A stretch of DNA of 64,000 nucleotides from a virus. The stretch is from the IMG/VR virus record IMGVR_UViG_3300018080_000098, positions 285,794 through 349,793 of that record. One strand, 5' to 3'. This document shows, piece by piece, positions 1-64,000 of the stretch. Position 1 is the first letter of the stretch. Every line of letters begins with the position of its first letter. A model generated the notes under the pieces. It was not told the origin of the DNA. It did not search any database and saw only the letters and a program-made list of their open reading frames with translations. The position numbers and the translations under genes are program-made.

Positions 1-37
1 GTCTTGGGTTGTTCAATCAGTTTCTATCGGGGATTGA
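1..37 (+). CDS. possible 3' end of an upstream gene
   Basis: The second reading frame is open from the window edge to TGA at 35-37, just before the next gene's ribosome site, reading SWVVQSVSIGD. The other two plus frames are also open here, so the frame is a guess from spacing alone. Confidence 0.2.
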   Translation, partial: SWVVQSVSIGD

Positions 38-67
38 TTCGACAGTCCAATTCAGGAGCTCCCAGTC

Positions 68-1195
68 ATGGCTCTGCACAAGAAAACACCGCTGAAAAAT
101 ATTACCTTCAAGGGCGCCAACTACAAGCTCGCAGACGGTGCAGATTTGCCTGTGCCAGAGTTCTCCCCCGAGCTGGCACCCTCCGAAGAAAACATCTACG
201 TCCGCATGTCCATGGACGACTACCAGCTACTGGCTTCCCTGCCTGAATCTACGTACGGTCCAGTCAAAAGACTTCTAAGCCGCTTCAATCGAAAGAAACT
301 CGAGTCTGGTCGTGCGGAAGTCATGGCAACAGAGACAGAAGTAGCCGATGTCATCGCGGCGTTAGAGGATTTCATCGACGAAGAGGAAGGGGCAGCAGCT
401 TCCACAGTGCACGCTCAGGACATGCTCGCCAAGTGGAAGCGCAACTACCTAATGCCTGATAAACCTCTTCCCAAACCGATGCCCAGCTACACCTCAGATC
501 TCCCCCGAAGCACCAACGTGCGTGTGTTCAACTACAAGGGTGCCAAATACGTTCTGGTAGAGGCGGACGATACTCCCCCCGATTACATGAAAAAGCGGGA
601 GTCGCCCACTTACGAGGAAGTAATCGATCAAGAAATCTTCAGCGACCTCGTCAAGAACATCAAGCCCTCTATCCGCGACAACATTCCCGTTTCGCAGCTG
701 AAGCGAAGTGTGGACGCTGTACAGCAAGCTGAAGGCTCTCTGCGGAAAGCGAGTGATGCGCTGAATAACGACCGACGTCCTGGTGTCCGCTGGCTCACTG
801 ATGCCTTTTTCTCTGGCAATCAAGGCATTCTCAACAAGCTCATGGAAGACCCGGAGCTCGTGCGCACTTCCATCAACCAATACATCGAGGACCTCCAGAC
901 TGCTCTTGCCGCCGCGCAGACCGCAGTAACTGTGATCACCGACATCTCCAACATGGTGGAAGAGAAAGACTGGGCTAGTAAGTGGACGATGAAGAAGCGA
1001 CGCAGTGAGCTCCGCAAAGAGATCCTCGAGAAAGCCTACGGCATGTCCGCCCAGGAAATCAAGGATTTCTTCAGCGAAGCGTACGCCATCAAACAGAAGC
1101 GCTCAGAGGAAAAGAAACCAGAGAAGCAAGCGACCGCTTCCACTGTACCACGCACCGTCAAATTCAAAGGCCACCCCTACGTTCTGGTTGCTTAG
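68..1195 (+). CDS. 375-aa protein with three KG-Y tags
   Basis: I do not recognise a family. AGGAG sits 9 bases before the ATG. The short motif h-x-[YF]-x-G-x-x-Y-x-h occurs three times: residues about 10-20 (NITFKGANYKLA), 152-163 (VFNYKGAKYVLV) and at the extreme C-terminus (VKFKGHPYVLVA). The last copy follows the tripeptide AST. The rest is charged and helical. Three tags in one chain, one of them terminal, suggest a modular or processed precursor (inference). It heads the plus-strand cluster and its stop lies two bases before the next start. Confidence 0.85.
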   Translation: MALHKKTPLKNITFKGANYKLADGADLPVPEFSPELAPSEENIYVRMSMDDYQLLASLPESTYGPVKRLLSRFNRKKLESGRAEVMATETEVADVIAALEDFIDEEEGAAASTVHAQDMLAKWKRNYLMPDKPLPKPMPSYTSDLPRSTNVRVFNYKGAKYVLVEADDTPPDYMKKRESPTYEEVIDQEIFSDLVKNIKPSIRDNIPVSQLKRSVDAVQQAEGSLRKASDALNNDRRPGVRWLTDAFFSGNQGILNKLMEDPELVRTSINQYIEDLQTALAAAQTAVTVITDISNMVEEKDWASKWTMKKRRSELRKEILEKAYGMSAQEIKDFFSEAYAIKQKRSEEKKPEKQATASTVPRTVKFKGHPYVLVA

Positions 1196-1197
1196 CG

Positions 1198-2175
1198 ATG
1201 CGGAAACGTGGATTCACCATCGAGGAAGCAGAACGGGTAGCTACAGAGCTTGGTCTTCTGTGGCCCGAAGTTCTATTCGGCGTCGAGCAATTCCGTAAAG
1301 GCATGGACGTCGAGCTCGAGCATGGCAAGCTGCACGCCGAGACAAACGTCACCAACGACGACCCGGTACTCACCGGAAAGATAGCGTGGGCCCACCTGAT
1401 GGAGCGCCCTGATTACTACGAGCTCTTGGAGCTGGTAGAGAGCGGTGCCATCAAGATGCAAGAGGGCCCCGAGATGACCACCAAGGAAATAGCGGACGCT
1501 GCGCAGGACTACGCACGCACCGTATCTTTTGCAGACTCCAACAACGGGGAGCGAGGAACCATGGAGCACCCGAATTTCATCAAGGTCGCAGGTCAACTGT
1601 ATCAGCTGGAGGAGACTCCTGAAGAGAAGCCGCTTCCCCAAGTCATCCGCGTAAACGGGTTCGAGTACGAACGCGCCGCAGAGGAGCCCGAATCCTCCCC
1701 TGAGTACATCCGTGTGAAGGGGATGCTGTTTAAGCGGGACGACGAGCTCACCCTTCACGAGGCTGCCAAGAAGAAGGGTAAAGGCAAAAAGGATGACGAA
1801 AAGGAGAAGGGGAAGAAGGGGAAGGGAAAGAAGAAGAAGGACGATAAAAAAGATACCAAGAAGGGTAAGGGCAGCAAGAAGAAAAAAGACGACAAGAAGG
1901 GGAAGGGAAAGTGGAGCACCCTTCCCAAAGGGTGGACCAAAAAGTCGGCTGAGTCGTTCTGGAATTCCATCGGTGGCTCTGTTACGAAGTGCAGAGAAAA
2001 GCTGAAGGATGCTAAAGAGATAGATGATACCGGGGCATTCTGCGCCTCATTAAAAGACTACGCCCAGGGGGAGGGTTGGCGTAAAGGCCCTCGTAAAAAG
2101 AAGACCAAGAAAAAGGCCTCCACTGCTCCACAATTCATCAATTACAAGGGCACTCGGTACGAGCTGGAGAGCTAA
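1198..2175 (+). CDS. DUF5661-like protein with Lys-rich linker and four KG-Y tags
   Basis: The N-terminus (residues 1-75) matches the DUF5661 pattern: FTIEEA, LGLLW, VEQFRKGMDVELEHG, TNVTNDDPVLTGKIAWAHL and PDYYELL. This domain is known in phages and bacteria without an assigned function. Three tags follow at about 126, 148 and 169 (IKVAGQLYQL, IRVNGFEYER, IRVKGMLFKR). Then come a low-complexity Lys/Gly/Asp stretch (about 180-238), a Cys-containing block (about 240-295: SAESFWNSIGGSVTKC, GAFCASLKDYA) and a C-terminal tag (INYKGTRYELES) after KASTAPQ. Probably translationally coupled to the gene before it. Confidence 0.88.
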   Translation: MRKRGFTIEEAERVATELGLLWPEVLFGVEQFRKGMDVELEHGKLHAETNVTNDDPVLTGKIAWAHLMERPDYYELLELVESGAIKMQEGPEMTTKEIADAAQDYARTVSFADSNNGERGTMEHPNFIKVAGQLYQLEETPEEKPLPQVIRVNGFEYERAAEEPESSPEYIRVKGMLFKRDDELTLHEAAKKKGKGKKDDEKEKGKKGKGKKKKDDKKDTKKGKGSKKKKDDKKGKGKWSTLPKGWTKKSAESFWNSIGGSVTKCREKLKDAKEIDDTGAFCASLKDYAQGEGWRKGPRKKKTKKKASTAPQFINYKGTRYELES

Positions 2176-2176
2176 A

Positions 2177-2629
2177 ATGTCTGCACCGGACACCATCACC
2201 TACCAAGGCCGCGAGTACGTTCGAGTAGCTGGAGCGGGCACGCCTGAGGAGTTGCGGCAGCAGTCCATCGTTCTCCACGAGCTCGCACAGCAGCTTCGGC
2301 CCAGCATCGCGAGCTCGGATATCGCGGGCGAGCTCAGTTCCATACGGGAAGCGTTGACCAACATGGTACGCGCCAACAATTTCCTGCTGGGCGAATCTCA
2401 CTTGCTACCCAACAGTGTTCCTGGTAACAGCGAACGCATATTCGCTTTGGCTACAGCGGCTGCTGATGAGGTTACCAACCTGGGCGACCGGTTGCAGAAG
2501 TTGGCGGCTCGTTTGGGAACGTGGGCACTCAAAATCGATGAGCTCGTGAAGGAAAAGGCAGCTCGAGAAGACGTGCCCACGAAGGTGGTCAAGCAGCAAG
2601 AGTCGAAACAGTTTAGTCACCTTTGGTAG
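2177..2629 (+). CDS. 150-aa helical protein with N-terminal tag
   Basis: The N-terminus carries one tag (ITYQGREYVRVA, residues 7-18), followed by about 120 residues of predicted helix (heptad-like Leu/Ala, no Cys). The ATG follows the previous TAA with one base between, so coupling is likely. No family recognised. Its order, tag then helical bundle, is shared with the genes at 2640 and 5480. Confidence 0.82.
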   Translation: MSAPDTITYQGREYVRVAGAGTPEELRQQSIVLHELAQQLRPSIASSDIAGELSSIREALTNMVRANNFLLGESHLLPNSVPGNSERIFALATAAADEVTNLGDRLQKLAARLGTWALKIDELVKEKAAREDVPTKVVKQQESKQFSHLW

Positions 2630-2639
2630 GAGTTGACCG

Positions 2640-3044
2640 ATGAGCCATCCTCAATACATAGAGTTGGACGGAAACATCTACCGCTTGGTGGAAGCTGCGG
2701 AGGAGCAGCGAGCTCCCGTTTCCTACGGGGACGCAATGCGCGCTCTCAAAGCGGTGTACTTTCGGTTCTTCGAGAAAGCCGACCCGGATCCGGCGCTCCA
2801 CGCCATCCTGGATGTGCTGAACTTCGCTCACGCAGCAGCGAAGGATGTGGAGAAGCAGCTGCCCGATGCCGCGCGTCCCAGTAAGTGGAGTGTGTCCGAC
2901 GAGTTTCGGGATACGTTCAATCAGCTTGAGAGAACGTACAAGAAGCTGGACCAGGCATTCCGTGCGGCGGACCGTCGGAAGGCTCTGCAGAAGTTCCTGA
3001 TGGCTCGTGGCATTCACGTTCCGGAAGCGGAGCGCATCGACTAA
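2640..3044 (+). CDS. 134-aa helical protein with N-terminal tag
   Basis: Residues 6-17 (YIELDGNIYRLV) are a tag copy, then a helical domain rich in Ala, Lys and aromatic residues. TAGGAG lies 7 bases before the ATG. The gene ends one base before the next ATG. Function unknown; from its company I infer a structural or packaged protein. Confidence 0.82.
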   Translation: MSHPQYIELDGNIYRLVEAAEEQRAPVSYGDAMRALKAVYFRFFEKADPDPALHAILDVLNFAHAAAKDVEKQLPDAARPSKWSVSDEFRDTFNQLERTYKKLDQAFRAADRRKALQKFLMARGIHVPEAERID

Positions 3045-3045
3045 A

Positions 3046-4827
3046 ATGTCTTTCCGTCGGACAGCGATCCTCAAGAAGTGTCGTGACCAGGATAAAAAGC
3101 CTGGACGCAAGTATCCTGTGAGCGAGCAGGAGTATTGCTTGTGGGACACTGAGGAAAAGAAGATTTTGATGGCGGGTCCGAAAGCAGCGGTCAAGAAGCA
3201 AGAGAAAGCCGTTCAGTACTACAAGCGGCAAGGGGCTCCCGTCCCGGAGTGCACTGAAATGCAGCAAGCCAGCACTATTAGATACAAAGGCGCTTCTTAC
3301 GTAGCTCTGCGGGCAGGCCGTCGTTTGGTTACGGCGCAAGGTCCCTCAGAGCGTGTTAAGGAAGAGCTCCGGATTATGTCTCCCGAGCTTCGCGGTGACC
3401 TTGACGAGTTGGTCCGCGAGCTAGGTATCCCCGCGTGGCGTATTGTGATGGACGCGCAGGACCGTGGGATGTCGGTCTTCAAGGAGATTCAAGAGCTCCG
3501 TGGTGACCCCGAGAGCGCTTCGGAACTGAAGCAGTTGGTGGAGCTCGAGCAAGGCTACATTCAGGAGCACGGCGTAGAAAAAGAGTACGAAGGCGTGGAG
3601 TGGGAGCCGAAGGTTCCAAAGAAAACTGCCCCTCCTGTTCCTGCTATAGAGTTGGTATCTCCTGAGGAGCAACGAGAACTCGGCCCTGCGAAGGACGTCA
3701 TAAAAGAACGCATCGAAGAACGGGCTCGGAAAAGACGGCGCAGACAACCAGAAAAGCTTGCTCCTGCGAAGGACGTAATAAAACAACGCATCGAAGAGCG
3801 AAAAGAGCGGTCTCAGCAGAAGCAATTCCAGCGAAAAGAAAAGAAGCTGTCGCCGCAAAGGGAACTCGTCAAGACTGTTGAGGTCGTCGACCTTCCTTAC
3901 GAGGTCGAGGAACGGTTCTCCGAGAAGGCTCGTCGTGAGAAACTTCGTCGGGAGATCATGGCTCTCGAGTCCCGGCTCGACTTCAAAAATCTATTCCCAA
4001 AAGAGCTCACAGAAGACGACATTGAGTTCGCGTTGCCCTACTATCGGAAGCTCAAACAGAAGCACAACGAAGGGGGTAAACGGCGTGCGAATGTTGTAAA
4101 ATATAAGGGAGCCTACTACACCCCAGTAGAAGCGCTTAAACAAGAAGTCGACCCTTCCAAAAGGCTTCCTCAACAACAGGGCATCAACGAATTCGTTTCC
4201 ACACAAATTCACATGCACCGTTTGGATACAGCGCTTCAGAACGCGGAGAAAGTGTTCGATACTCTAGTAGCTTCTCCCGGGCTGGAGAAGTACGACGACA
4301 AGCGACAGCAGATAGACGCACAGCTGAGTGAGGTACGTCGGAACGTTGAGGTAGTAAAATCTCTGACCCAATGCATGGGTGACACTATCGAAGCCCAACA
4401 GGAAACTATTGGGCGTTTTCAAGATGCCTTACAGCAACTACAAGAACAACGCACGTCGAGTGCACAAGGAACTAGCGGAATGGCTACCCAAGAAGAAACT
4501 CCCCAGATGGTAAAGTACGCCGGTCACTTCTACGTGCTCGCGGAAGACGAGGACAAGGAGCCAGAAGAGGTAGAGGAGCTCGAGGAAGAGGTCGAGGAGC
4601 ACCTGGAGGAGGAAGCTGAAGAGATGGAGCTCCTGGATGCGCTGAAGTCGCACTGGCAGACCATCCTCGACAAGCTTCCGGACGACCTCGAGGTGGACGA
4701 CGAGTTCGAGGCTGCTCTCAACGGCATTGATGAAGTCATCTCCGTGATGGACAAAATCCACGCGGAGTACGCCGAGGAGCCTCCGGGTGAAGAGGAAGGT
4801 CTACCGGAAGAACCTGAAGCTGAGTGA
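3046..4827 (+). CDS. 593-aa multi-segment protein with three internal tags
   Basis: Segments in order: a basic N-terminal domain (1-70) with EYCLWDTEEKKILMAG and KKQEKAVQYYKRQG, a style I know from small phage proteins; tag 1 at about 77 (IRYKGASYVALR, after QAST); a charged coiled-coil region with a tandem duplication around PAKDVIK(E/Q)RIEER (about 225-275); tag 2 at about 350 (VKYKGAYYTPVE); a helical segment; tag 3 at about 488 (VKYAGHFYVLAE); and a Glu-rich tail. The ATG at 3046 was chosen over an upstream in-frame ATG because it sits one base after the previous stop. Each tag could mark the start of a mature piece (inference). Confidence 0.85.
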   Translation: MSFRRTAILKKCRDQDKKPGRKYPVSEQEYCLWDTEEKKILMAGPKAAVKKQEKAVQYYKRQGAPVPECTEMQQASTIRYKGASYVALRAGRRLVTAQGPSERVKEELRIMSPELRGDLDELVRELGIPAWRIVMDAQDRGMSVFKEIQELRGDPESASELKQLVELEQGYIQEHGVEKEYEGVEWEPKVPKKTAPPVPAIELVSPEEQRELGPAKDVIKERIEERARKRRRRQPEKLAPAKDVIKQRIEERKERSQQKQFQRKEKKLSPQRELVKTVEVVDLPYEVEERFSEKARREKLRREIMALESRLDFKNLFPKELTEDDIEFALPYYRKLKQKHNEGGKRRANVVKYKGAYYTPVEALKQEVDPSKRLPQQQGINEFVSTQIHMHRLDTALQNAEKVFDTLVASPGLEKYDDKRQQIDAQLSEVRRNVEVVKSLTQCMGDTIEAQQETIGRFQDALQQLQEQRTSSAQGTSGMATQEETPQMVKYAGHFYVLAEDEDKEPEEVEELEEEVEEHLEEEAEEMELLDALKSHWQTILDKLPDDLEVDDEFEAALNGIDEVISVMDKIHAEYAEEPPGEEEGLPEEPEAE

Positions 4828-5176
4828 CCCTTTGCTTAAGGAAGCCAGGATAGCTACCGAGGACCAGAAGCTTCCGGAGCTACTGAAGGAGCTTCCTCGG
4901 CAACTGCGCAGCGATGCACGAGTGGAAGAGTTGCTCGTGCGCGCTATCGTCCTGGCCTTCATTCTTCCGTTGCAGGGTAAAGCTTTGCAATCGCGACCTG
5001 GGATGGCTCTTGTTTACCAGAAGCTTTTCGGGAACGCGTGGAGTGCTGCAGCAGCGATGGTACGTAGGATCCGTCCTGGGGTGCTGGCAGAAACCCGGAA
5101 GTTACTCCGAGTGGGCCCCGAAGCGTACACCAATACGGCGCTTCGTGAAATAAGCGAGCTTTTCAAGGCGAGCTAA
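4787..5176 (+). CDS. 129-aa protein, overlaps preceding gene
   Basis: A GTG start at 4787 gives a 41-base overlap with the previous frame, with GAGGAG about 10 bases upstream. A TTG at 4832 would remove the overlap. The product is basic, helical and lacks the tag, unlike most neighbours. It overlaps the next ATG by one base. No family recognised. Confidence 0.65.
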   Translation: MKRKVYRKNLKLSDPLLKEARIATEDQKLPELLKELPRQLRSDARVEELLVRAIVLAFILPLQGKALQSRPGMALVYQKLFGNAWSAAAAMVRRIRPGVLAETRKLLRVGPEAYTNTALREISELFKAS

Positions 5177-5478
5177 TGTCCAACAAGGCACCGAACTACA
5201 TCAGAGTCAACGGGCGCGTCTACAAACGGGCGAAGGTTTGGCAACTTTCTCCAGAAGACAAAACCGTATTCGAGCGCTTGATGTACGAGTGGTTGGATGG
5301 TGAGGGTTGGCGCAGCCTTTTCACTTACGATTTTGGCCATTGGCCTGCAGAGCGCCTTGGAGACCGAATGGCTGAAGAGTTTGGCGCCTACCTTGGTAGT
5401 CTAGCAGAAGAAGCTCTTCCGTGGAAAGAGTACGCGATGGAGCTCAAGCGTGCAAAGAATCAAAAGAAGGAACGATAA
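5176..5478 (+). CDS. 100-aa protein with N-terminal tag
   Basis: Tag copy at residues 8-19 (YIRVNGRVYKRA), followed by an aromatic-rich globular-looking segment (WLDGEGWRSLFTYDFGHWPAERL) and a basic C-terminus. The start overlaps the stop of the gene before. Function unknown. Confidence 0.8.
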   Translation: MSNKAPNYIRVNGRVYKRAKVWQLSPEDKTVFERLMYEWLDGEGWRSLFTYDFGHWPAERLGDRMAEEFGAYLGSLAEEALPWKEYAMELKRAKNQKKER

Positions 5479-5479
5479 A

Positions 5480-5851
5480 ATGTCTGAACGCCATCCAGAG
5501 TTCATCATGGTCCGCGGGCGCAAGTACCGCTTGGCTGCCAAGAAAACGGTCACGCCTGAAGATGTCAAAGAAAGCATCTCCCAAGCGGCGGACAAAGCGG
5601 CCATCGAGAACATCATCAGCAACCTCGTGGTACACGCGGGCCACATCCAAGAAGCGGCACCCCGCATCCTCGAGATGCTGGAGGGTCCAAAATCCAAAGC
5701 GGACAAGGCGGTCGACCAACTGAAGGCACACTGTTCTGTCCTCCAAGAATTCTTGGGGCAACTCATGCCGACCTATAACCGGTACAGCCAGAAACATCCT
5801 CCTCGTAAGAAAAAGAACAAGGAAGAAGAAACTCCGGCTGCTGAGGAGTAG
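5480..5851 (+). CDS. 123-aa helical protein with N-terminal tag
   Basis: Tag at residues 7-18 (FIMVRGRKYRLA), then a helical domain and a charged Lys/Glu tail. The ATG at 5480 lies one base after the previous stop, which decides it over an upstream in-frame start. Same build as the genes at 2177 and 2640. Confidence 0.8.
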   Translation: MSERHPEFIMVRGRKYRLAAKKTVTPEDVKESISQAADKAAIENIISNLVVHAGHIQEAAPRILEMLEGPKSKADKAVDQLKAHCSVLQEFLGQLMPTYNRYSQKHPPRKKKNKEEETPAAEE

Positions 5852-5857
5852 AGTTTC

Positions 5858-7210
5858 GTGGATCGCGACGCAGACGGAAAAGTCGAAGTCTCCGACGATG
5901 AGACTTTCGACCTGCTCCAAATCGGGCAGCACGTTGAAACACCCCTCGGTCCTGGCGTGATCTCGCGCATTGGTCTGCAAGCTGCTCGTTACGGTGACCG
6001 CATCGAGCTCGAGCCTCCGGTGGTTACAGTGGAGCTGGATGACCCTGAACCTGGACAGCCAGACGAAGTTAATGTCTGTATGTGTAGGTTGGGGCTCGAG
6101 GACCCGAAACACGAAGCGATCATTAGTAAAGAATTCGCTCGACTGTGGCCCCCTATTGAAGAAGAAGTGCCGGAGGATGTGCACATGCTTATGGACGTAA
6201 AGAAAAACGAAGAGGACATGGAAAAAGTCCGGTCCCGCTTCGACCAGCAGACCATGACTGCGCACCGTGTGGCCTCTGTAGCCCTTCGGCACCGTCGCCA
6301 GCGCCGCATCTACCAAGACTTCGTTACGTTGGCTATGCACCTAGCAGAGCCCGCCATCGATGAGACCAGCATTCTCGAACCTGGAACGGTGGTTACGGGA
6401 GTGGAGGGTGTGGACCTGGGGGAAGCTGGTGTCGTCGTCAAGAAAATGAAACTAAAGGGGAGAGATGGAGAGGACGCTGGACAGGTCTATGTAGTTCTGT
6501 ATAACCCCGACTCTGACACCCTTCGCCAGCTGACTGTTCCGGAAGACTCCAAATTCATGGGCCACGATGGTGTAGGTGCCACAGATATGATGCCGACGGT
6601 GTACGATCCGCAGGCGTTGGACAGCCCAGAGCTCCACCCGATTCGGATTTTGCCCAACACGTACCTTCCACAGAACCCGAACTACCCGAGCTCTATTACG
6701 GATACCGTGTGGAGGCCGACGATTCGCCAGACGCCAATCCGCTACTACAAGGTCCGCGAGGCTGGAGGTTTCCAGCGGCGCCCCGATTACAAGGACCCAC
6801 AGGAGTGGCCACCCACCAGTACGGTGAACTACCCTACCCCGGACACTGTGAACCCTCCGGGTAAGCAGCGTACACGGAAGCGTGGGAAGGATGCGTACGA
6901 CCCTCACGATCAAACTCCGGACATGGATGAGAAGGTCAACCAGAAGATGGAGGACCTGGCCATGAAGTTCTGGGGTGATTATCAGCGGTATCGGGAGCAG
7001 AAGATCCCTGGCAAGGGAAGCACGCTCGACATTCACATCGAGGACTTTGCAGACGTGTTCCAGGGTCGCACTGAGATGAGCGACGATGACATGCTCAACC
7101 TGTTCAACTATCTGGTGCAGATTGGGATGATGGACGAATCGATGCTCCACAAGTACCTCATGCGCCAGGACGAGAAGTTCCGCCAGGTGAACCTCCGCAC
7201 TCACTACTAG
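5858..7210 (+). CDS. 450-aa untagged protein of the virion-like cluster
   Basis: GTG start with GAGGAG 13 bases upstream. N-terminal acidic region; beta-rich segments with VETPLGPGVISRI and GTVVTGVEGVDLGEAGVVVKK, which look like small barrel repeats; a Pro/Tyr-rich middle (about 270-340); and a helical C-terminus. No tag is present, notable because the genes on both sides have one. I cannot name a family. Confidence 0.78.
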   Translation: MDRDADGKVEVSDDETFDLLQIGQHVETPLGPGVISRIGLQAARYGDRIELEPPVVTVELDDPEPGQPDEVNVCMCRLGLEDPKHEAIISKEFARLWPPIEEEVPEDVHMLMDVKKNEEDMEKVRSRFDQQTMTAHRVASVALRHRRQRRIYQDFVTLAMHLAEPAIDETSILEPGTVVTGVEGVDLGEAGVVVKKMKLKGRDGEDAGQVYVVLYNPDSDTLRQLTVPEDSKFMGHDGVGATDMMPTVYDPQALDSPELHPIRILPNTYLPQNPNYPSSITDTVWRPTIRQTPIRYYKVREAGGFQRRPDYKDPQEWPPTSTVNYPTPDTVNPPGKQRTRKRGKDAYDPHDQTPDMDEKVNQKMEDLAMKFWGDYQRYREQKIPGKGSTLDIHIEDFADVFQGRTEMSDDDMLNLFNYLVQIGMMDESMLHKYLMRQDEKFRQVNLRTHY

Positions 7211-7218
7211 GTGCGCCT

Positions 7219-8733
7219 ATGGTTAAACAGCCACCCAGCAAAACTCTGTTGTACAAAGGGGCTACCTACGATGCTGTAGAGCTGCCGAAGGCTCTTTTGT
7301 ACCGAGGGGCTGCGTACGAGTTGGTGACAGCTGCTGAGGATGATAAAGAAACCGGACGCGCGGTAAAAGATGTTCTGCAAACACTGAAAGAGAAAGCGCC
7401 ACAGCTTAACGATGCAGAAGAAACTTCGATGGAAGAACGTCTTGCGCCCATTACCGTAGAGGAGGAGAAGGTAGTTGAGGAGAAAGCTCCTCCAGAAAAG
7501 GAAGAAGTTCCTCTTCTGTTTGGAAAGGAGCTGCTTAATTCTTTGGAGCCCTTCGTTGCGGAATTACGTAAAGATGTACAAGGGTGGTTGTCCAAATATG
7601 GTATTGATGCCTCAGGAGAAATTGCAGTAGAGGCAGATGAAGCCGACGGTATCGATATGGGGGTGCCAATAGCTACTAAGAATTTCTCTGCACTTCCTAA
7701 TACGAGCCTCTCCTTTGACTACTACATCAGGCTACCCGAAGAGGATTTGGAGGCGTTGCGCGCACGTGGACTCACCGATATAGAAAAAGAAGGTTTTGCC
7801 GGGCGTATTCTTCGGAACATCAAAAACTTGGTAGGTAGCAACAACAAGTTGCAAGAGGTCGTGCTCCACTTCTGCAACCACGGTTTTGTAGGCACAGGGA
7901 ATACAGTCGGAGAGCTCCTGGATACTGTAGGATTTCTGCAAAAGAAAACACAAGTACGCCCCGGTGAGCTTTTGGAGGTACCTGAAGAGGAGGCTTCCGA
8001 AGAGAATATTAAAGAGTGGGTGTCTGAAGTCTTTAAGCAAATTATTGAAAACGAGATGCACCACCATGCAGGAGTAGACATCTTCCGCAAGTCACAGTGG
8101 GGCGACATCGGAAAAATGAAGGAAGTCCTCAAAGGATTGCAAGCTAAAAACATTCTTGGCGGTGACCAGGTAAGCGTGTTGATGAAATTTTTAGGGGGGT
8201 TGAAACCTACTGAGTACGCTTCCATGATCCGCGATATTCTTACACCTACAAGAGCCACAGAAAAATACAGTCTGCGCAAGGTGGTCGAAGCAAAGATTGC
8301 TGAGCTTACCAAGCACGAACAGTACAAAGGGGAAGTGAAATTCGGAATAGCCGATGATGGTAATATTGTAGCAGCTATTGATGCACCTTACCCATTTCAG
8401 TACATACTCAAACAGCGCACTGGAGGGAAGATAGAGCTTCTTCACGCAGACACAGAAATCTGTGACTTCAGTTTTATTGTGGATACGGAGCAGGCCGCGA
8501 AGGATTTGTTGACTGCAAGCTTGAATATGGCGGATGCGTACAAGCGTGCAGTGAACCCCTCTGTGAGCCAGAACAGAAAAGAGCGAGAAAAGGAGGAGCT
8601 CTTTTTGAAGATCCACGATCTTTCCAAGAAGCTTCATGAGCAAGAAGGGTTGGAAGTGGAACATCCTACAGAAGAGGAATCTGTGGGCGCCCAGCAAATG
8701 CCGGGGTACGAGTCCACACGTGTGCAGGAATAA
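7219..8733 (+). CDS. 504-aa protein with two tandem N-terminal tags
   Basis: Two tags lie back to back in the first 40 residues (LLYKGATYDAVE, LLYRGAAYELVT). An acidic linker follows (to about 95), then a long mixed helical region with MHHHAGVDIFRKSQWGDI near 275-295 and a Lys/Glu-rich C-terminus. Last gene of the run; about 185 untranslated bases separate it from the next gene. Function unknown. Confidence 0.82.
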   Translation: MVKQPPSKTLLYKGATYDAVELPKALLYRGAAYELVTAAEDDKETGRAVKDVLQTLKEKAPQLNDAEETSMEERLAPITVEEEKVVEEKAPPEKEEVPLLFGKELLNSLEPFVAELRKDVQGWLSKYGIDASGEIAVEADEADGIDMGVPIATKNFSALPNTSLSFDYYIRLPEEDLEALRARGLTDIEKEGFAGRILRNIKNLVGSNNKLQEVVLHFCNHGFVGTGNTVGELLDTVGFLQKKTQVRPGELLEVPEEEASEENIKEWVSEVFKQIIENEMHHHAGVDIFRKSQWGDIGKMKEVLKGLQAKNILGGDQVSVLMKFLGGLKPTEYASMIRDILTPTRATEKYSLRKVVEAKIAELTKHEQYKGEVKFGIADDGNIVAAIDAPYPFQYILKQRTGGKIELLHADTEICDFSFIVDTEQAAKDLLTASLNMADAYKRAVNPSVSQNRKEREKEELFLKIHDLSKKLHEQEGLEVEHPTEEESVGAQQMPGYESTRVQE

Positions 8734-8861
8734 CGGCACCTGCATCGAGTGATCTCCCTCCCACCACTCCACCAACTTTTTCCGGTTGGCAAATCACAAC
8801 CCTCCCGCTAACATCCCAAAAACATTACTGTTCTTCCTGTAAGCTGCCTTCCACAAAAAAC

Positions 8862-8889
8862 TTGACTCCCTCGAACTCGCTGGTATACT
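8862..8889 (+). promoter_or_regulatory. sigma70-type promoter for the sigma-like gene
   Basis: -35 TTGACT, 16-bp spacer, -10 TATACT. Expected start of transcription is near 8896, which rules out the upstream TTG as start codon and supports ATG 8920. It suggests the sigma-like gene is read by host polymerase. Confidence 0.75.
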
Positions 8890-8919
8890 TGCTTCTTGTC
8901 CAAGGGAAGCAGGTACACA

Positions 8920-10278
8920 ATGCTGGGAACGATCCGAGTACGTCTCACCTCCGTGCTAGAGCGGGCACGTATCCTTTCAAAGATCCAAGATTTAGCAAGA
9001 GTTTTGGCACGTTACGTATGCCGACTCATAGGAGCGCGAATATTCAGGCACGAGATCCGGGGGATACTTTCAGAGTATGACAATGCTCAGAAAGAGGTCC
9101 TTGATCTGAAGGAAGACCTGGACAATTCGGTACGGAAGAACCGGTTGTTCAGGGCTATACACGAGCTAGCTGGAACGGTATTTTCCTCGCCTTCTGAAGT
9201 AGTTAGCACAGCAACTCGATATGGTGTAGATGGGGATGACGTGTGGTTTCTTTACGCAGCGTTATCAGAGGATGATGTTAGTGAGATAGCGTCGTTTGTT
9301 CTATCGGAGAGCGACTACTCGGACGAAGAAGTTCTACAAATATTGAAGGATACGTCGTACTTGGCGCGGCGTTTAGTACATCGGAAGTTGTGGTTTATTT
9401 TGGCTCACGATCCGATGTTTGAGAGTGCGGAGGATCTGGTTGGGGAGCTGCATGTAGCGGTGTTGCGAGTGATCCGGGAGTACGAGGTACAGTGCACAAC
9501 AAGTGCGCACATGACAGCTAGGGTAGCGAAGTCTGTGAAGAACGAAGCTATCAATCTGGTGGAAAAGCATGGACGGGAGAAACGTCGGGTGGTGGGGCGT
9601 GTACGGGAAAGTCGAGCTCAGCGGGTGTTGTACCATTTGGATGTGCAGAGTGGGGTGGTAACGGAGGTGGAGGTATTTGCGCATCGGGAGCTTCGGCAGG
9701 TACGGGGTGGAAACGTATTGGTAGCGGTGCGAAATTTGACAACGCGTGAGTGGATGGTGGTGCACCACAAGCGGCTGTACGAATCGATGGAGGAGGCGGA
9801 ACACGCGCGTTCTTTGCGGCTAGCTGGTAGGCGCAGCAAGCGGGCACGGTACGCAGACCTGGCTCCTCAGGACATTGACGACTTCCAGCTGAACGTGTTA
9901 TCTATCGATGTGATGGACGAACGTCAAGGAGCTCGTCCTTTCGCGGAGACGTGTGCAGCGGAGGAGCGTACGTGGAAGCTGGACGACGGGCAGCGGCGGG
10001 AAGACATTCTGAAGAGCATCAGTCCGCGCAGCCGTCCATTCGTGGAGCTCGTGTTCGAGTCTGCGGTGGACGAGCTTTTCGACGCGTGGTGTGAGGACCA
10101 CGGGTACAATACGGCTACCTTCGACCTGGCGAAAATGGGCCGCGTAGCATGTCGGTACTTACGTGTGACGAAGCAGCAGCTGCGGAAAGACCTAGCCGAT
10201 ACTCCGGCTGCACTGTGGAGCGATCAGCAGATTGACTTGATTCTAGACCACACTTCTGGTACAACGGTTGACAACTAA
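8920..10278 (+). CDS. divergent sigma-factor-like protein
   Basis: 452 residues. Residues about 170-222 (SAEDLVGELHVAVLRVIREY, then ARVAKSVKNEAINLVEKHG and REKRR) have the layout of sigma70 region 2: an acidic DL start, a core-binding helix ending in EY, then a basic recognition helix. The C-terminal 100 residues (ISPRSRPFVELVFESA, then RYLRVTKQQLRKDLAD) resemble a region-4 helix-turn-helix. A long beta-rich insertion separates the two. By analogy with phage late sigma factors it may redirect host RNA polymerase (inference). It has its own promoter and overlaps the next gene. Confidence 0.6.
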   Translation: MLGTIRVRLTSVLERARILSKIQDLARVLARYVCRLIGARIFRHEIRGILSEYDNAQKEVLDLKEDLDNSVRKNRLFRAIHELAGTVFSSPSEVVSTATRYGVDGDDVWFLYAALSEDDVSEIASFVLSESDYSDEEVLQILKDTSYLARRLVHRKLWFILAHDPMFESAEDLVGELHVAVLRVIREYEVQCTTSAHMTARVAKSVKNEAINLVEKHGREKRRVVGRVRESRAQRVLYHLDVQSGVVTEVEVFAHRELRQVRGGNVLVAVRNLTTREWMVVHHKRLYESMEEAEHARSLRLAGRRSKRARYADLAPQDIDDFQLNVLSIDVMDERQGARPFAETCAAEERTWKLDDGQRREDILKSISPRSRPFVELVFESAVDELFDAWCEDHGYNTATFDLAKMGRVACRYLRVTKQQLRKDLADTPAALWSDQQIDLILDHTSGTTVDN

Positions 10279-11179
10279 AGCACCGAGAATTCACCGACGC
10301 CTTTGCGAATGGTGTAACAGATTCTACAGCGGCCCTACGGGTACACGGTGCACCTGTGGAAGCATGGGACGGATTTTTACCCGCCCTTTCGGCTCAGCTA
10401 AACGGGACAGACTTATGGATCACATACCTTTCAACCACACCTTTTTCCACATCGCTACGGTGACTCCTAATTGGGAACCCTACGACCCGAACGACCCAGG
10501 TTTTCCTCACCCCGTGCACCATCAACCTATAGGTGCTAGCCTTCTTCGCTTGACCAAGGAGAAGGACGAAGATGGGGAAGCCCAAGTTGCGGTCACCATC
10601 ACCTCGAAGGTCATCAAGAACCTCGAGCAGGAGGAGCGAGGTCTGGTAGCTGCCTTCTTCGAGAAAGTACCAGGGGAAACCTCCTTCCTGGTGTCGTTCA
10701 ACGGGCGCTCCTTCGCCCTTCCTGTGATGGTCTACCGAGCTCTGAGGCACGGTGTGAACGCGTCCAAGTACCTCCAGGAACAGGAAGTGTTCACCGCGCG
10801 CTACTCGTCGCAACACGTCGACTTGGCGGACTTCCTCTCGGGCTACGGAACACTCGCCCAAGATGGGGCGTCTCTATCCCTCTACGCGCAGATGCTCGGG
10901 CTTGCCAAGCGCCCCTACCTCAAGGTAGAGGAAGCCTTCCAGAAGGGTCAAACAGACGCCATTAAGGAACGTTTGGAGGTGGACGTCCTGATTATGGCAG
11001 CCATCTTCTTCCGGCTCCTACTTTCACAAGGGCGCCTTACTCTGGATAGCTTTCGAGCTGTATCCAAACTCACTCTGCGTAAATATTTCGATCAGAACGA
11101 TCTGGCTGCCAAGTACCTCGAAGACTCAAACATTACTGAGTACTTCCGAGGTGGCGTACCAGCTGAGAAGAAAAAATGA
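10268..11179 (+). CDS. 303-aa protein with N-terminal zinc site
   Basis: A TTG start overlaps the previous stop and keeps a likely zinc site (CEWC, then CTCG, residues 14-36). ATG starts further in would lose it. The rest is mixed and unrecognised, with a conserved-looking FFEKVPGETSFLVSFNGRSF block. It probably acts with the sigma-like protein just upstream (inference from overlap). Confidence 0.7.
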   Translation: MTTKAPRIHRRLCEWCNRFYSGPTGTRCTCGSMGRIFTRPFGSAKRDRLMDHIPFNHTFFHIATVTPNWEPYDPNDPGFPHPVHHQPIGASLLRLTKEKDEDGEAQVAVTITSKVIKNLEQEERGLVAAFFEKVPGETSFLVSFNGRSFALPVMVYRALRHGVNASKYLQEQEVFTARYSSQHVDLADFLSGYGTLAQDGASLSLYAQMLGLAKRPYLKVEEAFQKGQTDAIKERLEVDVLIMAAIFFRLLLSQGRLTLDSFRAVSKLTLRKYFDQNDLAAKYLEDSNITEYFRGGVPAEKKK

Positions 11180-11418
11180 CCCCAGACAACGCACCTGCTA
11201 CTGAACCACGAGCAGCCGCGAAATCCTCCACTCGGAAGAGGAAGTCTACTCGTAAGTCGCTCAAAATTTCGCACGACCCAGAAGAGTGCAGTCACACCAT
11301 CTTTCGCTACACACCCAAACGAGCTCGTCAAATCTGTGTATCCTGCAAGTCCGTGCGTCGTATTAGCATCAAAGCAGACAACACCGCCACCGTAGGTCCG
11401 TGGCGCCCACCTGCGTAG
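11176..11418 (+). CDS. 80-aa small basic zinc-binding protein
   Basis: Overlaps the previous stop in ATGA. The first 30 residues are Ser/Arg/Lys-rich, then a possible C-H...C-x2-C zinc site (ECSH, then CVSC, residues 38-57). Last plus-strand gene before the convergent junction with the minus-strand block. Confidence 0.7.
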   Translation: MTPDNAPATEPRAAAKSSTRKRKSTRKSLKISHDPEECSHTIFRYTPKRARQICVSCKSVRRISIKADNTATVGPWRPPA

Positions 11419-11445
11419 AATTGCTGTTGTAAGAAGGAGGGGGAT

Positions 11446-11961
11446 TTAGCGCAGGTCTGCGTTGGCGCAGCTCTGCTCGAACTCGCGGGCTGTCGTCCAG
11501 TGATCCAGACAGGCAGCGCACTGAACACTACCATCGGGCTGCTTGTCGAAGAGAGCTCCCGTTCTGCAGGTGGGGCACTCGAGGCAATCCTGGCAGATAG
11601 CGGGCTCGTCGGTGCCCAGTCTGCTCCAGGCGGTCCTGTGAGGATGGTACACGTCTTTACCGCACACCCGGCAAATGGGGGCAGCTTCCGCGTACGCTTT
11701 GTGGATAACCTCTCGGTCGAGCTCGAGGCGCGTGCGCCAACGAGCTTGACATTTCGTGCACCGTACCGCGGTCAGCTTCTGCTTCGTGGCCACACAGATG
11801 TAGGGTTCTGTCTGGAAGCACTCCTCAGCGGGGGTGCCACACTCAGGGCAGCTGTGGCAGCTGCGACAAACGGAGACGCTGTAGAAGCTGATACTGTGTA
11901 TCCGATGGCACACAGCGCATTCACCCTGGATTGATTCTTTGACTTGTCCGTAATCTTGCAT
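11446..11961 (-). CDS. 171-aa protein with multiple zinc ribbons
   Basis: Seven CxxC-type pairs in order: CAVC, CRSC/CPEC, CTKC, CRVC, CQDC/CPTC and CAAC, enough for three or four zinc ribbons. RBS GGAG/AGGTGA before ATG 11961 and a good promoter at 11988-12016. Possibly nucleic-acid binding (inference). Confidence 0.82.
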   Translation of the reverse strand: MQDYGQVKESIQGECAVCHRIHSISFYSVSVCRSCHSCPECGTPAEECFQTEPYICVATKQKLTAVRCTKCQARWRTRLELDREVIHKAYAEAAPICRVCGKDVYHPHRTAWSRLGTDEPAICQDCLECPTCRTGALFDKQPDGSVQCAACLDHWTTAREFEQSCANADLR

Positions 11962-11987
11962 GAGTCACCTCCGCTACCGTCCCCTTC

Positions 11988-12016
11988 AATTTAACAACTC
12001 GGCTGTACTTTGTCAA
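11988..12016 (-). promoter_or_regulatory. promoter for the zinc-ribbon gene
   Basis: -35 TTGACA, 17-bp spacer, -10 TAAATT, reading the minus strand. Confidence 0.75.
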
Positions 12017-12019
12017 GTA

Positions 12020-13414
12020 TTAGTTGAGATCTGACGAAGAGGGTGCGGAATTCCAGAGGGGTCTCCAGCCTGCCAGTTTTTGCTTCAGCATTTCTTCCTG
12101 AATATGATTCAGGCTCATTGTGAGTGCTTCGTGGAGCTCGGAGCGTCCTGTTGCGAAGGGCGCGGTGACGTCGTCCGTTTCCATGCTTTCCACCACTTCG
12201 AGGGACTCCTCGACGTAGCGTTTGGCGACTACCAGGTTGCCGTATCGATTCATGAGTACGGACATGTTGCTCAGCGCTGCCACGAGGCTGGATTTGTGTT
12301 GGTCGGATTGCTCTGCGAGTTTTCTGCTTCGTGTGATGGCACGTCGGAATGTTTCTTGCGCTTCTACAAGGTTGCCTTGCACGCCGTGTACGATACCCAG
12401 CTCGTTCATGTAATTGGTGTGTTGGTCCTGAAAGTAGGTGTTCAGAGGGACCTTATCCATTGCTACTGAGCACCACTTCATTGCGTAGTGGAAGTTTTCG
12501 CGGGCGTCGTCCCACGATTCCGCTACACTGTAAAGCTCTGCTTTCTTGTGGAAGGCTACGCTGGCAAGGAAGGCACCTTTGGCGGTGATTTTTCTTTTGG
12601 GGATGGTAGTGACCCGATGGATTGCTTCCTCCACCATTTGGATGCACTTTCTGTGTTTATCTCTCATCATGAGTACCTCGGCGTAACCGAGGAGCGCTGC
12701 TACGTGGTCAATTGAGTTAAGCTTGTGGCTTTTTACTAGTGTTGAATAGAGTTCGTCAGCCAGCCCAACAGCTGCTCCTACTCGTGGCTCATCTTCATCA
12801 TCGTGGAATATTCGTGCTAGTAGCCACGCACTAGGTGCAGCTCTTTTAGTGATTCGCAGTTCCACGTAATCAGGGTCGTCGGTTTCGTACGTCTTTTTGA
12901 ATGCTTCTACACCAGCGGCCACATCCAGGATGGAGATAAGGTTGTGTTGTGCAAACTTGTATTCCTTCATCGTGTTCAGTGCGAGAGCAATATGGAACAG
13001 GAAATCCAGGCCAGCCTCTACGTAATGGAAGGGTGCGTTATCTATGTCTGTATGTTTTTTCAATATTTGGAAGGCTCCTCCCAGCAGCGCGAGGGATGCC
13101 ATTGGGTCTTCATAGACCATCCCATAGCATTCCTTTTCTAGGAAGAGCTGTTTGATGAACAAAGAGTATTGTAGCTCATCCTCTTCACGAAGTCCTTCCG
13201 GCGGGTAGTTCGTGAATATGTAAAGGAGGTCGCTTGTTTGTTTGGACTGGCGCATCCCGGTTGAGATCTCTTCGAACTCGTTGAGTGTAGCTATCGCTAC
13301 TGAGACGTATTCCGCGTTGTAACCTTTGGGAAGGTTATCCCGCAGACCTACCAGGATAGAATGTACAAGGCGTGCGTTTGGCATTGGTGTTTGCATAACA
13401 GCAGTTATACTCAT
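12020..13414 (-). CDS. TPR-repeat protein, 464 aa
   Basis: Helical repeats with TPR-like spacing, clearest near residues 290-410 (AFHKKAELYSVAESWDDARE, NELGIVHGVQGNLVEAQET, ALSNMSVLMNRYGNLVVAKR). Such repeats bind proteins. No enzymatic domain or signal peptide. Last gene of a long minus-strand run starting near 17377. Partner unknown. Confidence 0.8.
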   Translation of the reverse strand: MSITAVMQTPMPNARLVHSILVGLRDNLPKGYNAEYVSVAIATLNEFEEISTGMRQSKQTSDLLYIFTNYPPEGLREEDELQYSLFIKQLFLEKECYGMVYEDPMASLALLGGAFQILKKHTDIDNAPFHYVEAGLDFLFHIALALNTMKEYKFAQHNLISILDVAAGVEAFKKTYETDDPDYVELRITKRAAPSAWLLARIFHDDEDEPRVGAAVGLADELYSTLVKSHKLNSIDHVAALLGYAEVLMMRDKHRKCIQMVEEAIHRVTTIPKRKITAKGAFLASVAFHKKAELYSVAESWDDARENFHYAMKWCSVAMDKVPLNTYFQDQHTNYMNELGIVHGVQGNLVEAQETFRRAITRSRKLAEQSDQHKSSLVAALSNMSVLMNRYGNLVVAKRYVEESLEVVESMETDDVTAPFATGRSELHEALTMSLNHIQEEMLKQKLAGWRPLWNSAPSSSDLN

Positions 13415-13432
13415 AAGTAGCTAAGAAGTCAA

Positions 13433-14065
13433 CTACTTCGGCATCCATATCTTTTGTTTCCAGAGGATAGTGCTTTTCTTGTTTCGGTGCAGGACGTTCC
13501 AGAGCAGTGTACTATCTATGTCTAGTTGCAGTTTGTCTATAGGTATTTGGACGCCGCCTGTAAGTACCTGGACGCCACCTACAAGCTGTTTCTTATTCCA
13601 GTCTTCCTTGACGTTATTCAGCTGTATCCCATGACGGGTTGCGGCTGCTTTTACATTTTCCCACCCCTTCTTGGCGAGTGTAAGCGCTTCTTCTTTTGTG
13701 ACGTGTACCGCCAGTGACATGACCCCATTTTTACCTTGGAGCGCCCAAGATCCGTCTTCGATAGCGACGTATTCCTTCATCTGGATGATGACTGCTTCTC
13801 GTAGCAGGTTAACAGAATCTTGCGCGGTCTCTTTCGCGATGTCTTTGACGAGGCCCTGCTTGAGCGCTTTGTTCATGAGCGCTATCGTGGGAGGGGCCAT
13901 GTTGTCCACTGGTTTGAAGTTCGTTTCTATCCAGTACTGAGGATGGACAACAACTTCTACACCTGCATGTGAAGGATGTTCCTCTTCAAGGAGCGGAGAG
14001 GGGGATGCAGCATTCTGCTTTCCGCGCAATCGAGCTAATATATTTGAAAGTACTTTCCCAACCAT
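13433..14065 (-). CDS. 210-aa protein of unknown function
   Basis: Basic N-terminus (LSNILARLRGKQNAAS), then a domain with YWIETNFKPVDNMAPP and a helix/strand mix, ending KSTILWKQKIWMPK. No membrane segment or Cys motif. Three bases separate it from the gene before and 18 from the TPR gene after. Confidence 0.75.
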   Translation of the reverse strand: MVGKVLSNILARLRGKQNAASPSPLLEEEHPSHAGVEVVVHPQYWIETNFKPVDNMAPPTIALMNKALKQGLVKDIAKETAQDSVNLLREAVIIQMKEYVAIEDGSWALQGKNGVMSLAVHVTKEEALTLAKKGWENVKAAATRHGIQLNNVKEDWNKKQLVGGVQVLTGGVQIPIDKLQLDIDSTLLWNVLHRNKKSTILWKQKIWMPK

Positions 14066-14068
14066 CAG

Positions 14069-14449
14069 CTACACACGATAACCTTTGCCAGTAGTCTTCT
14101 CTTCAATATTATTCAGAATGCTTTCGCACGTATCACTGATGAACACGTCGATGGCTTCCTTTAGCGACAGTGCTGGTCGCATACGTTCTGCGAGCACCTT
14201 CATCTTTTCTGGGCTAGCTTCCTGCTTTTTCATCACCTGAAGAGACATCATGATTGCGGTCGAGTGGTTCGCCAACTTCTCTGCAATCTCCAGGATGGGA
14301 GCGAGCTCCTGCAGGTCAGCTATCAACGCTTTGATGTTGTGGCACTTGGGGTCAATTTTCGTTTGCCACTTTGTTGTCTTCTCGGGAGGAGGCCCAAGGG
14401 GGTTGTCAACACTTCCAGGTTCAGCTGCACTTCGTTTGTCGTTTGCCAT
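14069..14449 (-). CDS. 126-aa helical protein
   Basis: GAGAGG precedes ATG 14449. Central amphipathic helices (IKALIADLQELAPILEIAEKL), no Cys. Unknown. Its size and helical build match other small proteins of this operon. Confidence 0.75.
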   Translation of the reverse strand: MANDKRSAAEPGSVDNPLGPPPEKTTKWQTKIDPKCHNIKALIADLQELAPILEIAEKLANHSTAIMMSLQVMKKQEASPEKMKVLAERMRPALSLKEAIDVFISDTCESILNNIEEKTTGKGYRV

Positions 14450-14506
14450 GATTTCACCTCTCTACGTATTTTACAAGATACGGATTGGGGGATACACGGG
14501 GGTAGA

Positions 14507-15178
14507 TTAGTCGGAACTTTCTATTGTTCTGGCATCGATTAGCTTCTCTAAACGGTCACATTCATTGAGTAATTTTATATCGTCGTCTTTGTGGCGGTCC
14601 AGATACGCTCGAGCTTCCTCCAGCATTTCTTTGAGGTTTTCGATAGTTCCAGTGTTCTGTTTGAGCGTCCACCCTACTAAGAAAATAAGTACGTTTGCTG
14701 CGTCACGATACTTCTCTATGACCTTGAATGCGTCGATAGCAGCTTGCATGTACCATCCAGCTTCCTGCACGTTCATTTCAGTGGAGTAGCTGTCGAGTGC
14801 GTTGATGTACTGTCTTCCTTCTCGGTACAACGTTAACGCGATTCCAGGCATTGCTTTCCGAATAGCTTCTTCTCGGAGCTCATCTACGCGCTGCTTCACT
14901 CGGGTCCGTGCTCGTGCGGAAGGAGACTCCTTTGGGGGAGCTCGCTTCTTCACCCTTTGGGCTACAGCGCGTCTGCGCTGTTTAGCCTTTTGAGCTCGGG
15001 GGCGTCTTGGAGGGCCCACTCGAGGCTTCACTGCTGGTACCAGGTCTTCCACTTCTTCCCCGTCGGAGTTTCCTTCTTCGATTAGAGAGGGCTCGTCTGA
15101 TGTGACAATACCACCGAGGAAGGCCAAACGGTTACCCCAAGCGGCTTCTTGGGGGTCTTTTTTACGCTTCTTCGTCAC
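14507..15178 (-). CDS. 223-aa basic protein with NRLAFL N-terminus
   Basis: The N-terminal WGNRLAFLGGIV resembles ENRLAFLESI near the N-terminus of the radical SAM protein at 30905-32026. Then an acidic patch, an Arg/Lys-rich nucleic-acid-binding-like segment (residues 55-90) and a helical C-terminal domain. It overlaps the Ntn-hydrolase gene by 17 bases, so they are likely co-translated. Confidence 0.75.
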   Translation of the reverse strand: MTKKRKKDPQEAAWGNRLAFLGGIVTSDEPSLIEEGNSDGEEVEDLVPAVKPRVGPPRRPRAQKAKQRRRAVAQRVKKRAPPKESPSARARTRVKQRVDELREEAIRKAMPGIALTLYREGRQYINALDSYSTEMNVQEAGWYMQAAIDAFKVIEKYRDAANVLIFLVGWTLKQNTGTIENLKEMLEEARAYLDRHKDDDIKLLNECDRLEKLIDARTIESSD

Positions 15179-15755
15179 TGTACGGAATGGTGCTAAGGAG
15201 GTGGAAGGGTTTCTTTACCTGGTGGTCGTACTGGGCTGCGGTTTCCAAAGCGGTAAGCATAGGTTCCGCTGGACTGGGGAGGTTAGGTGCAGTTCTAGCT
15301 TTCTCTAGGATGGTGAGCGCTCCTTGTGCTACCCAGCCGCCGGACCCGATGGCGACGACTTGCGGCTCCGCTACTTCGAGCCAGCAATCCTTGTCGACGA
15401 TGAGGTACATGCTTCCGTTCATCCCTACCAAGATAGCGCTTCCGTCGTCGGAGTGGCGGTTGAAACTTTTCCACAGACTAGCTTTTTCCAGGATACTGGT
15501 AAGGAGCGTTTTAACGTACGAGAATGTGACCGACTTCTCGAGTGTTTCTTCAGCCAGCTCATCGTGAAGTGTGCATAGTACTGCAGCGTCTCCGGTAACT
15601 CCGATGAGGACTTGCTCATCGTTGCCTTCGATAGGAACGGTGATGATTTTTCTGGGGGACTTGGCTTCCCAGACAGCTCCGTCGGACAGGGTGAAGGCAG
15701 AGTCACACCCCATGTAAACGACGCCATTGTTCTGCAATGCTACGATACAGCTCAA
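15162..15755 (-). CDS. HslV/proteasome-like Ntn hydrolase
   Basis: The start MSCIVALQNNGVVYMGCDSA fits the Ntn-hydrolase pattern in which the residue after Met (here Ser2; HslV has Thr) becomes the nucleophile. VLIGVTGDAA and VVAIGSGGWVAQGALTIL match the conserved strands and the Gly-rich region of HslV and phage proteasome-like proteins. Length 197 fits. No HslU-type unfoldase lies nearby, so it may process small substrates or work with a host ATPase (inference). Confidence 0.75.
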   Translation of the reverse strand: MSCIVALQNNGVVYMGCDSAFTLSDGAVWEAKSPRKIITVPIEGNDEQVLIGVTGDAAVLCTLHDELAEETLEKSVTFSYVKTLLTSILEKASLWKSFNRHSDDGSAILVGMNGSMYLIVDKDCWLEVAEPQVVAIGSGGWVAQGALTILEKARTAPNLPSPAEPMLTALETAAQYDHQVKKPFHLLSTIPYSDEEA

Positions 15756-16324
15756 TCGAGCACCTCCTCTTGTGTTTGCCGGGCCTCTCGAAGGCCACCA
15801 ATTTTGTCCATTACCACTTCTTCTACCATCTTGTGAACTCGCTGGTAGCTGTCATCTGCTACGCTTTTCCGCCATTCATTCACAATATGCGGAAGCATGT
15901 GTAGTAGCACGTATTTGTTGTGTACGTCAAGATCAGATGGTGAAGCCATTCTTGCAGTACTGAGTGGGGGCGACTCCTCCAAATGGATGTTTATTTGTGG
16001 CGCACCTTTGCTGTCGAAAGTAAATGACATACATTTAATCTCGTTGAAGAACCTGGATTGCCGATGAAGGTTTCGATGTAAAGATTGGTCGGCGGGCGCT
16101 GCGGCTAGTGCATCCAGTACTTCATCTGAATTCGTTGGGACGATCGCTCGAGCTTTCTTCCCTTCAGCTTGCATCTCTTCGTGCACCTCGTTGAGCGCTT
16201 CGTTCAGCTCTTTCGAGATGATTTGGGAGAGTGTAGGGGACGTATTCAGCGTTGTCACGAGGATAGTCGCTGAGAATTTCTTGATGAAGCGAGCTTCGAG
16301 GTCGACGTTTTTATTTTTGGCCAC
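15752..16324 (-). CDS. 190-aa helical protein
   Basis: Overlaps the Ntn-hydrolase start by 4 bases. Helices with ELNEALNEVHEEMQAEGKKA and a beta segment CMSFTFDSKGAPQINIHLEE. No family recognised. Its tight coupling makes it a candidate partner or substrate of the hydrolase (inference). Confidence 0.72.
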   Translation of the reverse strand: MAKNKNVDLEARFIKKFSATILVTTLNTSPTLSQIISKELNEALNEVHEEMQAEGKKARAIVPTNSDEVLDALAAAPADQSLHRNLHRQSRFFNEIKCMSFTFDSKGAPQINIHLEESPPLSTARMASPSDLDVHNKYVLLHMLPHIVNEWRKSVADDSYQRVHKMVEEVVMDKIGGLREARQTQEEVLD

Positions 16325-16670
16325 GATCGACGATCTCCTTGCATGATAGGTAGCCGATAGCTTCCATCATAGCGATTAGCCGCACAGCTTCTGAGGCGAT
16401 GCTTACCGCTACCTGGTTGTCTTCGTGGCTTTTGAGGATCTCGGCCACTTCGAGGAGGATATCTTTCCCGAGGAGGTCGTGGAGCGCTTGCCCCATGGTG
16501 ACCACTCCAAAGAGGAAAGAGTTGTCTTGTGCAGCGAGCAGTGTCTGCAGCTCCTTTGGAATAAGGGGAAGGAGTTGTTGGACACGTTCCAGGTTGGGTG
16601 CTTCCTTGACGACCTGTTGTGCGTACTCGAGGTCGAGGGGAGGAAGATTATCTTGGGGTGTAGAATCCAT
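16311..16670 (-). CDS. 119-aa protein, paralogue of 16913-17377
   Basis: ATG 16670 follows AGGA; upstream in-frame codons run into the next gene. The core LPLIPKELQTLL...FLFGVVTMGQALHDLLGKDIL aligns with LQLPTGIKEMLE...FVLGFLNGIQCAHDIGLKALL in the gene two places upstream, suggesting duplication. Function unknown. Confidence 0.72.
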   Translation of the reverse strand: MDSTPQDNLPPLDLEYAQQVVKEAPNLERVQQLLPLIPKELQTLLAAQDNSFLFGVVTMGQALHDLLGKDILLEVAEILKSHEDNQVAVSIASEAVRLIAMMEAIGYLSCKEIVDRGQK

Positions 16671-16680
16671 GGTTGTCCTA

Positions 16681-16920
16681 CTAATTTTGCTTGTGGTGTT
16701 TGTTCCATAGGAGAATTGGTGGAGTGCCAAGCAGCGCAAAGGTTGTTACGAACGCTGCAAAGCTGGCCAACATTCCTACACTTGCTGCTACGGGTTCAAG
16801 GTAGTAGTCTCCTACTAGCTGTGCTTTGATGTACGACTTGAGCGGCAGTGTGAGGAAGAGGCTCAGAAAGAGTGCGGCAGCTCCTCCAACGGCGCCCATG
16901 ATGGAAGCCGTTCTACTCAT
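16681..16920 (-). CDS. 79-aa protein with two membrane segments
   Basis: Hydrophobic stretches at about 9-27 and 46-66 with a short basic C-terminus (WNKHHKQN). The size and two-helix layout would suit a holin, but no lysis gene is adjacent, so this is weak. Confidence 0.68.
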   Translation of the reverse strand: MSRTASIMGAVGGAAALFLSLFLTLPLKSYIKAQLVGDYYLEPVAASVGMLASFAAFVTTFALLGTPPILLWNKHHKQN

Positions 16921-17377
16921 CAGAGCTTTCCTCTTTTTCTGCGTCCTCTCGGTCGGTCATGACGTTAGCCGCCATCCAACCTACACCTTCGACTACAGAG
17001 GAAACGGTGATGATGAGGCGGTCGGTGGGGTACTGTAGCTGTTCGCCGTTTATCTGGCTTCCGGGAGTGACCACACCTCTGGCTTGCTGTAGGGTAATGA
17101 GGCGTCTGCGGACATCGTCGAGTAGTGCTTTGAGACCGATGTCGTGGGCGCATTGAATGCCATTCAGAAAGCCCAGAACGAAGTCGTCGGGCTGCTCTTC
17201 CAGCATCTCTTTGATGCCTGTAGGCAGTTGGAGGATAATAGCTCGTGCTTGTGCTGTGTGATGCCATCCTTCAGCTACTTTACGGGCGAAGTCCATCCCG
17301 AGGGGCTGCATTTTTACCTTGGGTGGCTTTCCGTCTGCATCATCCGTCGCTGGTGCGGGTTTTTCATCTCCAGCCAT
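16913..17377 (-). CDS. 154-aa protein, paralogue of 16311-16670
   Basis: ATG 17377 is preceded by AAAGGAAC and lies about 20 bases after a good promoter, so the longer upstream reading is rejected. Pro/Asp-rich N-terminus, then the helical core shared with its paralogue and an acidic tail. First gene of the run down to 12020. Confidence 0.75.
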   Translation of the reverse strand: MAGDEKPAPATDDADGKPPKVKMQPLGMDFARKVAEGWHHTAQARAIILQLPTGIKEMLEEQPDDFVLGFLNGIQCAHDIGLKALLDDVRRRLITLQQARGVVTPGSQINGEQLQYPTDRLIITVSSVVEGVGWMAANVMTDREDAEKEESSDE

Positions 17378-17399
17378 TGTGTTGTTCCTTTCACCTGTG

Positions 17400-17428
17400 A
17401 CTCTATCTTTTTTGCTTTCCAGTGTCAA
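17400..17428 (-). promoter_or_regulatory. promoter inside the end of the preceding gene
   Basis: -35 TTGACA, 17-bp spacer, -10 TAGAGT. It lies over the 3' end of the gene at 17403-17750. Confidence 0.65.
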
Positions 17429-17750
17429 GCTTGTTTGTCGACTTTTCTTTGCTAGCGTTAAGGAATCGTTTGAGTTTTTGCTTCAATTGCATCCATTTTA
17501 AAGGATTTCGTTTAGCTTGTGCTGCCCAGCGCCTGTAGTTTCGTGAAATATACGTGAGAATACCTATTCCGTTATCTTTTGGTAGTGTTTTTGTGTGCAT
17601 GATAGCTACTGCATCTTTTTGCTGTTGGGCAATGCGGTGAAGGTGATCTTTTTCACCCGCGTGCAGTTGCAGTAGACCGATTGCTGTGATAACAACCGTA
17701 ACCAGGATAAAGCTGCTCCTGAGAGCGAGCTCAAGCTTTCTTTTGGGCAT
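17403..17750 (-). CDS. 115-aa single-pass membrane protein
   Basis: N-terminal basic residues, one membrane helix (about 12-31, SSFILVTVVITAIGLLQL), then a basic helical tail. Overlaps the previous gene by 20 bases. Function unknown. Confidence 0.7.
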   Translation of the reverse strand: MPKRKLELALRSSFILVTVVITAIGLLQLHAGEKDHLHRIAQQQKDAVAIMHTKTLPKDNGIGILTYISRNYRRWAAQAKRNPLKWMQLKQKLKRFLNASKEKSTNKLDTGKQKR

Positions 17751-17997
17751 CAGGAAGCAGCTGCGCGACTAGTTTAACGAAAACGGGAAGAGGAATCAGC
17801 CGACGGGAGCGCCCGGAGAGGCCACGAGATAGGTGGTCGATTTGGTCTTCTTCAATCTGCACCGAGACCAGGATTCTGGTTGGGTCTTCTTGGAATACTT
17901 CTTCTACTGTGACCACATTGCGCTCTATCAATGCGTCAAACGCGTCTGAGTGGACGACGATTAGCTCTGGAGAGGGTATTTTTGTGGAACCGGACAT
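17731..17997 (-). CDS. 88-aa protein of unknown function
   Basis: Short alpha/beta protein (ELIVVHSDAFDALIERN, RILVSVQIEEDQIDHLSRGL). No recognised family. Coupled to the membrane protein downstream by overlap. Confidence 0.68.
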   Translation of the reverse strand: MSGSTKIPSPELIVVHSDAFDALIERNVVTVEEVFQEDPTRILVSVQIEEDQIDHLSRGLSGRSRRLIPLPVFVKLVAQLLPDAQKKA

Positions 17998-18026
17998 GCG
18001 ACTACCTTCAAGCTGTTTGCGAAAAG

Positions 18027-18260
18027 CTAACTACTCTGCGAGTCTTCTTCTATTTTACAGTTTGACCTTCGGAAGTAGAGTTCGAGCACGGTGCCGACCG
18101 CGGCCACCGCGAGCACCGTAAAAAACCAACCTTCGGGGACAAACCAGGGATTGGTCGGGGTGAGCTTCGCGCACACCGCGAGAAACAGGAGGAACGCGAG
18201 GAGAACTCCGGCAGCGTACGCGGTAATGGCAACGCAAAGAAATCGAAGAACCGCTATCAA
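18027..18260 (-). CDS. 77-aa protein with two membrane segments
   Basis: A TTG start overlapping the lipoprotein's TGA is preferred. The longer reading (to 18323) would overlap the lipoprotein gene by 67 bases. Two hydrophobic segments (CVAITAYAAGVLLAFLLFLA and GWFFTVLAVAAVGTVLEL). It could be a partner of the lipoprotein (inference). Start uncertain. Confidence 0.6.
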   Translation of the reverse strand: MIAVLRFLCVAITAYAAGVLLAFLLFLAVCAKLTPTNPWFVPEGWFFTVLAVAAVGTVLELYFRRSNCKIEEDSQSS

Positions 18261-19741
18261 GGATAACAATCCATAGGGCAGATGGCGTAGACTTCCAGAC
18301 CGTCGCAGATACCGTTGCCGCAAGTAGAGAGGCAGTCAGGCGGACAATTGTTCATCGTTTCTCCCATATCGCACGAACCGTCACCGCAATTCTGAGCACA
18401 ATCGAGGCTACAGTTGCTATACGCTTCCCCATAACCAACTGCACAGATACCATCACCGCAGCTTCCGGGGCAATCCTGCTGGCAGGTCACCCAGGTTTCT
18501 GCGCCATCGCAAAGATTGTTTCCGCAGACACCAGCACCGCAATCAGCTGGGCAGCTACCCGCGTCCTCTCCATGAATAGCCAGGCACAATCCGTCACCGC
18601 AACTGGTGCCACAATCCATAGGACAGCTAATAGGGCCTTCGCTGCCTTCGCAAGTGCCGTTGCCGCAGACGTTGGGGGGACAGTCGAAGGAGCAGTTTAG
18701 AGAATTCTCCCCGAGAGAGATCTCGCAGGTACCGTTGCCACACAGCCCGGGTCCGCAATCCTGTGGGCAGCTTTGTACATCCTCAGTGGGTTCGCACAAG
18801 CTGTTACCGCAAACGTAGGTGGTTGGGCAGTCCTGCGGGCACGATATGGCGTTGTCGGCAAAGTTGGGATCGCAGACACCGTCACCGCAGATGGGCCACG
18901 TACAGTCTTCTCGGCACGCATCCGGTGTGGTGTCGCTATTGAAGACGCCGTTGTCGCACGCCTCGCCAGTTTCTTGAATGCCGTTACCGCAGACGGGGCT
19001 AGTGGGCTCGGTTTCGCAGACGGCGTTACAACCGTCCCCGTCGACGGTGTTTCCGTCGTCGCACTCTTCCCCAGTGTCCTGGACGCCGTCGCCACAGTAG
19101 GCCACCAAGCAATTCAGCCGACAAGCGTCGGGCTCGGTATCGGAGTTGTCGACTCCGTCGTCGCACTCTTCACCCGGTTCTTGAACTCCGTTACCGCAGA
19201 AGGGGTCGGTAGGTTCGGTTTCGCAGATGGAGCTACACCCGTCCCCGTCGACGGTGTTACCGTCGTCGCACTCTTCCCCGGTATCTTGGACACCGTCCCC
19301 GCAGAAGGGGACCTCGCAATCGAGGCGACATGCGTCGGGTTGCGAGTTGGAGTTGCTGGAGCCGTCGTCGCAGGCTTCCCCGACCTCTTGGATACCGTTG
19401 CCGCAGACGGGGTCCGCCTCCGTTTCGCAGGTACCGGAGCAACCGTCTCCGCTGGTGCTGTTGCCGTCGTCGCACTCTTCTCCGGTGTCCTGCACACCGT
19501 CTCCGCAGTAGAAGACGGTGCAGTCGAGGCGACACGCGTCCGGTTCCGTATCGGAGTTAGCCGCGCCGTCGTCGCACTCCTCGCCCCAGTTCTGAACTCC
19601 GTCCCCGCACTCTCCTGGGTTGTCGTTCTGGTTTATGTTGTTGGCGTTGGTGCCAGCGTCGTTACCGTTCGTGAAGGTGTCTCCACTCGTACCACAGGCA
19701 GCCAGCATCAGTACCATTAGCAGTGCAAAAATTCGTTCCAT
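18257..19741 (-). CDS. secreted lipoprotein with 16 Cys-rich repeats (DUF4215/Myxo type)
   Basis: GGAGGA precedes ATG 19741. Lipoprotein signal MERIFALLMVLMLAAC with lipobox LAAC, then an Asn/Gly spacer. Seven repeats follow of the CGDGVQDTGEECDDG type, some with the GNTVDGDGC loop (DUF4215 family), then nine shorter repeats CGNGxCE...CPxDC. Such repeats are typical of Myxococcota surface proteins. In a phage setting it could be a host-derived gene altering the cell surface, for example superinfection exclusion (inference). Two overlapping -35 sites lie upstream. Confidence 0.85.
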   Translation of the reverse strand: MERIFALLMVLMLAACGTSGDTFTNGNDAGTNANNINQNDNPGECGDGVQNWGEECDDGAANSDTEPDACRLDCTVFYCGDGVQDTGEECDDGNSTSGDGCSGTCETEADPVCGNGIQEVGEACDDGSSNSNSQPDACRLDCEVPFCGDGVQDTGEECDDGNTVDGDGCSSICETEPTDPFCGNGVQEPGEECDDGVDNSDTEPDACRLNCLVAYCGDGVQDTGEECDDGNTVDGDGCNAVCETEPTSPVCGNGIQETGEACDNGVFNSDTTPDACREDCTWPICGDGVCDPNFADNAISCPQDCPTTYVCGNSLCEPTEDVQSCPQDCGPGLCGNGTCEISLGENSLNCSFDCPPNVCGNGTCEGSEGPISCPMDCGTSCGDGLCLAIHGEDAGSCPADCGAGVCGNNLCDGAETWVTCQQDCPGSCGDGICAVGYGEAYSNCSLDCAQNCGDGSCDMGETMNNCPPDCLSTCGNGICDGLEVYAICPMDCYP

Positions 19742-19760
19742 GGTAAAATCCTCCCAAAAA

Positions 19761-19801
19761 ATCAATGTCCCCAGTATTGACGATGTCAAGAAAGATGTCA
19801 A
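19761..19801 (-). promoter_or_regulatory. double promoter for the lipoprotein gene
   Basis: Two TTGACA boxes 12 bases apart, each with a 17-bp-spaced -10 candidate (AATACT and ATTGAT), both reading the minus strand. Confidence 0.6.
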
Positions 19802-20292
19802 GAAAATTGTGGTGAGGTTGCACGAGTAATGAGCCAAAGAAGCATATACACTTCCTCGCTTCTATCGAGTTCCACGGAGAATTGTTTCTTGTTGTCAGCG
19901 TACGCACCGAAAACGCGCTCATCCGGAAAACCCTCGAAGTATACACCATGAATGGATTCTTCCGCATATTTCCCGAAAAGATCGTGAAAATCCACGTCGA
20001 TTTCCACTGGTGAGTCAACCGACACTTTGTAGTCGTGAAAATTGTCGCGAATAGTGAAAACGACCCCTCCTGGGGTACGTAGTTCCACGACGGGTAGTCT
20101 AATAGACTTAGAAGTGTGGGTGCTGATTACTATAGGCTTCAGTGTCTTATACACCTTATAATCTGCGCCTGGGGGACAAACTGCCCACGTCAAACGGTGG
20201 AAGAAGTCGAATTGCACGTGTGCAGCTTTCTTCCACACCATTTCATCTGCAGGAACATTCTCCTTGCACCACTCTTCGAGCGTAATGGTCAT
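19798..20292 (-). CDS. 164-aa protein of unknown function
   Basis: ATG 20292 has a strong AAGGAGG, preferred over the ATG at 20334. Mostly beta with acidic residues (PVVELRTPGGVVFTIRDNF, SPVEIDVDFHDLFG). No family recognised. Confidence 0.75.
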   Translation of the reverse strand: MTITLEEWCKENVPADEMVWKKAAHVQFDFFHRLTWAVCPPGADYKVYKTLKPIVISTHTSKSIRLPVVELRTPGGVVFTIRDNFHDYKVSVDSPVEIDVDFHDLFGKYAEESIHGVYFEGFPDERVFGAYADNKKQFSVELDRSEEVYMLLWLITRATSPQFS

Positions 20293-20316
20293 CGTAACCT
20301 CCTTGGATTGCCTTAC

Positions 20317-20382
20317 CAGGCGTGGCCAAGCCAAGCCATACCGTGCTCCACGGTACCAAGCACCACGCAGCCACGCCCGGTA
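20317..20382 (-). terminator. long imperfect inverted repeat between genes
   Basis: ACCAGGCGTGGC and GCCACGCCCGGT can pair over 11 of 12 positions around a roughly 40-base loop. No U-run follows, so it is a terminator or leader structure only by position. Confidence 0.4.
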
Positions 20383-20386
20383 AAAT

Positions 20387-20974
20387 CTACGCCACCGCTT
20401 CAGCGTCGTCCTCGACCACCTCCCATCCAGTCACCTGGAACTTCCCGAAGGTTCCCTTCTTCGTAGGCCGGTAGTCGCCCAGCCCCACACGCTTCCCCGC
20501 AGCCTCCACGATGTCGTGAATGAGGTTTACATCGAACACATCCTCGTCCACCTCGAGCGTGAACTTCAGCTTCCACTTGTCCAGGCGTGCCCGGTGGCGC
20601 AGCACCGCACCCTTCGTGGAGGGATTCACCACCCGGCGGCTGTCCACCTCGAACTTCTTCGTGCCAAACGAGCACGTGAGCTCCTCTACCGTCACGCCTC
20701 CCGTGAGCAGCGTCCCACTCGTTGTGGTTACCTTGTTCTTTCCCAGCTTGAAGAACTTCCCGGCCTCGATGAGACACGCCAGGATGTTGGTCCCCGGGAA
20801 GTGGAGCATTCCCTTGTTGTCCATGTAGGCGCTCCGTTCCGCTTCCTCCCGTGGCGCGAGCTTCTTCTTGCGCGTCGGGCGGTGCCCCGCCGAGAGCTCC
20901 ATCTCCGCCGCGTCGGTGAACCGGTTCATGAGTAGGGGGGTTTTTCCTTCGATTTGCACTTTCACAATGGCCAT
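20387..20974 (-). CDS. 195-aa phage protein with TPLLMNRF start
   Basis: AAAGGAAC precedes ATG 20974. The opening VQIEGKTPLLMNRF and the closing GTFGKFQVTGWE are shared with a phage/mobile-element family I have seen unannotated; its fold may be RAMP-like (weak memory). The middle has FPGTNILACLIEAGKFF. Function unknown. Confidence 0.72.
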   Translation of the reverse strand: MAIVKVQIEGKTPLLMNRFTDAAEMELSAGHRPTRKKKLAPREEAERSAYMDNKGMLHFPGTNILACLIEAGKFFKLGKNKVTTTSGTLLTGGVTVEELTCSFGTKKFEVDSRRVVNPSTKGAVLRHRARLDKWKLKFTLEVDEDVFDVNLIHDIVEAAGKRVGLGDYRPTKKGTFGKFQVTGWEVVEDDAEAVA

Positions 20975-20984
20975 GGCGTCTGTT

Positions 20985-21075
20985 CCTTTCTGTTCTGTGA
21001 TCTATTCCTCGCCTAACAATACCCCGTCCCAATGGCCACTAATCAAAGGGGACGGGCTTCGCGCAACATTGCGCG
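20985..21075. other. intergenic hairpin plus GCGCAA..TTGCGC palindrome
   Basis: CCCGTCCC pairs with GGGACGGG across about 20 bases, followed by the near-palindrome GCGCAACATTGCGC at 21061-21074. Similar palindromes lie upstream of two other minus-strand genes (24314 and 36967). Confidence 0.45.
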
Positions 21076-21076
21076 C

Positions 21077-21286
21077 CTAATCAATGCTTCTACTTCGCTG
21101 CCACGCGAAACAGCCCTCCGCGCCCACGCACCCCAGCCACAACACCCACACCCACCAGGGCAGCACAAACAATGCCAGGTAATCGTTGAACGCTACCGCT
21201 AACGCTACCAGGAAGAGCACCGGTCCCATTCCTAGCACGGCGACAGTAACGGTAAACACCCTAAATATTTTTATCAAGAAGGTCAC
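21077..21286 (-). CDS. 69-aa membrane protein
   Basis: Two hydrophobic segments (VFTVTVAVLGMGPVLFLVAL and LALFVLPWWVWVLWLG), small soluble tail. Overlaps the ATPase gene's end by 26 bases. Function unknown. Confidence 0.6.
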   Translation of the reverse strand: MTFLIKIFRVFTVTVAVLGMGPVLFLVALAVAFNDYLALFVLPWWVWVLWLGCVGAEGCFAWQRSRSID

Positions 21287-22067
21287 CTGATGCCCAGAAA
21301 CCTGCGTCCTTCAAGATAGCTTCACACTCCTGCCGATAGCCCTTCTTGAGCTCGATTACGTTCACACCCGGGTGGCGCATCAACCACAAACCGAACACGG
21401 AATTGGTAGCCACAATAAACTGCACTTTCCCAGAGCACCCCTCACGCTGCACCCACTGCCACAACGGGAGTTTGGTAGGCCAGTCCAGAACAGCGTCAGG
21501 CTCGTCGAGAAGAACTGTTGGAGGCCCCTTTTCAATAACAGGCTCGAGCAGCTCTTGCGCCATCTTGATTCTGTGCGCCCATACGTCGTTCACGTTGTTC
21601 GGGGTAATTCTCCAATTGATGCTTTCTTCCTGCGAGCGCTGTACTAGACGCATAAAGCGTCCTGCAACCTGCTGCCCTGCAGATCCCTTGTCGGTTGCAT
21701 TTATGACACCCTCCATCCCAAAATCCCAATCGAATCCACCTCCCACTAGCCCCACTTGTACAGAAGGGTCAAAGTACATCACAGACTTTCCATCAGACTT
21801 GATGGACATGTTCTTCCTGGGGGTATTTCGGAAACCGAACCCAAAGAGCTCATCAATTGACTGCTGGGTAACTGTAGAAGTTCCTCCCTGTTCGCAGTGC
21901 GTGATCCGCGCCAGCGCTTTTATTACCGTGGACTTCCCCGACCCATTCGGGCCCCAGAGCACGTTGACACACGGCTCAAAGTTGAACGTACGCCGTTTAG
22001 GGAACGGTTTCGACCACCACGTAATGGGTGGCTTGTCTCGATTTATTACCTTCAGCTGCTCGATCAT
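21261..22067 (-). CDS. ABC/SMC-type ATPase
   Basis: Walker A GPNGSGKST (residues about 39-47), a signature-like SAGQQ near 127, and Walker B TVLLDEPDAVLDW near 185 with the catalytic Glu. Length 268 fits the AAA_21-type single-domain ATPases of phage and defence systems. The start overlaps the last base of the next gene upstream, so they are co-translated. Substrate unknown. Confidence 0.85.
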   Translation of the reverse strand: MIEQLKVINRDKPPITWWSKPFPKRRTFNFEPCVNVLWGPNGSGKSTVIKALARITHCEQGGTSTVTQQSIDELFGFGFRNTPRKNMSIKSDGKSVMYFDPSVQVGLVGGGFDWDFGMEGVINATDKGSAGQQVAGRFMRLVQRSQEESINWRITPNNVNDVWAHRIKMAQELLEPVIEKGPPTVLLDEPDAVLDWPTKLPLWQWVQREGCSGKVQFIVATNSVFGLWLMRHPGVNVIELKKGYRQECEAILKDAGFWASGDLLDKNI

Positions 22068-22876
22068 CAGTCCACCGCACAGTAGTATCCAGGCATCGGA
22101 CGCTGCAGGTTGCCCTTTTTAAGCTGACGCTGCAGGTACTTCGAGATGGCGTTGTTGGTGGGAATCGCTTTGCGGGGAACGCTCTTGTTTGCCTCCAAAA
22201 GCGCTCGCAAGTCCGTCACCGCGAGCATCTCGTACTCCGCTAGCAGCTTGTCCGCTGGGTCCATCCAAGCTGTCCGAGGCTTACCACCACGGACATTTTT
22301 CTTCCGCTTGGACGCGTTCTTACCGTTGCCCTTCTTCGCCCTAGCAACAGCTTTCTTCTCTACCTTTTTGTTCATGAACGGAGACTTGGCTCCATCCCGC
22401 CATCGGTAAGCGCCCTTCGCTACTTTGACAAGCTTCTTCTCCTTGGCAAGCTTGTCGATGTAGTACCACACCAACCCGTAAGTGATGTCATTGTACATGG
22501 GCGACAGCTCCATGGTCAGATAGGTGACAATGTCCACTACCGAGTGCGCTTTTTTGGTACTGAAGAACTTGCGCGCAATGGCTTTCTTCGCGTCCTTAAA
22601 AGAATGCTCAGGAGGAGATTGAGGACGTTTGACCGCTGCCTTCATCTTTTCTACCCGTTGCTTCCCCTCCTCGAGCTCCTCCATGTCTTTCAGCTTTTCC
22701 AGTGCTTGTGTTACTGCAGTGTACACGCCACCTGTTTTTACAAGCTCGCGCTGAGCCTGCTCAAGTATGCGCTTCTGCTCCACCATCAGTTTCTGGAGCT
22801 CCTCACTCTGCTTGATGAGGAGAGCCCTCGTGTGGACGATCGCTTCCGGTTCTGCTGCCTTCTTTTTTCGAGACAT
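22067..22876 (-). CDS. 269-aa protein with winged-helix-like domains
   Basis: N-terminal coiled coil (about 20-75), then a winged-helix-like block (about 90-165, VVDIVTYLTMELSPMYNDIT, YIDKLAKEKKLVKVAKGAYR), a very basic linker and a second small DNA-binding-like block at the C-terminus (NAISKYLQRQLKKGNLQRP). Likely DNA binding, in an operon with the ATPase (inference). Confidence 0.75.
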   Translation of the reverse strand: MSRKKKAAEPEAIVHTRALLIKQSEELQKLMVEQKRILEQAQRELVKTGGVYTAVTQALEKLKDMEELEEGKQRVEKMKAAVKRPQSPPEHSFKDAKKAIARKFFSTKKAHSVVDIVTYLTMELSPMYNDITYGLVWYYIDKLAKEKKLVKVAKGAYRWRDGAKSPFMNKKVEKKAVARAKKGNGKNASKRKKNVRGGKPRTAWMDPADKLLAEYEMLAVTDLRALLEANKSVPRKAIPTNNAISKYLQRQLKKGNLQRPMPGYYCAVD

Positions 22877-22905
22877 TAATAATCACCTCCGAGAATTGTT
22901 TCTCA

Positions 22906-22934
22906 GTGATACCAACCCCCACTTACGTTGTCAA
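22906..22934 (-). promoter_or_regulatory. promoter for the winged-helix/ATPase operon
   Basis: -35 TTGACA, 17-bp spacer, -10 TATCAC. Confidence 0.6.
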
Positions 22935-23011
22935 GAAAATAATAGGAGGGAATAAGCCTTGCGTTGCACCGCCCAGGCTGACAGTGCTACGGTGCACCAT
23001 AGCGCACGTGG

Positions 23012-24169
23012 CTACCGTTTCGCTACACGTTCCGTCTTTTCCCATACACGCCACCGAAGATGAACGCCGTCCACCATCTCCATCCGAGCCCAGTGTACCC
23101 GCTTTTTCGGACCTTCCTTCCAACCGGTGACCCACTCCTTCTCCGCTTTCTTGATCCACGTCGGCAGCGTCGGAGACATCGGACCCGTTTCTCCCTTCAG
23201 CCACACCAGGCACTGGTCTGCCGGGATGTGCTTCTGCACAGCCGTCGTCCAGAAGGAATACTCGGTGCAGCGAGTCAAGAAACGAAGCTGCTCGATGAAA
23301 CCGGTGAGACGGCTCTTCAACGACCGCGCAGCCTTGAAGTCCTCCTGCGTAGCCTCGTAAGGCGTGTACTCTCCCTCGAGCTCCACACCGTCCACTTTCG
23401 CCTCGAAGGCCCACACCTTGATAGCCTCGTCCTCACCTACCTTCTCACTCTTCGGCCACTCCGGCGGCTTAATGTCGAGCTCCTCCCGCAACCGCTTCAC
23501 CTCCGCGCGCAAAAATCGAAGCTCGTCCTCCAACCGCGAAATAGCAGCCTTCGCCACCAGATAGTACACCCCGTAGAAAGAAGGCCACCGCATCGGGTGT
23601 ACCAGGTACTGGAACCGCAACTCGTTCGCCGCACCGCTCAGCTTCTCGAACACGTCGTTCGGCAAGCCCGTCGGCATGATGTCCACCGATTCCCAACCCT
23701 TGTACCACTTCCCCGTCACGTCCTGCAGCAGCATCGCCCGGTAAGCTCCCACCTCAGCATCCGTCGTCCCGTCTTCCTTGGTTTTCGCTTGGATAACATT
23801 CATATCCTCAATACGAATACCGAATGAGAATGCTGCTTTGTTGGAGGTGAGCCCACTCAAACGACCGTGCCGGTTCTCCTTCGACGTGACCCACTCACCC
23901 TCACGTTTCGTGGACGCGCGGCGCGATTGGTACTTTGGCAGATTCACTACCACCCGGTTCTCTACCAGCGGCGTGAGAAAAGCTGCCAGGTCCAGGTCGG
24001 TTACCGGAACACCATCCGGGTCTACCCAGGCTACTCCGGGCTTCCGCTTGTCGAGGTTGTACCCCCACGCATCCAGTAGCCGTTTGCAGAGGACGCGCAT
24101 GTCCTCCTGTCTGTTCTTGACGATGTCCAGGTCCCGAGCGTCGATTGTTTTTCTTTCTGACGTTACCAT
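23012..24169 (-). CDS. 385-aa protein of unknown function
   Basis: ATG 24169 follows AGGAGA; the longer frame to 24343 runs into the palindrome and leader, so I trimmed it. N-terminal half mixed, residues about 215-255 coiled coil (ISRLEDELRFLRAEVKRLRE), C-terminal half with many Trp (EYSFWTTAVQKHIPADQCLV). No family recognised. Confidence 0.75.
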   Translation of the reverse strand: MVTSERKTIDARDLDIVKNRQEDMRVLCKRLLDAWGYNLDKRKPGVAWVDPDGVPVTDLDLAAFLTPLVENRVVVNLPKYQSRRASTKREGEWVTSKENRHGRLSGLTSNKAAFSFGIRIEDMNVIQAKTKEDGTTDAEVGAYRAMLLQDVTGKWYKGWESVDIMPTGLPNDVFEKLSGAANELRFQYLVHPMRWPSFYGVYYLVAKAAISRLEDELRFLRAEVKRLREELDIKPPEWPKSEKVGEDEAIKVWAFEAKVDGVELEGEYTPYEATQEDFKAARSLKSRLTGFIEQLRFLTRCTEYSFWTTAVQKHIPADQCLVWLKGETGPMSPTLPTWIKKAEKEWVTGWKEGPKKRVHWARMEMVDGVHLRWRVWEKTERVAKR

Positions 24170-24313
24170 GTTCTCTGTCTCCTGTTGACTATCCTTGCAA
24201 TGCCTTAGTGGGCATAGGCTCGCTTTGCCACTCCCAGCCTGAGCACACTTCGTATTACTATCTTTACAAGATGAACCTTGGACTACGATACGCTGCCACG
24301 CATTAGACGCCAT

Positions 24314-24327
24314 CGCAATATATTGCG
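24314..24327. promoter_or_regulatory. 14-bp perfect palindrome CGCAATATATTGCG
   Basis: Lies about 150 bases upstream of the start at 24169, in a gene-free stretch of 215 bases. A dimeric-protein site is likely. Confidence 0.5.
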
Positions 24328-24383
24328 CTACGATGCCTTGCACTACTTGGCGTCACCACACTCTGCAACACTCAACCAAGAAA

Positions 24384-24770
24384 CTACTCTTCTTCAATGC
24401 GCTCCGGCAAAGCGTACGTGTGCTGCGCCCAGATGTAAGGCTTCAGCAAACTGGCTACTCGTATGTACTCAGGATTTTCCTGCGCCCACTTTTTAGCTCG
24501 TTTGGTTGCCTGCTCGAAAATGCTTTGCGCTTGCCTGTATGTAAAAGTGAGTAGGACTTCGTCGTCACCATCGTGATCGATTGCTTTTTGTGCTTCCTCC
24601 AGAACAATTAAGCAATCCAGGCAGATAGGTGAAACCAGATACGCACCACTGAACTTGGTGGTACTTTCGTTGAAACGTCTGTCACATTGGGAACAAGTCA
24701 GACCGTTCACTGAAGGGAACCGTTGCTCTCGTGGGACCTCTTCCTTCCGTTCGTAGCTCCATTTGTACAT
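24384..24770 (-). CDS. 128-aa zinc-finger protein
   Basis: CSQC (residues 26-29) and CLDC (49-52) form a probable zinc site, followed by helices. CAAGGAG sits 6 bases before ATG 24770. Confidence 0.78.
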   Translation of the reverse strand: MYKWSYERKEEVPREQRFPSVNGLTCSQCDRRFNESTTKFSGAYLVSPICLDCLIVLEEAQKAIDHDGDDEVLLTFTYRQAQSIFEQATKRAKKWAQENPEYIRVASLLKPYIWAQHTYALPERIEEE

Positions 24771-24858
24771 AACAAACTCCTTGCAGCGCTTTACTCCACT
24801 TCACACTAGCTAGCCACACACCGCCGAGCTCCACAGTACTTCGCCGGGCGACGCCAGG

Positions 24859-25146
24859 TCAGTCTTTCGACAACTCCAACGGAACACACGTGTCCACACA
24901 CTGCTCAAAGCACTTCTTGTGCTTCTGCAGCACCTTTTCTTTGTAGCGATCTTTCAGTACGGATTCGGTAGGGAGGTCGAAATAGTAAAGCGCACTGATC
25001 ACGACAGCCGAGCACAGGATTTCGAGGAAAATAACACGCCAGCCTATCCCGCCCTTCTCGCTGAACCAGTTGTTCAGCAGAGCTGAAAGCACGATTACGC
25101 CCATGCAGATACTGACACCCATCACGATGATTTCGTTGTGCGTCAA
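24859..25146 (-). CDS. 95-aa membrane protein
   Basis: TTG start with CAAGGAG upstream. Two membrane segments (IIVMGVSICMGVIVLSALL, VIFLEILCSAVVISALYYF) and a Cys-containing charged tail (CFEQCVDTC). Function unknown. Confidence 0.7.
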   Translation of the reverse strand: MTHNEIIVMGVSICMGVIVLSALLNNWFSEKGGIGWRVIFLEILCSAVVISALYYFDLPTESVLKDRYKEKVLQKHKKCFEQCVDTCVPLELSKD

Positions 25147-25306
25147 AACAGACTCCTTGCCTCACCGGTCCACGCTCCACCGAAGCTTGCCCCACGCAGC
25201 CCCGCCACTCCGGGCGATGCCTGGTGCGTTTATTTCCTTGCCAAACCATACGTGACCATACCATTCCGCGGGTTGCGGTTCCGAGACGAGCGGCGCCACT
25301 CCGGGC

Positions 25307-25864
25307 CTAGTGATTGCTGATCCGCTTGTGGGGAAGGTTCTGGAAAACGTTTCCGTGCTCGAGTGTTGTGGACACGTCACCATCGTTGTCACTGTACGCG
25401 AACCGAAGGATAACCTTTCCTTCATTCTCCTCCAAAAATTTTCGCGCAGCTTCTTCTTGATTTGCATAGATTTCTTTTTCTTCTTCCTCGCGCGCTTTGT
25501 CCCTTTCGGGACCTTTTTCTTTGTACTTCTCCCAATAGTGCTTTCTGTACTGCCTACTGGTGTAGCACCCTGGTATTCCGGGGATCTCCTTTTCGATGTA
25601 GAACATGTCCCAGTACACGAGGTTGTGCAGATCGTCCGCGATGGTCTCGAGAGAGTAGGGAAGCTTGTGCAGCTGCGCTTGTATGTCATTCCACACGACT
25701 TGCGCGAGTGTTTTCGTGGGGACTGGGTCACCGTAAACATCCAGCTCTTGTGTGTCTCCAAACAGAAGCTCCTGCAGGGCGTCAGCACTTTCAGGGATCT
25801 CGTCGAACGCCACAATGAAAGAGGAGCTCGAGCTGTTACTCACGAATCCGTTACGAATTTTCAT
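25307..25864 (-). CDS. SNSSSSSF-leader protein 1 (185 aa)
   Basis: Starts MKIRNGFVSNSSSSSFIVAF, the first of six nearby proteins sharing this N-terminus with unlike remainders. ATG 25864 was chosen because the paralogues all begin there. The body is acidic and helical with a Lys/Glu-rich stretch near the C-terminus. I recall such N-termini in many uncharacterised phage proteins; function unknown. Confidence 0.82.
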   Translation of the reverse strand: MKIRNGFVSNSSSSSFIVAFDEIPESADALQELLFGDTQELDVYGDPVPTKTLAQVVWNDIQAQLHKLPYSLETIADDLHNLVYWDMFYIEKEIPGIPGCYTSRQYRKHYWEKYKEKGPERDKAREEEEKEIYANQEEAARKFLEENEGKVILRFAYSDNDGDVSTTLEHGNVFQNLPHKRISNH

Positions 25865-26279
25865 TTTGGTCCTCCTTCTTTTTCGGCACCCAAAAGATTC
25901 CCACCCGCTCATACTCCACCCCTTCAGCTTCCTCTTTCGCGCGTTTCTCTGCACGCTTCTGTGCTCGTTTCGCAGCTTCTGCTTTAAGCTTTGCCGTTGT
26001 CTCTTGCGTGGCTTCCATCATACGCGCTGTAGCGTCTGTGAGTTTCTCTTCGTCGAGCGACATGAGGATGATCTGAATAATCTCGTCACGGCCTAGAACC
26101 TCTTCATTCGCTAAAGGTTCACAGCACCTAGGGCATCCGTAGGCCGCACCTGCATCTTTCGCTCTCTTTTTGAGCTCCTCGTCAGCGAACGCTTCGATAA
26201 GCTCAGGCCGCGTCATCGCTGGCTGCTCCTTGTTAGAAAGGCAGCGTCCGCACAATTTCAGAGGGAAAAAGTCAAACAT
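25851..26279 (-). CDS. 142-aa zinc/coiled-coil protein
   Basis: CGRC near the N-terminus and CPRC at about 49 could bind zinc; then an Ala/Lys coiled coil (TTAKLKAEAAKRAQKRAEKR). It overlaps the following SNSSSSSF gene by 14 bases but lacks that N-terminus. GGAGG precedes the ATG. Confidence 0.75.
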   Translation of the reverse strand: MFDFFPLKLCGRCLSNKEQPAMTRPELIEAFADEELKKRAKDAGAAYGCPRCCEPLANEEVLGRDEIIQIILMSLDEEKLTDATARMMEATQETTAKLKAEAAKRAQKRAEKRAKEEAEGVEYERVGIFWVPKKKEDQNENS

Positions 26280-26288
26280 AGAAACCTC

Positions 26289-26684
26289 CTAACCCATCCT
26301 CGTTCCCACGAACAGCTTGATGGGAGCTTCCTCTTTCGACAAGCCCAATCTCTCCCGAGCTTCCCCGGCCGACGCCAGCAGTTCTACCACATCGAACTCA
26401 TACTGGTCTGGAGGACTCGTGTCACTCCAACCAGCTACCTCGACACCAACCAAGTCTTTGCCGGGAGGAGCTCCGTTCTCCTCGTGATCACATACTGTGT
26501 ACTTCCCGTTGTGCATCAAGTCGTGGAACTCGTCCTCCCCCTCTTCAATGGAGTTCCAGGTGTGCACGTCGTAGAGGTGCTGTAGGTAATACTGCCACGA
26601 GAACTTCTCACGGGGTACCGTGAAGCCCATGATGACGAAGCTGCTGGTAGAACTGTTGCTTACGAAACCTGTGCGGATTTTCAT
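26289..26684 (-). CDS. SNSSSSSF-leader protein 2 (131 aa)
   Basis: Starts MKIRTGFVSNSSTSSFVIMG. The rest is acidic with no recognisable domain (GVEVAGWSDTSPPDQYEFDV). One base after the stop of the next gene upstream. Confidence 0.82.
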   Translation of the reverse strand: MKIRTGFVSNSSTSSFVIMGFTVPREKFSWQYYLQHLYDVHTWNSIEEGEDEFHDLMHNGKYTVCDHEENGAPPGKDLVGVEVAGWSDTSPPDQYEFDVVELLASAGEARERLGLSKEEAPIKLFVGTRMG

Positions 26685-26685
26685 C

Positions 26686-27234
26686 TTATGACTCCATGAC
26701 TACCACGAAGGGTAGGTGCTCGAGAAAATCGAAGTTGTTGAACATCTCCTGCTCCACGGGACCACATCCGGAACCGTAGCCCAGCAGGTAGACTTCTTTC
26801 GTGTCGTGGGGAGGGAAGCAGCGCATCGAGGCACCGTAGCTTCTAGCTTTCTCTACCATTAATTCGATGACCGCTTTGCCAAACGCTGCTGGATCCTGCT
26901 CCTCCAGATCGAACAGCTTCTCCTGTTCTTCCTTGGGAACGTTCATGGTTTGGAGTGCGTCCTCCACATCGCGGATATAGTACCGCTCTCGGCACATAAA
27001 CACAAGCCTACTAATAACGTCATCAATCTGACGCTGCTCCTGAATATCCTTCCATAGCTGCTCCGCTAACATGCGTGCAGTGATGGTGTCCTCTTCATCA
27101 TCCCAAGCTCGGGACTCGTAGCCTTCTGGGAAAAAGATTTCCTCCACATCCTCTACCGACTCCGGGCGCGATGGAAGAATGACCACGAAGCTCGAGGAAC
27201 TCGAATTGCTAACGAAACCGGTGCGGATTTTCAT
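26686..27234 (-). CDS. SNSSSSSF-leader protein 3 (182 aa)
   Basis: Starts MKIRTGFVSNSSSSSFVVIL. The body contains VSRLVFMCRERYYIRDVEDA and an acidic C-terminus. The start overlaps the preceding gene's stop. Confidence 0.82.
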   Translation of the reverse strand: MKIRTGFVSNSSSSSFVVILPSRPESVEDVEEIFFPEGYESRAWDDEEDTITARMLAEQLWKDIQEQRQIDDVISRLVFMCRERYYIRDVEDALQTMNVPKEEQEKLFDLEEQDPAAFGKAVIELMVEKARSYGASMRCFPPHDTKEVYLLGYGSGCGPVEQEMFNNFDFLEHLPFVVVMES

Positions 27235-27551
27235 AGCTCACCCCACTCGTGCCAGGTGGCGTAGTTGTCGTCGACTTCCACGTGGTCCAGCGATACGCCG
27301 ATCGCTTCCAGGAAAGCTTCCATGTCGATGTTGTCCATGATGGTGCTACCCTCGACTGTAGTGTCCGTTTCGTGGATCGCCCACTCATCACTGTCCCGAG
27401 GTTTGTAGCGCTGCCCGTATTTCGCGGGGTCTTTTTTGATTTTGTGCAGGTGGCTCTTGATGAGCTTGATTTGGGCAGGGCTTATCCACTCCTTCTGAAT
27501 TACGAAGGATGAGCTCGAGCTATTGCTCACGAAGCCTACTCGGACTTTCAT
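27231..27551 (-). CDS. SNSSSSSF-leader protein 4 (106 aa)
   Basis: Starts MKVRVGFVSNSSSSSFVIQK. Short acidic body (MDNIDMEAFLEAIGVSLDHV). Nine bases from the gene before it. Confidence 0.82.
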   Translation of the reverse strand: MKVRVGFVSNSSSSSFVIQKEWISPAQIKLIKSHLHKIKKDPAKYGQRYKPRDSDEWAIHETDTTVEGSTIMDNIDMEAFLEAIGVSLDHVEVDDNYATWHEWGEL

Positions 27552-27560
27552 CGTCTGCTC

Positions 27561-27914
27561 CTACCAATACATCTGTAACCCTGCCGCCTCGTCACCAGCG
27601 GCCAGTATTTTCTTTTTGACTTCTTCCCAAGCGTCGTAAATTTTGTCGTGCAAGTCGTCGTCGAATGCGCACTCGTCGGGGAAGTCTGCATGATCCATCG
27701 CCATCTCTACCCACGACATTCCACCATCACCGTAAGTGGCGAACGCCATGAAAGTACGCCCAAGAAGTTTGATGTTCCCCTGCTCAAAGAAGTCCGCGAT
27801 AGCATCCTCCAACGGAGTTAGCGTCGGCTTTACCTTCTCCCATGTTTCCGTTGTTGCAAGCAACAGGAAGCTTGCAGAGCTCGAGTTGCTAACGAAACCT
27901 GTGCGGATTTTCAT
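27561..27914 (-). CDS. SNSSSSSF-leader protein 5 (117 aa)
   Basis: Starts MKIRTGFVSNSSSASFLLLA at 27914; an upstream ATG at 27935 is rejected by comparison with the family. The body (TTETWEKVKPTLTPLEDAIA) resembles protein 6 (TTAENWEKVKRGLEPFQIAV), so these two are closer relatives. Confidence 0.82.
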   Translation of the reverse strand: MKIRTGFVSNSSSASFLLLATTETWEKVKPTLTPLEDAIADFFEQGNIKLLGRTFMAFATYGDGGMSWVEMAMDHADFPDECAFDDDLHDKIYDAWEEVKKKILAAGDEAAGLQMYW

Positions 27915-27928
27915 GCCCGTCTCCTTTA

Positions 27929-28279
27929 CTACCAATCGTCTCCGTTGGTAGTCACCAGGTCTGGATTCTCCATCAGCTTATGCGCCGTGTCCGACCACGC
28001 TCTGTGGACGTCCGTACCGAAACGTTCAGAAGGAGGGCCATCGTAGTTATGCGTATCCTCTTCCTCCATCCACGTGGACCAACTCGTAGAGTGGCTACTC
28101 CACGTAGAGAAGGACACGATGTCGATACCGCAGAAGTTGTCCTTTTGCATGATGGCTTCCGCTACCGCGATTTGAAAAGGTTCGAGCCCTCTTTTCACCT
28201 TCTCCCAGTTCTCCGCTGTCGTCGTGAGAACGAAAGAGGAAGAGCTCGAGTTGCTAACGAAACCAGTGCGAATTTTCAT
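27929..28279 (-). CDS. SNSSSSSF-leader protein 6 (116 aa)
   Basis: Starts MKIRTGFVSNSSSSSFVLTT, then a body similar to protein 5, including xxENWEKVKxxLxPF. First of the cluster in reading order. GGAGGAAAG precedes the ATG. Confidence 0.82.
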   Translation of the reverse strand: MKIRTGFVSNSSSSSFVLTTTAENWEKVKRGLEPFQIAVAEAIMQKDNFCGIDIVSFSTWSSHSTSWSTWMEEEDTHNYDGPPSERFGTDVHRAWSDTAHKLMENPDLVTTNGDDW

Positions 28280-28357
28280 AATACTTTCCTCCTACGTCCA
28301 TTCCCGGTGGGTGAGCACCGAACCATTCAGATACGTGAGCGATTGGTGTACGTTCTC

Positions 28358-29152
28358 CTAAAACTCAAAGGTGGCCCCTTTCCCTACGAAGCCCCAAAAG
28401 CCTGCTTCTACAGCTTTTTCTTGCCACTCTTCCCATTCTTTAATGATGTTGTCATGATAATGAACGAGCCTCATTTTTCCCTTCGTATCCGAATTGAGCT
28501 CACAGAGCTCCTCAAAGTGGGCGTGTACCCCCGATTTAAAGGGAAGTGTTTCTACATCATGAAAAATGATTGCTGCTTCGTTGTAGAAGTCGCGGATCTG
28601 GTTGGGCGCATGCTGGGTATCTGTCGTCAGAAAAACTTTTTCATCTGTGGAAGCTCTGAACATGAGTCCGAAAGATGGCTCAAATGTGAACGCATTCACA
28701 AAATGGATCATTTGTATGAGGCGGAAGTTTGGGCAGCTGGCTTCGGAGGGGATCACGAAAGATTGGTTGCGCTCGATAACATGGACATCGAAGTACGTAT
28801 CGAGCGTGGCGCGTTTCACTTGGAGGGAAGCGAGTCCAGCACTCAGACCGCGTTCCCATAGGGCGTCCACCATGAACTCAGAGATGAACATGTCGGGACG
28901 CCCTTTGTACCGGGGGTCGAAGTAGGAGGAAAACGCCAAGTATTCCAGGCCACCGATGTGGTCCGCATGCAGATGCGAAATGTACACTCCGTTGATGTCT
29001 AGGTAACTAAGTCCTTGAGCTGCGAGGGAGAAACGTATGTCACCACCGCAGTCGATGAGGAGCTTGTAGCCACGGTCGAATTCGATGAGTGCGTTCGTCT
29101 GGAAGTTTTCCAGAGTAAAAGCGTTGCCGGTTCCGAGCCAGGTAATTTTCAT
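28358..29152 (-). CDS. metallo-beta-lactamase-fold hydrolase (RNase Z-like)
   Basis: 264 residues beginning MKITWLGTGNAFTLENFQTN. YISHLHADHIGGLEYL gives the HxHxDH metal site, and LIDCGGD is the expected preceding strand. Later His/Asp residues (LTTDTQHAP, IIFHDVETL, LVHYHDN) suit the rest of a two-zinc site. Closest in layout to RNase Z/phosphodiesterase members. GGAG 7 bases before ATG 29152 decides the start. Confidence 0.85.
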   Translation of the reverse strand: MKITWLGTGNAFTLENFQTNALIEFDRGYKLLIDCGGDIRFSLAAQGLSYLDINGVYISHLHADHIGGLEYLAFSSYFDPRYKGRPDMFISEFMVDALWERGLSAGLASLQVKRATLDTYFDVHVIERNQSFVIPSEASCPNFRLIQMIHFVNAFTFEPSFGLMFRASTDEKVFLTTDTQHAPNQIRDFYNEAAIIFHDVETLPFKSGVHAHFEELCELNSDTKGKMRLVHYHDNIIKEWEEWQEKAVEAGFWGFVGKGATFEF

Positions 29153-29472
29153 GGTACACTCCATGTTCTTTTGGGTTCGTCTGTAGGAACCTCGAACGGT
29201 GAAAAACCGTACTCTTCTTCAAACACGTACCATACCATCCCGAAGGTCCAGGTACGAAAAATGCTGTCCCGCATACGCTTGCAAGACATACACGTCTTCG
29301 CTTCAAACCACGACCCATCGCAGCAACCCTTTACGTGCTCGTAGTGCTCACCGGGACAAATGAGCTCCCAACACTCTCCGCAGCGGTGCTTTTTGCGCGC
29401 CTTGCGGATGGTGATTGTACACGGGTCGACAGGTTCCGCGTCGTAACCACCGTCTATGCAGCTCTCGTACAC
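29149..29472 (-). CDS. 107-aa zinc-binding protein
   Basis: GTG start. Cys pairs CGEC, CPG, CC and CMSC (residues 33-64) form one or two zinc sites within ARKKHRCGECWELICPGEHY, a style common in small phage proteins. Overlaps the hydrolase start by 4 bases. Confidence 0.75.
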   Translation of the reverse strand: MYESCIDGGYDAEPVDPCTITIRKARKKHRCGECWELICPGEHYEHVKGCCDGSWFEAKTCMSCKRMRDSIFRTWTFGMVWYVFEEEYGFSPFEVPTDEPKRTWSVP

Positions 29473-29484
29473 AGGAAGAATTCC

Positions 29485-30894
29485 TCAGAACTTGATTTGG
29501 ATAGTCCCAAATGGGTCCGTGTCGCTACCGAAGATGGTGCTAGTACCATCTCGGAAGAAGTCTTTCCTATGAAGGTAAGCGTACCCTCCGCTAACCCTCT
29601 CGATTTTCACCCATTTGCTGTTTGCAAACTCCAGTTTCAGCTTCGTTTTTCCATCGGGCGCGAGTACCCAGTAGCTCCCCTCACTCACCCGAGAGATGTC
29701 GAGGACGGTGATAAACATTTCGTGGTCGGTCGCGTGGGTGTAAAAACGGAACCGGTCCAGCGGACCGTTCACGAACCCCTTTCCGATGAACAATTGCAGC
29801 CTCTCTTTCAGAGTGTCTACAAAAGTGGTCAGCTCCTTCAAGGAGCCGTCGGGGTTAGGCTGCAAATGGTGCCACATCCATTCACGGAGCTGGGTACGCA
29901 CTTCATCGTCCCATTCCATTTTGGAAAGAGAGTGTGGGCTGGAGGTGATGTGACGCTGAGCGATACGTTTGATGCTACCAGGAACTGTTACTTCTTCCTC
30001 TTCCTTTTCAGAGTAGACTTCGTCCCACGTTTTTTGAAGGGTAGTGGGGAAGTCCGCCTTGGTTGGCGCCACGTTAGCAGGAGGGGATGCTGTGTCAAAT
30101 CCAGCTTCCTTTCTTCTTGAATATGGCCAGAGATGCTCCGGGATCCCGAAAGCTGTCAATTTCGCTTGTGTAAGCTCACCGTATTCATCTGCGTAGCTCC
30201 AAATCTTTGTTGGGGGCCCCGAAGTTGTTGTAGGTGTCCACAAGTGCCCACACGATGCGTTCTCAGCGTCGCAGATGGCACACGTACCCTTCTCCACAAG
30301 AGCTCCCATCGAGTGGCCTTTGCTGGGCGTTTTTTCTGGCTCCTGTCGCTCGTAGAAGAAACCTTGGTACTTCAGTGACTTCGGCGGCTTGAGCTCCTTG
30401 GGCTCGTTGGTACCCCTGATTGCCACCCTTTCCATCATGTGGGCGTGATCTTGTTCACCCGCTGCGATAAAGGTATTCTTGATCGTCTCCCACTTCATCT
30501 CCACAGGCTCGTCGAAAATAAACTTTATCTTCGGTCGCTCCAGCAAATCCACCACGAGCTGCGCGGGCAGCCGCATTTTCTCGAAGCCCTCTTCTTGACA
30601 AAGAGCAAACTCGCGCTGTACCTGCAAGAGGTCCCATGCTTTTTTGTTCCACCATCTCCCGCGCCTCAACACCTCCTCAACCAAGGATAAGGGAAGCACT
30701 ATACTTCCGTCTTTCGTAGTCCGGTCGTGACGGTACTTTTTCTGAACGTGCGTATGCCAAGTTACTACCTGCTTAGCCCGAACCAGTAGGTCCTGAAGCT
30801 CCTCCGTCAACTTTCCGGGCCAGACGGACTTGTCTCGCGCTTTGATGGAAAACTTGAAGCTGGGAAATTCGTCGTTGTTTTTGTTCGCTGGCAT
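29485..30894 (-). CDS. 469-aa protein with one internal tag
   Basis: Largely unrecognised. At about residue 175 lies LKYQGFFYERQ, a copy of the tag seen in the plus-strand genes at 1-8.7 kb, followed by a Cys patch (CAICDAENASCGHLW). The C-terminal domain is beta-rich with FITVLDISRVSEGSYWVLAP. Finding the tag in another operon suggests the tagged set is scattered in the genome. Confidence 0.78.
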   Translation of the reverse strand: MPANKNNDEFPSFKFSIKARDKSVWPGKLTEELQDLLVRAKQVVTWHTHVQKKYRHDRTTKDGSIVLPLSLVEEVLRRGRWWNKKAWDLLQVQREFALCQEEGFEKMRLPAQLVVDLLERPKIKFIFDEPVEMKWETIKNTFIAAGEQDHAHMMERVAIRGTNEPKELKPPKSLKYQGFFYERQEPEKTPSKGHSMGALVEKGTCAICDAENASCGHLWTPTTTSGPPTKIWSYADEYGELTQAKLTAFGIPEHLWPYSRRKEAGFDTASPPANVAPTKADFPTTLQKTWDEVYSEKEEEEVTVPGSIKRIAQRHITSSPHSLSKMEWDDEVRTQLREWMWHHLQPNPDGSLKELTTFVDTLKERLQLFIGKGFVNGPLDRFRFYTHATDHEMFITVLDISRVSEGSYWVLAPDGKTKLKLEFANSKWVKIERVSGGYAYLHRKDFFRDGTSTIFGSDTDPFGTIQIKF

Positions 30895-30904
30895 TAGCTT
30901 CTCC

Positions 30905-32026
30905 TCAATAAATGTCGAACTCCGGACACTGCCGACAACCCGACACCAAACACTTCTTACCCTTCGCCGTTGCCAGGAGCTCCTCGCGCCACTTCACCGT
31001 CCGCGGATGATACCACACGTCCCGCAGAAAGTCCTCTGCCTCGATCACGTCGATACCCTCGAAGCCGCTTTCTTCGAGGAAAGAACAGGGAAACATACGA
31101 CCTCTTACATCCACGTAAACCGAGAACAGCGTGGACTCGCAGGGCTCTGCCAACATCTCGTACTGTTCGTAGTTTTCCGAATCCTCCACCGACTTGAGAA
31201 ATAGGGGTGCGGAGCAGCTGTCGAAGCCGATGCCAACACCCTTGTCCATGGCTGTCTGCACGAGCTTCTGGTACTTAGCAGCGCTTCGGAGTGGTGTAAA
31301 GGACTTACCACGCCCAGCGGGTTTGAGGGCGAGGAAGACGATGGCCCTGAGCCCCTTCAGACGCGGGTCGTTCTTGGCGTCCTCGAGGAGCTCGAAGCAA
31401 GAGTCGTACGTTTCCTCGCAGAGCAGCTGGTGAATGTTGACCTGCTCGAGACCAGCTTTCGACAGTTGCTCTACGGCGTCGTAGCACACGTCCTTCGGGT
31501 CGTACCGGGACACCGCGACCGCGCCACACAGGTTCGCCAGCGCAGCGTACTTGTCGTCGTCCATCCGCGCGCCGTTGATGGTCACGTTTGGGATGACGCC
31601 GTTTTCTCGGCAGTGGCTGAAGATGGCCCACAGGTCGGGGTTGGCGTCGATGGAGCCGATGCCAAAGGCGATCTGAGTTAGTGGTTTTGGGAGTTTCTCG
31701 AAGACCTTTTTGAAGGTTTCGAGGGACATGTTTTCCCCAGTTGGGCGGTTGGACTTGTAGCAGAATTTGCACGGGGTCCCAGTGATGCCGTCACAGACAG
31801 TGGACAGCTCGATATCTGCGAGCTCGGGGCCCCAGGGTGCCATTTCCGGGTCATCCTTTTTGGTGGCCCCCCACCGAGCGAAGAAACCATCGTCCTTCCG
31901 AAAAATGTAGTTGTAGTTTTCGGACGCGAGGGCTTTCAGGTGTGAAGACTCTTGGATTCTACAAGTGGGAATGCTTTCTAGGAAGGCCAAGCGGTTTTCA
32001 AACGTGGGGTCTGATTTTGTGGTCAT
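30905..32026 (-). CDS. radical SAM/SPASM-like enzyme
   Basis: LSTVCDGITGTPCKFCYKS (near residue 65) gives C-x7-C-x2-C, a variant of the CxxxCxxC motif that holds the [4Fe-4S] cluster and S-adenosylmethionine. A repeating beta/alpha pattern follows. The C-terminus has further Cys (GRMFPCSF, CLVSGCRQC) like a SPASM auxiliary-cluster region, typical of enzymes that modify ribosomal peptides. Neighbours include the six SNSSSSSF proteins, possible substrates (inference). The N-terminus shares NRLAFL with the protein at 14507. Confidence 0.82.
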   Translation of the reverse strand: MTTKSDPTFENRLAFLESIPTCRIQESSHLKALASENYNYIFRKDDGFFARWGATKKDDPEMAPWGPELADIELSTVCDGITGTPCKFCYKSNRPTGENMSLETFKKVFEKLPKPLTQIAFGIGSIDANPDLWAIFSHCRENGVIPNVTINGARMDDDKYAALANLCGAVAVSRYDPKDVCYDAVEQLSKAGLEQVNIHQLLCEETYDSCFELLEDAKNDPRLKGLRAIVFLALKPAGRGKSFTPLRSAAKYQKLVQTAMDKGVGIGFDSCSAPLFLKSVEDSENYEQYEMLAEPCESTLFSVYVDVRGRMFPCSFLEESGFEGIDVIEAEDFLRDVWYHPRTVKWREELLATAKGKKCLVSGCRQCPEFDIY

Positions 32027-32122
32027 AGTAATGTTGCTCCTCGTAATAATTGCCTTGCATTACCAAACAGTGCCTAGCCCAACTCGACGTGAGCACGCCG
32101 TACTGAGCGCGGCAGAGTATTT

Positions 32123-32151
32123 AAGCTACCAGCTCTATTTTACTGCGTCAA
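32123..32151 (-). promoter_or_regulatory. promoter for the radical SAM gene
   Basis: -35 TTGACG, 17-bp spacer, -10 TAGCTT, followed by the GGTAATGCAAGG leader near 32052-32064. Confidence 0.55.
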
Positions 32152-32159
32152 GAAAATAA

Positions 32160-32783
32160 TCAGCCATCCAGCTGCGGAATCAGGAAGCTCACGAAGCACA
32201 CGCCGACGAGAACAGTACCGAATTTGTCGTCCACGACGAGGTCTTTGATGTGGTACTGCTGGTTGGCCATGAAATAGTGCTTGTTGCCTACGATGTGGCT
32301 AGACTGACTAGCCGGTCCGTAGCGACGCTCGAACAGACCGTTCATCGACTGGGTGAGCATCTTCCGAGCCTTCTCCGTAGAGCCACACCCTTCGTACTCA
32401 CAGGCGAAGCCGCCCACAAGTTCGTCAGAACGCTCTTCAGCAGGAAATGTCTTGTACACATCAAACGTGGCCACCCCCGCACAGAGGTGCTGCCCTTCTT
32501 CGCCGTTCATCTGGGCCATAATGCACTCGAGCACCATCCCGTGGTGCATGAGGCCCTGCTCCTGTGCGTCCTGGAGGGTGATCTGCTCCGCTTCCTTCGG
32601 AATCACACTCGTGTATTTTACGATGTTGCAGTTCTCGATGCCACCCTCGAGCAACGCGATGTCGTAGTCGGTCGTCTCCCACGGATCCGACCCGGGGCCG
32701 AAGTTGCTCTGCCCGGCGCCCGCGACGACGATGTATTTCTCGGGAATGCAGCTGGCTGTTCGGATCAGCTTGTGCTCACTCAT
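32160..32783 (-). CDS. pdaD: pyruvoyl-dependent arginine decarboxylase
   Basis: 207 residues aligning with archaeal PdaD: VVAGAGQSN, YDIALLEGGIENCNIVKYTS, VIPKEAEQI and GGFACEYEGCGSTEKARKML. The serine in YTS|VIP sits where these enzymes self-cleave to form the pyruvoyl cofactor (known for the family). It converts arginine to agmatine, the first step of one polyamine route. In a phage this may supply polyamines for DNA condensation (inference). No agmatinase is visible here. Confidence 0.85.
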   Translation of the reverse strand: MSEHKLIRTASCIPEKYIVVAGAGQSNFGPGSDPWETTDYDIALLEGGIENCNIVKYTSVIPKEAEQITLQDAQEQGLMHHGMVLECIMAQMNGEEGQHLCAGVATFDVYKTFPAEERSDELVGGFACEYEGCGSTEKARKMLTQSMNGLFERRYGPASQSSHIVGNKHYFMANQQYHIKDLVVDDKFGTVLVGVCFVSFLIPQLDG

Positions 32784-33366
32784 TCTCGTCTCCTATAATT
32801 CTCGGATTCCCGACAGCGTAGCCATGCTTGTCGTACTCCGTGGGCCAACGTTGCAGCGCGAGTATCTGAACTCGCTTCTCATTGGTAATTTTGAGAGCGT
32901 GCTGCTCATCTCTGGCTAGCACACCATTCAATACCATGAACTCTGTGCTGTTTAAGCGCTCCTCTACTTCCTTGCTTTCACCGTTGGCCCAAAAGCGTTT
33001 GTGCGAGGACTTCCAACCTTTGGAGTCGGGGACGGGCGGACCGTAAAAGGAAACTTTATTTCTGGCTTTGAGAGCGTCTGCGAGTGATTTGCGACGGACC
33101 GCGGAAGTCTCACCATCCTTCGACATAAAGACATAGAAGCCGTACTTATCTTTTGGCACCTCCGGGAAGGCTGCGTCAACTTCCCAAGTTTCGACACGGT
33201 AATCCGGAGTGTACCGGTAGCTACCATCCTCGTTACAAACGTTTTCACCGTCTTCCTTTTCGGTGTTGTGGAGTTTGCAGAACTCGTGTGCTTTTTCTTT
33301 GGTGGAGAACATGGCGGCGATTCCGTAGTCAGAATACTCACCACATGTTACTACATATACTTCCAT
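32776..33366 (-). CDS. YVVTCGEYSDYG-type phage protein
   Basis: N-terminus MEVYVVTCGEYSDYGIAAMF with FSTKEKAHEF is a small domain I know from many phage proteins of unknown function. After it come a charged region and SAVRRKSLADALKARNKVSF. It overlaps the arginine decarboxylase start by 8 bases. Confidence 0.78.
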   Translation of the reverse strand: MEVYVVTCGEYSDYGIAAMFSTKEKAHEFCKLHNTEKEDGENVCNEDGSYRYTPDYRVETWEVDAAFPEVPKDKYGFYVFMSKDGETSAVRRKSLADALKARNKVSFYGPPVPDSKGWKSSHKRFWANGESKEVEERLNSTEFMVLNGVLARDEQHALKITNEKRVQILALQRWPTEYDKHGYAVGNPRIIGDENE

Positions 33367-33448
33367 GGGTTACCTAACCTTGCATCACGTGGGCGTGCTG
33401 TGCGCAACCGCGCATGAGCTTGCAGCACTCGGCCGCTCCTCGAGACGT

Positions 33449-33726
33449 TTATGGGCGTTTGTTGATTTTACGTACTTCGTCGATCGCTTCCAGCACAAAC
33501 TGCAAGCGCTTCTCGTCTTTAGCTACCAAGCGATTGCGCTCAGCAATCGCTACTTGACGATCACACACGGAGTTTGGGTAGTGCTTGATCCACCCTTCGT
33601 GTGTAGTCAGACGTCGAAGTGTGTTCTTGTTGTCACATTTGTACACTCGGTACTCTGTGACAAAAACACCAGCGTCTACTCCCTCAAAACTAAGATGCGC
33701 CCTGTATTTGAAAAAATGTTGTACAT
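33449..33726 (-). pseudogene. small gene needing a one-base shift at a T-run
   Basis: A strong leader/RBS (GCAACGCAAGGAG) precedes ATG 33726, but that frame stops after 16 codons. Adding one T to the six-T run (33711-33716) joins MYNIF to FKYRAHLSFEGVDAGVFVTE and on to VYKCDNKNTLRRLTTHEGWI, an open frame to 33449 of about 93 residues. Explanations: homopolymer sequencing error, a real mutation, or frameshifting. The C-terminal part alone is open from 33646. Confidence 0.6.
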
Positions 33727-33809
33727 CGTAATCTCCTTGCGTTGCCTTACTGCACAGCTCCCTACCTTTCCAGACCAGGCGTTGCTCCGCTCTGCAGTAG
33801 AATACCTCG

Positions 33810-34001
33810 TTAAAGCTCGTCGGCTCTCATGCTCTTCTTCCAAACGACCGCTCCGTTCTCGTCGAGAATGCGGAGCTCCGCTTGGACAGCTTTGTCAACT
33901 CGAGGAATTTCGTCGTCGCTGGAAGCCCACGAAAAATGGGATGCCAGGGCCTCCGCTACTTGCCGTAGCCTGCTTACCAAGTGCCTACGTTCTTCTGACA
34001 T
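33810..34001 (-). CDS. 63-aa helical protein
   Basis: ATG 34001 after CAAGGAAAGG; a longer frame to 34049 is less likely. Starts MSEERRHLVSRLRQVAEALA, ends with a beta segment ILDENGAVVWKKSM. Unknown. Confidence 0.65.
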   Translation of the reverse strand: MSEERRHLVSRLRQVAEALASHFSWASSDDEIPRVDKAVQAELRILDENGAVVWKKSMRADEL

Positions 34002-34085
34002 CTCGCCTTTCCTTGCACCGCCCGGCCCGACTGTGCTACGCCAAGCCACCTATAGCCTCTATTTTACAATACACCGCGAGTTACT

Positions 34086-34631
34086 TTAATGGGTCTGTGG
34101 TGAAACCCGTTTTGGTACCCACTTTAACTTGGTAGAAGGCACCCTCCAGACAATATCCGCGCGAACACCATCTACCCGGTAGGATAGTCTACCATTGGGA
34201 TCATCGAGTAGATCTTGGACCCGAAGGACGCAGGCGTTCGCTTTCGCGTGCCATAGTTGGCGGTACGCAGGCGCATACTTGCTGATAGGTCTCCCTGTGA
34301 TGTAGGAACAGTTGTACGGAACGACCCCGTCGCCAGGAAAGCCGCCACGTATGGCAACGTTCCAATCGTTGTCTGTTCCCATTGGATGACAGTCGCTCAT
34401 CGCAAGCTCGTACTTCCTGCAGTAACACTTTTCACAAACGTTGTCTTGCTTCTCCTCGAAGTGCTTAACCCTTTCCGAAAGCTTGCGAATCAGCTTGCGC
34501 TGCGTAGCCTTCTGCATCTGCAGACGTGCTACCTGCTGCTTGAGCGCACACGCTTGGCCGCAGGGCTGCATTTCTGTAGCACCGCCAGTGCAGCTACTTA
34601 GCAAAAACAACCATACAATGATGTACCTCAT
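34086..34631 (-). CDS. 181-aa predicted lipoprotein
   Basis: ATG 34631 after CAAGGAG. Signal MRYIIVWLFLLSSC with lipobox LSSC, then a coiled coil (VARLQMQKATQRKLIRKLSE), a Cys cluster (CEKCYC) and a C-terminal domain. The short signal plus coiled coil is reminiscent of spanin-type lipoproteins, but no partner is seen. Confidence 0.72.
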   Translation of the reverse strand: MRYIIVWLFLLSSCTGGATEMQPCGQACALKQQVARLQMQKATQRKLIRKLSERVKHFEEKQDNVCEKCYCRKYELAMSDCHPMGTDNDWNVAIRGGFPGDGVVPYNCSYITGRPISKYAPAYRQLWHAKANACVLRVQDLLDDPNGRLSYRVDGVRADIVWRVPSTKLKWVPKRVSPQTH

Positions 34632-34740
34632 ACTATACGAACTCCTTGCATTGCCGGGCCTTGACATGCCCACGCAAACCCACCCAGTGCTTCTATGGCA
34701 GACCAGTACTCGAGCTCAGTCGTCGGATGTTTTTTCAGCA

Positions 34741-35205
34741 TTAGCGTAATCCCTTCAGTAATGCCTCCACGCGATCGGGGGCTAGTTGCTGCAGCCGTTG
34801 CTCCGCTCGTTCATAAAAAGCGGGCGGACGTCCTGCTGCAGTAATAGTTAGTACCGCAAGTAGAAGGCTGATGGACAGCCGTTCCAGGTCAACGAGACAA
34901 AGAAGCTCATCTACGCACACAAACCTCCCAGCCAACAGCTGATTATCTACCCTGCGGAACAGCATATCGATAGCTGAATCGGTTTCCTCTGCACAACGGT
35001 ACCAGTCAAGCAGCCAAAGACTGTTCGTGAACTCTCCGTGCTCCACCCAGTAGGCGTACTCTCCCCACGTCATCCCCAGGAAGTCGTGGAGCTCTTTTCC
35101 GGACCCTCCCTTGTGCCACTCGTCGATGTAGGCGTCGATTTCTTCGGCGCGCACGAGCCCCTTCAAATATTTGGCTGTGAAACTCTTTGGAGGTCTTACC
35201 TGCAT
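34741..35205 (-). CDS. 154-aa phage protein
   Basis: ATG 35205 after GGAG. GKELHDFLGMTWGEYAYWVE resembles a short motif common in small phage proteins. The rest is helical (LDWYRCAEETDSAIDMLFRR). Function unknown. Confidence 0.7.
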   Translation of the reverse strand: MQVRPPKSFTAKYLKGLVRAEEIDAYIDEWHKGGSGKELHDFLGMTWGEYAYWVEHGEFTNSLWLLDWYRCAEETDSAIDMLFRRVDNQLLAGRFVCVDELLCLVDLERLSISLLLAVLTITAAGRPPAFYERAEQRLQQLAPDRVEALLKGLR

Positions 35206-35231
35206 TGGCGCTCCACGTAAGACGCTAGGAG

Positions 35232-35546
35232 CTACCCATTGGGGCGCTTGAAAATACACTCGTAGCCCCAAGTGTTCTTCTCGTTGCGCGCTCGACGGCA
35301 GTGGACAAGCTCCCACCCCTTTTCGCCCAGGTCGTTGAACTTGTCGGTCAGCTTGCTGTCGGTGGCGAAATCACCGCCGTACTCCCACTTCTGGGTCTGG
35401 GCTTTCGTGGGAACCCCTCCCAGCAGAGTCACCGCGAAGTTGGCCGTGAATACGATAGCGATGATCATCAGCCAGACCCACGTCCAACTCTTTTTGGGAG
35501 GGGGCGGGGGTGGCTGCATAGCGTTGTTTTGAGGCATTCCTTGCAT
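35232..35546 (-). CDS. 104-aa membrane protein with DUF4177-like domain
   Basis: Pro-rich N-terminus, one membrane helix (WTWVWLMIIAIVFTANFAVT), then WEYGGDF...LNDLGEKGWELV-type residues (KFNDLGEKGWELVHCRRA), characteristic of DUF4177. Function unknown. Confidence 0.78.
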   Translation of the reverse strand: MQGMPQNNAMQPPPPPPKKSWTWVWLMIIAIVFTANFAVTLLGGVPTKAQTQKWEYGGDFATDSKLTDKFNDLGEKGWELVHCRRARNEKNTWGYECIFKRPNG

Positions 35547-35580
35547 GTTGTCTCTCCTTTATGAAGTTCTATACCCAAAC

Positions 35581-35609
35581 AACGTACAGAACGTAATTTA
35601 CGATGTCAA
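35581..35609 (-). promoter_or_regulatory. promoter for the DUF4177-like gene
   Basis: -35 TTGACA, 17-bp spacer, -10 TACGTT. Confidence 0.6.
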
Positions 35610-35676
35610 GAAAATAATCAGTAGTACCGCGCATTACATCTCCTGGCCGTACCCGGCATAAGATGACGCTGCCTTG

Positions 35677-35919
35677 CTACCACTCCCTGTTCGGGAAAGC
35701 CTTCTGCAAAACTTCGCGGAACACTTCCCGTACGAGGATCAATTTTCTGATGTCGTCCCGGTCCAGCTTATTGTTGGCCAGCGCAACGTCGATAGCAGTA
35801 CAGTTCGCGTGGATGTGCGCCACGGCGAACCTCGCGGTTAGAGTCTCGAGGTCCTCCTGGCTCATTTCCTCGAGCTCTGCTGCCGACAGTTTCTCGAAGT
35901 CTTTAATCACTCCATTCAT
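35677..35919 (-). CDS. 80-aa helical protein
   Basis: ATG 35919 after GGAG. Helices with FEKLSAAELEEMSQEDLETL and a basic C-terminus. Overlaps the zinc-protein gene by 17 bases. Unknown. Confidence 0.68.
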   Translation of the reverse strand: MNGVIKDFEKLSAAELEEMSQEDLETLTARFAVAHIHANCTAIDVALANNKLDRDDIRKLILVREVFREVLQKAFPNREW

Positions 35920-36109
35920 CGTGATACACTCCTTCTCCCCCACATTTCACAGTCTTGGGATCCCCTCTAACGAAAATACCGCTCTGTGTGGGCTCCCCAC
36001 AGAAGCAGCACGGGAACGGCTTGAGTCGGACGGTGTAGCGCACAGGCTGCCTATCGCTACGTATCCGCCACCAACAATTCTCGCAGATAATGTGCGTCCA
36101 TCTGGACAT
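35903..36109 (-). CDS. 68-aa zinc-binding protein
   Basis: CENC (about 10-13) and CCFCG (about 34-38) form a likely zinc site. The leader GCAACGCAAGGA lies just upstream of ATG 36109. Confidence 0.7.
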   Translation of the reverse strand: MSRWTHIICENCWWRIRSDRQPVRYTVRLKPFPCCFCGEPTQSGIFVRGDPKTVKCGGEGVYHDEWSD

Positions 36110-36150
36110 GCTATATTTCCTTGCGTTGCGTTTCCTTAGTCAGCCACGCA

Positions 36151-36285
36151 CTAACACGGGTGGCCCCACAATAAGAGTAGTATCAACGTAAACACACCGC
36201 TCAGCACAATACCGAGCGCTGCCGACTCAAGTAAGAGATAGGCGTACGCAACAAGCAGCATCCCTGTGGGCGGCGCTCCTCGCAT
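36151..36285 (-). CDS. 44-aa membrane peptide
   Basis: ATG 36285, three bases after the previous stop. Almost wholly hydrophobic: MLLVAYAYLLLESAALG and LSGVFTLILLLLW. No strong RBS, so translation would rely on coupling. An alternative start lies at 36261. Confidence 0.5.
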   Translation of the reverse strand: MRGAPPTGMLLVAYAYLLLESAALGIVLSGVFTLILLLLWGHPC

Positions 36286-36288
36286 GGA

Positions 36289-36930
36289 TTACTTGTGCTC
36301 CTGATGCCACACAATGAGCACCTTGGTTGCGTCATCTATGTCGATCCCCAGGTTCAATATCCTGTCCGCTATCTCGAGGTACCGTTTACGTATAGCACAC
36401 GGACGCTCCCAGCTGCTGGTGTGCCAGCTACAGCACTCGTCGTCGCACAGCCTAGTGTGTAGCTGTTCCGCGCACTGCTGCAGGTACGCAGTCGTAGGCC
36501 GTAGCTCGTTCCTTCTTGTTATGAAATATTTGTCAGCTGCTTCTACGATAGGCCCACCATCTGGTTCGAACTCCACTCCCCTACGCACAGCGTTTATCAC
36601 GTCAGTGAGAATGTTACGTAGATCGGGGTCCTTTACCTTATGCAGCCGTTTAGCAGCTTTGCGTAGAAGGTCCCACGCTGAGTCTGGCCGCTCCATCTCA
36701 ACCGCTGTGTGATTATCCGCTTCGGTGTGGAGCCCACACTCCATCCCACAGTGACACACGCACTCTTCGTGCTCCTCCAGATGCACGAGGGGAATAGCTA
36801 CGTACTTCCGACCGGGGCTCGAGGCGTACACTGTAGGCAGCCAGTCCTCCTTCGGTGGACTCAGCGCGTTCAGTAAAATCGCGAGAGTGTTCCTGTAAAT
36901 CCAGACTTCTTTGAGAGGCTTGTCTGCCAT
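36289..36930 (-). CDS. 213-aa protein with Cys cluster
   Basis: ATG 36930 after TGCAAGGAG. N-terminal EVWIYRNTLAILLNALSPPK, a Cys/His group (CVCHCGMECGLH, residues 57-68), helical middle, and a second Cys pair (CDDECC). Possibly zinc-binding. A palindrome GGCGCACATTGCGCC lies 37 bases upstream. Confidence 0.72.
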   Translation of the reverse strand: MADKPLKEVWIYRNTLAILLNALSPPKEDWLPTVYASSPGRKYVAIPLVHLEEHEECVCHCGMECGLHTEADNHTAVEMERPDSAWDLLRKAAKRLHKVKDPDLRNILTDVINAVRRGVEFEPDGGPIVEAADKYFITRRNELRPTTAYLQQCAEQLHTRLCDDECCSWHTSSWERPCAIRKRYLEIADRILNLGIDIDDATKVLIVWHQEHK

Positions 36931-36999
36931 AAAATCTCCTTGCATTACCGTTCCAGACACCGCCATGGCGCACATTGCGCCTCCAAGGCCAGCCGCACG

Positions 37000-37284
37000 T
37001 CAACTATCCTCGTCATCGTTTATTTCTACTACGTCGTCGGGATTCGTCACGTAATCCTCTAACGACGACAACACGATCGCCATCGTTTGTGTCAAAGTGG
37101 TACGTGTAGCGAGGTTAGCTCCCTTGTCCTGAAACTGCTTGAGCATCTTATTCATCCAATGGAGCTCTTTGAGCAGCAGTCCCTCGGTCTCGTCCGTGAT
37201 GTCACCCGACCGTTTCGTTTTAACATTGTGAGGCAACAGTGATGACATTACTACTTTCTTTTTATAGGTCCTCGGGTGACTCAC
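37000..37284 (-). CDS. 94-aa protein, GTG start
   Basis: GTG 37284 follows the leader GGCAACGCAAGGAAATATT, preferred over ATG 37248, which lacks an RBS. Helical, with TEGLLLKELHWMNKMLKQFQ and an acidic end. Unknown. Confidence 0.68.
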   Translation of the reverse strand: MSHPRTYKKKVVMSSLLPHNVKTKRSGDITDETEGLLLKELHWMNKMLKQFQDKGANLATRTTLTQTMAIVLSSLEDYVTNPDDVVEINDDEDS

Positions 37285-37313
37285 AATATTTCCTTGCGTT
37301 GCCCTACCGGGCC

Positions 37314-37718
37314 TTACTTCGCCCCGCTGGGCTTTGCCTGGCAGTGGACTGTATCCCAAGTTCGTTTTCTAAGTTGCTGCAAAGCGTTTTTATAGTCTTC
37401 CGGCGAATCGAGAGTCCAATCGTGGGTGGAAAGCTCGAAGAGCTCTAGGTCCCGGTTGAACGCTACGTCTAGAATTCGAACGGGCTCGCAAAAAGCGCGT
37501 TTACTGTGCAGAAGGATGTCTTTTGTGGGAACGAAGGGAAGGGTGAAGTATCTGTCCATCACTGTCTCCTCTTCGTAGGGCAAGCTCATCCACTTGTTGC
37601 GCTTAATGATTTCCACAGACATAAGGAAAGAGGAAGCGTCGGGAGGGGCTTTCCACTCGTCGGGCATGGGGTGCTTCCAGCCAACTTTTATACGGAGGCG
37701 ACAGTTGTACTCGGGCAT
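37314..37718 (-). CDS. 134-aa protein of unknown function
   Basis: ATG 37718 after GCAAGGA. Beta-rich opening (YNCRLRIKVGWKHPMPDEW) and a C-terminal helix (SPEDYKNALQQLRKRTWDTV). No family recognised. Confidence 0.7.
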   Translation of the reverse strand: MPEYNCRLRIKVGWKHPMPDEWKAPPDASSFLMSVEIIKRNKWMSLPYEEETVMDRYFTLPFVPTKDILLHSKRAFCEPVRILDVAFNRDLELFELSTHDWTLDSPEDYKNALQQLRKRTWDTVHCQAKPSGAK

Positions 37719-37794
37719 CGTTCGTTATTCCTTGCGTCACGTTGCCGCGCCCTACCCCGGTTTGCCAGTGCTAGCCGGGCGCGACCGGGTTTCG

Positions 37795-37887
37795 TTACTT
37801 GTTATCTTCCAAGCGTTCCCACAATTGTTTTACCATTTCAAGTAGCGCTAAATCAAAAGCGCGCCGATGTTGCTCCTCGTACGTCAT
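37795..37887 (-). CDS. 30-aa micro-protein
   Basis: Reads MTYEEQHRRAFDLALLEMVK then a short helix ending DNK. It lies 14 bases after the previous stop. The RBS is weak, so translation would be coupled. Low certainty. Confidence 0.4.
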   Translation of the reverse strand: MTYEEQHRRAFDLALLEMVKQLWERLEDNK

Positions 37888-37901
37888 CGAGATAGCTTTC
37901 T

Positions 37902-38144
37902 TTATTCTTTTGCTACCGACCACCCGCGCCGCCCGCGCTGGACACCTTCCAAGAAGGCAGCCAACTCGGGCAAGCCATTCGACTGGAAAAGGATATCCGA
38001 TTGGAGAAGAACGTCCCCTTCGGGAGGAACGTGCTCCTCAGCTATAACAGTGGCCCACGTTTCGCCCCACATAACCGCCAATCCGAGCTCTCGAGCAAGT
38101 GCACTGCATCGCACTGCCTCACCGTATTTCTCCATCTGTTTCAT
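37902..38144 (-). CDS. 80-aa protein
   Basis: GGAGGAGA precedes ATG 38144. Helical start (EAVRCSALARELGLAVMWGE), no motif recognised. Confidence 0.68.
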   Translation of the reverse strand: MKQMEKYGEAVRCSALARELGLAVMWGETWATVIAEEHVPPEGDVLLQSDILFQSNGLPELAAFLEGVQRGRRGWSVAKE

Positions 38145-38339
38145 TTACTTCTCCTCCAGTTTTGCCCAACGGCAATCCGGGCAAAGGTCTTCTCCGCCAG
38201 GGCGACCAACGCTCCACCCGAGTTTCCGAAGGTCATTACGCAATTGATGCACAGGTCTGCGTGTCGGTCCCCGGCTCCAACCGAATCGGGAGTGCACCTG
38301 GTTGCACCCGTCACAAATAATTCGTAGTTCAATGCTCAT
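38145..38339 (-). CDS. 64-aa zinc-binding protein
   Basis: MSIELRIICDGCNQ then CPDC near the C-terminus: a two-pair zinc site in a small-protein style common in phages. ATG 38339 after GCGAGGAG. Chosen over an overlapping frame (38141-38332) that lacks the RBS. Confidence 0.72.
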   Translation of the reverse strand: MSIELRIICDGCNQVHSRFGWSRGPTRRPVHQLRNDLRKLGWSVGRPGGEDLCPDCRWAKLEEK

Positions 38340-38391
38340 TAAAGCTCCTCGCGTTGCCGCACCCAGCGTTGCATAACCGTTCAACGCCTAG

Positions 38392-38640
38392 CTAAGCATG
38401 TCGCCAATCAGGCTGCAACTCCTCGAACGCTTTACACTCCCAGGGACCATCCCGCCTCGGCACGTCCTTTAGGTATTTTACAGGGCCCTCTCGCCGCTCT
38501 CGAAACAATCGAGCTCGAGGTTCACCTTCTTCCCGACCGAACCACGCTTGCTGCTCTTGCAGATGACAATACTCGAAGGTCTTGTCACCGCGAGGACCAC
38601 CCCAGTGAACACAGCGTCGACACAAGCTATTCGCCATCAT
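38392..38640 (-). CDS. 82-aa zinc-binding protein
   Basis: CRRC (7-10), C at 25 and C near 70 could form a zinc site. GAAGGAGGAAG precedes a double ATG (38640/38637). The start region closely copies that of the gene at 38696-38845. Confidence 0.68.
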   Translation of the reverse strand: MMANSLCRRCVHWGGPRGDKTFEYCHLQEQQAWFGREEGEPRARLFRERREGPVKYLKDVPRRDGPWECKAFEELQPDWRHA

Positions 38641-38695
38641 CTTCCTCCTTCACGTAGCGTCCTCGGTCGCGGCCACCGTAGCCTCCATCAAGAAA

Positions 38696-38845
38696 CTACG
38701 CGTAACGCCATGTTATCCCCTCGTGCTCAATAAGAGTAGGCACTAAACGGCTATCATTGCCCAAGTCCAACACGAGCTCGTCCTTCTCAACAGACAAAAC
38801 ACGGAAAAGTAATCTCGCGTAGGCTTTCGTTTTACTCGCCATCAT
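38696..38845 (-). CDS. 49-aa protein, possible amber readthrough
   Basis: GGAGGAAG precedes a double ATG (38845/38842). Reads MMASKTKAYARLLFRVLSVE and ends ITWRYA at TAG. The same frame continues after the TAG as FLDGGYGGRDRGRYVKEEDD and GE before TAA/TAG-type closure near 38630, overlapping the next start just as the upstream gene does. Confidence 0.6.
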   Translation of the reverse strand: MMASKTKAYARLLFRVLSVEKDELVLDLGNDSRLVPTLIEHEGITWRYA

Positions 38846-39014
38846 CTTCCTCCCGGGCACGTCTAGCGAGCGCCCGCTTCAACATCCGCTCACCGCACTT
38901 TCTAGCTGCACCTCTACTCCTGTGGGCGTGTCGACACGTGGCCACCACTTTCCCGTCATCGTCGAGGACAACAGGATAACAGTACTTGGGCATCTCGTGT
39001 ACTTTAATCTTCAT
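38832..39014 (-). CDS. 60-aa basic protein
   Basis: ATG 39014 overlaps the previous stop. MKIKVHEMPKYCYPVVLDDD, then a basic helix (RKCGERMLKRALARRAREED). Cys/His pairs (YCYP, CRHAH) may bind metal. Confidence 0.65.
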   Translation of the reverse strand: MKIKVHEMPKYCYPVVLDDDGKVVATCRHAHRSRGAARKCGERMLKRALARRAREEDDGE

Positions 39015-40680
39015 CACCACAACCCCGATCGCGCGCAACAAGCTCAGCGAGCTCCTTCTTCAAGGCATCCCGCTCAGCCTCCACGCCCTTACGGTACTCG
39101 ATAGCCATTTCCATGCTCTCGTACAGAATAGCCTGGAACTCCTCGCGCGCCTCATCCAGCCTGGCGGCGTACTCTCCCTGCAGACGCGCAGCCACCGCCC
39201 CAGCAGCACAGGATGGACAGGGGTGCCGTACCTCGTTCCCCGAAAACCCGGTGCCCTGGCATTCCATGCAGCAACCCGTTTGCTCAGGAACACCGCGGAC
39301 GGGGAAACGATACCACTCCATCCCGCTTCGCCCATCCATCTCTGCCTGGTGGTGATCTGGTGGAGCGAAAGCTACGGCTCCAAGGGCTGGGGTTTTTCCG
39401 TTGGCTCGCGTTGGCAGCCTAACCCAAACCTCCCCCTGGTCTGCGATCGGCTTTTCCAGCTCTTTGTCCCGGGCTTTCCGCTCCTCCATTTCTGCCTTCA
39501 GCGCGTCCCTCGTGCTGCGAAGCTCGTTGACGCGAGCCAGAAGTGCCTCGCTCATCGGCAGGGACAACCGACACATGGCTGAGCTTAATTCCCCCTGTCC
39601 GCTCTCAAGGCGCTTTCGCATCAGTCCTACCGTTTCAATTATGTCTGCGATGTTAAATGTACTCATGTCTTCACATTCCTCCACCCCCTCCCTCTGCGGC
39701 GGGGCAGACCGGACTGCACAATGAATAAACCAGTCCATCCTGGGGATATCCCAATTAACGCACCCACACGGCGGGGGACCCGCTCCACACAGAGTTGGCC
39801 AACAGCCCCCGCACACGGGACAGAGCGGCGTTTTTTCGGGTAGGCGAATCGGTGCCTTTTCCCACGACTCCATTTCCAGGAGGCGGGTGTGTAGCGCATT
39901 CCGCTGCGCTTTCCAGTTCTGCTCCACCTTTTTGGCGTGGGCTTCAGCGGCTTCGGCGCGGGCTAGGGTTATCTGGAGTTGGTTACAAACCTCCACAATG
40001 TCATAGCCCAGATCGGCAGCCTGTTTGCATCCCTCACACTCCTGCGGTTTCTCGGCGCCGGTTACCTTAATCGGCCCCCACAGGTTGACAGTATTCAGGT
40101 CTTCTTTTGTTGTTCCGGCAACGAATGGGCCATTCTTGGTATCTCTGCCAATCCAAACAGTGGGTGGGGCCTGCTCACGTTCCCTTTCTCCTTGAAGTAG
40201 GGCTCCGTGAATAGGCACGCGGTAGAGATATAATCCGCAGTGGTCACCGTTGGGGTACTCGCTCCACACGCGCATGTTGTCGCAGTGATCGTGCTCTCCG
40301 TCGTCGCCATCTGGCAGGATGTGCTCGTTGCACTCTGGCGGCAACCCCACCCATACCTCCCCAACCCCCTGCGCCTCGGGTTCGCTAACACGCGGGGCTC
40401 CGTGAACGGGGACGCGTTTGTATTTCTGGACAGGTTCTGCCCACACGTCCAGCCAAACCGGGACAGTCTCCCCGTGGTGCTTGATGGTAAACAGCGTCCC
40501 GTTCCCTCGCTCTGATTCGTCACCGAACACGTGCACCCAAACATCCGAGGCGGTCTCCGTCTCCAATTCCTCTATCCTGTCCAGCGCGGCGCGGGTTATG
40601 GAAAGGAGCTCTATGTAGCACTCGCGGATATCCATCTTGGCCAACTTGTCCATCCGCTCTCTCAATTTCTTAGTGTCCAT
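39004..40680 (-). CDS. 558-aa protein with repeated VWV...VPVHG modules and zinc sites
   Basis: A module of the form VWV/VWI...(Y/W)xR(V/F)P(V/I)(H/R)G occurs three times: about residues 46-98, 107-160 and 430-475; a partial copy (TVWIGRDTKNG) lies near 173. Between them are CEGCK, a coiled coil (about 225-270), CPVCGGC and CGCV, and near the end CCMECQGTGF...CPSC, a DnaJ-like zinc pair. Probably a composite of duplicated small phage domains. Function unknown. Confidence 0.78.
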   Translation of the reverse strand: MDTKKLRERMDKLAKMDIRECYIELLSITRAALDRIEELETETASDVWVHVFGDESERGNGTLFTIKHHGETVPVWLDVWAEPVQKYKRVPVHGAPRVSEPEAQGVGEVWVGLPPECNEHILPDGDDGEHDHCDNMRVWSEYPNGDHCGLYLYRVPIHGALLQGEREREQAPPTVWIGRDTKNGPFVAGTTKEDLNTVNLWGPIKVTGAEKPQECEGCKQAADLGYDIVEVCNQLQITLARAEAAEAHAKKVEQNWKAQRNALHTRLLEMESWEKAPIRLPEKTPLCPVCGGCWPTLCGAGPPPCGCVNWDIPRMDWFIHCAVRSAPPQREGVEECEDMSTFNIADIIETVGLMRKRLESGQGELSSAMCRLSLPMSEALLARVNELRSTRDALKAEMEERKARDKELEKPIADQGEVWVRLPTRANGKTPALGAVAFAPPDHHQAEMDGRSGMEWYRFPVRGVPEQTGCCMECQGTGFSGNEVRHPCPSCAAGAVAARLQGEYAARLDEAREEFQAILYESMEMAIEYRKGVEAERDALKKELAELVARDRGCGDED

Positions 40681-40694
40681 CGTCTTCTCCTTTA

Positions 40695-40982
40695 CTACTC
40701 GCTCCTCAACAAAGCTACCACTCCCCGCTTCCGTACCTCCCGACGCCGAAAATAAAACTCCCAGGACCCCGCCACCCTACGAAAGAAAGTCACCCACCGC
40801 CGCGCCACTACCAAATCCCCCACCCGCGTCTTCAACCACACCCCCTCCAGCTTCAGCCCACGACAAGAGTCGCAAACGTACAAACGAGCACTAGAGCAGC
40901 TCATACTAAACAAGTTCCCCTGCTCCCAGGCTACCCGAGGCTCCTGCGACAACTCTCTCCACCTGTGTCTACACCGTTTCAC
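40695..40982 (-). CDS. 95-aa zinc-binding protein, GTG start
   Basis: GTG 40982 overlaps the previous stop. MKRCRHRWRELSQEP then CDSCRGLKLEG: a C-x-H...C-x2-C site. Very Arg-rich C-terminus. The longer frame to 41054 is rejected because it overlaps the upstream gene. Confidence 0.6.
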   Translation of the reverse strand: MKRCRHRWRELSQEPRVAWEQGNLFSMSCSSARLYVCDSCRGLKLEGVWLKTRVGDLVVARRWVTFFRRVAGSWEFYFRRREVRKRGVVALLRSE

Positions 40983-41181
40983 TGTCGCCCTCCTTCGCAC
41001 ACCCCTCGCTCCGCCGATGACGCGCCCCACACCGAAAACACAACCGCACACCATCGAAGCGCCGCTTCACTTCTCCCGTAGCCCACGACGCACACCCCAA
41101 CACCCGAGCTCGAGCATTACAGGGACTGCCGTCGTTGTAGTACAAAGGTTTATCTACTGTGTCCCAGTAGGAACTACTCAT
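40969..41181 (-). CDS. 70-aa zinc-binding protein
   Basis: ATG 41181 after GGAGAAG. CNA, CAS and CFRCGARH with a following C suggest a zinc site. Overlaps both neighbours by 8-14 bases. Confidence 0.65.
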   Translation of the reverse strand: MSSSYWDTVDKPLYYNDGSPCNARARVLGCASWATGEVKRRFDGVRLCFRCGARHRRSEGCAKEGDSETV

Positions 41182-41365
41182 CGCTTCTCCTTCCACACTC
41201 ACAAGAAGGACCGTCCTCAGACCACCCCACGTGCGCCTCTCCTAGCAGGCGCCGCATGCACGTGGCTGTGCTGTCGCGCACCTCCACCAAGCCCCACGCT
41301 TCCGTGAACGCTCTCTCGCTAAAGAAACCCTGGTCAGCGAAAGCTAGTACCTCGTCGCGCGTCAT
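41174..41365 (-). CDS. 63-aa protein
   Basis: Starts MTRDEVLAFADQGFFSERAF, ends CECGRRSDE. It overlaps the previous gene by 4 bases. Unknown. Confidence 0.68.
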   Translation of the reverse strand: MTRDEVLAFADQGFFSERAFTEAWGLVEVRDSTATCMRRLLGEAHVGWSEDGPSCECGRRSDE

Positions 41366-42117
41366 TTGTCACCCTCATCATCCCACAGAGTCAACTTCAC
41401 AGGAATTCTTTTATCCATCAAGTACTCCAAACGGCCACTCACCTCCATAGCTACCATGTCATCGGCAGGCAAACGGACAGACAAATCCACGCCAGCACTC
41501 TCGCCACCCCACGAAGGAAACTCCAGCCGCACAACCAACCCTTCCAATCCCTTCACACTCTCCGCGAAGTACACCAGAGGATACTTGCGTACACCCTTCC
41601 CGGGCAAAGGAGGCTCCGGTGGACCCGGCAACCCCAGAGACCCCTCGGCGCGCGAAAACTCCCCCTCTCCCTCTCCCTCCCCCACAACACTAGCACCCCC
41701 AATACACAGTCCATCAGCATCCTCGAAAGCAGGAAGACCCAGACACTCACGAATAGCAGCAACAGGGATACCCACGAGCTCCCCTCTAGAGTTGATACCC
41801 TGCTCACTGAACCCCTTACGCTGGTACTCCAGGATAGTGTAAGCACACAGGGCTACGACCTTCTTTATCTTCTCGAGAGCTTCGTTCCTCTCACACACGA
41901 GAGACTCTACCATGGCATCCTGCTTACGGGTAGTGTCGTCACCCCTCCTCCATTTACCCTCGTGCTCCTCCAACCACTCCTCGAACTCCCTACAGCTGGC
42001 TACACCGTGGCGTACCCTACGTTGGCACTCCTCCACAGATACAAGAGCATACTCAGAGTTGTGGTAGCACTCGTCACACGGGATAGGGGAACCCTTCTTC
42101 TCAATCTCACCGCTCAT
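41362..42117 (-). CDS. 251-aa protein with N-terminal Cys site
   Basis: PCDECYHNSEYALVSVEECQ and CREFEEW near the N-terminus resemble a small phage zinc domain. Then a helical middle, a Gly/Glu/Pro linker (about 150-185) and a beta-rich C-terminal domain (LVVRLEFPSWGGESAGVDLS). Unknown. Confidence 0.7.
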   Translation of the reverse strand: MSGEIEKKGSPIPCDECYHNSEYALVSVEECQRRVRHGVASCREFEEWLEEHEGKWRRGDDTTRKQDAMVESLVCERNEALEKIKKVVALCAYTILEYQRKGFSEQGINSRGELVGIPVAAIRECLGLPAFEDADGLCIGGASVVGEGEGEGEFSRAEGSLGLPGPPEPPLPGKGVRKYPLVYFAESVKGLEGLVVRLEFPSWGGESAGVDLSVRLPADDMVAMEVSGRLEYLMDKRIPVKLTLWDDEGDK

Positions 42118-42309
42118 TTATTCGTCTCCCAGCACTTCAGGTGCCACCGCAGCCTCACAACCACCACTTCTTCGCTCATGGTAACGCATAGCCTGCATGC
42201 GAGGCAATACTACACGACACCAACAGGAGGAACACACGTACTGAATAGTAGTAGCTCCACCAGAGTGAACAGAGACAGGTATTCCACAGTACGGACAGAT
42301 GCCTAGCAT
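42118..42309 (-). CDS. 63-aa zinc-ribbon protein
   Basis: CPYCG at 5-9 and CSSC at about 27-30 form a zinc ribbon. The stop touches the next gene's ATG. First gene of the 39-42 kb run; a GCGAGGAG leader precedes it. Confidence 0.75.
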   Translation of the reverse strand: MLGICPYCGIPVSVHSGGATTIQYVCSSCWCRVVLPRMQAMRYHERRSGGCEAAVAPEVLGDE

Positions 42310-42433
42310 TTAAACACTCCTCGCTTTACCTTGCAGTGCAGTACACCGTCATGCCTCACCACACCCAGCGCCACGTCACCTTACGCCACCTCGCTTCGCA
42401 ACGTTGGTGTAATAGATTTTGTCTTTTGCTGGA

Positions 42434-42463
42434 GCTTCGGGCGTTGCCCTCCGAGCCCGAAGC
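42434..42463 (-). terminator. 9-bp stem hairpin
   Basis: GCTTCGGGC pairs with GCCCGAAGC around a 12-base loop, after the short gene at 42470. No long U-run. Confidence 0.45.
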
Positions 42464-42469
42464 GGTTGG

Positions 42470-42592
42470 TTAAGAAGGCTCCGTAATACTCGAGTACCTG
42501 GAATTCCTGGCCCCATGGTAAAGAGTCCCAGGAACTACCAGCGTACCCCGGGTGGCCAGCGACCACCGATTAAATGGTGACCACTTTTTCAT
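42470..42592 (-). CDS. 40-aa protein, possibly leaderless
   Basis: MKKWSPFNRWSLATRGTLVV and on to EPS. The ATG lies 7 bases after a -10 box, so the mRNA would start at or next to the start codon. An overlapping frame from GTG 42566 (61 aa) is also open, so the coding frame is uncertain. Confidence 0.4.
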   Translation of the reverse strand: MKKWSPFNRWSLATRGTLVVPGTLYHGARNSRYSSITEPS

Positions 42593-42599
42593 GCAACCG

Positions 42600-42629
42600 A
42601 GTGTAGGAGAGTTGCCAGCTAACTGTCAA
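42600..42629 (-). promoter_or_regulatory. promoter next to the iteron region
   Basis: -35 TTGACA, 18-bp spacer, -10 TACACT, ATG 7 bases downstream. Confidence 0.6.
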
Positions 42630-42810
42630 GTTTTTTCTGGAGCTCCTGGGAGATTGTTTAGCAGTGACCTCTGGGATGAAGCGGAACCGAGGAATATTTT
42701 TTGTTGTGTGCTCTGAGAAAAGAAATAAATTTGGTGGAGAGACAGCTGTGAAGTAGAAACGTTTTTCTTCAAAAAGTGACAGAGGAGATGTGCAGAGGAA
42801 GTGAATAAAG

Positions 42811-43032
42811 TGGAACACAGGGACAGTGGAACATCGGGAACACCGTGGAACAGTATTGGAACATCCTGGAGCAGAGAAAGGAACAACCAGTACCAGCATG
42901 GAACATTTCAAGATGACAAATGTGGAACAATCAGTATCCAACTGGAACATCCTGGACCAACAAAAGGAACATCATGGTACACCAGGAATATACTGGAACA
43001 TGATGGAACAACCGCTAACCAGTTGGAACATA
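42811..43032 (+). repeat. iteron-like TGGAACA repeats
   Basis: TGGAACA begins at 42811, 42827, 42846, 42857, 42899, 42923, 42943, 42993, 43004 and 43024, with degenerate copies (GGAACA) at 42881 and 42966. TGGAACATCCTGGA is exact at 42857 and 42943. Spacing is 10-40 bases, mostly near 20. Same-orientation repeats beside AT-rich DNA are typical of replication-initiator sites; an origin is the leading guess. Open plus frames here arise from the repeats. Confidence 0.7.
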
Positions 43033-43044
43033 GACCCAGAACAA

Positions 43045-43590
43045 TACAACCCAAATGTAAAAACCCCAAACATAACCAGAATATACAAGAGAACACAAAC
43101 AGCGAAAATAACACCAAAAGAACAAGTGGGATACAGTGGGACAAAGTGGGGAGAAGAGGGGAACATTGGGTTCCAGCCCCCTATACCCCTATATACCTCC
43201 TAAAAACCGTGTATTTCCGTGTATTTAGCCTATATAGGGCCCTATATACCCCATATTACAGGCCTTTTTGGCGATCAGATCCCCTGTTTTCCGTGTCTAC
43301 AGACCCTATTAGTCCACTATTACCCGCTCCCAACCCCTACAGATCCCCTATTACGGGTAGACTTAGTCCTATTTCTGCACCCAGATCCCCAACAAAAAAC
43401 ATGCCAATAAAAAGTAATAAATGTTTTCCTTGGCACTTGACATTGTATTGTTTGATCTGTTTTGTGCTTGGGGATCTATTATTTCCATTAAATCATGGTA
43501 ACTTTACATTGTCAAGTAAAAAATAAATTCTTTTTTCTGCGTAAGTGTGTTGACAACGTAAAGATCGTTGTTACGCGTACCCTGGTCTAA
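43045..43590. other. gene-free, partly AT-rich stretch
   Basis: No credible gene. It holds CCTATA-rich runs (CCCTATATACC type, 43180-43260), two more TGGGACA/GGAACA-like words near 43139-43162, and a TTGACA with a 17-bp-spaced TTTAAT on the minus strand near 43495-43520. It could be the unwinding region of an origin (inference). Confidence 0.5.
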
Positions 43591-43618
43591 TGGTTTAACC
43601 GAATACCGTAGGGGAAGG

Positions 43619-43640
43619 GGCTCCGGGAATTCCCGGAGCC
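43619..43640 (-). terminator. 22-bp perfect palindrome
   Basis: GGCTCCGGGAATTCCCGGAG plus CC: a perfect 11-bp stem just after the stop at 43660, before the GGTTTAACC box. Other units here end in a similar GC hairpin. Confidence 0.65.
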
Positions 43641-43659
43641 CTGGGGGAGGGGACGCGGG

Positions 43660-43965
43660 CTAGTTGAACTGGCGGACGGGCGGACCGGCGTTGACGCAGA
43701 TGTATCGGTCCTCCTCCGGGACCTTCACTCCGCGCTCTTCGAGCCAAACCGCCAGGGCGTGCACAATGAACTTGAACGTTTCCGTCATCACGTGCAGATC
43801 GTTGTGGGGGCCTTCGGGAATCTGCCGACGCTTGATGATCAGCTTGATGGCCCTTTCCGTGGCCTTCTGCATGCCCGGCCGCTTGAGAGCATCCCTGATC
43901 TCCTGATCCCCGGCGTGCGCCGCGACCATCTTCCGGATCTTCCGGCAACGTTGCTTCAGAGTCAT
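43660..43965 (-). CDS. 101-aa basic helical protein
   Basis: GAAAGGAAC precedes ATG 43965. Basic helices (LKQRCRKIRKMVAAHAGDQE, AIKLIIKRRQIPEGPHND) then VKVPEEDRYICVNAGPP. Unknown. It is the leftmost unit of the box-regulated module. Confidence 0.75.
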   Translation of the reverse strand: MTLKQRCRKIRKMVAAHAGDQEIRDALKRPGMQKATERAIKLIIKRRQIPEGPHNDLHVMTETFKFIVHALAVWLEERGVKVPEEDRYICVNAGPPVRQFN

Positions 43966-43989
43966 TCACGTTCCTTTCGTTGACTGCGG

Positions 43990-44035
43990 TTTCCGTCGAC
44001 ACACCAAATATAATAACGCACAGCTGCATCGGCAA
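43990..44035 (-). promoter_or_regulatory. promoter for the gene at 43965
   Basis: -35 TTGCCG, 17-bp spacer, -10 TATATT, then a diverged box (GTGTCGACGG). Confidence 0.75.
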
Positions 44036-44077
44036 CCCATTAAATGAAATATTTTTGACACACCACCCCAGGGGACC

Positions 44078-44326
44078 TTAGACTAGAACTAATGGTTTAA
44101 CCGAATACCCAGGATATAAAAAATCCCCGGGTGGCGAGAGTAGACCACCCGAGGAGAGGTCAACGGGGTGAACTGGGGTCCTTTCTTTTCCTGCGAACCC
44201 GGGCCCACCTGAATCGCAATCCGCGAAGCACCACCAGTCTCCGTTGGCTACCGGTCCGACGCGGTAACCCTGGCAGCGTTTCGCGAGCAACAGAACCAGA
44301 CAGGGAACGCGGCCACCAAAGGCCAA
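44078..44326 (-). CDS. doubtful or degraded gene
   Basis: The promoter and RBS (GAGAGGAAAC) are intact, but no ATG follows; a TTG at 44326 opens this frame (LAFGGRVPCLVLLLAKRCQG, GDWWCFADCDSGGPG). It runs through the hairpin at 44127-44152 and the GGTTTAACC box, which no other gene here does. Another frame stops properly at 44160 but lacks a start. Probably a broken gene or a sequence error. Confidence 0.3.
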   Translation of the reverse strand: MAFGGRVPCLVLLLAKRCQGYRVGPVANGDWWCFADCDSGGPGFAGKERTPVHPVDLSSGGLLSPPGDFLYPGYSVKPLVLV

Positions 44327-44355
44327 TTGATCGTCGTGTTTCCTCTCTGCTCCTG

Positions 44356-44400
44356 TTCCGTCCGACCACTCAAAGATAAGTCGCCACCCGAAAAACGCAA
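44356..44400 (-). promoter_or_regulatory. promoter and box upstream of 44326
   Basis: -35 TTGCGT, 16-bp spacer, -10 TATCTT, box GGTCGGACGGAA. Confidence 0.75.
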
Positions 44401-44548
44401 GAGGGAAAAATGAGATATTTTTGACGCGCCGAAACGCGCCATTCGATTTAATTGAACGCGCGCCCGCGCACACGCGAGATTAGGAGTATTGGTTAAACCA
44501 ACTAGACAAGGTGACAGCCCAGAGCTCGAGCCCTGGGTGCCCCTTTGT

Positions 44549-44722
44549 CTACTCCTCTTCCAGCTTGACGCAGATGGAGATGAGGGTATCCCGATGGGTC
44601 ACGAGGTACTCGACCCCGTTTCTCTCGGGCAGCGGGATGATCGCGCCGAGCAGGTAATCGTCGCGCTTCTCTTTGAAAAGGGTACGGACGCTTTCGATAA
44701 CGTCCTTCAGTGCTTGGTCCAT
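44549..44722 (-). CDS. 57-aa protein
   Basis: AAAGGAGG precedes ATG 44722. Reads MDQALKDVIESVRTLFKEKR then a beta part (NGVEYLVTHRDTLISICVKL). It lies 14 bases after the zinc-protein gene, as third in the operon. Confidence 0.68.
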   Translation of the reverse strand: MDQALKDVIESVRTLFKEKRDDYLLGAIIPLPERNGVEYLVTHRDTLISICVKLEEE

Positions 44723-44736
44723 GGGACCTCCTTTGT

Positions 44737-45132
44737 TTAGCAGTAGACCTGACGCTTCAGGGCGTGCCAGTAGTTACGGTGGGCGTCCGCGGGGCGCTGG
44801 TAGCCCTTGCCGTGGCAACGGAAGCAGATACCACCGGGCCCCTTGGGTTGGCCGTTCTCGACCATGGTGACAAACTGCCCCGTACCCGCGCACCGTTTGC
44901 AGTGCCAGGACACCCGACGCGCGTACTTCACCCAGTCCTGGGGAGTGGGCTCAGTGACCCCGGCCTTTTCCATGAGCTTGCGCACTGCGGCGTCGAATTT
45001 CTCATTGGTGGGGTACTCGGCGGAGCCGGAGTAGGACACCTTGACGGTGTACTTACGCGCGGCGCGGTACGCCTTACGGCAGCCTTCATCCGTGGTGAGA
45101 TCGTATCCCTCGAATTTCGGCATTCTCGACAT
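44737..45132 (-). CDS. 131-aa protein with DnaJ-type zinc pair
   Basis: CKRCAGTG and CFRCHGKG (C-terminal third) make a CxxCxGxG zinc site as in DnaJ. The N-terminal half is helical and basic. Middle gene of the operon. Confidence 0.78.
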   Translation of the reverse strand: MSRMPKFEGYDLTTDEGCRKAYRAARKYTVKVSYSGSAEYPTNEKFDAAVRKLMEKAGVTEPTPQDWVKYARRVSWHCKRCAGTGQFVTMVENGQPKGPGGICFRCHGKGYQRPADAHRNYWHALKRQVYC

Positions 45133-45141
45133 GGGGTACTC

Positions 45142-45357
45142 CTACCGGCACAGCCGGTGCGGGTCGTCGTTCGCCCGGCAGTTGATCCAGTTGCGCGGGT
45201 CCTCGGGCCGCGAGCGCACGTTGAGGTCCTCGTCCAGCTGGGGGATCAGGTCGCGCAGGACGTCGTTGGTCCGCTCGCGGTGCCTGAGCCACACCAGGAC
45301 GACCAGCTCCCGCTTGGCCTCACGCTTCTCCTCGTCCGTCATGTTGGGGTAGTGCAT
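45142..45357 (-). CDS. 71-aa acidic/basic helical protein
   Basis: ATG 45357 after GGAGAAAC. MHYPNMTDEEKREAKRELVV then LRHRERTNDVLRDLIPQLDE. First gene of its operon. Unknown. Confidence 0.7.
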   Translation of the reverse strand: MHYPNMTDEEKREAKRELVVLVWLRHRERTNDVLRDLIPQLDEDLNVRSRPEDPRNWINCRANDDPHRLCR

Positions 45358-45380
45358 GTGTGTTTCTCCGCTGCTAGGTG

Positions 45381-45427
45381 TTTCCGTCCGACTGCACACA
45401 AGGTAAGCACGCGCATTACATTGTCAA
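45381..45427 (-). promoter_or_regulatory. promoter and box for the 45357-44549 operon
   Basis: -35 TTGACA, 16-bp spacer, -10 TACCTT, box AGTCGGACGGAAAC. Confidence 0.78.
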
Positions 45428-45448
45428 GAAACTTTTTTCAAAAATATT

Positions 45449-45649
45449 TCACGCGCCATGGTTAGCACCCTCCAACCATTCCTCTATTATCAAACGGGAA
45501 TACCATTTTCTTTCCCGGTCTTGTCGGCACTCCCACATAAAAGCGATCTGTTCCTCTATACTCCTACGCTCTAACCAATGAGGGCACACCTCGCAAGCGA
45601 TATGGTTCTCACCTAGGGGAAGGTTGTACGGGCAGGTGTTACAGGTCAT
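45449..45649 (-). CDS. 66-aa zinc-binding protein
   Basis: MTCNTCPYNLPLGENHIACE then CPHW: Cys pairs at 3-6 and 19-22. ATG overlaps the previous stop. Confidence 0.7.
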   Translation of the reverse strand: MTCNTCPYNLPLGENHIACEVCPHWLERRSIEEQIAFMWECRQDRERKWYSRLIIEEWLEGANHGA

Positions 45650-45813
45650 TCGACTTCACCCGTAAGCAGAGCTCTCAGGTCTGCTTGTAGTTCACTAGCT
45701 ATAACTAGGTGTCTCTCGGTGGCCTGGGTATCCCCTTTGATGCACGCTGCTAGCGCGCGGTCTAGCTGAATCCGAACATTATCACTGTACCAGCGAATCA
45801 GATTGTTCCACAT
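45646..45813 (-). CDS. 55-aa helical protein
   Basis: AAGGAGG precedes ATG 45813. MWNNLIRWYSDNVRIQLDRA then a Thr/Glu helix. Coupled to the zinc protein downstream. Its promoter is not clear: TTGTCA near 45860 has no good -10. Confidence 0.65.
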   Translation of the reverse strand: MWNNLIRWYSDNVRIQLDRALAACIKGDTQATERHLVIASELQADLRALLTGEVE

Positions 45814-45916
45814 GTTGCGCCTCCTTCATAAGAAGAACGCGCGTATGCGAAAAACCTGACAAGAAAAATGCGTGCCGGGGAGGGCTACTGGTTAAACCGA
45901 ATGGTAAGGGGAAGGG

Positions 45917-46090
45917 CTAGGCTGGGTCCTGCTGGACCTTACCCCGGCAGGCTTTTTTGCGCTGGGCGTTGCGCTTGTTGGGGTGGCGACCCGCGCCACT
46001 GCGCCACGAGGCGATCAGCGCGTAGGGGTTACGCTTAGCCTTCGTGGCCTTGCGCACGCGCCGCTGTTTTTTCTTTCGCCTACGTGCCAT
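45917..46090 (-). CDS. 57-aa very basic protein, leaderless mRNA
   Basis: MARRRKKKQRRVRKATKAKR, then NPYALIASWRSGAGRHPNKR: a nucleic-acid-binding-like composition. No RBS. The ATG is 6 bases after the -10, so transcription should begin at the start codon. Confidence 0.65.
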   Translation of the reverse strand: MARRRKKKQRRVRKATKAKRNPYALIASWRSGAGRHPNKRNAQRKKACRGKVQQDPA

Positions 46091-46096
46091 GCGTAC

Positions 46097-46125
46097 AATG
46101 TAGCAACGATGCTTTACTGCGTCAA
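46097..46125 (-). promoter_or_regulatory. promoter without operator box, abutting ATG
   Basis: -35 TTGACG, 17-bp spacer, -10 TACATT. The box seen at neighbouring promoters is absent because the ATG occupies its place. Confidence 0.7.
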
Positions 46126-46234
46126 GCGGCAACTAAAATATTTTGCACAGGATGTTAGGTTAAACCAATAAACACAGACAAAGAAAACCCGGAGCCGTGG
46201 CCCCGGGTATTAGGGAGGATAGGTTGCTAGTAGG

Positions 46235-46678
46235 TTACTGCGCCGTCTGGAGCGCCAACGAGGGGTCGATGACGGCGGCGACGACGAGGTATTTCCCTTT
46301 GACGGTCCCGAAGGACAGCAGGCCCAGCTTGGGGCGGTAGCCCAGAATACTGGTCACAGCCTGCATGGCGTGGTCCCCGGCGATTTTGCCGCGCTTTTCC
46401 TGATTGAGTACAACGATGGAGACGGAGGTTGTACTCCGCGACATGCAGCCCCGCGTGACCACGACGTAGGCGTGGCTGGTCTTGGCTTTCCCGAGCACCT
46501 TGCAGCGGGAGCTGAGCTTGCTCGGCTGGGCGGTCTGCGTTTTCTTGGGCTTGTGCGCCGTGGGGTTGTGCGTCTGCGCCGCGCAACCCGTTCCGAAAAG
46601 CAGGGAAACGAGAACGGCGAACAGCGCGCCCGCCGCCATCAGGGAAACCACTTGGCCTGCCTCTTTCAAATTGTCCAT
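46235..46678 (-). CDS. 147-aa lipoprotein or membrane-anchored protein
   Basis: Hydrophobic segment (VVSLMAAGALFAVLVSLLFG) followed by TGC, a possible lipobox, then a Thr/Pro/Lys linker and a beta-rich domain with two Cys (SSRCKVLGKAKTSHAYVVVT, RGCMSRS). Unknown. Confidence 0.72.
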   Translation of the reverse strand: MDNLKEAGQVVSLMAAGALFAVLVSLLFGTGCAAQTHNPTAHKPKKTQTAQPSKLSSRCKVLGKAKTSHAYVVVTRGCMSRSTTSVSIVVLNQEKRGKIAGDHAMQAVTSILGYRPKLGLLSFGTVKGKYLVVAAVIDPSLALQTAQ

Positions 46679-46700
46679 TGTTGCCTCCGCTCGCTAGTTG

Positions 46701-46748
46701 TTTCCGTCCGACTGCGAAAAAGATAATCACGCAACTTGACGCGGTCAA
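46701..46748 (-). promoter_or_regulatory. promoter and box for the gene at 46678
   Basis: -35 TTGACC, 17-bp spacer, -10 TATCTT, box AGTCGGACGGAAAC. Confidence 0.8.
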
Positions 46749-46836
46749 GTGACAAAATGAAATATTTTTTACGTGCATCCCCAGGGGCAGGGCTATCGGT
46801 TTAACCGAGTAGAGTACGGGGGCGCACCCCGTGCAG

Positions 46837-47022
46837 CTAAAGCCTCCTCTCCCAACTCGCATTGGGGGTGAACCAGATGCTTTCGTTGCCGCACGCGTTT
46901 CGGCGTGCCTCGGCTTCCGTCGAATATTCGGCAGCCTGTTGACGGTCGCTTGTGTAGGACCGCTCAGAGCCGGGACGCGCTACGTACTTTCCGTCACTTG
47001 TCCGCTTGATTACGTAGACCAT
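46837..47022 (-). CDS. 61-aa protein
   Basis: ATG 47022. MVYVIKRTSDGKYVARPGSE then YTSDRQQAAEYSTEAEARRN: a small beta/alpha domain of the kind phages use widely, function unknown. Third gene of its operon. Confidence 0.7.
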   Translation of the reverse strand: MVYVIKRTSDGKYVARPGSERSYTSDRQQAAEYSTEAEARRNACGNESIWFTPNASWERRL

Positions 47023-47023
47023 C

Positions 47024-47413
47024 CTAGTAGCACTCCGTCCAGTGCTCACCCGTCTCCTCGCCCCACTGGGAACGGGGCGCCAGAGCCTGCCCGGACATGT
47101 TGTAGTCCGTCTCGCACTCGTAGCAGGTGTTCGTGAACCGGGACAGTTCCACCTCTTCCCCACAGCTACACCGACCCACGCGGGGATGGCGGTAGGTCCA
47201 CTCCCGCTTGATGACCCCGCGGCAAACTACGTCAACCTCGCCGCATAAACACTTGCCAAAATTCTCGCGCGCCGCTGGGTGCATGGCGTCGATGTCCACG
47301 TTCCCGTCTTCGTCACAGTCGAACGTGAAACCCCAACCCCGATGCCCTCGGTAATCGAAGTCCAGCGTGTAGTCCACACCCGTCTCTTCGTAAGACTCCC
47401 TGATGATCTTCAT
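47024..47413 (-). CDS. 129-aa zinc-binding protein
   Basis: GKCLCGEVD, RCSCGEEVE and TCYECETDY give three Cys pairs. The N-terminal half is acidic (DYTLDFDYRGHRGWGFTFDC). Unknown. Confidence 0.75.
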   Translation of the reverse strand: MKIIRESYEETGVDYTLDFDYRGHRGWGFTFDCDEDGNVDIDAMHPAARENFGKCLCGEVDVVCRGVIKREWTYRHPRVGRCSCGEEVELSRFTNTCYECETDYNMSGQALAPRSQWGEETGEHWTECY

Positions 47414-47414
47414 C

Positions 47415-47795
47415 TTAATACCCCATCACGTCGTTGTACCCGTCGCACCCGAAGGCCATCCCCGCCTGCATGGCCATCTCGTTATCCCAATCGGAATAAT
47501 CGACGGGCTGCGGGCTGAAAGATTTGATTCGGATTTCCCGATGCACGTCGGGACCGTCGAGCACCACGTACTCCGTGTCCTTGTTGGAACAGTAACCACC
47601 CTGCACCCGCTTCCCCGACTCGAGCTCCTCGACCACCTCCTTGAGATACGCCTCCGCCTCCTCCCGCGTGGCGAAAGCCGCACCCGCCCAACAGTCGTCA
47701 TCGGTGAAGGGCTCACTGCCCCACAGGTCCACCGTGTAGTCGGTGGGCTGAACGGGCTTGTTGACGGCGTTACGATCTTCGCGATAGGTATTCAT
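47415..47795 (-). CDS. 126-aa acidic protein
   Basis: First gene of the operon. PTDYTVDLWGSEPFTDDDCW, then FATREEAEAYLKEVVEELES, a pattern typical of small phage proteins that align a residue pattern to columns of Glu. Unknown. Confidence 0.75.
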   Translation of the reverse strand: MNTYREDRNAVNKPVQPTDYTVDLWGSEPFTDDDCWAGAAFATREEAEAYLKEVVEELESGKRVQGGYCSNKDTEYVVLDGPDVHREIRIKSFSPQPVDYSDWDNEMAMQAGMAFGCDGYNDVMGY

Positions 47796-47816
47796 GTGTG
47801 TGACTCCGTGTGCGTT

Positions 47817-47862
47817 GTCCGTCCGACAAAAACAAGATAACCATGCAGCTTGACGGCGTCAA
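47817..47862 (-). promoter_or_regulatory. promoter and box for the 47795 operon
   Basis: -35 TTGACG, 17-bp spacer, -10 TATCTT, box TGTCGGACGGAC. Confidence 0.8.
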
Positions 47863-47923
47863 GTTTTTCCGCAAAATATTTTTGCGCGCCTGGTAGGGTT
47901 GTCGGTTTAACCAATAGACCAGG

Positions 47924-47995
47924 GTGCATGACGGAACTCGAATCCGCAACCTCCGGGACCACAACCCGGCGCTCTACCGATTGAGCTACATGCAC
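47924..47995 (-). tRNA. tRNA-His (GTG)
   Basis: Full cloverleaf: acceptor GTGCATG/CATGCAC including the extra 5' G typical of tRNA-His, D arm with AGCTCAATCGG, anticodon stem CCGGG/CCCGG with loop TTGTGGT, T loop with GGATTCGAGTTCC. No encoded CCA. Confidence 0.92.
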
Positions 47996-47996
47996 A

Positions 47997-48084
47997 TGGC
48001 AGGGGTAGGATTCGAACCTACGGTGGTACTCGTGGAGTGACTAGATTTACAGTCTAGCGCCTTCAACCTCTCGGCCACCCTGCC
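47997..48084 (-). tRNA. tRNA-Tyr (GTA)
   Basis: Acceptor GGCAGGG/CCCTGCC, anticodon stem CTAGA/TCTAG with loop CTGTAAA, long variable arm as in bacterial tRNA-Tyr, T arm GTAGG-TTCGAAT-CCTAC. One base from tRNA-His, so one transcript. Confidence 0.93.
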
Positions 48085-48090
48085 GAAAGT

Positions 48091-48170
48091 GCTTCGGGTA
48101 GGACTGAGCCCTTTTGTTGTCCTGTGGGAAGCTATCTCCACAGCCCTGTCAATTCAGAGCTACCCGAAGC
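48091..48170 (-). ncRNA. four-way-junction RNA
   Basis: An 11-bp closing stem (GCTTCGGGTAG/CTACCCGAAGC) encloses three hairpins: CTCT/AGGG-type, CTGTGG/CCACAG with a 10-base loop, and GGAC/GTCC. It is shaped like a tRNA but has no T-loop consensus or anticodon arm of correct size. It lies 6 bases from tRNA-Tyr on the same transcript. Confidence 0.6.
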
Positions 48171-48335
48171 TGTAGGGTTAAGGGAAGCGCTTCATAGGTT
48201 TCCCTCCACGCGGCCCTCTGAGTGCCCTACGTCACTGCCTCGTTAGGTCGTGGCCACTCCCTGTTTTTTGCTGGGACCATCCAGCTTCTTCGTGGGGTGG
48301 CGTCCCCACTAGCCTGTGGTTAGCAGGCACGTTCG
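48171..48335 (-). other. non-coding, further hairpins
   Basis: No open gene. AGGGAA/TTTCCCT, GTGGGG/CCCCAC and GCCTG/CAGGC hairpins suggest the 3' part of the upstream mRNA or a second RNA feeding the tRNA cluster. Confidence 0.45.
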
Positions 48336-48509
48336 TTACATCGGGATGACCAGCACCCCGCGCTTCTCTTCGTCCTGGGGAACGTCCTCGCGCTGCCCTT
48401 CGAGGTACTCCAGATACCTCGGATCGTAGACCTCCACTCGGGGCTGCGGGCGCTCACGTTCCGCGATCTCCTGAACCAGCTTCTCACTACGTCGCCAATC
48501 GATCAACAT
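48336..48509 (-). CDS. 57-aa charged protein
   Basis: GGAG precedes ATG 48509. MLIDWRRSEKLVQEIAERER, then PRVEVYDPRYLEYLEGQRED and a hydrophobic end VLVIPM. Leads the transcript that ends in the tRNAs. Confidence 0.68.
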   Translation of the reverse strand: MLIDWRRSEKLVQEIAERERPQPRVEVYDPRYLEYLEGQREDVPQDEEKRGVLVIPM

Positions 48510-48527
48510 GATTCATCTCCGTGTGCT

Positions 48528-48575
48528 GTTTCCGTCCGACGTGAAAAATATAACAACGCGTCTTTACGTTGTCAA
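48528..48575 (-). promoter_or_regulatory. promoter and box for the 48509/tRNA unit
   Basis: -35 TTGACA, 17-bp spacer, -10 TATATT, box CGTCGGACGGAAAC. One of the strongest promoters here. Confidence 0.85.
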
Positions 48576-48596
48576 GAAACTTTTTCGCGCCCGGCG

Positions 48597-48809
48597 TCAA
48601 TGCACCTCTCGGTGAGGCCTCGACAGATGAGCGATGAGCGTGGCACAGCATAGCATGTTGATATGAACCTCGTCCAGCTGCTTGGCCAGCACCTTACGGG
48701 TAGCATCCGACATAGTCTCGGTCTTCAGCTTAGTGGCCAGATGCTCCACCCAACGGGAAGCCTGCTTCCCTTCCTTCATCAACAGTTCGATTGCTTCTTT
48801 GTGCGACAT
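48597..48809 (-). CDS. 70-aa helical protein, paralogue of 49715-49930
   Basis: MSHKEAIELLMKEGKQASRW, ending LCCATLIAHLSRPHREVH; the paralogue ends VCALLVGHLMRPRDVVH. Both have a hydrophobic helix then a basic HLxRP tail. Unknown. Confidence 0.72.
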   Translation of the reverse strand: MSHKEAIELLMKEGKQASRWVEHLATKLKTETMSDATRKVLAKQLDEVHINMLCCATLIAHLSRPHREVH

Positions 48810-48820
48810 GAAATTTCTCC

Positions 48821-48868
48821 GTTTCCGTCCGACGCACACAAGGTAAGCACGGCACTTTACGCGGTCAA
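48821..48868 (-). promoter_or_regulatory. promoter and box for the gene at 48809
   Basis: -35 TTGACC, 17-bp spacer, -10 TACCTT, box CGTCGGACGGAAAC. Confidence 0.8.
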
Positions 48869-48933
48869 GTATTTTTCTGCAAAATATTTCGCGCGCTATC
48901 CTACGTATCGGTTAAACCGAGTAGCTGAATAGC

Positions 48934-48968
48934 GAAGGGGATCCGTCCACACAAAACGGATCCCCTTC
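48934..48968 (-). terminator. 13-bp stem terminator of the RNA at 48939-49257
   Basis: GAAGGGGATCCGT pairs with ACGGATCCCCTTC around a 9-base loop. In the transcript the loop contains TTTTG and a GGTTTAACC-type box follows. Confidence 0.6.
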
Positions 48969-49257
48969 TAGTAGTCTTGCCCACGGGAGTTACTTACTCT
49001 CCCTGCCTGATGTGGGCGCGTGTCGGCCAGGCGACGGAGTCCTTAGTGCCCCATCCCGGATTTGAACCGGGAACCTCTTGGCCCGACTTTTTCACAGGTG
49101 CGGACCTGTTACTTCCTGTCGGAAGGGAACGGGGGTATCGCCCTAGGCAATCTGTACCGCAATAAGATCACTTCATCTTTACAGACCTCCTAGGCGCTAG
49201 CCTTTCCATTCGACGGCTACCTTTCCGTCGTTGGGGCTTACGGGCGTTTCCGCCAGT
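48939..49257 (-). ncRNA. structured RNA with tRNA-like T arm, mini-ORF and pseudoknot
   Basis: Own promoter, own terminator, no gene. In transcript order: a hairpin CGACGG/CCGTCG (49211-49230 region), a Shine-Dalgarno AGGAGG with ATG AAG TGA (49168-49176), a T-arm-like CCCGG-TTCAAAT-CCGGG (about 49050-49070), whose following TGGGGC can pair with GCCCCA near the 5' end, then a pseudoknot (48979-49032) shared with the RNA at 50317-50410. It is not a normal tRNA (no anticodon arm). About 320 nt. Confidence 0.55.
49168..49176 (-). other. two-codon mini-ORF (ATG AAG TGA) with strong RBS
   Basis: AGGAGG at 49186-49191 is ideally spaced from ATG 49176. Minigenes of this type are known in phage lambda (bar), where they trap peptidyl-tRNA. 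Here it lies inside a structured RNA. Confidence 0.4.
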
Positions 49258-49292
49258 GGATCTAACATAATCACGTTGCTTGACGGCGTCAA
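49247..49292 (-). promoter_or_regulatory. promoter for the structured RNA, box diverged
   Basis: -35 TTGACG, 17-bp spacer, -10 TATGTT. Where other promoters have GTCGGACGGAAAC it has ACTGGCGGAAAC, so this RNA may escape the shared regulator. Confidence 0.7.
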
Positions 49293-49506
49293 GTGAGAAA
49301 ATCGAACGCGCGTTTTCTTTTAATGAACGCGCGCACGCGCACGCGAGGTATACCATTCGGTTTAACCAGTAGACGTAGGCAAAAAGAAACGGCGTGCTTA
49401 CATCTCACACGCCGCTTCACTCAACCGTATTTAGTTTTTCTCGCTAGTCTGCTGTGTTCGGCCCCGGCCACCCACTGCTGAAGTGCCCTTTCGCAGATGG
49501 CCGGGG

Positions 49507-49707
49507 CTAGAGTAAACGAAGTCTCGGGTCTTTAGGATAGATGAGCTTGACTTTATTCCCAACACTGAAGGGCATCGGTACCACCCACCTGTCCACTGGC
49601 ATACCCCGTTGCTCGGCCGCACGCAGGGTTACCACCAGACTGCGCAGCCGCACACAACGCACCGTTGTCAATGCGACCAGCAGGATATGGAGGATACCGT
49701 TCAGCAT
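49507..49707 (-). CDS. 66-aa small protein
   Basis: Hydrophobic N-terminus (MLNGIL HILLVALTTVRCV) then a basic, beta-like tail ending YPKDPRLRLL. Last gene of its operon. Confidence 0.65.
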   Translation of the reverse strand: MLNGILHILLVALTTVRCVRLRSLVVTLRAAEQRGMPVDRWVVPMPFSVGNKVKLIYPKDPRLRLL

Positions 49708-49714
49708 TCTAAAC

Positions 49715-49930
49715 CTAGTGGACCACGTCCCGAGGACGCATCAGGTGCCCCACCAGCAGAGCGCACACCATGACGTTTCGCCCCAGCTCCTCGATCTGAG
49801 CCCGGACCACCGCGGCCCCCGCCGACGACATGGGCTCGTTTTCCAGCACTTCCGCCAGATACTGCGCGTGCCGCAGCGATACCGCACCGTCTTCCCGAAG
49901 GGCCTCGACACTCTCGTAGACCATCGTCAT
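49715..49930 (-). CDS. 71-aa helical protein, paralogue of 48597-48809
   Basis: MTMVYESVEALREDGAVSLR, ending MVCALLVGHLMRPRDVVH. Same size and tail as the paralogue 900 bp away, in a different operon. Confidence 0.72.
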   Translation of the reverse strand: MTMVYESVEALREDGAVSLRHAQYLAEVLENEPMSSAGAAVVRAQIEELGRNVMVCALLVGHLMRPRDVVH

Positions 49931-49945
49931 CGCCTTACCCCTTTC

Positions 49946-50146
49946 CTAGCAGACCACCGCCCGCACCAGAGTCGAGTCGCTCCGGTACTCCGCGTACCGA
50001 TTGGTCGAAGCGAACCCCTCCACCGGAGCGTCCGGCATCAGGTATTGACGAATGGCCCAGAACGCCGACTTGGCCCGAAGGACCGTACTGTAGACCTTCG
50101 TCCGCTGCCCGTCCTTCTCCTCGAAATGATTGACCTGGAATCGCAT
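49946..50146 (-). CDS. 66-aa protein
   Basis: ATG 50146. MRFQVNHFEEKDGQRTKVYS, then VLRAKSAFWAIRQYLMPDAP: a small beta-alpha fold with an aromatic helix. First of three genes. Confidence 0.7.
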   Translation of the reverse strand: MRFQVNHFEEKDGQRTKVYSTVLRAKSAFWAIRQYLMPDAPVEGFASTNRYAEYRSDSTLVRAVVC

Positions 50147-50163
50147 TTTTCTCTCCGTGCGTT

Positions 50164-50210
50164 GTTTCCGTCCGACGAAACAAACATAAATCGCCGCAAG
50201 AAAAACGCAA
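50164..50210 (-). promoter_or_regulatory. promoter and box for the 50146 operon
   Basis: -35 TTGCGT, 16-bp spacer, -10 TATGTT, box CGTCGGACGGAAAC. Confidence 0.8.
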
Positions 50211-50316
50211 CCGAAAAAACGACACACGCACAAATTTTTTAATGGTCCACAGGAAAGACTCGAGCCCTACCCCTACCCTACACCTAATGGTTTAACCGAG
50301 TACCCCAATAGCGAAA

Positions 50317-50410
50317 CGGAGCCCCCACCCAAGGGCTCCGTCTCTAGTAGTTTCGCCCGCGGGAGTTACCTAGTCTCCCTGGCCAGCTACGGGCTTACTG
50401 GCCTGGCAAC
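50317..50410 (-). ncRNA. pseudoknot RNA element plus terminator
   Basis: GCCCG(50355)/CGGGC(50390), inner hairpin GGGAG/CTCCC, and GGCCAG(50381)/CTGGCC(50398) interleave as an H-type pseudoknot, followed in the transcript by hairpin CGGAGCCC/GGGCTCCG (50317-50340). The same arrangement occurs in the RNA at 48939-49257. It lies 3' of the gene ending at 50453. Confidence 0.6.
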
Positions 50411-50452
50411 GGACATCGCCACCGTTTAGTCTAGTCGATAACAGCTACCGCG

Positions 50453-51016
50453 TCAATCGCTTTCCGCCTCGACCGCCTGGACGAGCGCCAGCATTTCCCG
50501 ACACTCCCCAGCTTTGCTCTCAGCCCACCGCGCCGCACACTCGGCCGACTCCAGACAGGCTTGGAGAATACCCTTGGACCTTGGGTGGCGCTTCCACCCC
50601 GACATCCGAGGCAGCCGACAGAAATGGACCGGGGGCAGGTAACCCAGGGCGACGAAAGCCCCGCAGATCTTCCACGTCAAATCCACCCCGCCACCCGTCA
50701 AGGCAAGCCCCGTTAACCCGTTCGAGAACTCCACGATACACAACGGGAAATCCGCGATTTTCTCCGCCGCACCCTCGCAGTCCTGAATGTCCACGGGATA
50801 CCAGTAGCTCATCATCGGACCCGTGTCGCCCTCGTACTCCGTGCCACACTCGGGGCAACAGGGGAATACCCCTACCCCCACGTACTCGTGACCACACTCG
50901 GGGCACTCCACCGCCTCGTAGACGACGTACCCTTCCAGATCCTCGCCCAGAGCCTTCCCCCAGTCGATGTCCTGGGGTGTGCTGTCCACCGCGTTACAGC
51001 TCAGCTTGTTACGCAT
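50453..51016 (-). CDS. 187-aa protein with two zinc ribbons
   Basis: CPECGHEY (about 38-45) and CCPECGTEY (about 52-60) form a zinc-ribbon pair. Then an alpha/beta domain (SNGLTGLALTGGGVDLTWKI) and a Cys-containing helical end. It resembles small phage zinc proteins; function unknown. Confidence 0.78.
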   Translation of the reverse strand: MRNKLSCNAVDSTPQDIDWGKALGEDLEGYVVYEAVECPECGHEYVGVGVFPCCPECGTEYEGDTGPMMSYWYPVDIQDCEGAAEKIADFPLCIVEFSNGLTGLALTGGGVDLTWKICGAFVALGYLPPVHFCRLPRMSGWKRHPRSKGILQACLESAECAARWAESKAGECREMLALVQAVEAESD

Positions 51017-51194
51017 GGGCCACCTCCCACCGCTCGAACGCCACCCGCGCCGACTCCTCCGCGTCCTTGTCCTTCGCCGTACCGAAGTCCGAACGAATGG
51101 ACATGAGCTCGTTGAACCCCTGCTCGTCCCCCTCCTCCGCCACCCGTTCCAGGTGACTCCACAGCTTGTCGTACCAGTGTTCTCCGAATTTCAT
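51009..51194 (-). CDS. 61-aa helical protein
   Basis: ATG 51194 after AAGGAGT. MKFGEHWYDKLWSHLERVAE, acidic middle, ends FERWEVAHA. Overlaps the zinc-ribbon gene by 8 bases. Confidence 0.7.
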   Translation of the reverse strand: MKFGEHWYDKLWSHLERVAEEGDEQGFNELMSIRSDFGTAKDKDAEESARVAFERWEVAHA

Positions 51195-51210
51195 TTTGCA
51201 CTCCTTCGCA

Positions 51211-51257
51211 GTTTCCTTCCGACACACACAAGTTAAATCGCCGTGCGAAAAAAGCAA
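51211..51257 (-). promoter_or_regulatory. promoter for the 51194-50453 operon
   Basis: -35 TTGCTT, 16-bp spacer, -10 TAACTT, box TGTCGGAAGGAAAC (one mismatch). Confidence 0.75.
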
Positions 51258-51385
51258 CTGAAAAAATGAAATATTTTTGAGCGCCGCGGCGCAAGCTTAC
51301 CCTGGGGAGGCAGGGGCTATTGGTTTAACCGAATATCCTGGGGAGCCTTTCGGCTCGAGTCCCCCTATTCGGTTATGTCACTGGG

Positions 51386-51532
51386 CTAGGCGCCGACGAC
51401 GTCGATGGTCCAGCCCCGGCCGAAGGCCATGCGGTACTCCATGGCGAGGATCTCCGCCTCCTGCTTGGACTCGGCCTCGTCCACGACCTCGCTGTTGCCC
51501 TCGTAGTAACCGATAATCAGATACTTGCGCAT
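51386..51532 (-). CDS. 48-aa protein
   Basis: AGATTCCCT then ATG 51532, reading MRKYLIIGYYEGNSEVVDEA and a C-terminal strand WTIDVVGA. Small alpha/beta domain. Second gene of the operon. Confidence 0.65.
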   Translation of the reverse strand: MRKYLIIGYYEGNSEVVDEAESKQEAEILAMEYRMAFGRGWTIDVVGA

Positions 51533-51545
51533 AGGGAATCTCCTT

Positions 51546-51986
51546 TCAACACCAGTAGAAACCGCACCCCTTCTCCTGGCAGTGCTCCACCAGTTCCATC
51601 AGGTCATCCAGACGACGGGTGACGTAATCGTCGTCCCGACCACAGTAGACCACCCGACACTGGCCAGTCCCCGGACCACCCGACTCGTAGGGCTCCGCCG
51701 TGGCGCCCGTGCGCACGCTGGCCACGTTGCGCGCTTTGATGATCGCGCGCCGGGTACGGGGAAGGTCCTCGACCTCGACGTGCCCGGAGTAGTCCAGGGA
51801 GCACCCCAGCAGTTCCATCATGGCGTAGGCATTGGCGTTGGCCATGTTGATCGTGGGGCAGTCGGGATCTTCCCGATAACCCGTGCAGAACGGATCGTCG
51901 TTGGTATCCGCATCACACACCTTGCAATAGGTGCAGGGACGCTTGACCATCTTATACTCGTAATCGGGATAGAAGGTGATCGACAT
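51546..51986 (-). CDS. 146-aa Cys-rich protein
   Basis: CTYCKVC, FCTGYREDPDC and CQEKGCGFYWC suggest metal binding at both ends, with helices between. First gene of its unit. Unknown. Confidence 0.72.
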   Translation of the reverse strand: MSITFYPDYEYKMVKRPCTYCKVCDADTNDDPFCTGYREDPDCPTINMANANAYAMMELLGCSLDYSGHVEVEDLPRTRRAIIKARNVASVRTGATAEPYESGGPGTGQCRVVYCGRDDDYVTRRLDDLMELVEHCQEKGCGFYWC

Positions 51987-52001
51987 GTTGTGTGCTCCAC
52001 T

Positions 52002-52048
52002 GTTTCCGTCCGACCAATCAAATATAAGTCGCCTCAATTTTCGCGCAA
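52002..52048 (-). promoter_or_regulatory. promoter and box for the 51986 operon
   Basis: -35 TTGCGC, 16-bp spacer, -10 TATATT, box GGTCGGACGGAAAC. Confidence 0.8.
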
Positions 52049-52169
52049 CCCCACAAAAAATTATTTTTGCACGTCGCCTCCCCTCACCTACCGGTTTAAC
52101 CATTAACCCCAAACAAAGAAACGGGGAGAACCCGTAGGCCCTCCCCGCTCCCCTAACTCGTGTGCTCCC

Positions 52170-52409
52170 CTAGTCCGCGATCTCCTCCAGCGCCAGCAGA
52201 TCCCGAAGCAGCGCCCGCTCCGCCGCGCCGCCGGATCCGAAAGCACAGATCGTCACCCAACCACCCGCACCCTTCCGCAGCCAACACCCGTTCACACTCA
52301 CCGGAACCGAGCCCCCGCAGTGCTTGTCCTGCTCCCGCTCGATCGTCGCCAGCACTTCCCCCTTCACCTGCACCCGCGCCGCCGTGTCACTGATCATCTT
52401 GACTTTCAT
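52170..52409 (-). CDS. 79-aa protein
   Basis: MKVKMISDTAARVQVKGEVL and VPVSVNGCWLRKGAGGWVTI: a small beta protein of unknown function. Confidence 0.7.
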   Translation of the reverse strand: MKVKMISDTAARVQVKGEVLATIEREQDKHCGGSVPVSVNGCWLRKGAGGWVTICAFGSGGAAERALLRDLLALEEIAD

Positions 52410-52430
52410 TTTTGATCTCCTCGCAAACTG

Positions 52431-52478
52431 TTTTTCCATCCGACCAATCAAATATAAATCGCCGCACAAAAAACACAA
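52431..52478 (-). promoter_or_regulatory. promoter and box for the gene at 52409
   Basis: -35 TTGTGT, 16-bp spacer, -10 TATATT, box GGTCGGATGG. Confidence 0.72.
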
Positions 52479-52554
52479 GTGACAAAATGAAATATTTTTG
52501 CGCGCAGTGCCCACGACCAGGACAACTCGGTTTAACCAAATATCGTAGGGAAGG

Positions 52555-52576
52555 GGGACAGGGCGCACCCTGTCCC
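52555..52576 (-). terminator. GC hairpin after the gene at 52587
   Basis: GGGACAGGG and CCCTGTCCC form a 9-bp stem with a 4-base loop, then the GGTTTAACC box 17 bases on. Confidence 0.7.
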
Positions 52577-52586
52577 GTGGGGTATG

Positions 52587-53159
52587 CTACTCGGCGGAGT
52601 GAATGAGGCGAGTCAACTCGTTGGACAACCGCAAAGCGTGCTCCATACCCAGGAACGTCTTGAGCAGGAACACGTTGGTCACCTTGAGCTCTCGGTCGTA
52701 GGGGTCATCCTTATGGTAGATGTCCACGTGAACGTAGTGGCCTTCGCTTCCTCCCTCGACGGCGAACACGGCGATGCGATGGACATTGTCGGGCCAGTGG
52801 GTCCACTCGCGAGTGTACCGCGCACCCGGCCCCACGTCGAAATATTCGTCGACGATCAGACCGGCGTCCTCCAGACGGCTCGACAATTTCTTGAGAATCT
52901 CCGACAGCGGGCGCCCGGACGCGCGCCGGATGTACCCCGTCTCCTCCCCCGTGGATTTCTCCACGACGGGAGCCCAGTCTTCGAGGACTAGCTCGTAGGG
53001 CTTTGTCTCGTTGGGCTCGCCCAGCACGTAGAGCTCTGCCAACTCGTCTTTGCTCAAGTTATACTTGAGGACGTGGTGACGCGCCCACGCATTTTCCGCA
53101 GCAGCGTAGGCACGCTGATCTGCCTCGTTCAATTTGTCCAAGTATTTCTTGGGGATCAT
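52587..53159 (-). CDS. 190-aa protein of unknown function
   Basis: ATG 53159 after AGGAGCACAC. N-terminal helical third (LNEADQRAYAAAENAWARHH), central beta region (GARYTREWTHWPDNVHRIAV), C-terminal VFLLKTFLGMEHALRLSNEL. No family recognised. Confidence 0.75.
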   Translation of the reverse strand: MIPKKYLDKLNEADQRAYAAAENAWARHHVLKYNLSKDELAELYVLGEPNETKPYELVLEDWAPVVEKSTGEETGYIRRASGRPLSEILKKLSSRLEDAGLIVDEYFDVGPGARYTREWTHWPDNVHRIAVFAVEGGSEGHYVHVDIYHKDDPYDRELKVTNVFLLKTFLGMEHALRLSNELTRLIHSAE

Positions 53160-53171
53160 GTGTGCTCCTGT

Positions 53172-53219
53172 GTGTTTCCGTCCGATGCACAACAAGTTAA
53201 GGCGGCCCCACAAAAAGTC
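53172..53219 (-). promoter_or_regulatory. promoter and box for the gene at 53159
   Basis: -35 TTGACT, 16-bp spacer, -10 TAACTT, box CATCGGACGGAAAC. Confidence 0.78.
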
Positions 53220-53374
53220 AACCAGATATTTTACAAACACCCAATTTTATTTCGATAAAATTCGACGGCGCGAAATGAATAATACCCTACGCCCTAACCC
53301 CTTCCCCCTCACCTACTGGTTTAACCATTAAACAGTGCCCCAGGACGGGGCAAGGAATGTGCTGGGCGTAGAGC

Positions 53375-53764
53375 CTAGGCGGGGTAAGGTAGGTCGTCCA
53401 CGTCTACCGAATACATCAGAGCATAATCGCCGCTGTACTCCATGTAGCCGAAGTAGACGGAACCCGGCAGATCAGCAGGCAATTTCGCATTGATCTGCTC
53501 GGCCAGTTTCTCTGTCCCTTCTTCGACGGCTTCGTTGCCGTCGTCATACTTGATGTCTTCGTCCGTGAGTACGATGTCCAGGACCTCCGCGACGTGGCGC
53601 GGGATGTAGATCCCCCGGCAGCAATCCGCGAGGATCTGCAAAGCGACCTCGCATCGATCGTCGTCGCAGTAATCCGCGAAATCGTCCGGGGTTTTCCACC
53701 CGTCCAACCAGCTACGGATCTCCGCCTCGATCCCTTCGACCATCGTTTCCGTGACCTCGATCAT
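53375..53764 (-). CDS. 129-aa acidic protein
   Basis: MIEVTETMVEGIEAEIRSWL, Cys at YCDDDRCE and DCCRG, acidic C-terminus (YMEYSGDYALMYSVDVDD). Low net charge suggests DNA mimicry is possible, but this is speculation. Unknown. Confidence 0.72.
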   Translation of the reverse strand: MIEVTETMVEGIEAEIRSWLDGWKTPDDFADYCDDDRCEVALQILADCCRGIYIPRHVAEVLDIVLTDEDIKYDDGNEAVEEGTEKLAEQINAKLPADLPGSVYFGYMEYSGDYALMYSVDVDDLPYPA

Positions 53765-53778
53765 TCTGTGTGCTCCTT

Positions 53779-53824
53779 TTCCGTCCGACGTGCAAAATAT
53801 AATGCGCCGCAATTCGCCGCGCAA
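53779..53824 (-). promoter_or_regulatory. promoter and box for the gene at 53764
   Basis: -35 TTGCGC, 17-bp spacer, -10 TATATT, box CGTCGGACGG. Confidence 0.8.
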
Positions 53825-53935
53825 GTGCAAAAACGACACGCACTGAATTTTTTTAATGGGCGTCCCCATACCCTATGCCCAGGGCGAGCTCGAGTAGGTT
53901 AAACCAAATAGCAAAGGGGAGAAGCTCCCCCTGGG

Positions 53936-54295
53936 CTAACAGCCCATCATCCTTTCCATCCGACACTCCTGCTCGTAGCACGCCTCGTACTCCAGGTATT
54001 GCTGGTACGCCTTACACGCTTCCGGGTTCTGCTCCTCGAACGTCTCCCAGTCCACCTCCAGCACCTTGCCCGTCGAGCGGCAAGCGGCGCACGGGCGGTC
54101 GTAACCACCCGACATGTAGTGCGCGAAGTCGTCGTGGTCCCAGTCCCGGTCCCGGTCTTCCTGCGTGATGGCTCCGAGGTAGGCCGACTCTTTACCCTCC
54201 CCGTTGCAGACGTAGCAGATCTGCCACTCCATAGGGATCTCCACACAGACTTCGTCGCCGTCGTCGTTCTCGTACTCGAAAAGTTTGCTCGGCAT
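53936..54295 (-). CDS. 119-aa Cys-rich acidic protein
   Basis: CYVCNGEG and CAACRSTGK give a DnaJ-like CxxCxGxG pair about 40 residues apart. Acidic start and an end EACYEQECRMERMMGC. Confidence 0.75.
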   Translation of the reverse strand: MPSKLFEYENDDGDEVCVEIPMEWQICYVCNGEGKESAYLGAITQEDRDRDWDHDDFAHYMSGGYDRPCAACRSTGKVLEVDWETFEEQNPEACKAYQQYLEYEACYEQECRMERMMGC

Positions 54296-54313
54296 CTTGC
54301 GCTCCTGATTCGG

Positions 54314-54359
54314 TTGTCCGTCCGACACACAAAAAGTAAACCGGCCACACAAAAAGTCA
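54314..54359 (-). promoter_or_regulatory. promoter and box for the gene at 54295
   Basis: -35 TTGACT, 16-bp spacer, -10 TACTTT, box TGTCGGACGGAC. Confidence 0.78.
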
Positions 54360-54499
54360 ATCGAATATTTTGCAACGCACGGATTTTGTTGCAATAAAAC
54401 TTGACGACGTAAAGACGTGTACCCTAGGGGTATAGCAGCGGTGTTCGGTTAAACCAAAAGGTGAACGCCCCGGGAAGGGGCATCCCGTAGCCGAGGGGT

Positions 54500-54850
54500 C
54501 TACTCGTACCGGACACCCGGGCCGAAGCGCATCCCTGCCTCCGCTCGGCGCTCGGCTTCCTCCTCCGCCCTACACTCCCGGGCGTAGGCCAACTGCTGCT
54601 CCGTCTCCGGGTCCAGGATAGCAGCATCGCTCCAGTAGGGGCTGACCGTGAAGTGCTCGGCGCCCATCCCGCGATACTGGATCGCCCGGTTGACGTTCAC
54701 ACACAGCCGACCGAGACGCGCGGGGACACCCGGCTTGTCGGTCCATTCCGTGTGCTCGTGATACCAGCACCGATTGCTGACATGGTCCTTCACCACCAGC
54801 AAGCAAAGGGTTGCTTCTTCCAGCGGCCAAAGCTCAACGTGTGCGCGCAT
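54500..54850 (-). CDS. 116-aa protein
   Basis: MRAHVELWPLEEATLCLLVV, a His/Trp patch (CWYHEHTEWTDK), then a Glu/Arg coiled coil (YARECRAEEEAERRAEAGMR). Unknown. Confidence 0.72.
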   Translation of the reverse strand: MRAHVELWPLEEATLCLLVVKDHVSNRCWYHEHTEWTDKPGVPARLGRLCVNVNRAIQYRGMGAEHFTVSPYWSDAAILDPETEQQLAYARECRAEEEAERRAEAGMRFGPGVRYE

Positions 54851-54869
54851 TGTGTGTCTCCGTGTGCTG

Positions 54870-54915
54870 TTTCCGTCCGACGCACACAAGATAAATCTGG
54901 CAACCGGAAAGTCAA
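54870..54915 (-). promoter_or_regulatory. promoter and box for the gene at 54850
   Basis: -35 TTGACT, 16-bp spacer, -10 TATCTT, box CGTCGGACGGAAAC. Confidence 0.8.
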
Positions 54916-55081
54916 CCAGATATTTCACAACGTCCGAATTTAATTGCGAAAAAACTTTACAACGTCAAGTGTCGTGCGCCCACCCTATCCCCAGGGGTAG
55001 GGCGTTAGGTTTAACCGAGTAATGGAAAAGAAAAAGCGCGCCCCCGAAGGGGCACGCCTTATCCGTGGCGTAGCCCACGGG

Positions 55082-55432
55082 CTACTTCTTCGCCGCCTTC
55101 TTGTCGGGCAGGATGTCGGCGTTCTCCTCGATGAACGCCTCCACCCGCTCCTTGTTCTCGAACAGACGCTTCCACTGGCTCTTGTAGAGGGACACGGGGA
55201 AGCGCATCAGACCGTACACGCAGACGCAGCCCTTCTGGCTGGCCTTGATCGTCAGCTCACCCTGAGCCCGGGTCTTCTTGGCCTGGAGGTTGGCGACCTC
55301 CCGCTTCATGGCCTCCAGCTCCGCGCGGAGGGCGTCGGCTTCGCTCTGCTCGTCGGTCTGGGCCTGAGCCTCGGGGGCGTCCTTGGTAGCGGCTTTTTTC
55401 GTGGGCTTACCGTTGATCGGGTTCTTTTTCAT
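55082..55432 (-). CDS. KGCVxVYG-RFPxSxYKSQW protein, paralogue 1
   Basis: 116 residues. Lys-rich start, a helical stretch (ADALRAELEAMKREVANLQA), then QKGCVCVYGLMRFPVSLYKS and IEENADILPDKK. I know this C-terminal domain as a widespread phage family of unknown function. A second copy lies at 55899-56234. Confidence 0.8.
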   Translation of the reverse strand: MKKNPINGKPTKKAATKDAPEAQAQTDEQSEADALRAELEAMKREVANLQAKKTRAQGELTIKASQKGCVCVYGLMRFPVSLYKSQWKRLFENKERVEAFIEENADILPDKKAAKK

Positions 55433-55487
55433 GCTGTCATCTCCGTGGGCATTGTGCCCGGCTGTTGATTGCGGCGGCTGCTGAATT

Positions 55488-55534
55488 GCTCCGTCCGACG
55501 CTGCAAAGATAGCAACGCGCGCCGCCCCGCACAA
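55488..55534 (-). promoter_or_regulatory. promoter and box for the gene at 55432
   Basis: -35 TTGTGC, 17-bp spacer, -10 TATCTT, box CGTCGGACGG. Confidence 0.75.
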
Positions 55535-55725
55535 GTGCCAAATTGAATTTAATTTGCAAGGTGCGAATTTTTCAAACGAAAAACTTTACGCTGTCAAGTG
55601 CGGCGCCCCTTGTGCGCGGATAGCCTATCGCGCCACACCCCTAGGGGTACAGGGTATCCCCTGGGCCTCCCCGGAGGCGTTAGGTTTAACCGAATATCCA
55701 CCCCGTCCCCTTGTCATCGGTGTTA

Positions 55726-55843
55726 GGTTTAACCGGGACGGCTGCGGCGCCGCACCCTTTATAGACTATCCAGATCCCCCAGGGGTTATTCACTGACCAC
55801 CCTACCCAACTGGACCACCCACATTTTGTATAGAGAGAACACC
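55726..55843. repeat. long intergenic repeat, copy 1
   Basis: GGTTTAACC, a GCTGCGGCGCCGC-type hairpin, CTTTATAGACTATCCAGA, a gap, then TTTTGTATAGAGAGAAC. Copies 2-5 are at 56510, 58342, 60014 and 63463. Each lies just past the 3' end of a minus-strand gene. The stretch 55543-55898 holds no gene. Confidence 0.75.
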
Positions 55844-55898
55844 CCTTCCCCGGGTAGCACTACGCTACCCGGGGAAGCGCGGCTGCGTAGCAGCGTAG

Positions 55899-56234
55899 CT
55901 ACTTGGCAGCCTTGTCCTTCTTGTCCGGGAGCAGGTCCTCGTGCTCCTCGATGAACGCCTCGATGTCATCCTTCATGGCGAACAGCCTACGCCACTGCGA
56001 CTTGTAGAACGAGATGGGGAAGCGGCCCATACCGTACACGGACACGCAGCCCTTCTTGCTCACCTTGATGGTGTTCTTCGCCTTGCCCTGCGCGGCGGCA
56101 AGCTGCTGCTTGGCCTGCGCCAACTCCAGCTTGAGAGCGGCAAGCTCCGCCTCGTCTGCGCTCGGCTCGGGGGCCACCTCGGGCTTGCTGGGCTTGCGGG
56201 TTTTCTTTCCGGTGATCAGGTTCTTCTTCGCCAT
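55899..56234 (-). CDS. KGCVxVYG-RFPxSxYKSQW protein, paralogue 2
   Basis: 111 residues. ATG 56234 after GGAG (an ATG six bases earlier is too close to the RBS). KKGCVSVYGMGRFPISFYKS then IEEHEDLLPDKK; the coiled coil (ELAQAKQQLAAAQGKAK) replaces that of paralogue 1. Confidence 0.8.
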   Translation of the reverse strand: MAKKNLITGKKTRKPSKPEVAPEPSADEAELAALKLELAQAKQQLAAAQGKAKNTIKVSKKGCVSVYGMGRFPISFYKSQWRRLFAMKDDIEAFIEEHEDLLPDKKDKAAK

Positions 56235-56287
56235 AGTCATCTCCGTTTGGCCTGTGGGCTGTGCGCCCTGGTTTGTTTGTGTCGGGT

Positions 56288-56332
56288 GCGTCCGACAGAA
56301 CCCACAGTATCAAAGCAGCATTACGTCGTCAA
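56288..56332 (-). promoter_or_regulatory. promoter and box for the gene at 56234
   Basis: -35 TTGACG, 17-bp spacer, -10 TACTGT, box TGTCGGACGC. Confidence 0.72.
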
Positions 56333-56509
56333 GTATTTAATCGAATATTTTACAAGCCCGTAAATTGATTTGGATTATGCAGCACCGCACAACACGCTGC
56401 ATCCCTTAGCGCGTACAGCCCATACTCCATCGGGTACAGGGTAGGGCCAGGACGTTCGGTTAAACCAAATGTCCAACGCGCATAGGGTAGGACGTATCCC
56501 ACGCCGTTA

Positions 56510-56633
56510 GGTTTAACCCGTACCCTGCTGCGCCGCGCTGCGTCGTGCAGCCTTTATAGTCTATCCAGATCCCCAGGCCCTCCCAGAATATACCAGAGTA
56601 ATATTTACCACCCCTCATTTTGTATAGAGAGAA
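56510..56633. repeat. long intergenic repeat, copy 2
   Basis: Same order as copy 1: GGTTTAACC, GCTGCGCCGCGCTGCGTCGT hairpin, CTTTATAGTCTATCCAGA, TTTTGTATAGAGAGAAC. A further GGTTAAACC lies 52 bases before it. Confidence 0.75.
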
Positions 56634-56641
56634 CTACCCCC

Positions 56642-56836
56642 CTACCACCCCTGCCAACGCTTGGGCTTGCGCCACCCCACGCACTGCTCGTAGTGCTCCA
56701 ACGCACCAGACTGCCGCGGGTTGCAACAGTGACACACGTACATAATGATAGGCTTGCCGTCCGCATCATTACCTACCAACTGCGCCTCCATGTTCTGCGC
56801 GCACCGCGGGCAAATACTTTCCTCGGGTCTGCTCAT
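56642..56836 (-). CDS. 64-aa zinc-ribbon protein
   Basis: ATG 56836. CPRCAQNMEAQLVG and CHCCNPRQSG: two Cys pairs 24 residues apart. Overlaps the next gene by 4 bases. Confidence 0.72.
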   Translation of the reverse strand: MSRPEESICPRCAQNMEAQLVGNDADGKPIIMYVCHCCNPRQSGALEHYEQCVGWRKPKRWQGW

Positions 56837-57045
56837 GATGCTTTCCCCTCCCGCCACTTCCGCATGGCCTGGTTATATCCCGAGTCCGGGTTGCACAGGA
56901 TACAGTCCCCGTGCCCGCAGTCCCGCACCCCGTTCGACTGCGCGGCATCCTGGCGCCGCTCCACCGCACCCACGCCCACCCGCTCCCGGTACTGCGTACA
57001 CACTACACAGGCGCAGTGTACCGCGTTGTGTCCTTTGGGCAGCAT
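56833..57045 (-). CDS. 70-aa Cys/His protein
   Basis: HCACVVCTQYRERVG and CGHGDCILCNPDSG suggest zinc binding. Second-last gene of the operon starting at 58119. Confidence 0.68.
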   Translation of the reverse strand: MLPKGHNAVHCACVVCTQYRERVGVGAVERRQDAAQSNGVRDCGHGDCILCNPDSGYNQAMRKWREGKAS

Positions 57046-57047
57046 GA

Positions 57048-57218
57048 CTACTCCTCGTGCTCCAGCTTCACGAACTCCACTATCCTCGGAACCCCGTCCG
57101 TGCTGTACTCACTGTACCCATCGAACGTGTAGCCCCGCTCCGCAGCTTCCGCGAAACTCGCTTCACAGTTGGGCCGTACCAGATATTTCACGGCCTTGAG
57201 TTTCTTTTCTTTGTCCAT
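57048..57218 (-). CDS. 56-aa protein
   Basis: ATG 57218 after GGTTCC (weak), so coupling is likely. MDKEKKLKAVKYLVRPNCEA, then GYTFDGYSEYSTDGVPRIVE. Unknown. Confidence 0.65.
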   Translation of the reverse strand: MDKEKKLKAVKYLVRPNCEASFAEAAERGYTFDGYSEYSTDGVPRIVEFVKLEHEE

Positions 57219-57228
57219 TGGAACCACC

Positions 57229-58119
57229 CTAGAACGCACTCGCCTTCAGCGGGCTACCGCAGATGGGGCAGTGGGGTACGCCGTCCTCGTCCACGTAGAT
57301 GTACCCGGCGCCCGGCTCGGGGTCCGACCCGTCCTCCATCTCCGCATCGTACTTGACGATCTCGCAGTCCTTCAGCGCCACGACGTCATTACCGTTCGGG
57401 TCACAGGCGTACTCCTCGTACCCGTTGCACAGCTCCCAGTGTGCGCCGCACGGACCACCGTCCGACCCACCATCCATCCGAAGCTGCTCGGGACGGTTCG
57501 CCGTGTCCTCACAGTAGATCGTCGCCCGCCCGTCGTCGAACATCGCGAGCTCACTGTTGCCGCTCACGTCGAAGGCCACCGCCCGGGTGTACCCACCGCG
57601 CACGTCCGCGCCGCCGTGAATTTGGAGCAGCACGTGACCACCGTCCTCGTCCTCCCAGTAACAATACTGGATGACCTGCGACAGCAGCGACTCGTGGTTG
57701 TAGGTGTTCACCGTCACCGGCGAACCCTCACCGTAGATGCCGCCGAACTCCGTGCCGTACTCCTCGGCCTCCATCTCCAGCAGCTTCATGAACTCCTCGA
57801 CACAGGCGAACCAGGACTCGTCCTCCATCTCGCCCGTCGTCGCGAAAGTGTGGAACCGCTTGTCCAACTCCTCGTTGTACTCCAGCCGGTCCTTCAGCCA
57901 GTGGTACAGGTTGAGCGTGATGTCCAGGTAGTCCCAGCTACCGTCCAGCACAGCCTCGGGCTCGTTCTCGAAAGCCCGACCCTGGTTACGTTGCCAGTGA
58001 CGACCACACGCCCCGCCACTGTCCATCATATGAATACCCGTCCGCTCGGTCAACATGTCGTGAATGACCTGAGCCGTCACGTCCTGAATGTCCTGGTCGT
58101 TGTCCTTGATGGCGTTCAT
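57229..58119 (-). CDS. 296-aa widespread phage protein (DMLTERTGIHMMDSGGA type)
   Basis: VIHDMLTERTGIHMMDSGGA and CGRHWQRNQGRAFENEPEAV match a family I know from many large phages, unnamed and without function. It continues with WDYLDITLNLYHWLKDRLEY, a beta domain and a C-terminal zinc pair (CPICGSPLKASAF). First gene of a four-gene operon. Confidence 0.82.
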   Translation of the reverse strand: MNAIKDNDQDIQDVTAQVIHDMLTERTGIHMMDSGGACGRHWQRNQGRAFENEPEAVLDGSWDYLDITLNLYHWLKDRLEYNEELDKRFHTFATTGEMEDESWFACVEEFMKLLEMEAEEYGTEFGGIYGEGSPVTVNTYNHESLLSQVIQYCYWEDEDGGHVLLQIHGGADVRGGYTRAVAFDVSGNSELAMFDDGRATIYCEDTANRPEQLRMDGGSDGGPCGAHWELCNGYEEYACDPNGNDVVALKDCEIVKYDAEMEDGSDPEPGAGYIYVDEDGVPHCPICGSPLKASAF

Positions 58120-58146
58120 TTCGCTTGCCTCCGATGCGGTTTGTTT

Positions 58147-58193
58147 TTTCCGTCCGACGAAACAAATATAAATTCGGCGCACAAAAAAGTCAA
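58147..58193 (-). promoter_or_regulatory. promoter and box for the 58119 operon
   Basis: -35 TTGACT, 17-bp spacer, -10 TATATT, box CGTCGGACGGAAA: the best match to the consensus. Confidence 0.88.
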
Positions 58194-58341
58194 TCAAATA
58201 TTTTTGACGCGCCGATTTTTTCGCGGGTATGCCTCCCTTCCCGCACGCACTCTATAATAGGTATACCCTACACTCTACCCCTCGAGCTCCCCGTTCGGTT
58301 TAACCATACGCCCTACCCCATACCCCTTGTCCACGTTGTTC

Positions 58342-58467
58342 GGTTTAACCAACAGACCTGCCGCGCCGCGCTGCGTCGAGCAGCCTTTATAGTCTATCCA
58401 GACCCGCCAGGAATATTTCGCACGCTGCCAAACGAATAGACTAAAGGGAATTTTGTATAGAGAGAAC
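58342..58467. repeat. long intergenic repeat, copy 3
   Basis: GGTTTAACC, GCCGCGCTGCGTCGAGCAGC, CCTTTATAGTCTATCC, GAATAGACTAAAGG (inverted to the preceding word), TTTTGTATAGAGAGAAC. The stretch 58194-58467 has no gene. Confidence 0.75.
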
Positions 58468-58695
58468 CTACCCCTCCGGGTTGCTCCTATTACATCGACC
58501 GTTCATCGTCGAAGCCTCCCACCCCACCTCTTTGCGCTCGCGCCATTCTGCTACCGCTTTATCCACTTCGGCTTGTCGCTCCGGTGGAGGATCGGCATAG
58601 CGTTCCCTCGGTAGGATACAGTGGCACGTTGGCCCACAGCACCAACTGAATTTACACTGCTCGCAGTCATAGCGATAACGTGGTACGCGGTCCAT
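58468..58695 (-). CDS. 75-aa zinc-binding protein
   Basis: CEQCKFSWCCGPTCHC near the N-terminus: clustered Cys for one or two zinc ions. Coupled to the gene before (one base apart). Confidence 0.7.
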   Translation of the reverse strand: MDRVPRYRYDCEQCKFSWCCGPTCHCILPRERYADPPPERQAEVDKAVAEWRERKEVGWEASTMNGRCNRSNPEG

Positions 58696-58696
58696 T

Positions 58697-59179
58697 CTAC
58701 CACTCCCCCAGCCTACTTAGCTCCGTAGGATACACCCTGTCCTCCGGCAACGGGTAGTCCTCGTCCGACACGAACACGTAGCCCACCAGGCTAGTGTAGG
58801 GTGGGTTCCTGTCGTGGCTCCCGTCGTCCACCCACACTTCGTACAGTAGTACCTGCGGGTAGTCTTTCAACGGGCGCCGGGTCCTCGGCAGCACCACGTC
58901 GCCGCGTTCACTCTTGGGCTTGTCTAGTGGTCTGCTGTCCAACTCTAAGTCCAGGTCCCGAATGGTCCAGCCCTTGCCGTCGAACGCTCGCAGGTCCGTG
59001 GAAAATACACGAGCCACCCGGGGCGCCACGAGCGTAGGCTTTGTCACCGTGACCCGAGTAGGCAAGTACAGGTCCACAGGTAGCCGCATGAAAAACTGCG
59101 ACACCTTGGGGCACTGGAATTCCTCCAAGGGAATAAACTCTCCCAGCGTCACCGTGGGTTTGGGGTTGGGCTTCGGCAC
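58697..59179 (-). CDS. 160-aa protein, mostly beta
   Basis: VSQFFMRLPVDLYLPTRVTV, then GWTIRDLDLELDSRPLD and LLYEVWVDDGSHDRNPPYTS. No family recognised. Lies between the bL12 homologue and the zinc protein in one operon. Confidence 0.72.
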   Translation of the reverse strand: MPKPNPKPTVTLGEFIPLEEFQCPKVSQFFMRLPVDLYLPTRVTVTKPTLVAPRVARVFSTDLRAFDGKGWTIRDLDLELDSRPLDKPKSERGDVVLPRTRRPLKDYPQVLLYEVWVDDGSHDRNPPYTSLVGYVFVSDEDYPLPEDRVYPTELSRLGEW

Positions 59180-59189
59180 CGGCTACTCC

Positions 59190-59591
59190 TTATTTCAGTT
59201 CCGCCGTGGCACCCACGTTCTTGAGCGCCTTGACCAGCGCCAGCTTGCGACCACCCGAGAGCTTCTGGGTTCCCCGGAATTTGTTGTCCAGCTTTACCGG
59301 GGTACGTTCGGACAACTCCTTCGCCTCCTTCAGCCCAATCTCCAGGTGCTCACGCAGCGCCTTGATTACCTGGATTTTCTGTTGTCCGTGGTTTACCAGG
59401 ACAAGGCTTCCCATGATGGCGTTCTCTGCACCCTCCGGGTCCTTCACTGCTTCCGTGAACAGATGCAATACACAACGGCTCACCGTGATACCGTACATGT
59501 GATTCAGCGTACCTACCACCGCCATCGCTTCGCGCGGGGTTAGCGTGCTCAGTCCCTCGGCCAGCAGAGAAATCTTTTCCTTGTTTCGCAT
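59190..59591 (-). CDS. ribosomal protein bL12 homologue, copy 1
   Basis: 133 residues. The C-terminal half KIQVIKALREHLEIGLKEAK then ALVKALKNVGATAELK lines up with the bL12 C-terminal domain ([20 protein letters not shown] ... EEAGAEVEVK in E. coli), which contacts translational GTPases. The N-terminus (ISLLAEGLSTLTPREAMAVV, LNHMYGIT) fits the bL12 dimerisation domain. The hinge is longer than usual. It may replace host bL12 on ribosomes (inference). First gene of its operon. Confidence 0.85.
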   Translation of the reverse strand: MRNKEKISLLAEGLSTLTPREAMAVVGTLNHMYGITVSRCVLHLFTEAVKDPEGAENAIMGSLVLVNHGQQKIQVIKALREHLEIGLKEAKELSERTPVKLDNKFRGTQKLSGGRKLALVKALKNVGATAELK

Positions 59592-59610
59592 TGTCTTTAG
59601 CTCCTGTGCG

Positions 59611-59660
59611 TTTTTCCGTCCGACGCAATCAAAAATATCAAACGCTCATTACGTTGTCAA
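59611..59660 (-). promoter_or_regulatory. promoter and box for the bL12 copy 1 operon
   Basis: -35 TTGACA, 17-bp spacer, -10 TATTTT, box CGTCGGACGGAAA. Confidence 0.82.
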
Positions 59661-59739
59661 GAAAAAAAAATCGGCGCGCGGCTTCGCCTTCACTAGCTAG
59701 TTATTATCTAGCATCACACCCACACAGGAGAACTCCCTT

Positions 59740-59989
59740 ATGCCTGCAAAAACGAATTAAAGTCAACGGGCAGACCTACATAGCTGCGGACGCCTACAGC
59801 CAGCAACTACTAGGAAACATCAAACAGACTATCAAGGAAGCACTCGACGCCTTCACTCTCTACAACGGGTATGCCTACGGGGCTCGAGCAGAGGAGCTAG
59901 ACGCAGGCCTTCGACAAGACCTGGAAGAAACCGAAAGCAACCTGCGCAATAAGCTAGACGCCCTCAAGAATCTCGCGGCTAGACTGTAG
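59740..59989 (+). pseudogene. tagged small gene with one-base shift
   Basis: ATG 59740 after ACAGGAG reads MPAKTN then stop. Removing one A from the five-A run (59748-59752) gives MPAKRIKVNGQTYIAADAYS and an open frame to 59989, the same form as MPAKHIQVNGHKYQLV at 63146. The sequence upstream also matches that gene. Either a sequencing error, a frameshift mutation or +1 frameshifting. Confidence 0.65.
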
Positions 59990-60013
59990 CCCTACCCCTT
60001 CCCCACGTTGTTC

Positions 60014-60138
60014 GGTTTAACCGTTCGTCCGGCTGCGCCGCGCTGCGTCGGGCAGCCTTTAGACTATCCAAACCCACAGGGAATATTTTTCACGCTGCCC
60101 AGCAGACAGACTAAAGGGAATTTTGTATAGAGAGAAGC
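60014..60138. repeat. long intergenic repeat, copy 4
   Basis: Same plan: GGTTTAACC, GGCTGCGCCGCGCTGCGTCG hairpin, CTTTAGACTATCC, CAGACTAAAGG, TTTTGTATAGAGAGAA. Here the last word is also the coding 3' end of the minus-strand gene (LLSIQNSL). Confidence 0.75.
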
Positions 60139-60347
60139 TGGTCTACCAACCTCTTCCAGTTCTCTATCCATTCTTTTTGTTCTTGCAGACATTCCTGACA
60201 GCGGTCCGTTTGGTCTATTTTCCCTCGACACAAAGGCTCACCGCACCTTGTTCCTCCGAGCAACTCAGGCAAAAATACCAGACGCCCAGCCTCGGGGACA
60301 AAGTCTTCGTACTTGAACCGCAGGTCCCTACCCCTTCTCCAGCCCAT
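60111..60347 (-). CDS. 78-aa protein with Cys pair
   Basis: ATG 60347 overlaps the previous stop by 20 bases. FKYEDFVPEAGRLVFLPELL, GTRCGEPLCRGK and CQECLQEQKEW suggest one zinc site. The final codons lie inside intergenic repeat copy 4. Confidence 0.6.
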   Translation of the reverse strand: MGWRRGRDLRFKYEDFVPEAGRLVFLPELLGGTRCGEPLCRGKIDQTDRCQECLQEQKEWIENWKRLVDQLLSIQNSL

Positions 60348-60597
60348 CGAGCAGCTTGTCCAGCACCACGTCGTGCATGAGCTTGCGGCGGATAGTGTAC
60401 CCCGAATCAAAACGAGTGTCCGCAAACTCTACCATGTTCACCATGCCCATGAACAACACCACGAAATCCTCGGTGGACATGCGCCGCAATACCCGGTCCA
60501 CGTACCAGTCCAGCCCGTAGTGGGAACTCTTCCCGTAACGCTCCTCGTCCTGAGCTTTGTCCTTCCGAGCCTGCTCTATGACTTCGCGGATAGTCAT
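60328..60597 (-). CDS. 89-aa helical protein
   Basis: MTIREVIEQARKDKAQDEER, then DFVVLFMGMVNMVEFADTRF and a Leu-rich end. Unknown. Confidence 0.72.
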   Translation of the reverse strand: MTIREVIEQARKDKAQDEERYGKSSHYGLDWYVDRVLRRMSTEDFVVLFMGMVNMVEFADTRFDSGYTIRRKLMHDVVLDKLLDGLEKG

Positions 60598-60609
60598 GGT
60601 TCCTACCTG

Positions 60610-60828
60610 CTACTCCTGCACGTGAAGACTACCCGCGAGCATCCCCCACAATTCGTCCAGCGTGACACCGGACTCCAAGATGTACTCCACTTGTTCGGTA
60701 AGCCCACCGTTGTTGATGGCGCTCGCTTCACCGGCTTTCAGGTCGTGGACAATCTCGTCCAGGTCCACAGACTCGCACCCGTCTGCCTCCAGCAGCTTGA
60801 CCACCCGGTCCAACTCTTTCGCGTCCAT
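60610..60828 (-). CDS. 72-aa helical acidic protein
   Basis: MDAKELDRVVKLLEADGCES and GVTLDELWGMLAGSLHVQE. Unknown; second gene of the operon. Confidence 0.72.
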   Translation of the reverse strand: MDAKELDRVVKLLEADGCESVDLDEIVHDLKAGEASAINNGGLTEQVEYILESGVTLDELWGMLAGSLHVQE

Positions 60829-60831
60829 GAC

Positions 60832-60996
60832 TTACTCCTGCTCCTTTTTCTTTTGGAGCCCCACCCCTCCACACTTCGTGCAGCGGTCCACACCCTCCGG
60901 GTCTTTCAGACTCGAACCGTACCCGTCGCAGTGATCACAGAATTCGTACCCGTGAGCCTCGGGGTTCATCATTACGTCGAAGTCCAGAACTTTCAT
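60832..60996 (-). CDS. 54-aa DnaJ-type zinc protein
   Basis: CDHCDGYG and CTKCGGVG 18 residues apart: the classic CxxCxGxG zinc pair. ATG 60996. First gene of the operon. Confidence 0.75.
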   Translation of the reverse strand: MKVLDFDVMMNPEAHGYEFCDHCDGYGSSLKDPEGVDRCTKCGGVGLQKKKEQE

Positions 60997-61029
60997 TTCC
61001 GTCTCTCCGTTTCGCAATTCGTGCGATCG

Positions 61030-61058
61030 AAAATATCAAACGCGCTTTACGCCGTCAA
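61030..61058 (-). promoter_or_regulatory. promoter lacking the operator box
   Basis: -35 TTGACG, 17-bp spacer, -10 TATTTT. The following bases (CGATCGCACGAATTG) contain no CGTCGGACG. Confidence 0.7.
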
Positions 61059-61077
61059 GAAAAAATTTCGCAAGCAG

Positions 61078-61518
61078 CTAAAAGTCGTGAACGTCCCCAC
61101 ACTCCGGACACGCCGCGCAAACCTCCGCACACACTATCCCGGTGTCCGGGTCGCAGTAGGGCAGCACTGTGTGCGCCGCTCCGCAACACTCGAACTCTCG
61201 ATACAACTCCGGTCCAGGTTCCGGGACCTCCCCGTAGCTGAACACAAACTGAGGGTTCACCACCGCGTACTCCCGACTGCCCCCGTCCTTCACCGAAGCG
61301 TGGGAACGGAAAGACTTGAGCGGACTCACCACCAACCGGCGTACCGTCCGGTTATACTCCCCCTCCTCGATCAGTGCCACGCGAGGTAAACTCGTCTCAC
61401 GCTCGTACCCCAGAACACACTCCCGACTGTACCCGTGAATAGTCGCGTGCCCATCCTCCCCCACCGTGAACGCTACCGTCCACACCGAATCAATCAGCCT
61501 CTTCGTTGCGTACCGCAT
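61078..61518 (-). CDS. 146-aa zinc-ribbon protein
   Basis: The C-terminal CCGAAHTVLPYCDPDTGIVC then CPECGDVHDF hold several Cys. The N-terminal half is beta-rich (SVWTVAFTVGEDGHATIHGY). Second gene after bL12 copy 2. Confidence 0.75.
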   Translation of the reverse strand: MRYATKRLIDSVWTVAFTVGEDGHATIHGYSRECVLGYERETSLPRVALIEEGEYNRTVRRLVVSPLKSFRSHASVKDGGSREYAVVNPQFVFSYGEVPEPGPELYREFECCGAAHTVLPYCDPDTGIVCAEVCAACPECGDVHDF

Positions 61519-61528
61519 CCGTCTCTCC

Positions 61529-61930
61529 TTACCTGAACTCCACCACCGCTCCTACACCCCGAAGCGCCTGCGCCAAAGCCAGCTTCCGCCGACCCGTCAA
61601 CTTCTCCCGATTCCGGTACTTGTTCCCCAGTACCACAGGGACCGCCTCCGACAAGTCCTTGGCTTCCTTCAGCCCGATCTCCAGATGCTCCCGCAGCACC
61701 TTGATCACCTGGATCTTCCGCTCCCCATACCCCACCAGCATCAGCTTCCCCACTACCGCCTCCGCTGACCCCTCCGGATCCTGCGCAGCCTCCCCCAGCA
61801 GATGCACCACACAACGACTCACCGTGAGCCCATACGTGTGGTTCATCGTTCCCACCACAGCCATCGCCTCGCGAGGCGTCAACGTGCTCAACGCCTCCGC
61901 CAACAAAGAAATCTTTTCGTGGTTACGCAT
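61529..61930 (-). CDS. ribosomal protein bL12 homologue, copy 2
   Basis: 133 residues, close to copy 1: MRNHEKISLLAEALSTLTPR, KIQVIKVLREHLEIGLKEAK and ALAQALRGVGAVVEFR. Same hinge length. Arose by duplication about 2.3 kb away, each with its own regulated promoter. Confidence 0.85.
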   Translation of the reverse strand: MRNHEKISLLAEALSTLTPREAMAVVGTMNHTYGLTVSRCVVHLLGEAAQDPEGSAEAVVGKLMLVGYGERKIQVIKVLREHLEIGLKEAKDLSEAVPVVLGNKYRNREKLTGRRKLALAQALRGVGAVVEFR

Positions 61931-61947
61931 CGCTCTAGCTCCTGTTG

Positions 61948-61995
61948 TTTCCGTCCGACGCGATCAAAAATATCAAATCAACTTGACGCTGTCAA
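61948..61995 (-). promoter_or_regulatory. promoter and box for bL12 copy 2
   Basis: -35 TTGACA, 17-bp spacer, -10 TATTTT, box CGTCGGACGGAAAC. Confidence 0.85.
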
Positions 61996-62011
61996 GAAAA
62001 AATTTCGGCGG

Positions 62012-62533
62012 CTACTTCTCTTCTTTCCTTAACCGCAACACACCTTCTCCACCCGGGTCTACGCCCGCAGTGACACTCACCACAGACTCCACCCCTACCG
62101 TGTCCCCGTCCCAATACTCACAGTTGTCCGCGTGAGCTACCAGCGTAGCCCGAGTATCCTTGTCGAGAATATCCTGCACGCTATCAGCTTCCACGTAGAA
62201 CTCGACTTCCTCGACCACCGTCCGCTGCATCTTGACCAAGTAGACCTTGCGCTTGTCGTACTCCGTCCCGTCCGCGCAGACTACTTTCTCCAGAGTCTTC
62301 GACGTGCCTGCCCCTATCAGCTGCACCCCAACCTCCGGATTGTCCGCGTGTACCGAAATAGCAGACCCCTCCCGACCCGCTATCCTCTGTGCCAAACTGC
62401 GCGCAGTCTCCAGAGCTTCCACATGGGTAGGGATACTATCCTCGTACAGTTGCCACTCAGGCTTGTACGCTCGGTAAATACCCACCACCCAAAAAGACCC
62501 TCGGTGTTTTACGTGAACTTCCACAGCAGCCAT
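62012..62533 (-). CDS. 173-aa protein of unknown function
   Basis: MAAVEVHVKHRGSFWVVGIY, helical LEEALETARSLAQR-type stretch, then VVEEVEFYVEADSVQDILDK and VVSVTAGVDP. The last part resembles the small phage beta-alpha domain with EFxVEADSxxxA. Coupled to the gene before it. Confidence 0.75.
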   Translation of the reverse strand: MAAVEVHVKHRGSFWVVGIYRAYKPEWQLYEDSIPTHVEALETARSLAQRIAGREGSAISVHADNPEVGVQLIGAGTSKTLEKVVCADGTEYDKRKVYLVKMQRTVVEEVEFYVEADSVQDILDKDTRATLVAHADNCEYWDGDTVGVESVVSVTAGVDPGGEGVLRLRKEEK

Positions 62534-62542
62534 TGGCTTCTC

Positions 62543-62995
62543 CTACGCCCAAAGACTCTTGAGCTTCGTCTTCCGCGCCCGCAGGTACACCCCCCGCCCC
62601 ATGGCGAACCCGGAATAAATATCTCCCTCGAACTCGAAGCGAAGGTAGGTCCGCTCGCCCCCGAAGTTGTCGCGGCACTCGTTCAGAATGTTCACCCTGG
62701 CCGACAGTACCCCACCGGGCCAGTTGGTCACACTCTTCCCGTCACTCGACAGGTAAGCGAACACCCTACCCGTCTCCTGAATGTGAGCCTTCTCTCTTTC
62801 CGTTGCACACTCGTAGCAGAACGTCTCCCCCGTCTCCGGGTTCTCCCCGTACCCCGTGGTCATCGGCATACCGTGGGGATGCAGATGTCTCGGTGCGCTC
62901 GGCTTGTGTCCGCAGTCCAGCTTCCGCGCGTAGTACGCATCGGCAAAGTTCTGCGCGAACAGGCTACGTCTCTCTTCTTCACTCGTGTTGTGCAT
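62543..62995 (-). CDS. 150-aa phage protein (GYG-FCYEC-WPG type)
   Basis: ATG 62995. HGMPMTTGYGENPETGETFC, CYECATEREKAHI, then FAYLSSDGKSVTNWPGGVLS and YLRFEFEGDIYSGFAMGRGV. The order of zinc pair, YLSxD and NWPG is one I know from many phages; function unknown. Confidence 0.8.
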   Translation of the reverse strand: MHNTSEEERRSLFAQNFADAYYARKLDCGHKPSAPRHLHPHGMPMTTGYGENPETGETFCYECATEREKAHIQETGRVFAYLSSDGKSVTNWPGGVLSARVNILNECRDNFGGERTYLRFEFEGDIYSGFAMGRGVYLRARKTKLKSLWA

Positions 62996-63010
62996 TTTCT
63001 CGCTCCACTG

Positions 63011-63057
63011 TTTCCGTCCAACAAATCGAATATAAATCGCCGCGCCGCGTTTGTCAA
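63011..63057 (-). promoter_or_regulatory. promoter and variant box for the 62995 operon
   Basis: -35 TTGACA, 17-bp spacer, -10 TATATT, box TGTTGGACGGAAAC. Confidence 0.82.
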
Positions 63058-63145
63058 TCAAATATTTTTCACGCACCGATTTTTTGCGGCTCACCTTCCC
63101 TAGATAGTTATTCTCTAGCATCGTACACCAACAGGAGCATTTATC

Positions 63146-63409
63146 ATGCCTGCGAAACATATTCAGGTCAACGGCCACAAGTATCAACTCGTTACCGCAG
63201 ACCAGGACGAGCTAAACGCACTGCGCCAGCAATTAGAGCGCCACAAAAAACAGGCGAAAGAAATGTTCTTCGCCCTCGGCTACATCATATCGTGGATAGT
63301 AAAAGACGAGGTCGCCCCCAAGGTAGGAGAAGAAGTAGCGAAGGATATAAGGAGTAGGCTGGAGAGTATCAGAAACAACCTACGTTCATTAGGGTGGCCG
63401 TCCGGATAA
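63146..63409 (+). CDS. 87-aa protein with N-terminal tag
   Basis: ACAGGAG precedes ATG 63146. MPAKHIQVNGHKYQLVTADQ carries the tag of the 1-8.7 kb genes, followed by one long helix (LNALRQQLERHKKQAKEMFF). One of only two plus-strand genes in this module; the other is its frameshifted relative at 59740. Both follow TAGTTATT(A/C)TCTAGCATC. Confidence 0.78.
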   Translation: MPAKHIQVNGHKYQLVTADQDELNALRQQLERHKKQAKEMFFALGYIISWIVKDEVAPKVGEEVAKDIRSRLESIRNNLRSLGWPSG

Positions 63410-63462
63410 CCCCTCAAGCTCCATCCCTACCCCCTGAGCGTACACCCACCTCCCCGTCGTTC

Positions 63463-63598
63463 GGTTTAACCATTCGTCCCGCTGCGCCGCGGCGCATCGA
63501 AGCAGCTCACCAACCCTTTAGACTATCCAGATGCGACAACAATATTTTTGAAGGTGCGAAGCGGTTAGACTATCCACAATTTTGTATAGAGAGAACCT
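63463..63598. repeat. long intergenic repeat, copy 5
   Basis: GGTTTAACC, GCTGCGCCGCGGCGCATCGA hairpin region, CTTTAGACTATCCAGA, a second TTAGACTATCCA in direct orientation, TTTTGTATAGAGAGAAC. Confidence 0.72.
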
Positions 63599-63601
63599 AC
63601 C

Positions 63602-64000
63602 CTACCCACACTCAGGACACTCATCACCGTGCGTCAGAAGCGCCCCGCACTCAGCGCAAGCCGGAACTTCGATTACGTGATCCTTCAGCCACTGAGCCGC
63701 TAGGTCGATAAAGGCTTTGTACTCCTTCAGCTCCTCTTCAGAGTAGCCGTGAGACTCCCCGATCTCCCGGTAGTTCTTCAGCCAATACTCCACCGTATGT
63801 ACCTCACACCCCACGGCAATCTTGTCCGCGGCGGCTGTAGTCAGGAAATACCGAGAGCCCTGGATTTGCAGCGGCGAAATTTCCCAAGCACTCCCGTACA
63901 CCCGAGCATCCCCGTACACCCGAGCATCCCCGTACACCCGAGCATCCCCGTACACCCGAGCATCCCCGTACACCCGAGCATCCCCGTACACCCGAGCATC
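63602..64000 (-). CDS. VYGDAR-repeat protein, 5' end outside window
   Basis: At least six VYGDAR hexapeptides, then a 90-residue tail (WEISPLQIQGSRYFLTTAAA, a helical part) and a C-terminal zinc pair (CAECGALLTHGDECPECG). Hexapeptide repeats form left-handed beta-helices. I know this repeat-plus-tail build from large phages; function unknown. The true start lies beyond 64000. Confidence 0.8.
   Translation of the reverse strand, partial: DARVYGDARVYGDARVYGDARVYGDARVYGDARVYGSAWEISPLQIQGSRYFLTTAAADKIAVGCEVHTVEYWLKNYREIGESHGYSEEELKEYKAFIDLAAQWLKDHVIEVPACAECGALLTHGDECPECG
63893..64000 (-). repeat. 18-bp tandem repeat, six units to the window edge
   Basis: Unit CCCGTACACCCGAGCATC on the plus strand, essentially identical in all six copies, encoding VYGDAR on the minus strand. 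Near-identity at DNA level implies recent expansion. Confidence 0.9.

Follow-up and report, generated by a model that had tools for sequence, protein, structure and literature searches.

The gene-free region and its repeats

The window analyzed here comprises 64,000 nucleotides, bases 285794 to 349793 of a 349,793-bp virus contig (G000; a jumbo phage of ~350 kb). Between the genes at 42118-42309 (-) and 43660-43965 (-) lies a 1.35-kb region with origin-like and regulatory features (Table 1). The initial annotation had described part of it as gene-free and AT-richer, and this description stands. ORFs crossing 42310-43659 have flat GC1/2/3 profiles, whereas most real genes show strong bias; none of these ORFs has a Pfam or PHROG match, and the AT-richness had even been understated. 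No family matches were obtained for the genes neighboring the array.

Table 1. Sequence features in and beside the gene-free region (window coordinates)
Feature	Coordinates	Strand	Details
Gene-free regulatory/origin-like region	42310-43659		1.35 kb
Promoter-like TTGACA-18-TACACT	42600-42629	-	Between array and next gene; consensus match only
TGGAACA iteron-like array	42811-43030	+	10 exact copies, 16 with ≤1 mismatch, one orientation
A-rich, T-poor strand-asymmetric spacer	43031-43165	+	A 50 / T 12 per 100 bp
Second repeat family, CCTAT/CCCTAT	43176-43393	-	7 copies, with C-runs
Most AT-rich 200 bp of the 64-kb window	43341-43560		GC 0.325, minimum of all 200-bp windows
Near-consensus promoter TTGACA-17-TTTAAT	43487-43515	-	Leftwards through the repeats; identified in the sequence itself
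First of 25 GGTTWAACC sites	43592-43600		Marks regulatory modules up to 63.5 kb

The array had been reported as about ten TGGAACA copies in one orientation over 220 bp, with one 14-mer present twice. Both observations were confirmed: all 10 exact copies lie on the + strand, and the 14-mer TGGAACATCCTGGA occurs at 42857 and 42943. The other 63.8 kb of the window holds seven more exact copies, no other 7-mer of the window reaches 10 copies per 220 bp, and no second TGGAACA cluster of this kind is present anywhere in the 349,793-bp contig. None of 5,000 shuffles of the 235-bp stretch matched either count, 10 exact or 16 one-mismatch; the highest shuffle count with one mismatch allowed was 4. With up to one mismatch allowed, the array contains no reverse-strand copies. 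Across the 16 one-mismatch copies, GG and CA are invariant, and the base directly 5′ of the heptamer is not conserved.

Successive spacings between these 16 copies are 16, 9, 10, 11, 10, 12, 20, 24, 20, 10, 12, 10, 19, 10, and 20 bp. Apart from the single 16, they fall within 9 to 12 or 19 to 24 bp, about one or two helical turns, and they favor multiples of ~10.2 to 10.5 bp (P = 0.0015 at 10.5 bp; P = 0.011 over periods 8 to 14). For the exact copies alone, phasing corrected for periods 8 to 14 was not significant (P = 0.22); thus, near-helical phasing of the array copies is claimed with only moderate confidence. This spacing, the second repeat family, and the uniqueness of the array within the contig are features beyond those first annotated. 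A coding repeat was ruled out, as the copies are not spaced by multiples of three and the GC1/2/3 profile is flat. No tRNA or Rfam element was found at the array. DnaA boxes and alphaproteobacterial LexA boxes (GTTC-N7-GTTC), judged by eye, are not favored given the unconserved preceding bases and the spacings of 9 to 12 bp.

The remainder of the region is also structured. A few degenerate GAACA/GGGACA copies (43089-43159) lie within the A-rich spacer. The seven CCTAT copies fall in 43180-43372, a density reached in 0 of 10,000 shuffles, and the CCCTAT form spans 43179-43351 in the same gap as the TGGAACA array. A minus-strand transcript of the second-repeat region would carry 12 G-runs of at least three in 231 nt. 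The promoter at 43515-43487 is absent from the scanner list because the scanner accepts a -10 box only with A as its second base; near the array, no + strand promoter was found. From its composition, the segment 43341-43560 is a candidate unwinding element that also bears a promoter, and its AT-richness is partly explained by that promoter. Just after the gene at 43660-43965 (-), positions 43618-43641 form a perfect palindrome with 12-bp arms, GGGCTCCGGGAATTCCCGGAGCCC, a candidate terminator-like element or binding site.

The array had also been placed at a boundary of regulatory modules, which the distribution of GGTTWAACC sites supports. All 25 sites (GGTTTAACC/GGTTAAACC) lie at 43592-63471, in the last 20 kb, and none occurs in the first 43.5 kb of the window. 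Repeated promoter-like blocks (CTTGACGnnGTCAAG, AATATAAnCACG) surround the 25 sites, which look like a family of co-regulated early promoters or operators of the phage. Adjacent tRNA-His and tRNA-Tyr genes lie amid these modules at 47922-48084 (-).

TGGAACA arrays in other phages and in bacteria

Close relatives of the locus were not found. No close relative carrying the array was recovered, the window had no DNA matches among phages, relatives of the proteins neighboring the array were not found, and no relatives were reached by way of the GGTTTAACC site. IMG/VR viral contigs were scanned for three tightly spaced copies of TGGAACA, with the reversed word as a control (at least 120 loci each). 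Among the matches listed, 43/120 TGGAACA loci versus 3/120 reversed-word loci had one or more spacings not divisible by three, the pattern expected of noncoding arrays. The 43 are not all independent: about half belong to one broad lineage with shared terminase or MoxR/VWA-type genes, the rest being diverse.

Ten of the arrays, among the loci listed, lie ≤81 bp 3′ of a large ORF. Nine of these ten ORFs are initiator-type primase/helicases or their homologues, of four kinds: D5/DUF5906 (L080, L113, L139, and L185), AAA_25 primpol (RepA-like; L098, L176, and L220), DUF927 with a Cch HTH (L161), and VapE (L235). Bacterial contigs supplied two further initiator-adjacent arrays (L462, VapE-like; L469, D5-like). 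Inverted pairs are the layout of many of the comparison arrays, whereas the array of G000 is one-directional, a difference that weighs against an origin in G000.

Other arrays have different surroundings. In the largest comparison lineage (~25 loci), the array lies between early genes and terminase, where a role in regulation or packaging is also possible. In ~20 comparison loci, a TerL-like ORF is found ~1 to 6 kb from the array. One broad lineage of uncultured phages (L032, L075, L148, L192, L204, L251, L253, and others) keeps an inverted TGGAACA array (--- .. -- .. ++ .. +++) of ~300 to 400 bp, with MoxR-like AAA, DUF3150-like, and VWA genes to one side of it and terS/terL to the other.

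In isolate phages with P4-family primases, the gap that follows the primase is likewise repeat-bearing and AT-rich but is built from other words (GTAAC-, GTGAATA-, and CAGGGCA-type). Therefore, the link between TGGAACA and P4-family primases is not universal, and judging from these sequences TGGAACA is one recurrent specificity among several. The scan of bacterial genomes gave 36 hits; about half were excluded because they come from a single dispersed element in Azospirillum sp. TSO22-1. That genome (L454, L455, L459, L461, L464, L466 to L468, and others) contains many dispersed short elements with three TGGAACA copies at 10-bp spacing.

A candidate replication origin and competing explanations

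The reading that we favor for the gap at 42310-43659, with a probability of about 0.5, is an iteron-type site at which this large phage would initiate replication. An iteron-type origin is favored because the same heptamer, in near-helical arrays, recurs beside initiator helicases of unrelated phages. The region also combines short direct repeats in noncoding DNA with an adjoining AT-rich element, the segment of lowest GC in the window. The initial annotation had already suggested a replication origin here. That proposal has gained indirect support from the unrelated phages, but of its expected companions, no skew switch was seen and no initiator gene was found among the families searched. In a profile drawn from sampled contig stretches and the window, GC skew is negative on both sides of the array with no switch; elsewhere, skew partly follows gene orientation. 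A strand-composition switch is a supporting sign only and no strict requirement for phage origins. Searches of the contig for Rep_3, DUF5906, D5_N, VapE, and DUF927 gave no match, and the ~170 kb of contig read contained no convincing initiator relative of any ORF from the array-bearing phages. A weak D5_N match (E = 0.28) in a 932-aa ORF was attributed to chance, as this ORF reads as a tail-fiber-like repeat protein.

Under the origin reading, a putative phage-encoded DNA-binding protein would line up along the 16 near-helically spaced copies, roughly on one face of the helix. Protein bound in this way could strain the neighboring AT-rich DNA (43341-43560) until it opens, and the DnaB-like helicase of the phage would then be loaded there. 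Transcription from the leftward promoter at 43515-43487 might assist loading by supplying an RNA primer or R-loop; the early transcript of this promoter would contain many G-runs. It is also conceivable, but unlikely, that TGGAACA serves different phages as a common origin word. A single mobile DNA-binding module would read it, in fusion or partnership with several unrelated initiator helicases (SF3/D5, VapE, DUF927, RepA-like primpol, and perhaps DnaB-like), and this phage would employ that module as a stand-alone protein for starting a T4-type replisome.

To our knowledge, hardly any replication origins have been mapped in very large phages, and what the iterons of T4 oriE do is still undefined. 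A unique, near-helically phased array beside the local AT maximum offers a precise place for origin tests. One heptamer in noncoding arrays beside different kinds of initiator helicase also provides a sequence handle for origins in uncultured phages, and its recurrence makes one ask which common DNA-binding domain recognizes TGGAACA.

Among known systems, T4 oriE is the closest precedent because the phage encodes a T4-like helicase cluster, at 134 to 144 kb of G000, with a DnaB-like helicase (phrog_19) and a T4-type/UvsW DNA helicase (phrog_16). Judged by its helicases, the phage has a T4-type replisome. Large myophages hold relatives of the DnaB-like protein at ~24 to 30% identity. T4 oriE combines evenly spaced 12-nt direct repeats with dependence on an early promoter, and its repeats have no proven role in oriE activity (PMC3016281). 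G000 likewise has a cluster of evenly spaced direct repeats, and its candidate early promoter nearby is a consensus match only. The repeat itself differs, however, and oriE lies near a transcription switch, whereas the G000 array does not.

The origins of SaPI/PICI elements and of phages with P4-family/SF3 primases similarly place short iterons beside AT-rich DNA, and other phages hold the exact TGGAACA heptamer 3′ of such primases. In PICIs, iterons flank AT-rich DNA immediately 3′ of the initiator gene (PMC6092414). The G000 array, in contrast, is one-directional (0 reverse copies) rather than two opposed iteron sets, and it does not lie beside an initiator gene, with no DUF5906 or D5_N in the contig. 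Because these two defining features are missing, the array is not classed with SaPI/PICI origins. Rep_3 iteron plasmid origins (R6K and RK2) also pair direct repeats with an AT-rich region. Their iterons are ~17 to 22 bp long, whereas G000 has a 7-bp core at ~10 to 11 bp and no Rep_3.

The main rival to an origin is a regulatory array, because promoter-like sites flank the repeats and a modular promoter region adjoins them. A phage or host transcription regulator could bind the TGGAACA copies cooperatively and thereby control one or both of the leftward promoters (43515-43487 and 42629-42600), where an early-type regulatory region begins or ends. We consider this possible, although somewhat doubtful. 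Its appeal lies in position: a promoter-like site is found on either side of the array, the 20-kb series of 25 GGTTWAACC sites and their shared promoter blocks starts here, and the array of the largest comparison lineage separates early genes from the terminase module. However, the array word differs from that of the other modules and is used once in the contig, 16 copies are many for an operator, and in several phages TGGAACA follows initiator genes on their 3′ side instead of preceding promoters.

A segregation site appears very improbable. A ParR/StbA/TubR-like protein would polymerize on the near-helically spaced repeats and couple the DNA to a filament, and the direct repeats of ParMRC parC and stbDR sites do occur at ~11 bp, a layout that the one-directional repeats of G000 at ~10 to 11 bp resemble. 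Partner genes for such a system were not found in G000 in a search with StbA_N only, a weak test whose control also gave no match; weak controls affect some of the other negative searches as well. Among the loci examined, no relative of the array lies beside par genes.

Packaging is very improbable. A pac-like site bound by the small terminase would accord with the TerL-like ORFs near the comparison arrays mentioned above, but those arrays that directly follow initiator helicases on the 3′ side serve no terminase function. Moreover, no terminase was recognized near the G000 array, and a PF03237 search of the whole contig was empty with a positive control.

We give equally little credence to a decoy or captured origin. 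As a decoy, the array would mimic origins of smaller competitors, phages or satellites, and titrate the initiators of these elements; as a captured origin, it would be what is left of an acquired one. The same heptamer does occur in origin-like arrays of unrelated smaller phages, no cognate initiator was found in G000, and ICP1 Odn provides precedent for a phage able to exploit satellite iterons (PMC8263062). Nevertheless, the one-directional layout is unlike most of those smaller-phage origins.

Least credible is a functional RNA, such as a structured leader or a protein-binding sponge. Folding of the + strand is slightly better than that of shuffled versions (z = -1.9), but no + strand promoter was found close by, the predicted transcribed strand lacks a stable fold (z = +0.7), no Rfam match was obtained at the array, and near-helical spacing is a property of duplex binding.

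The contig and other genes of the window

Iterons had been taken as a hint that the element might be a plasmid or phage-plasmid. This hint is not supported: the contig contains no tyrosine integrase and no Rep_3 (the latter searched with a working control), it carries the T4-like helicase cluster, and such arrays are common in ordinary-sized phages. Integrase attP arm sites were ruled out as an identity for the array, the contig being without a tyrosine integrase. A ~19-bp tandem repeat, CCGTACACCCGAGCATCCC, is present at both contig extremities (window positions 63893-64000 and G000:1-110). Because both ends fall within one and the same repeat, G000 is probably a nearly complete, circularly mapping genome that was opened or broken there.

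Several other genes of the window could be assigned. The product of 28358-29164 (-) is a metallo-beta-lactamase-fold protein that matches the anti-Pycsar protein Apyc1 (E = 1.6e-22) and is likely encoded by a counter-defense gene. A pyruvoyl-dependent arginine decarboxylase is encoded at 32160-32783 (-). Beside it, 30905-32026 (-) encodes a radical SAM protein with 44% identity to one of T4-like enterobacterial phages. Finally, 21261-22067 (-) encodes an AAA/SMC-type ATPase fragment-like protein (AAA_23, ABC_tran).
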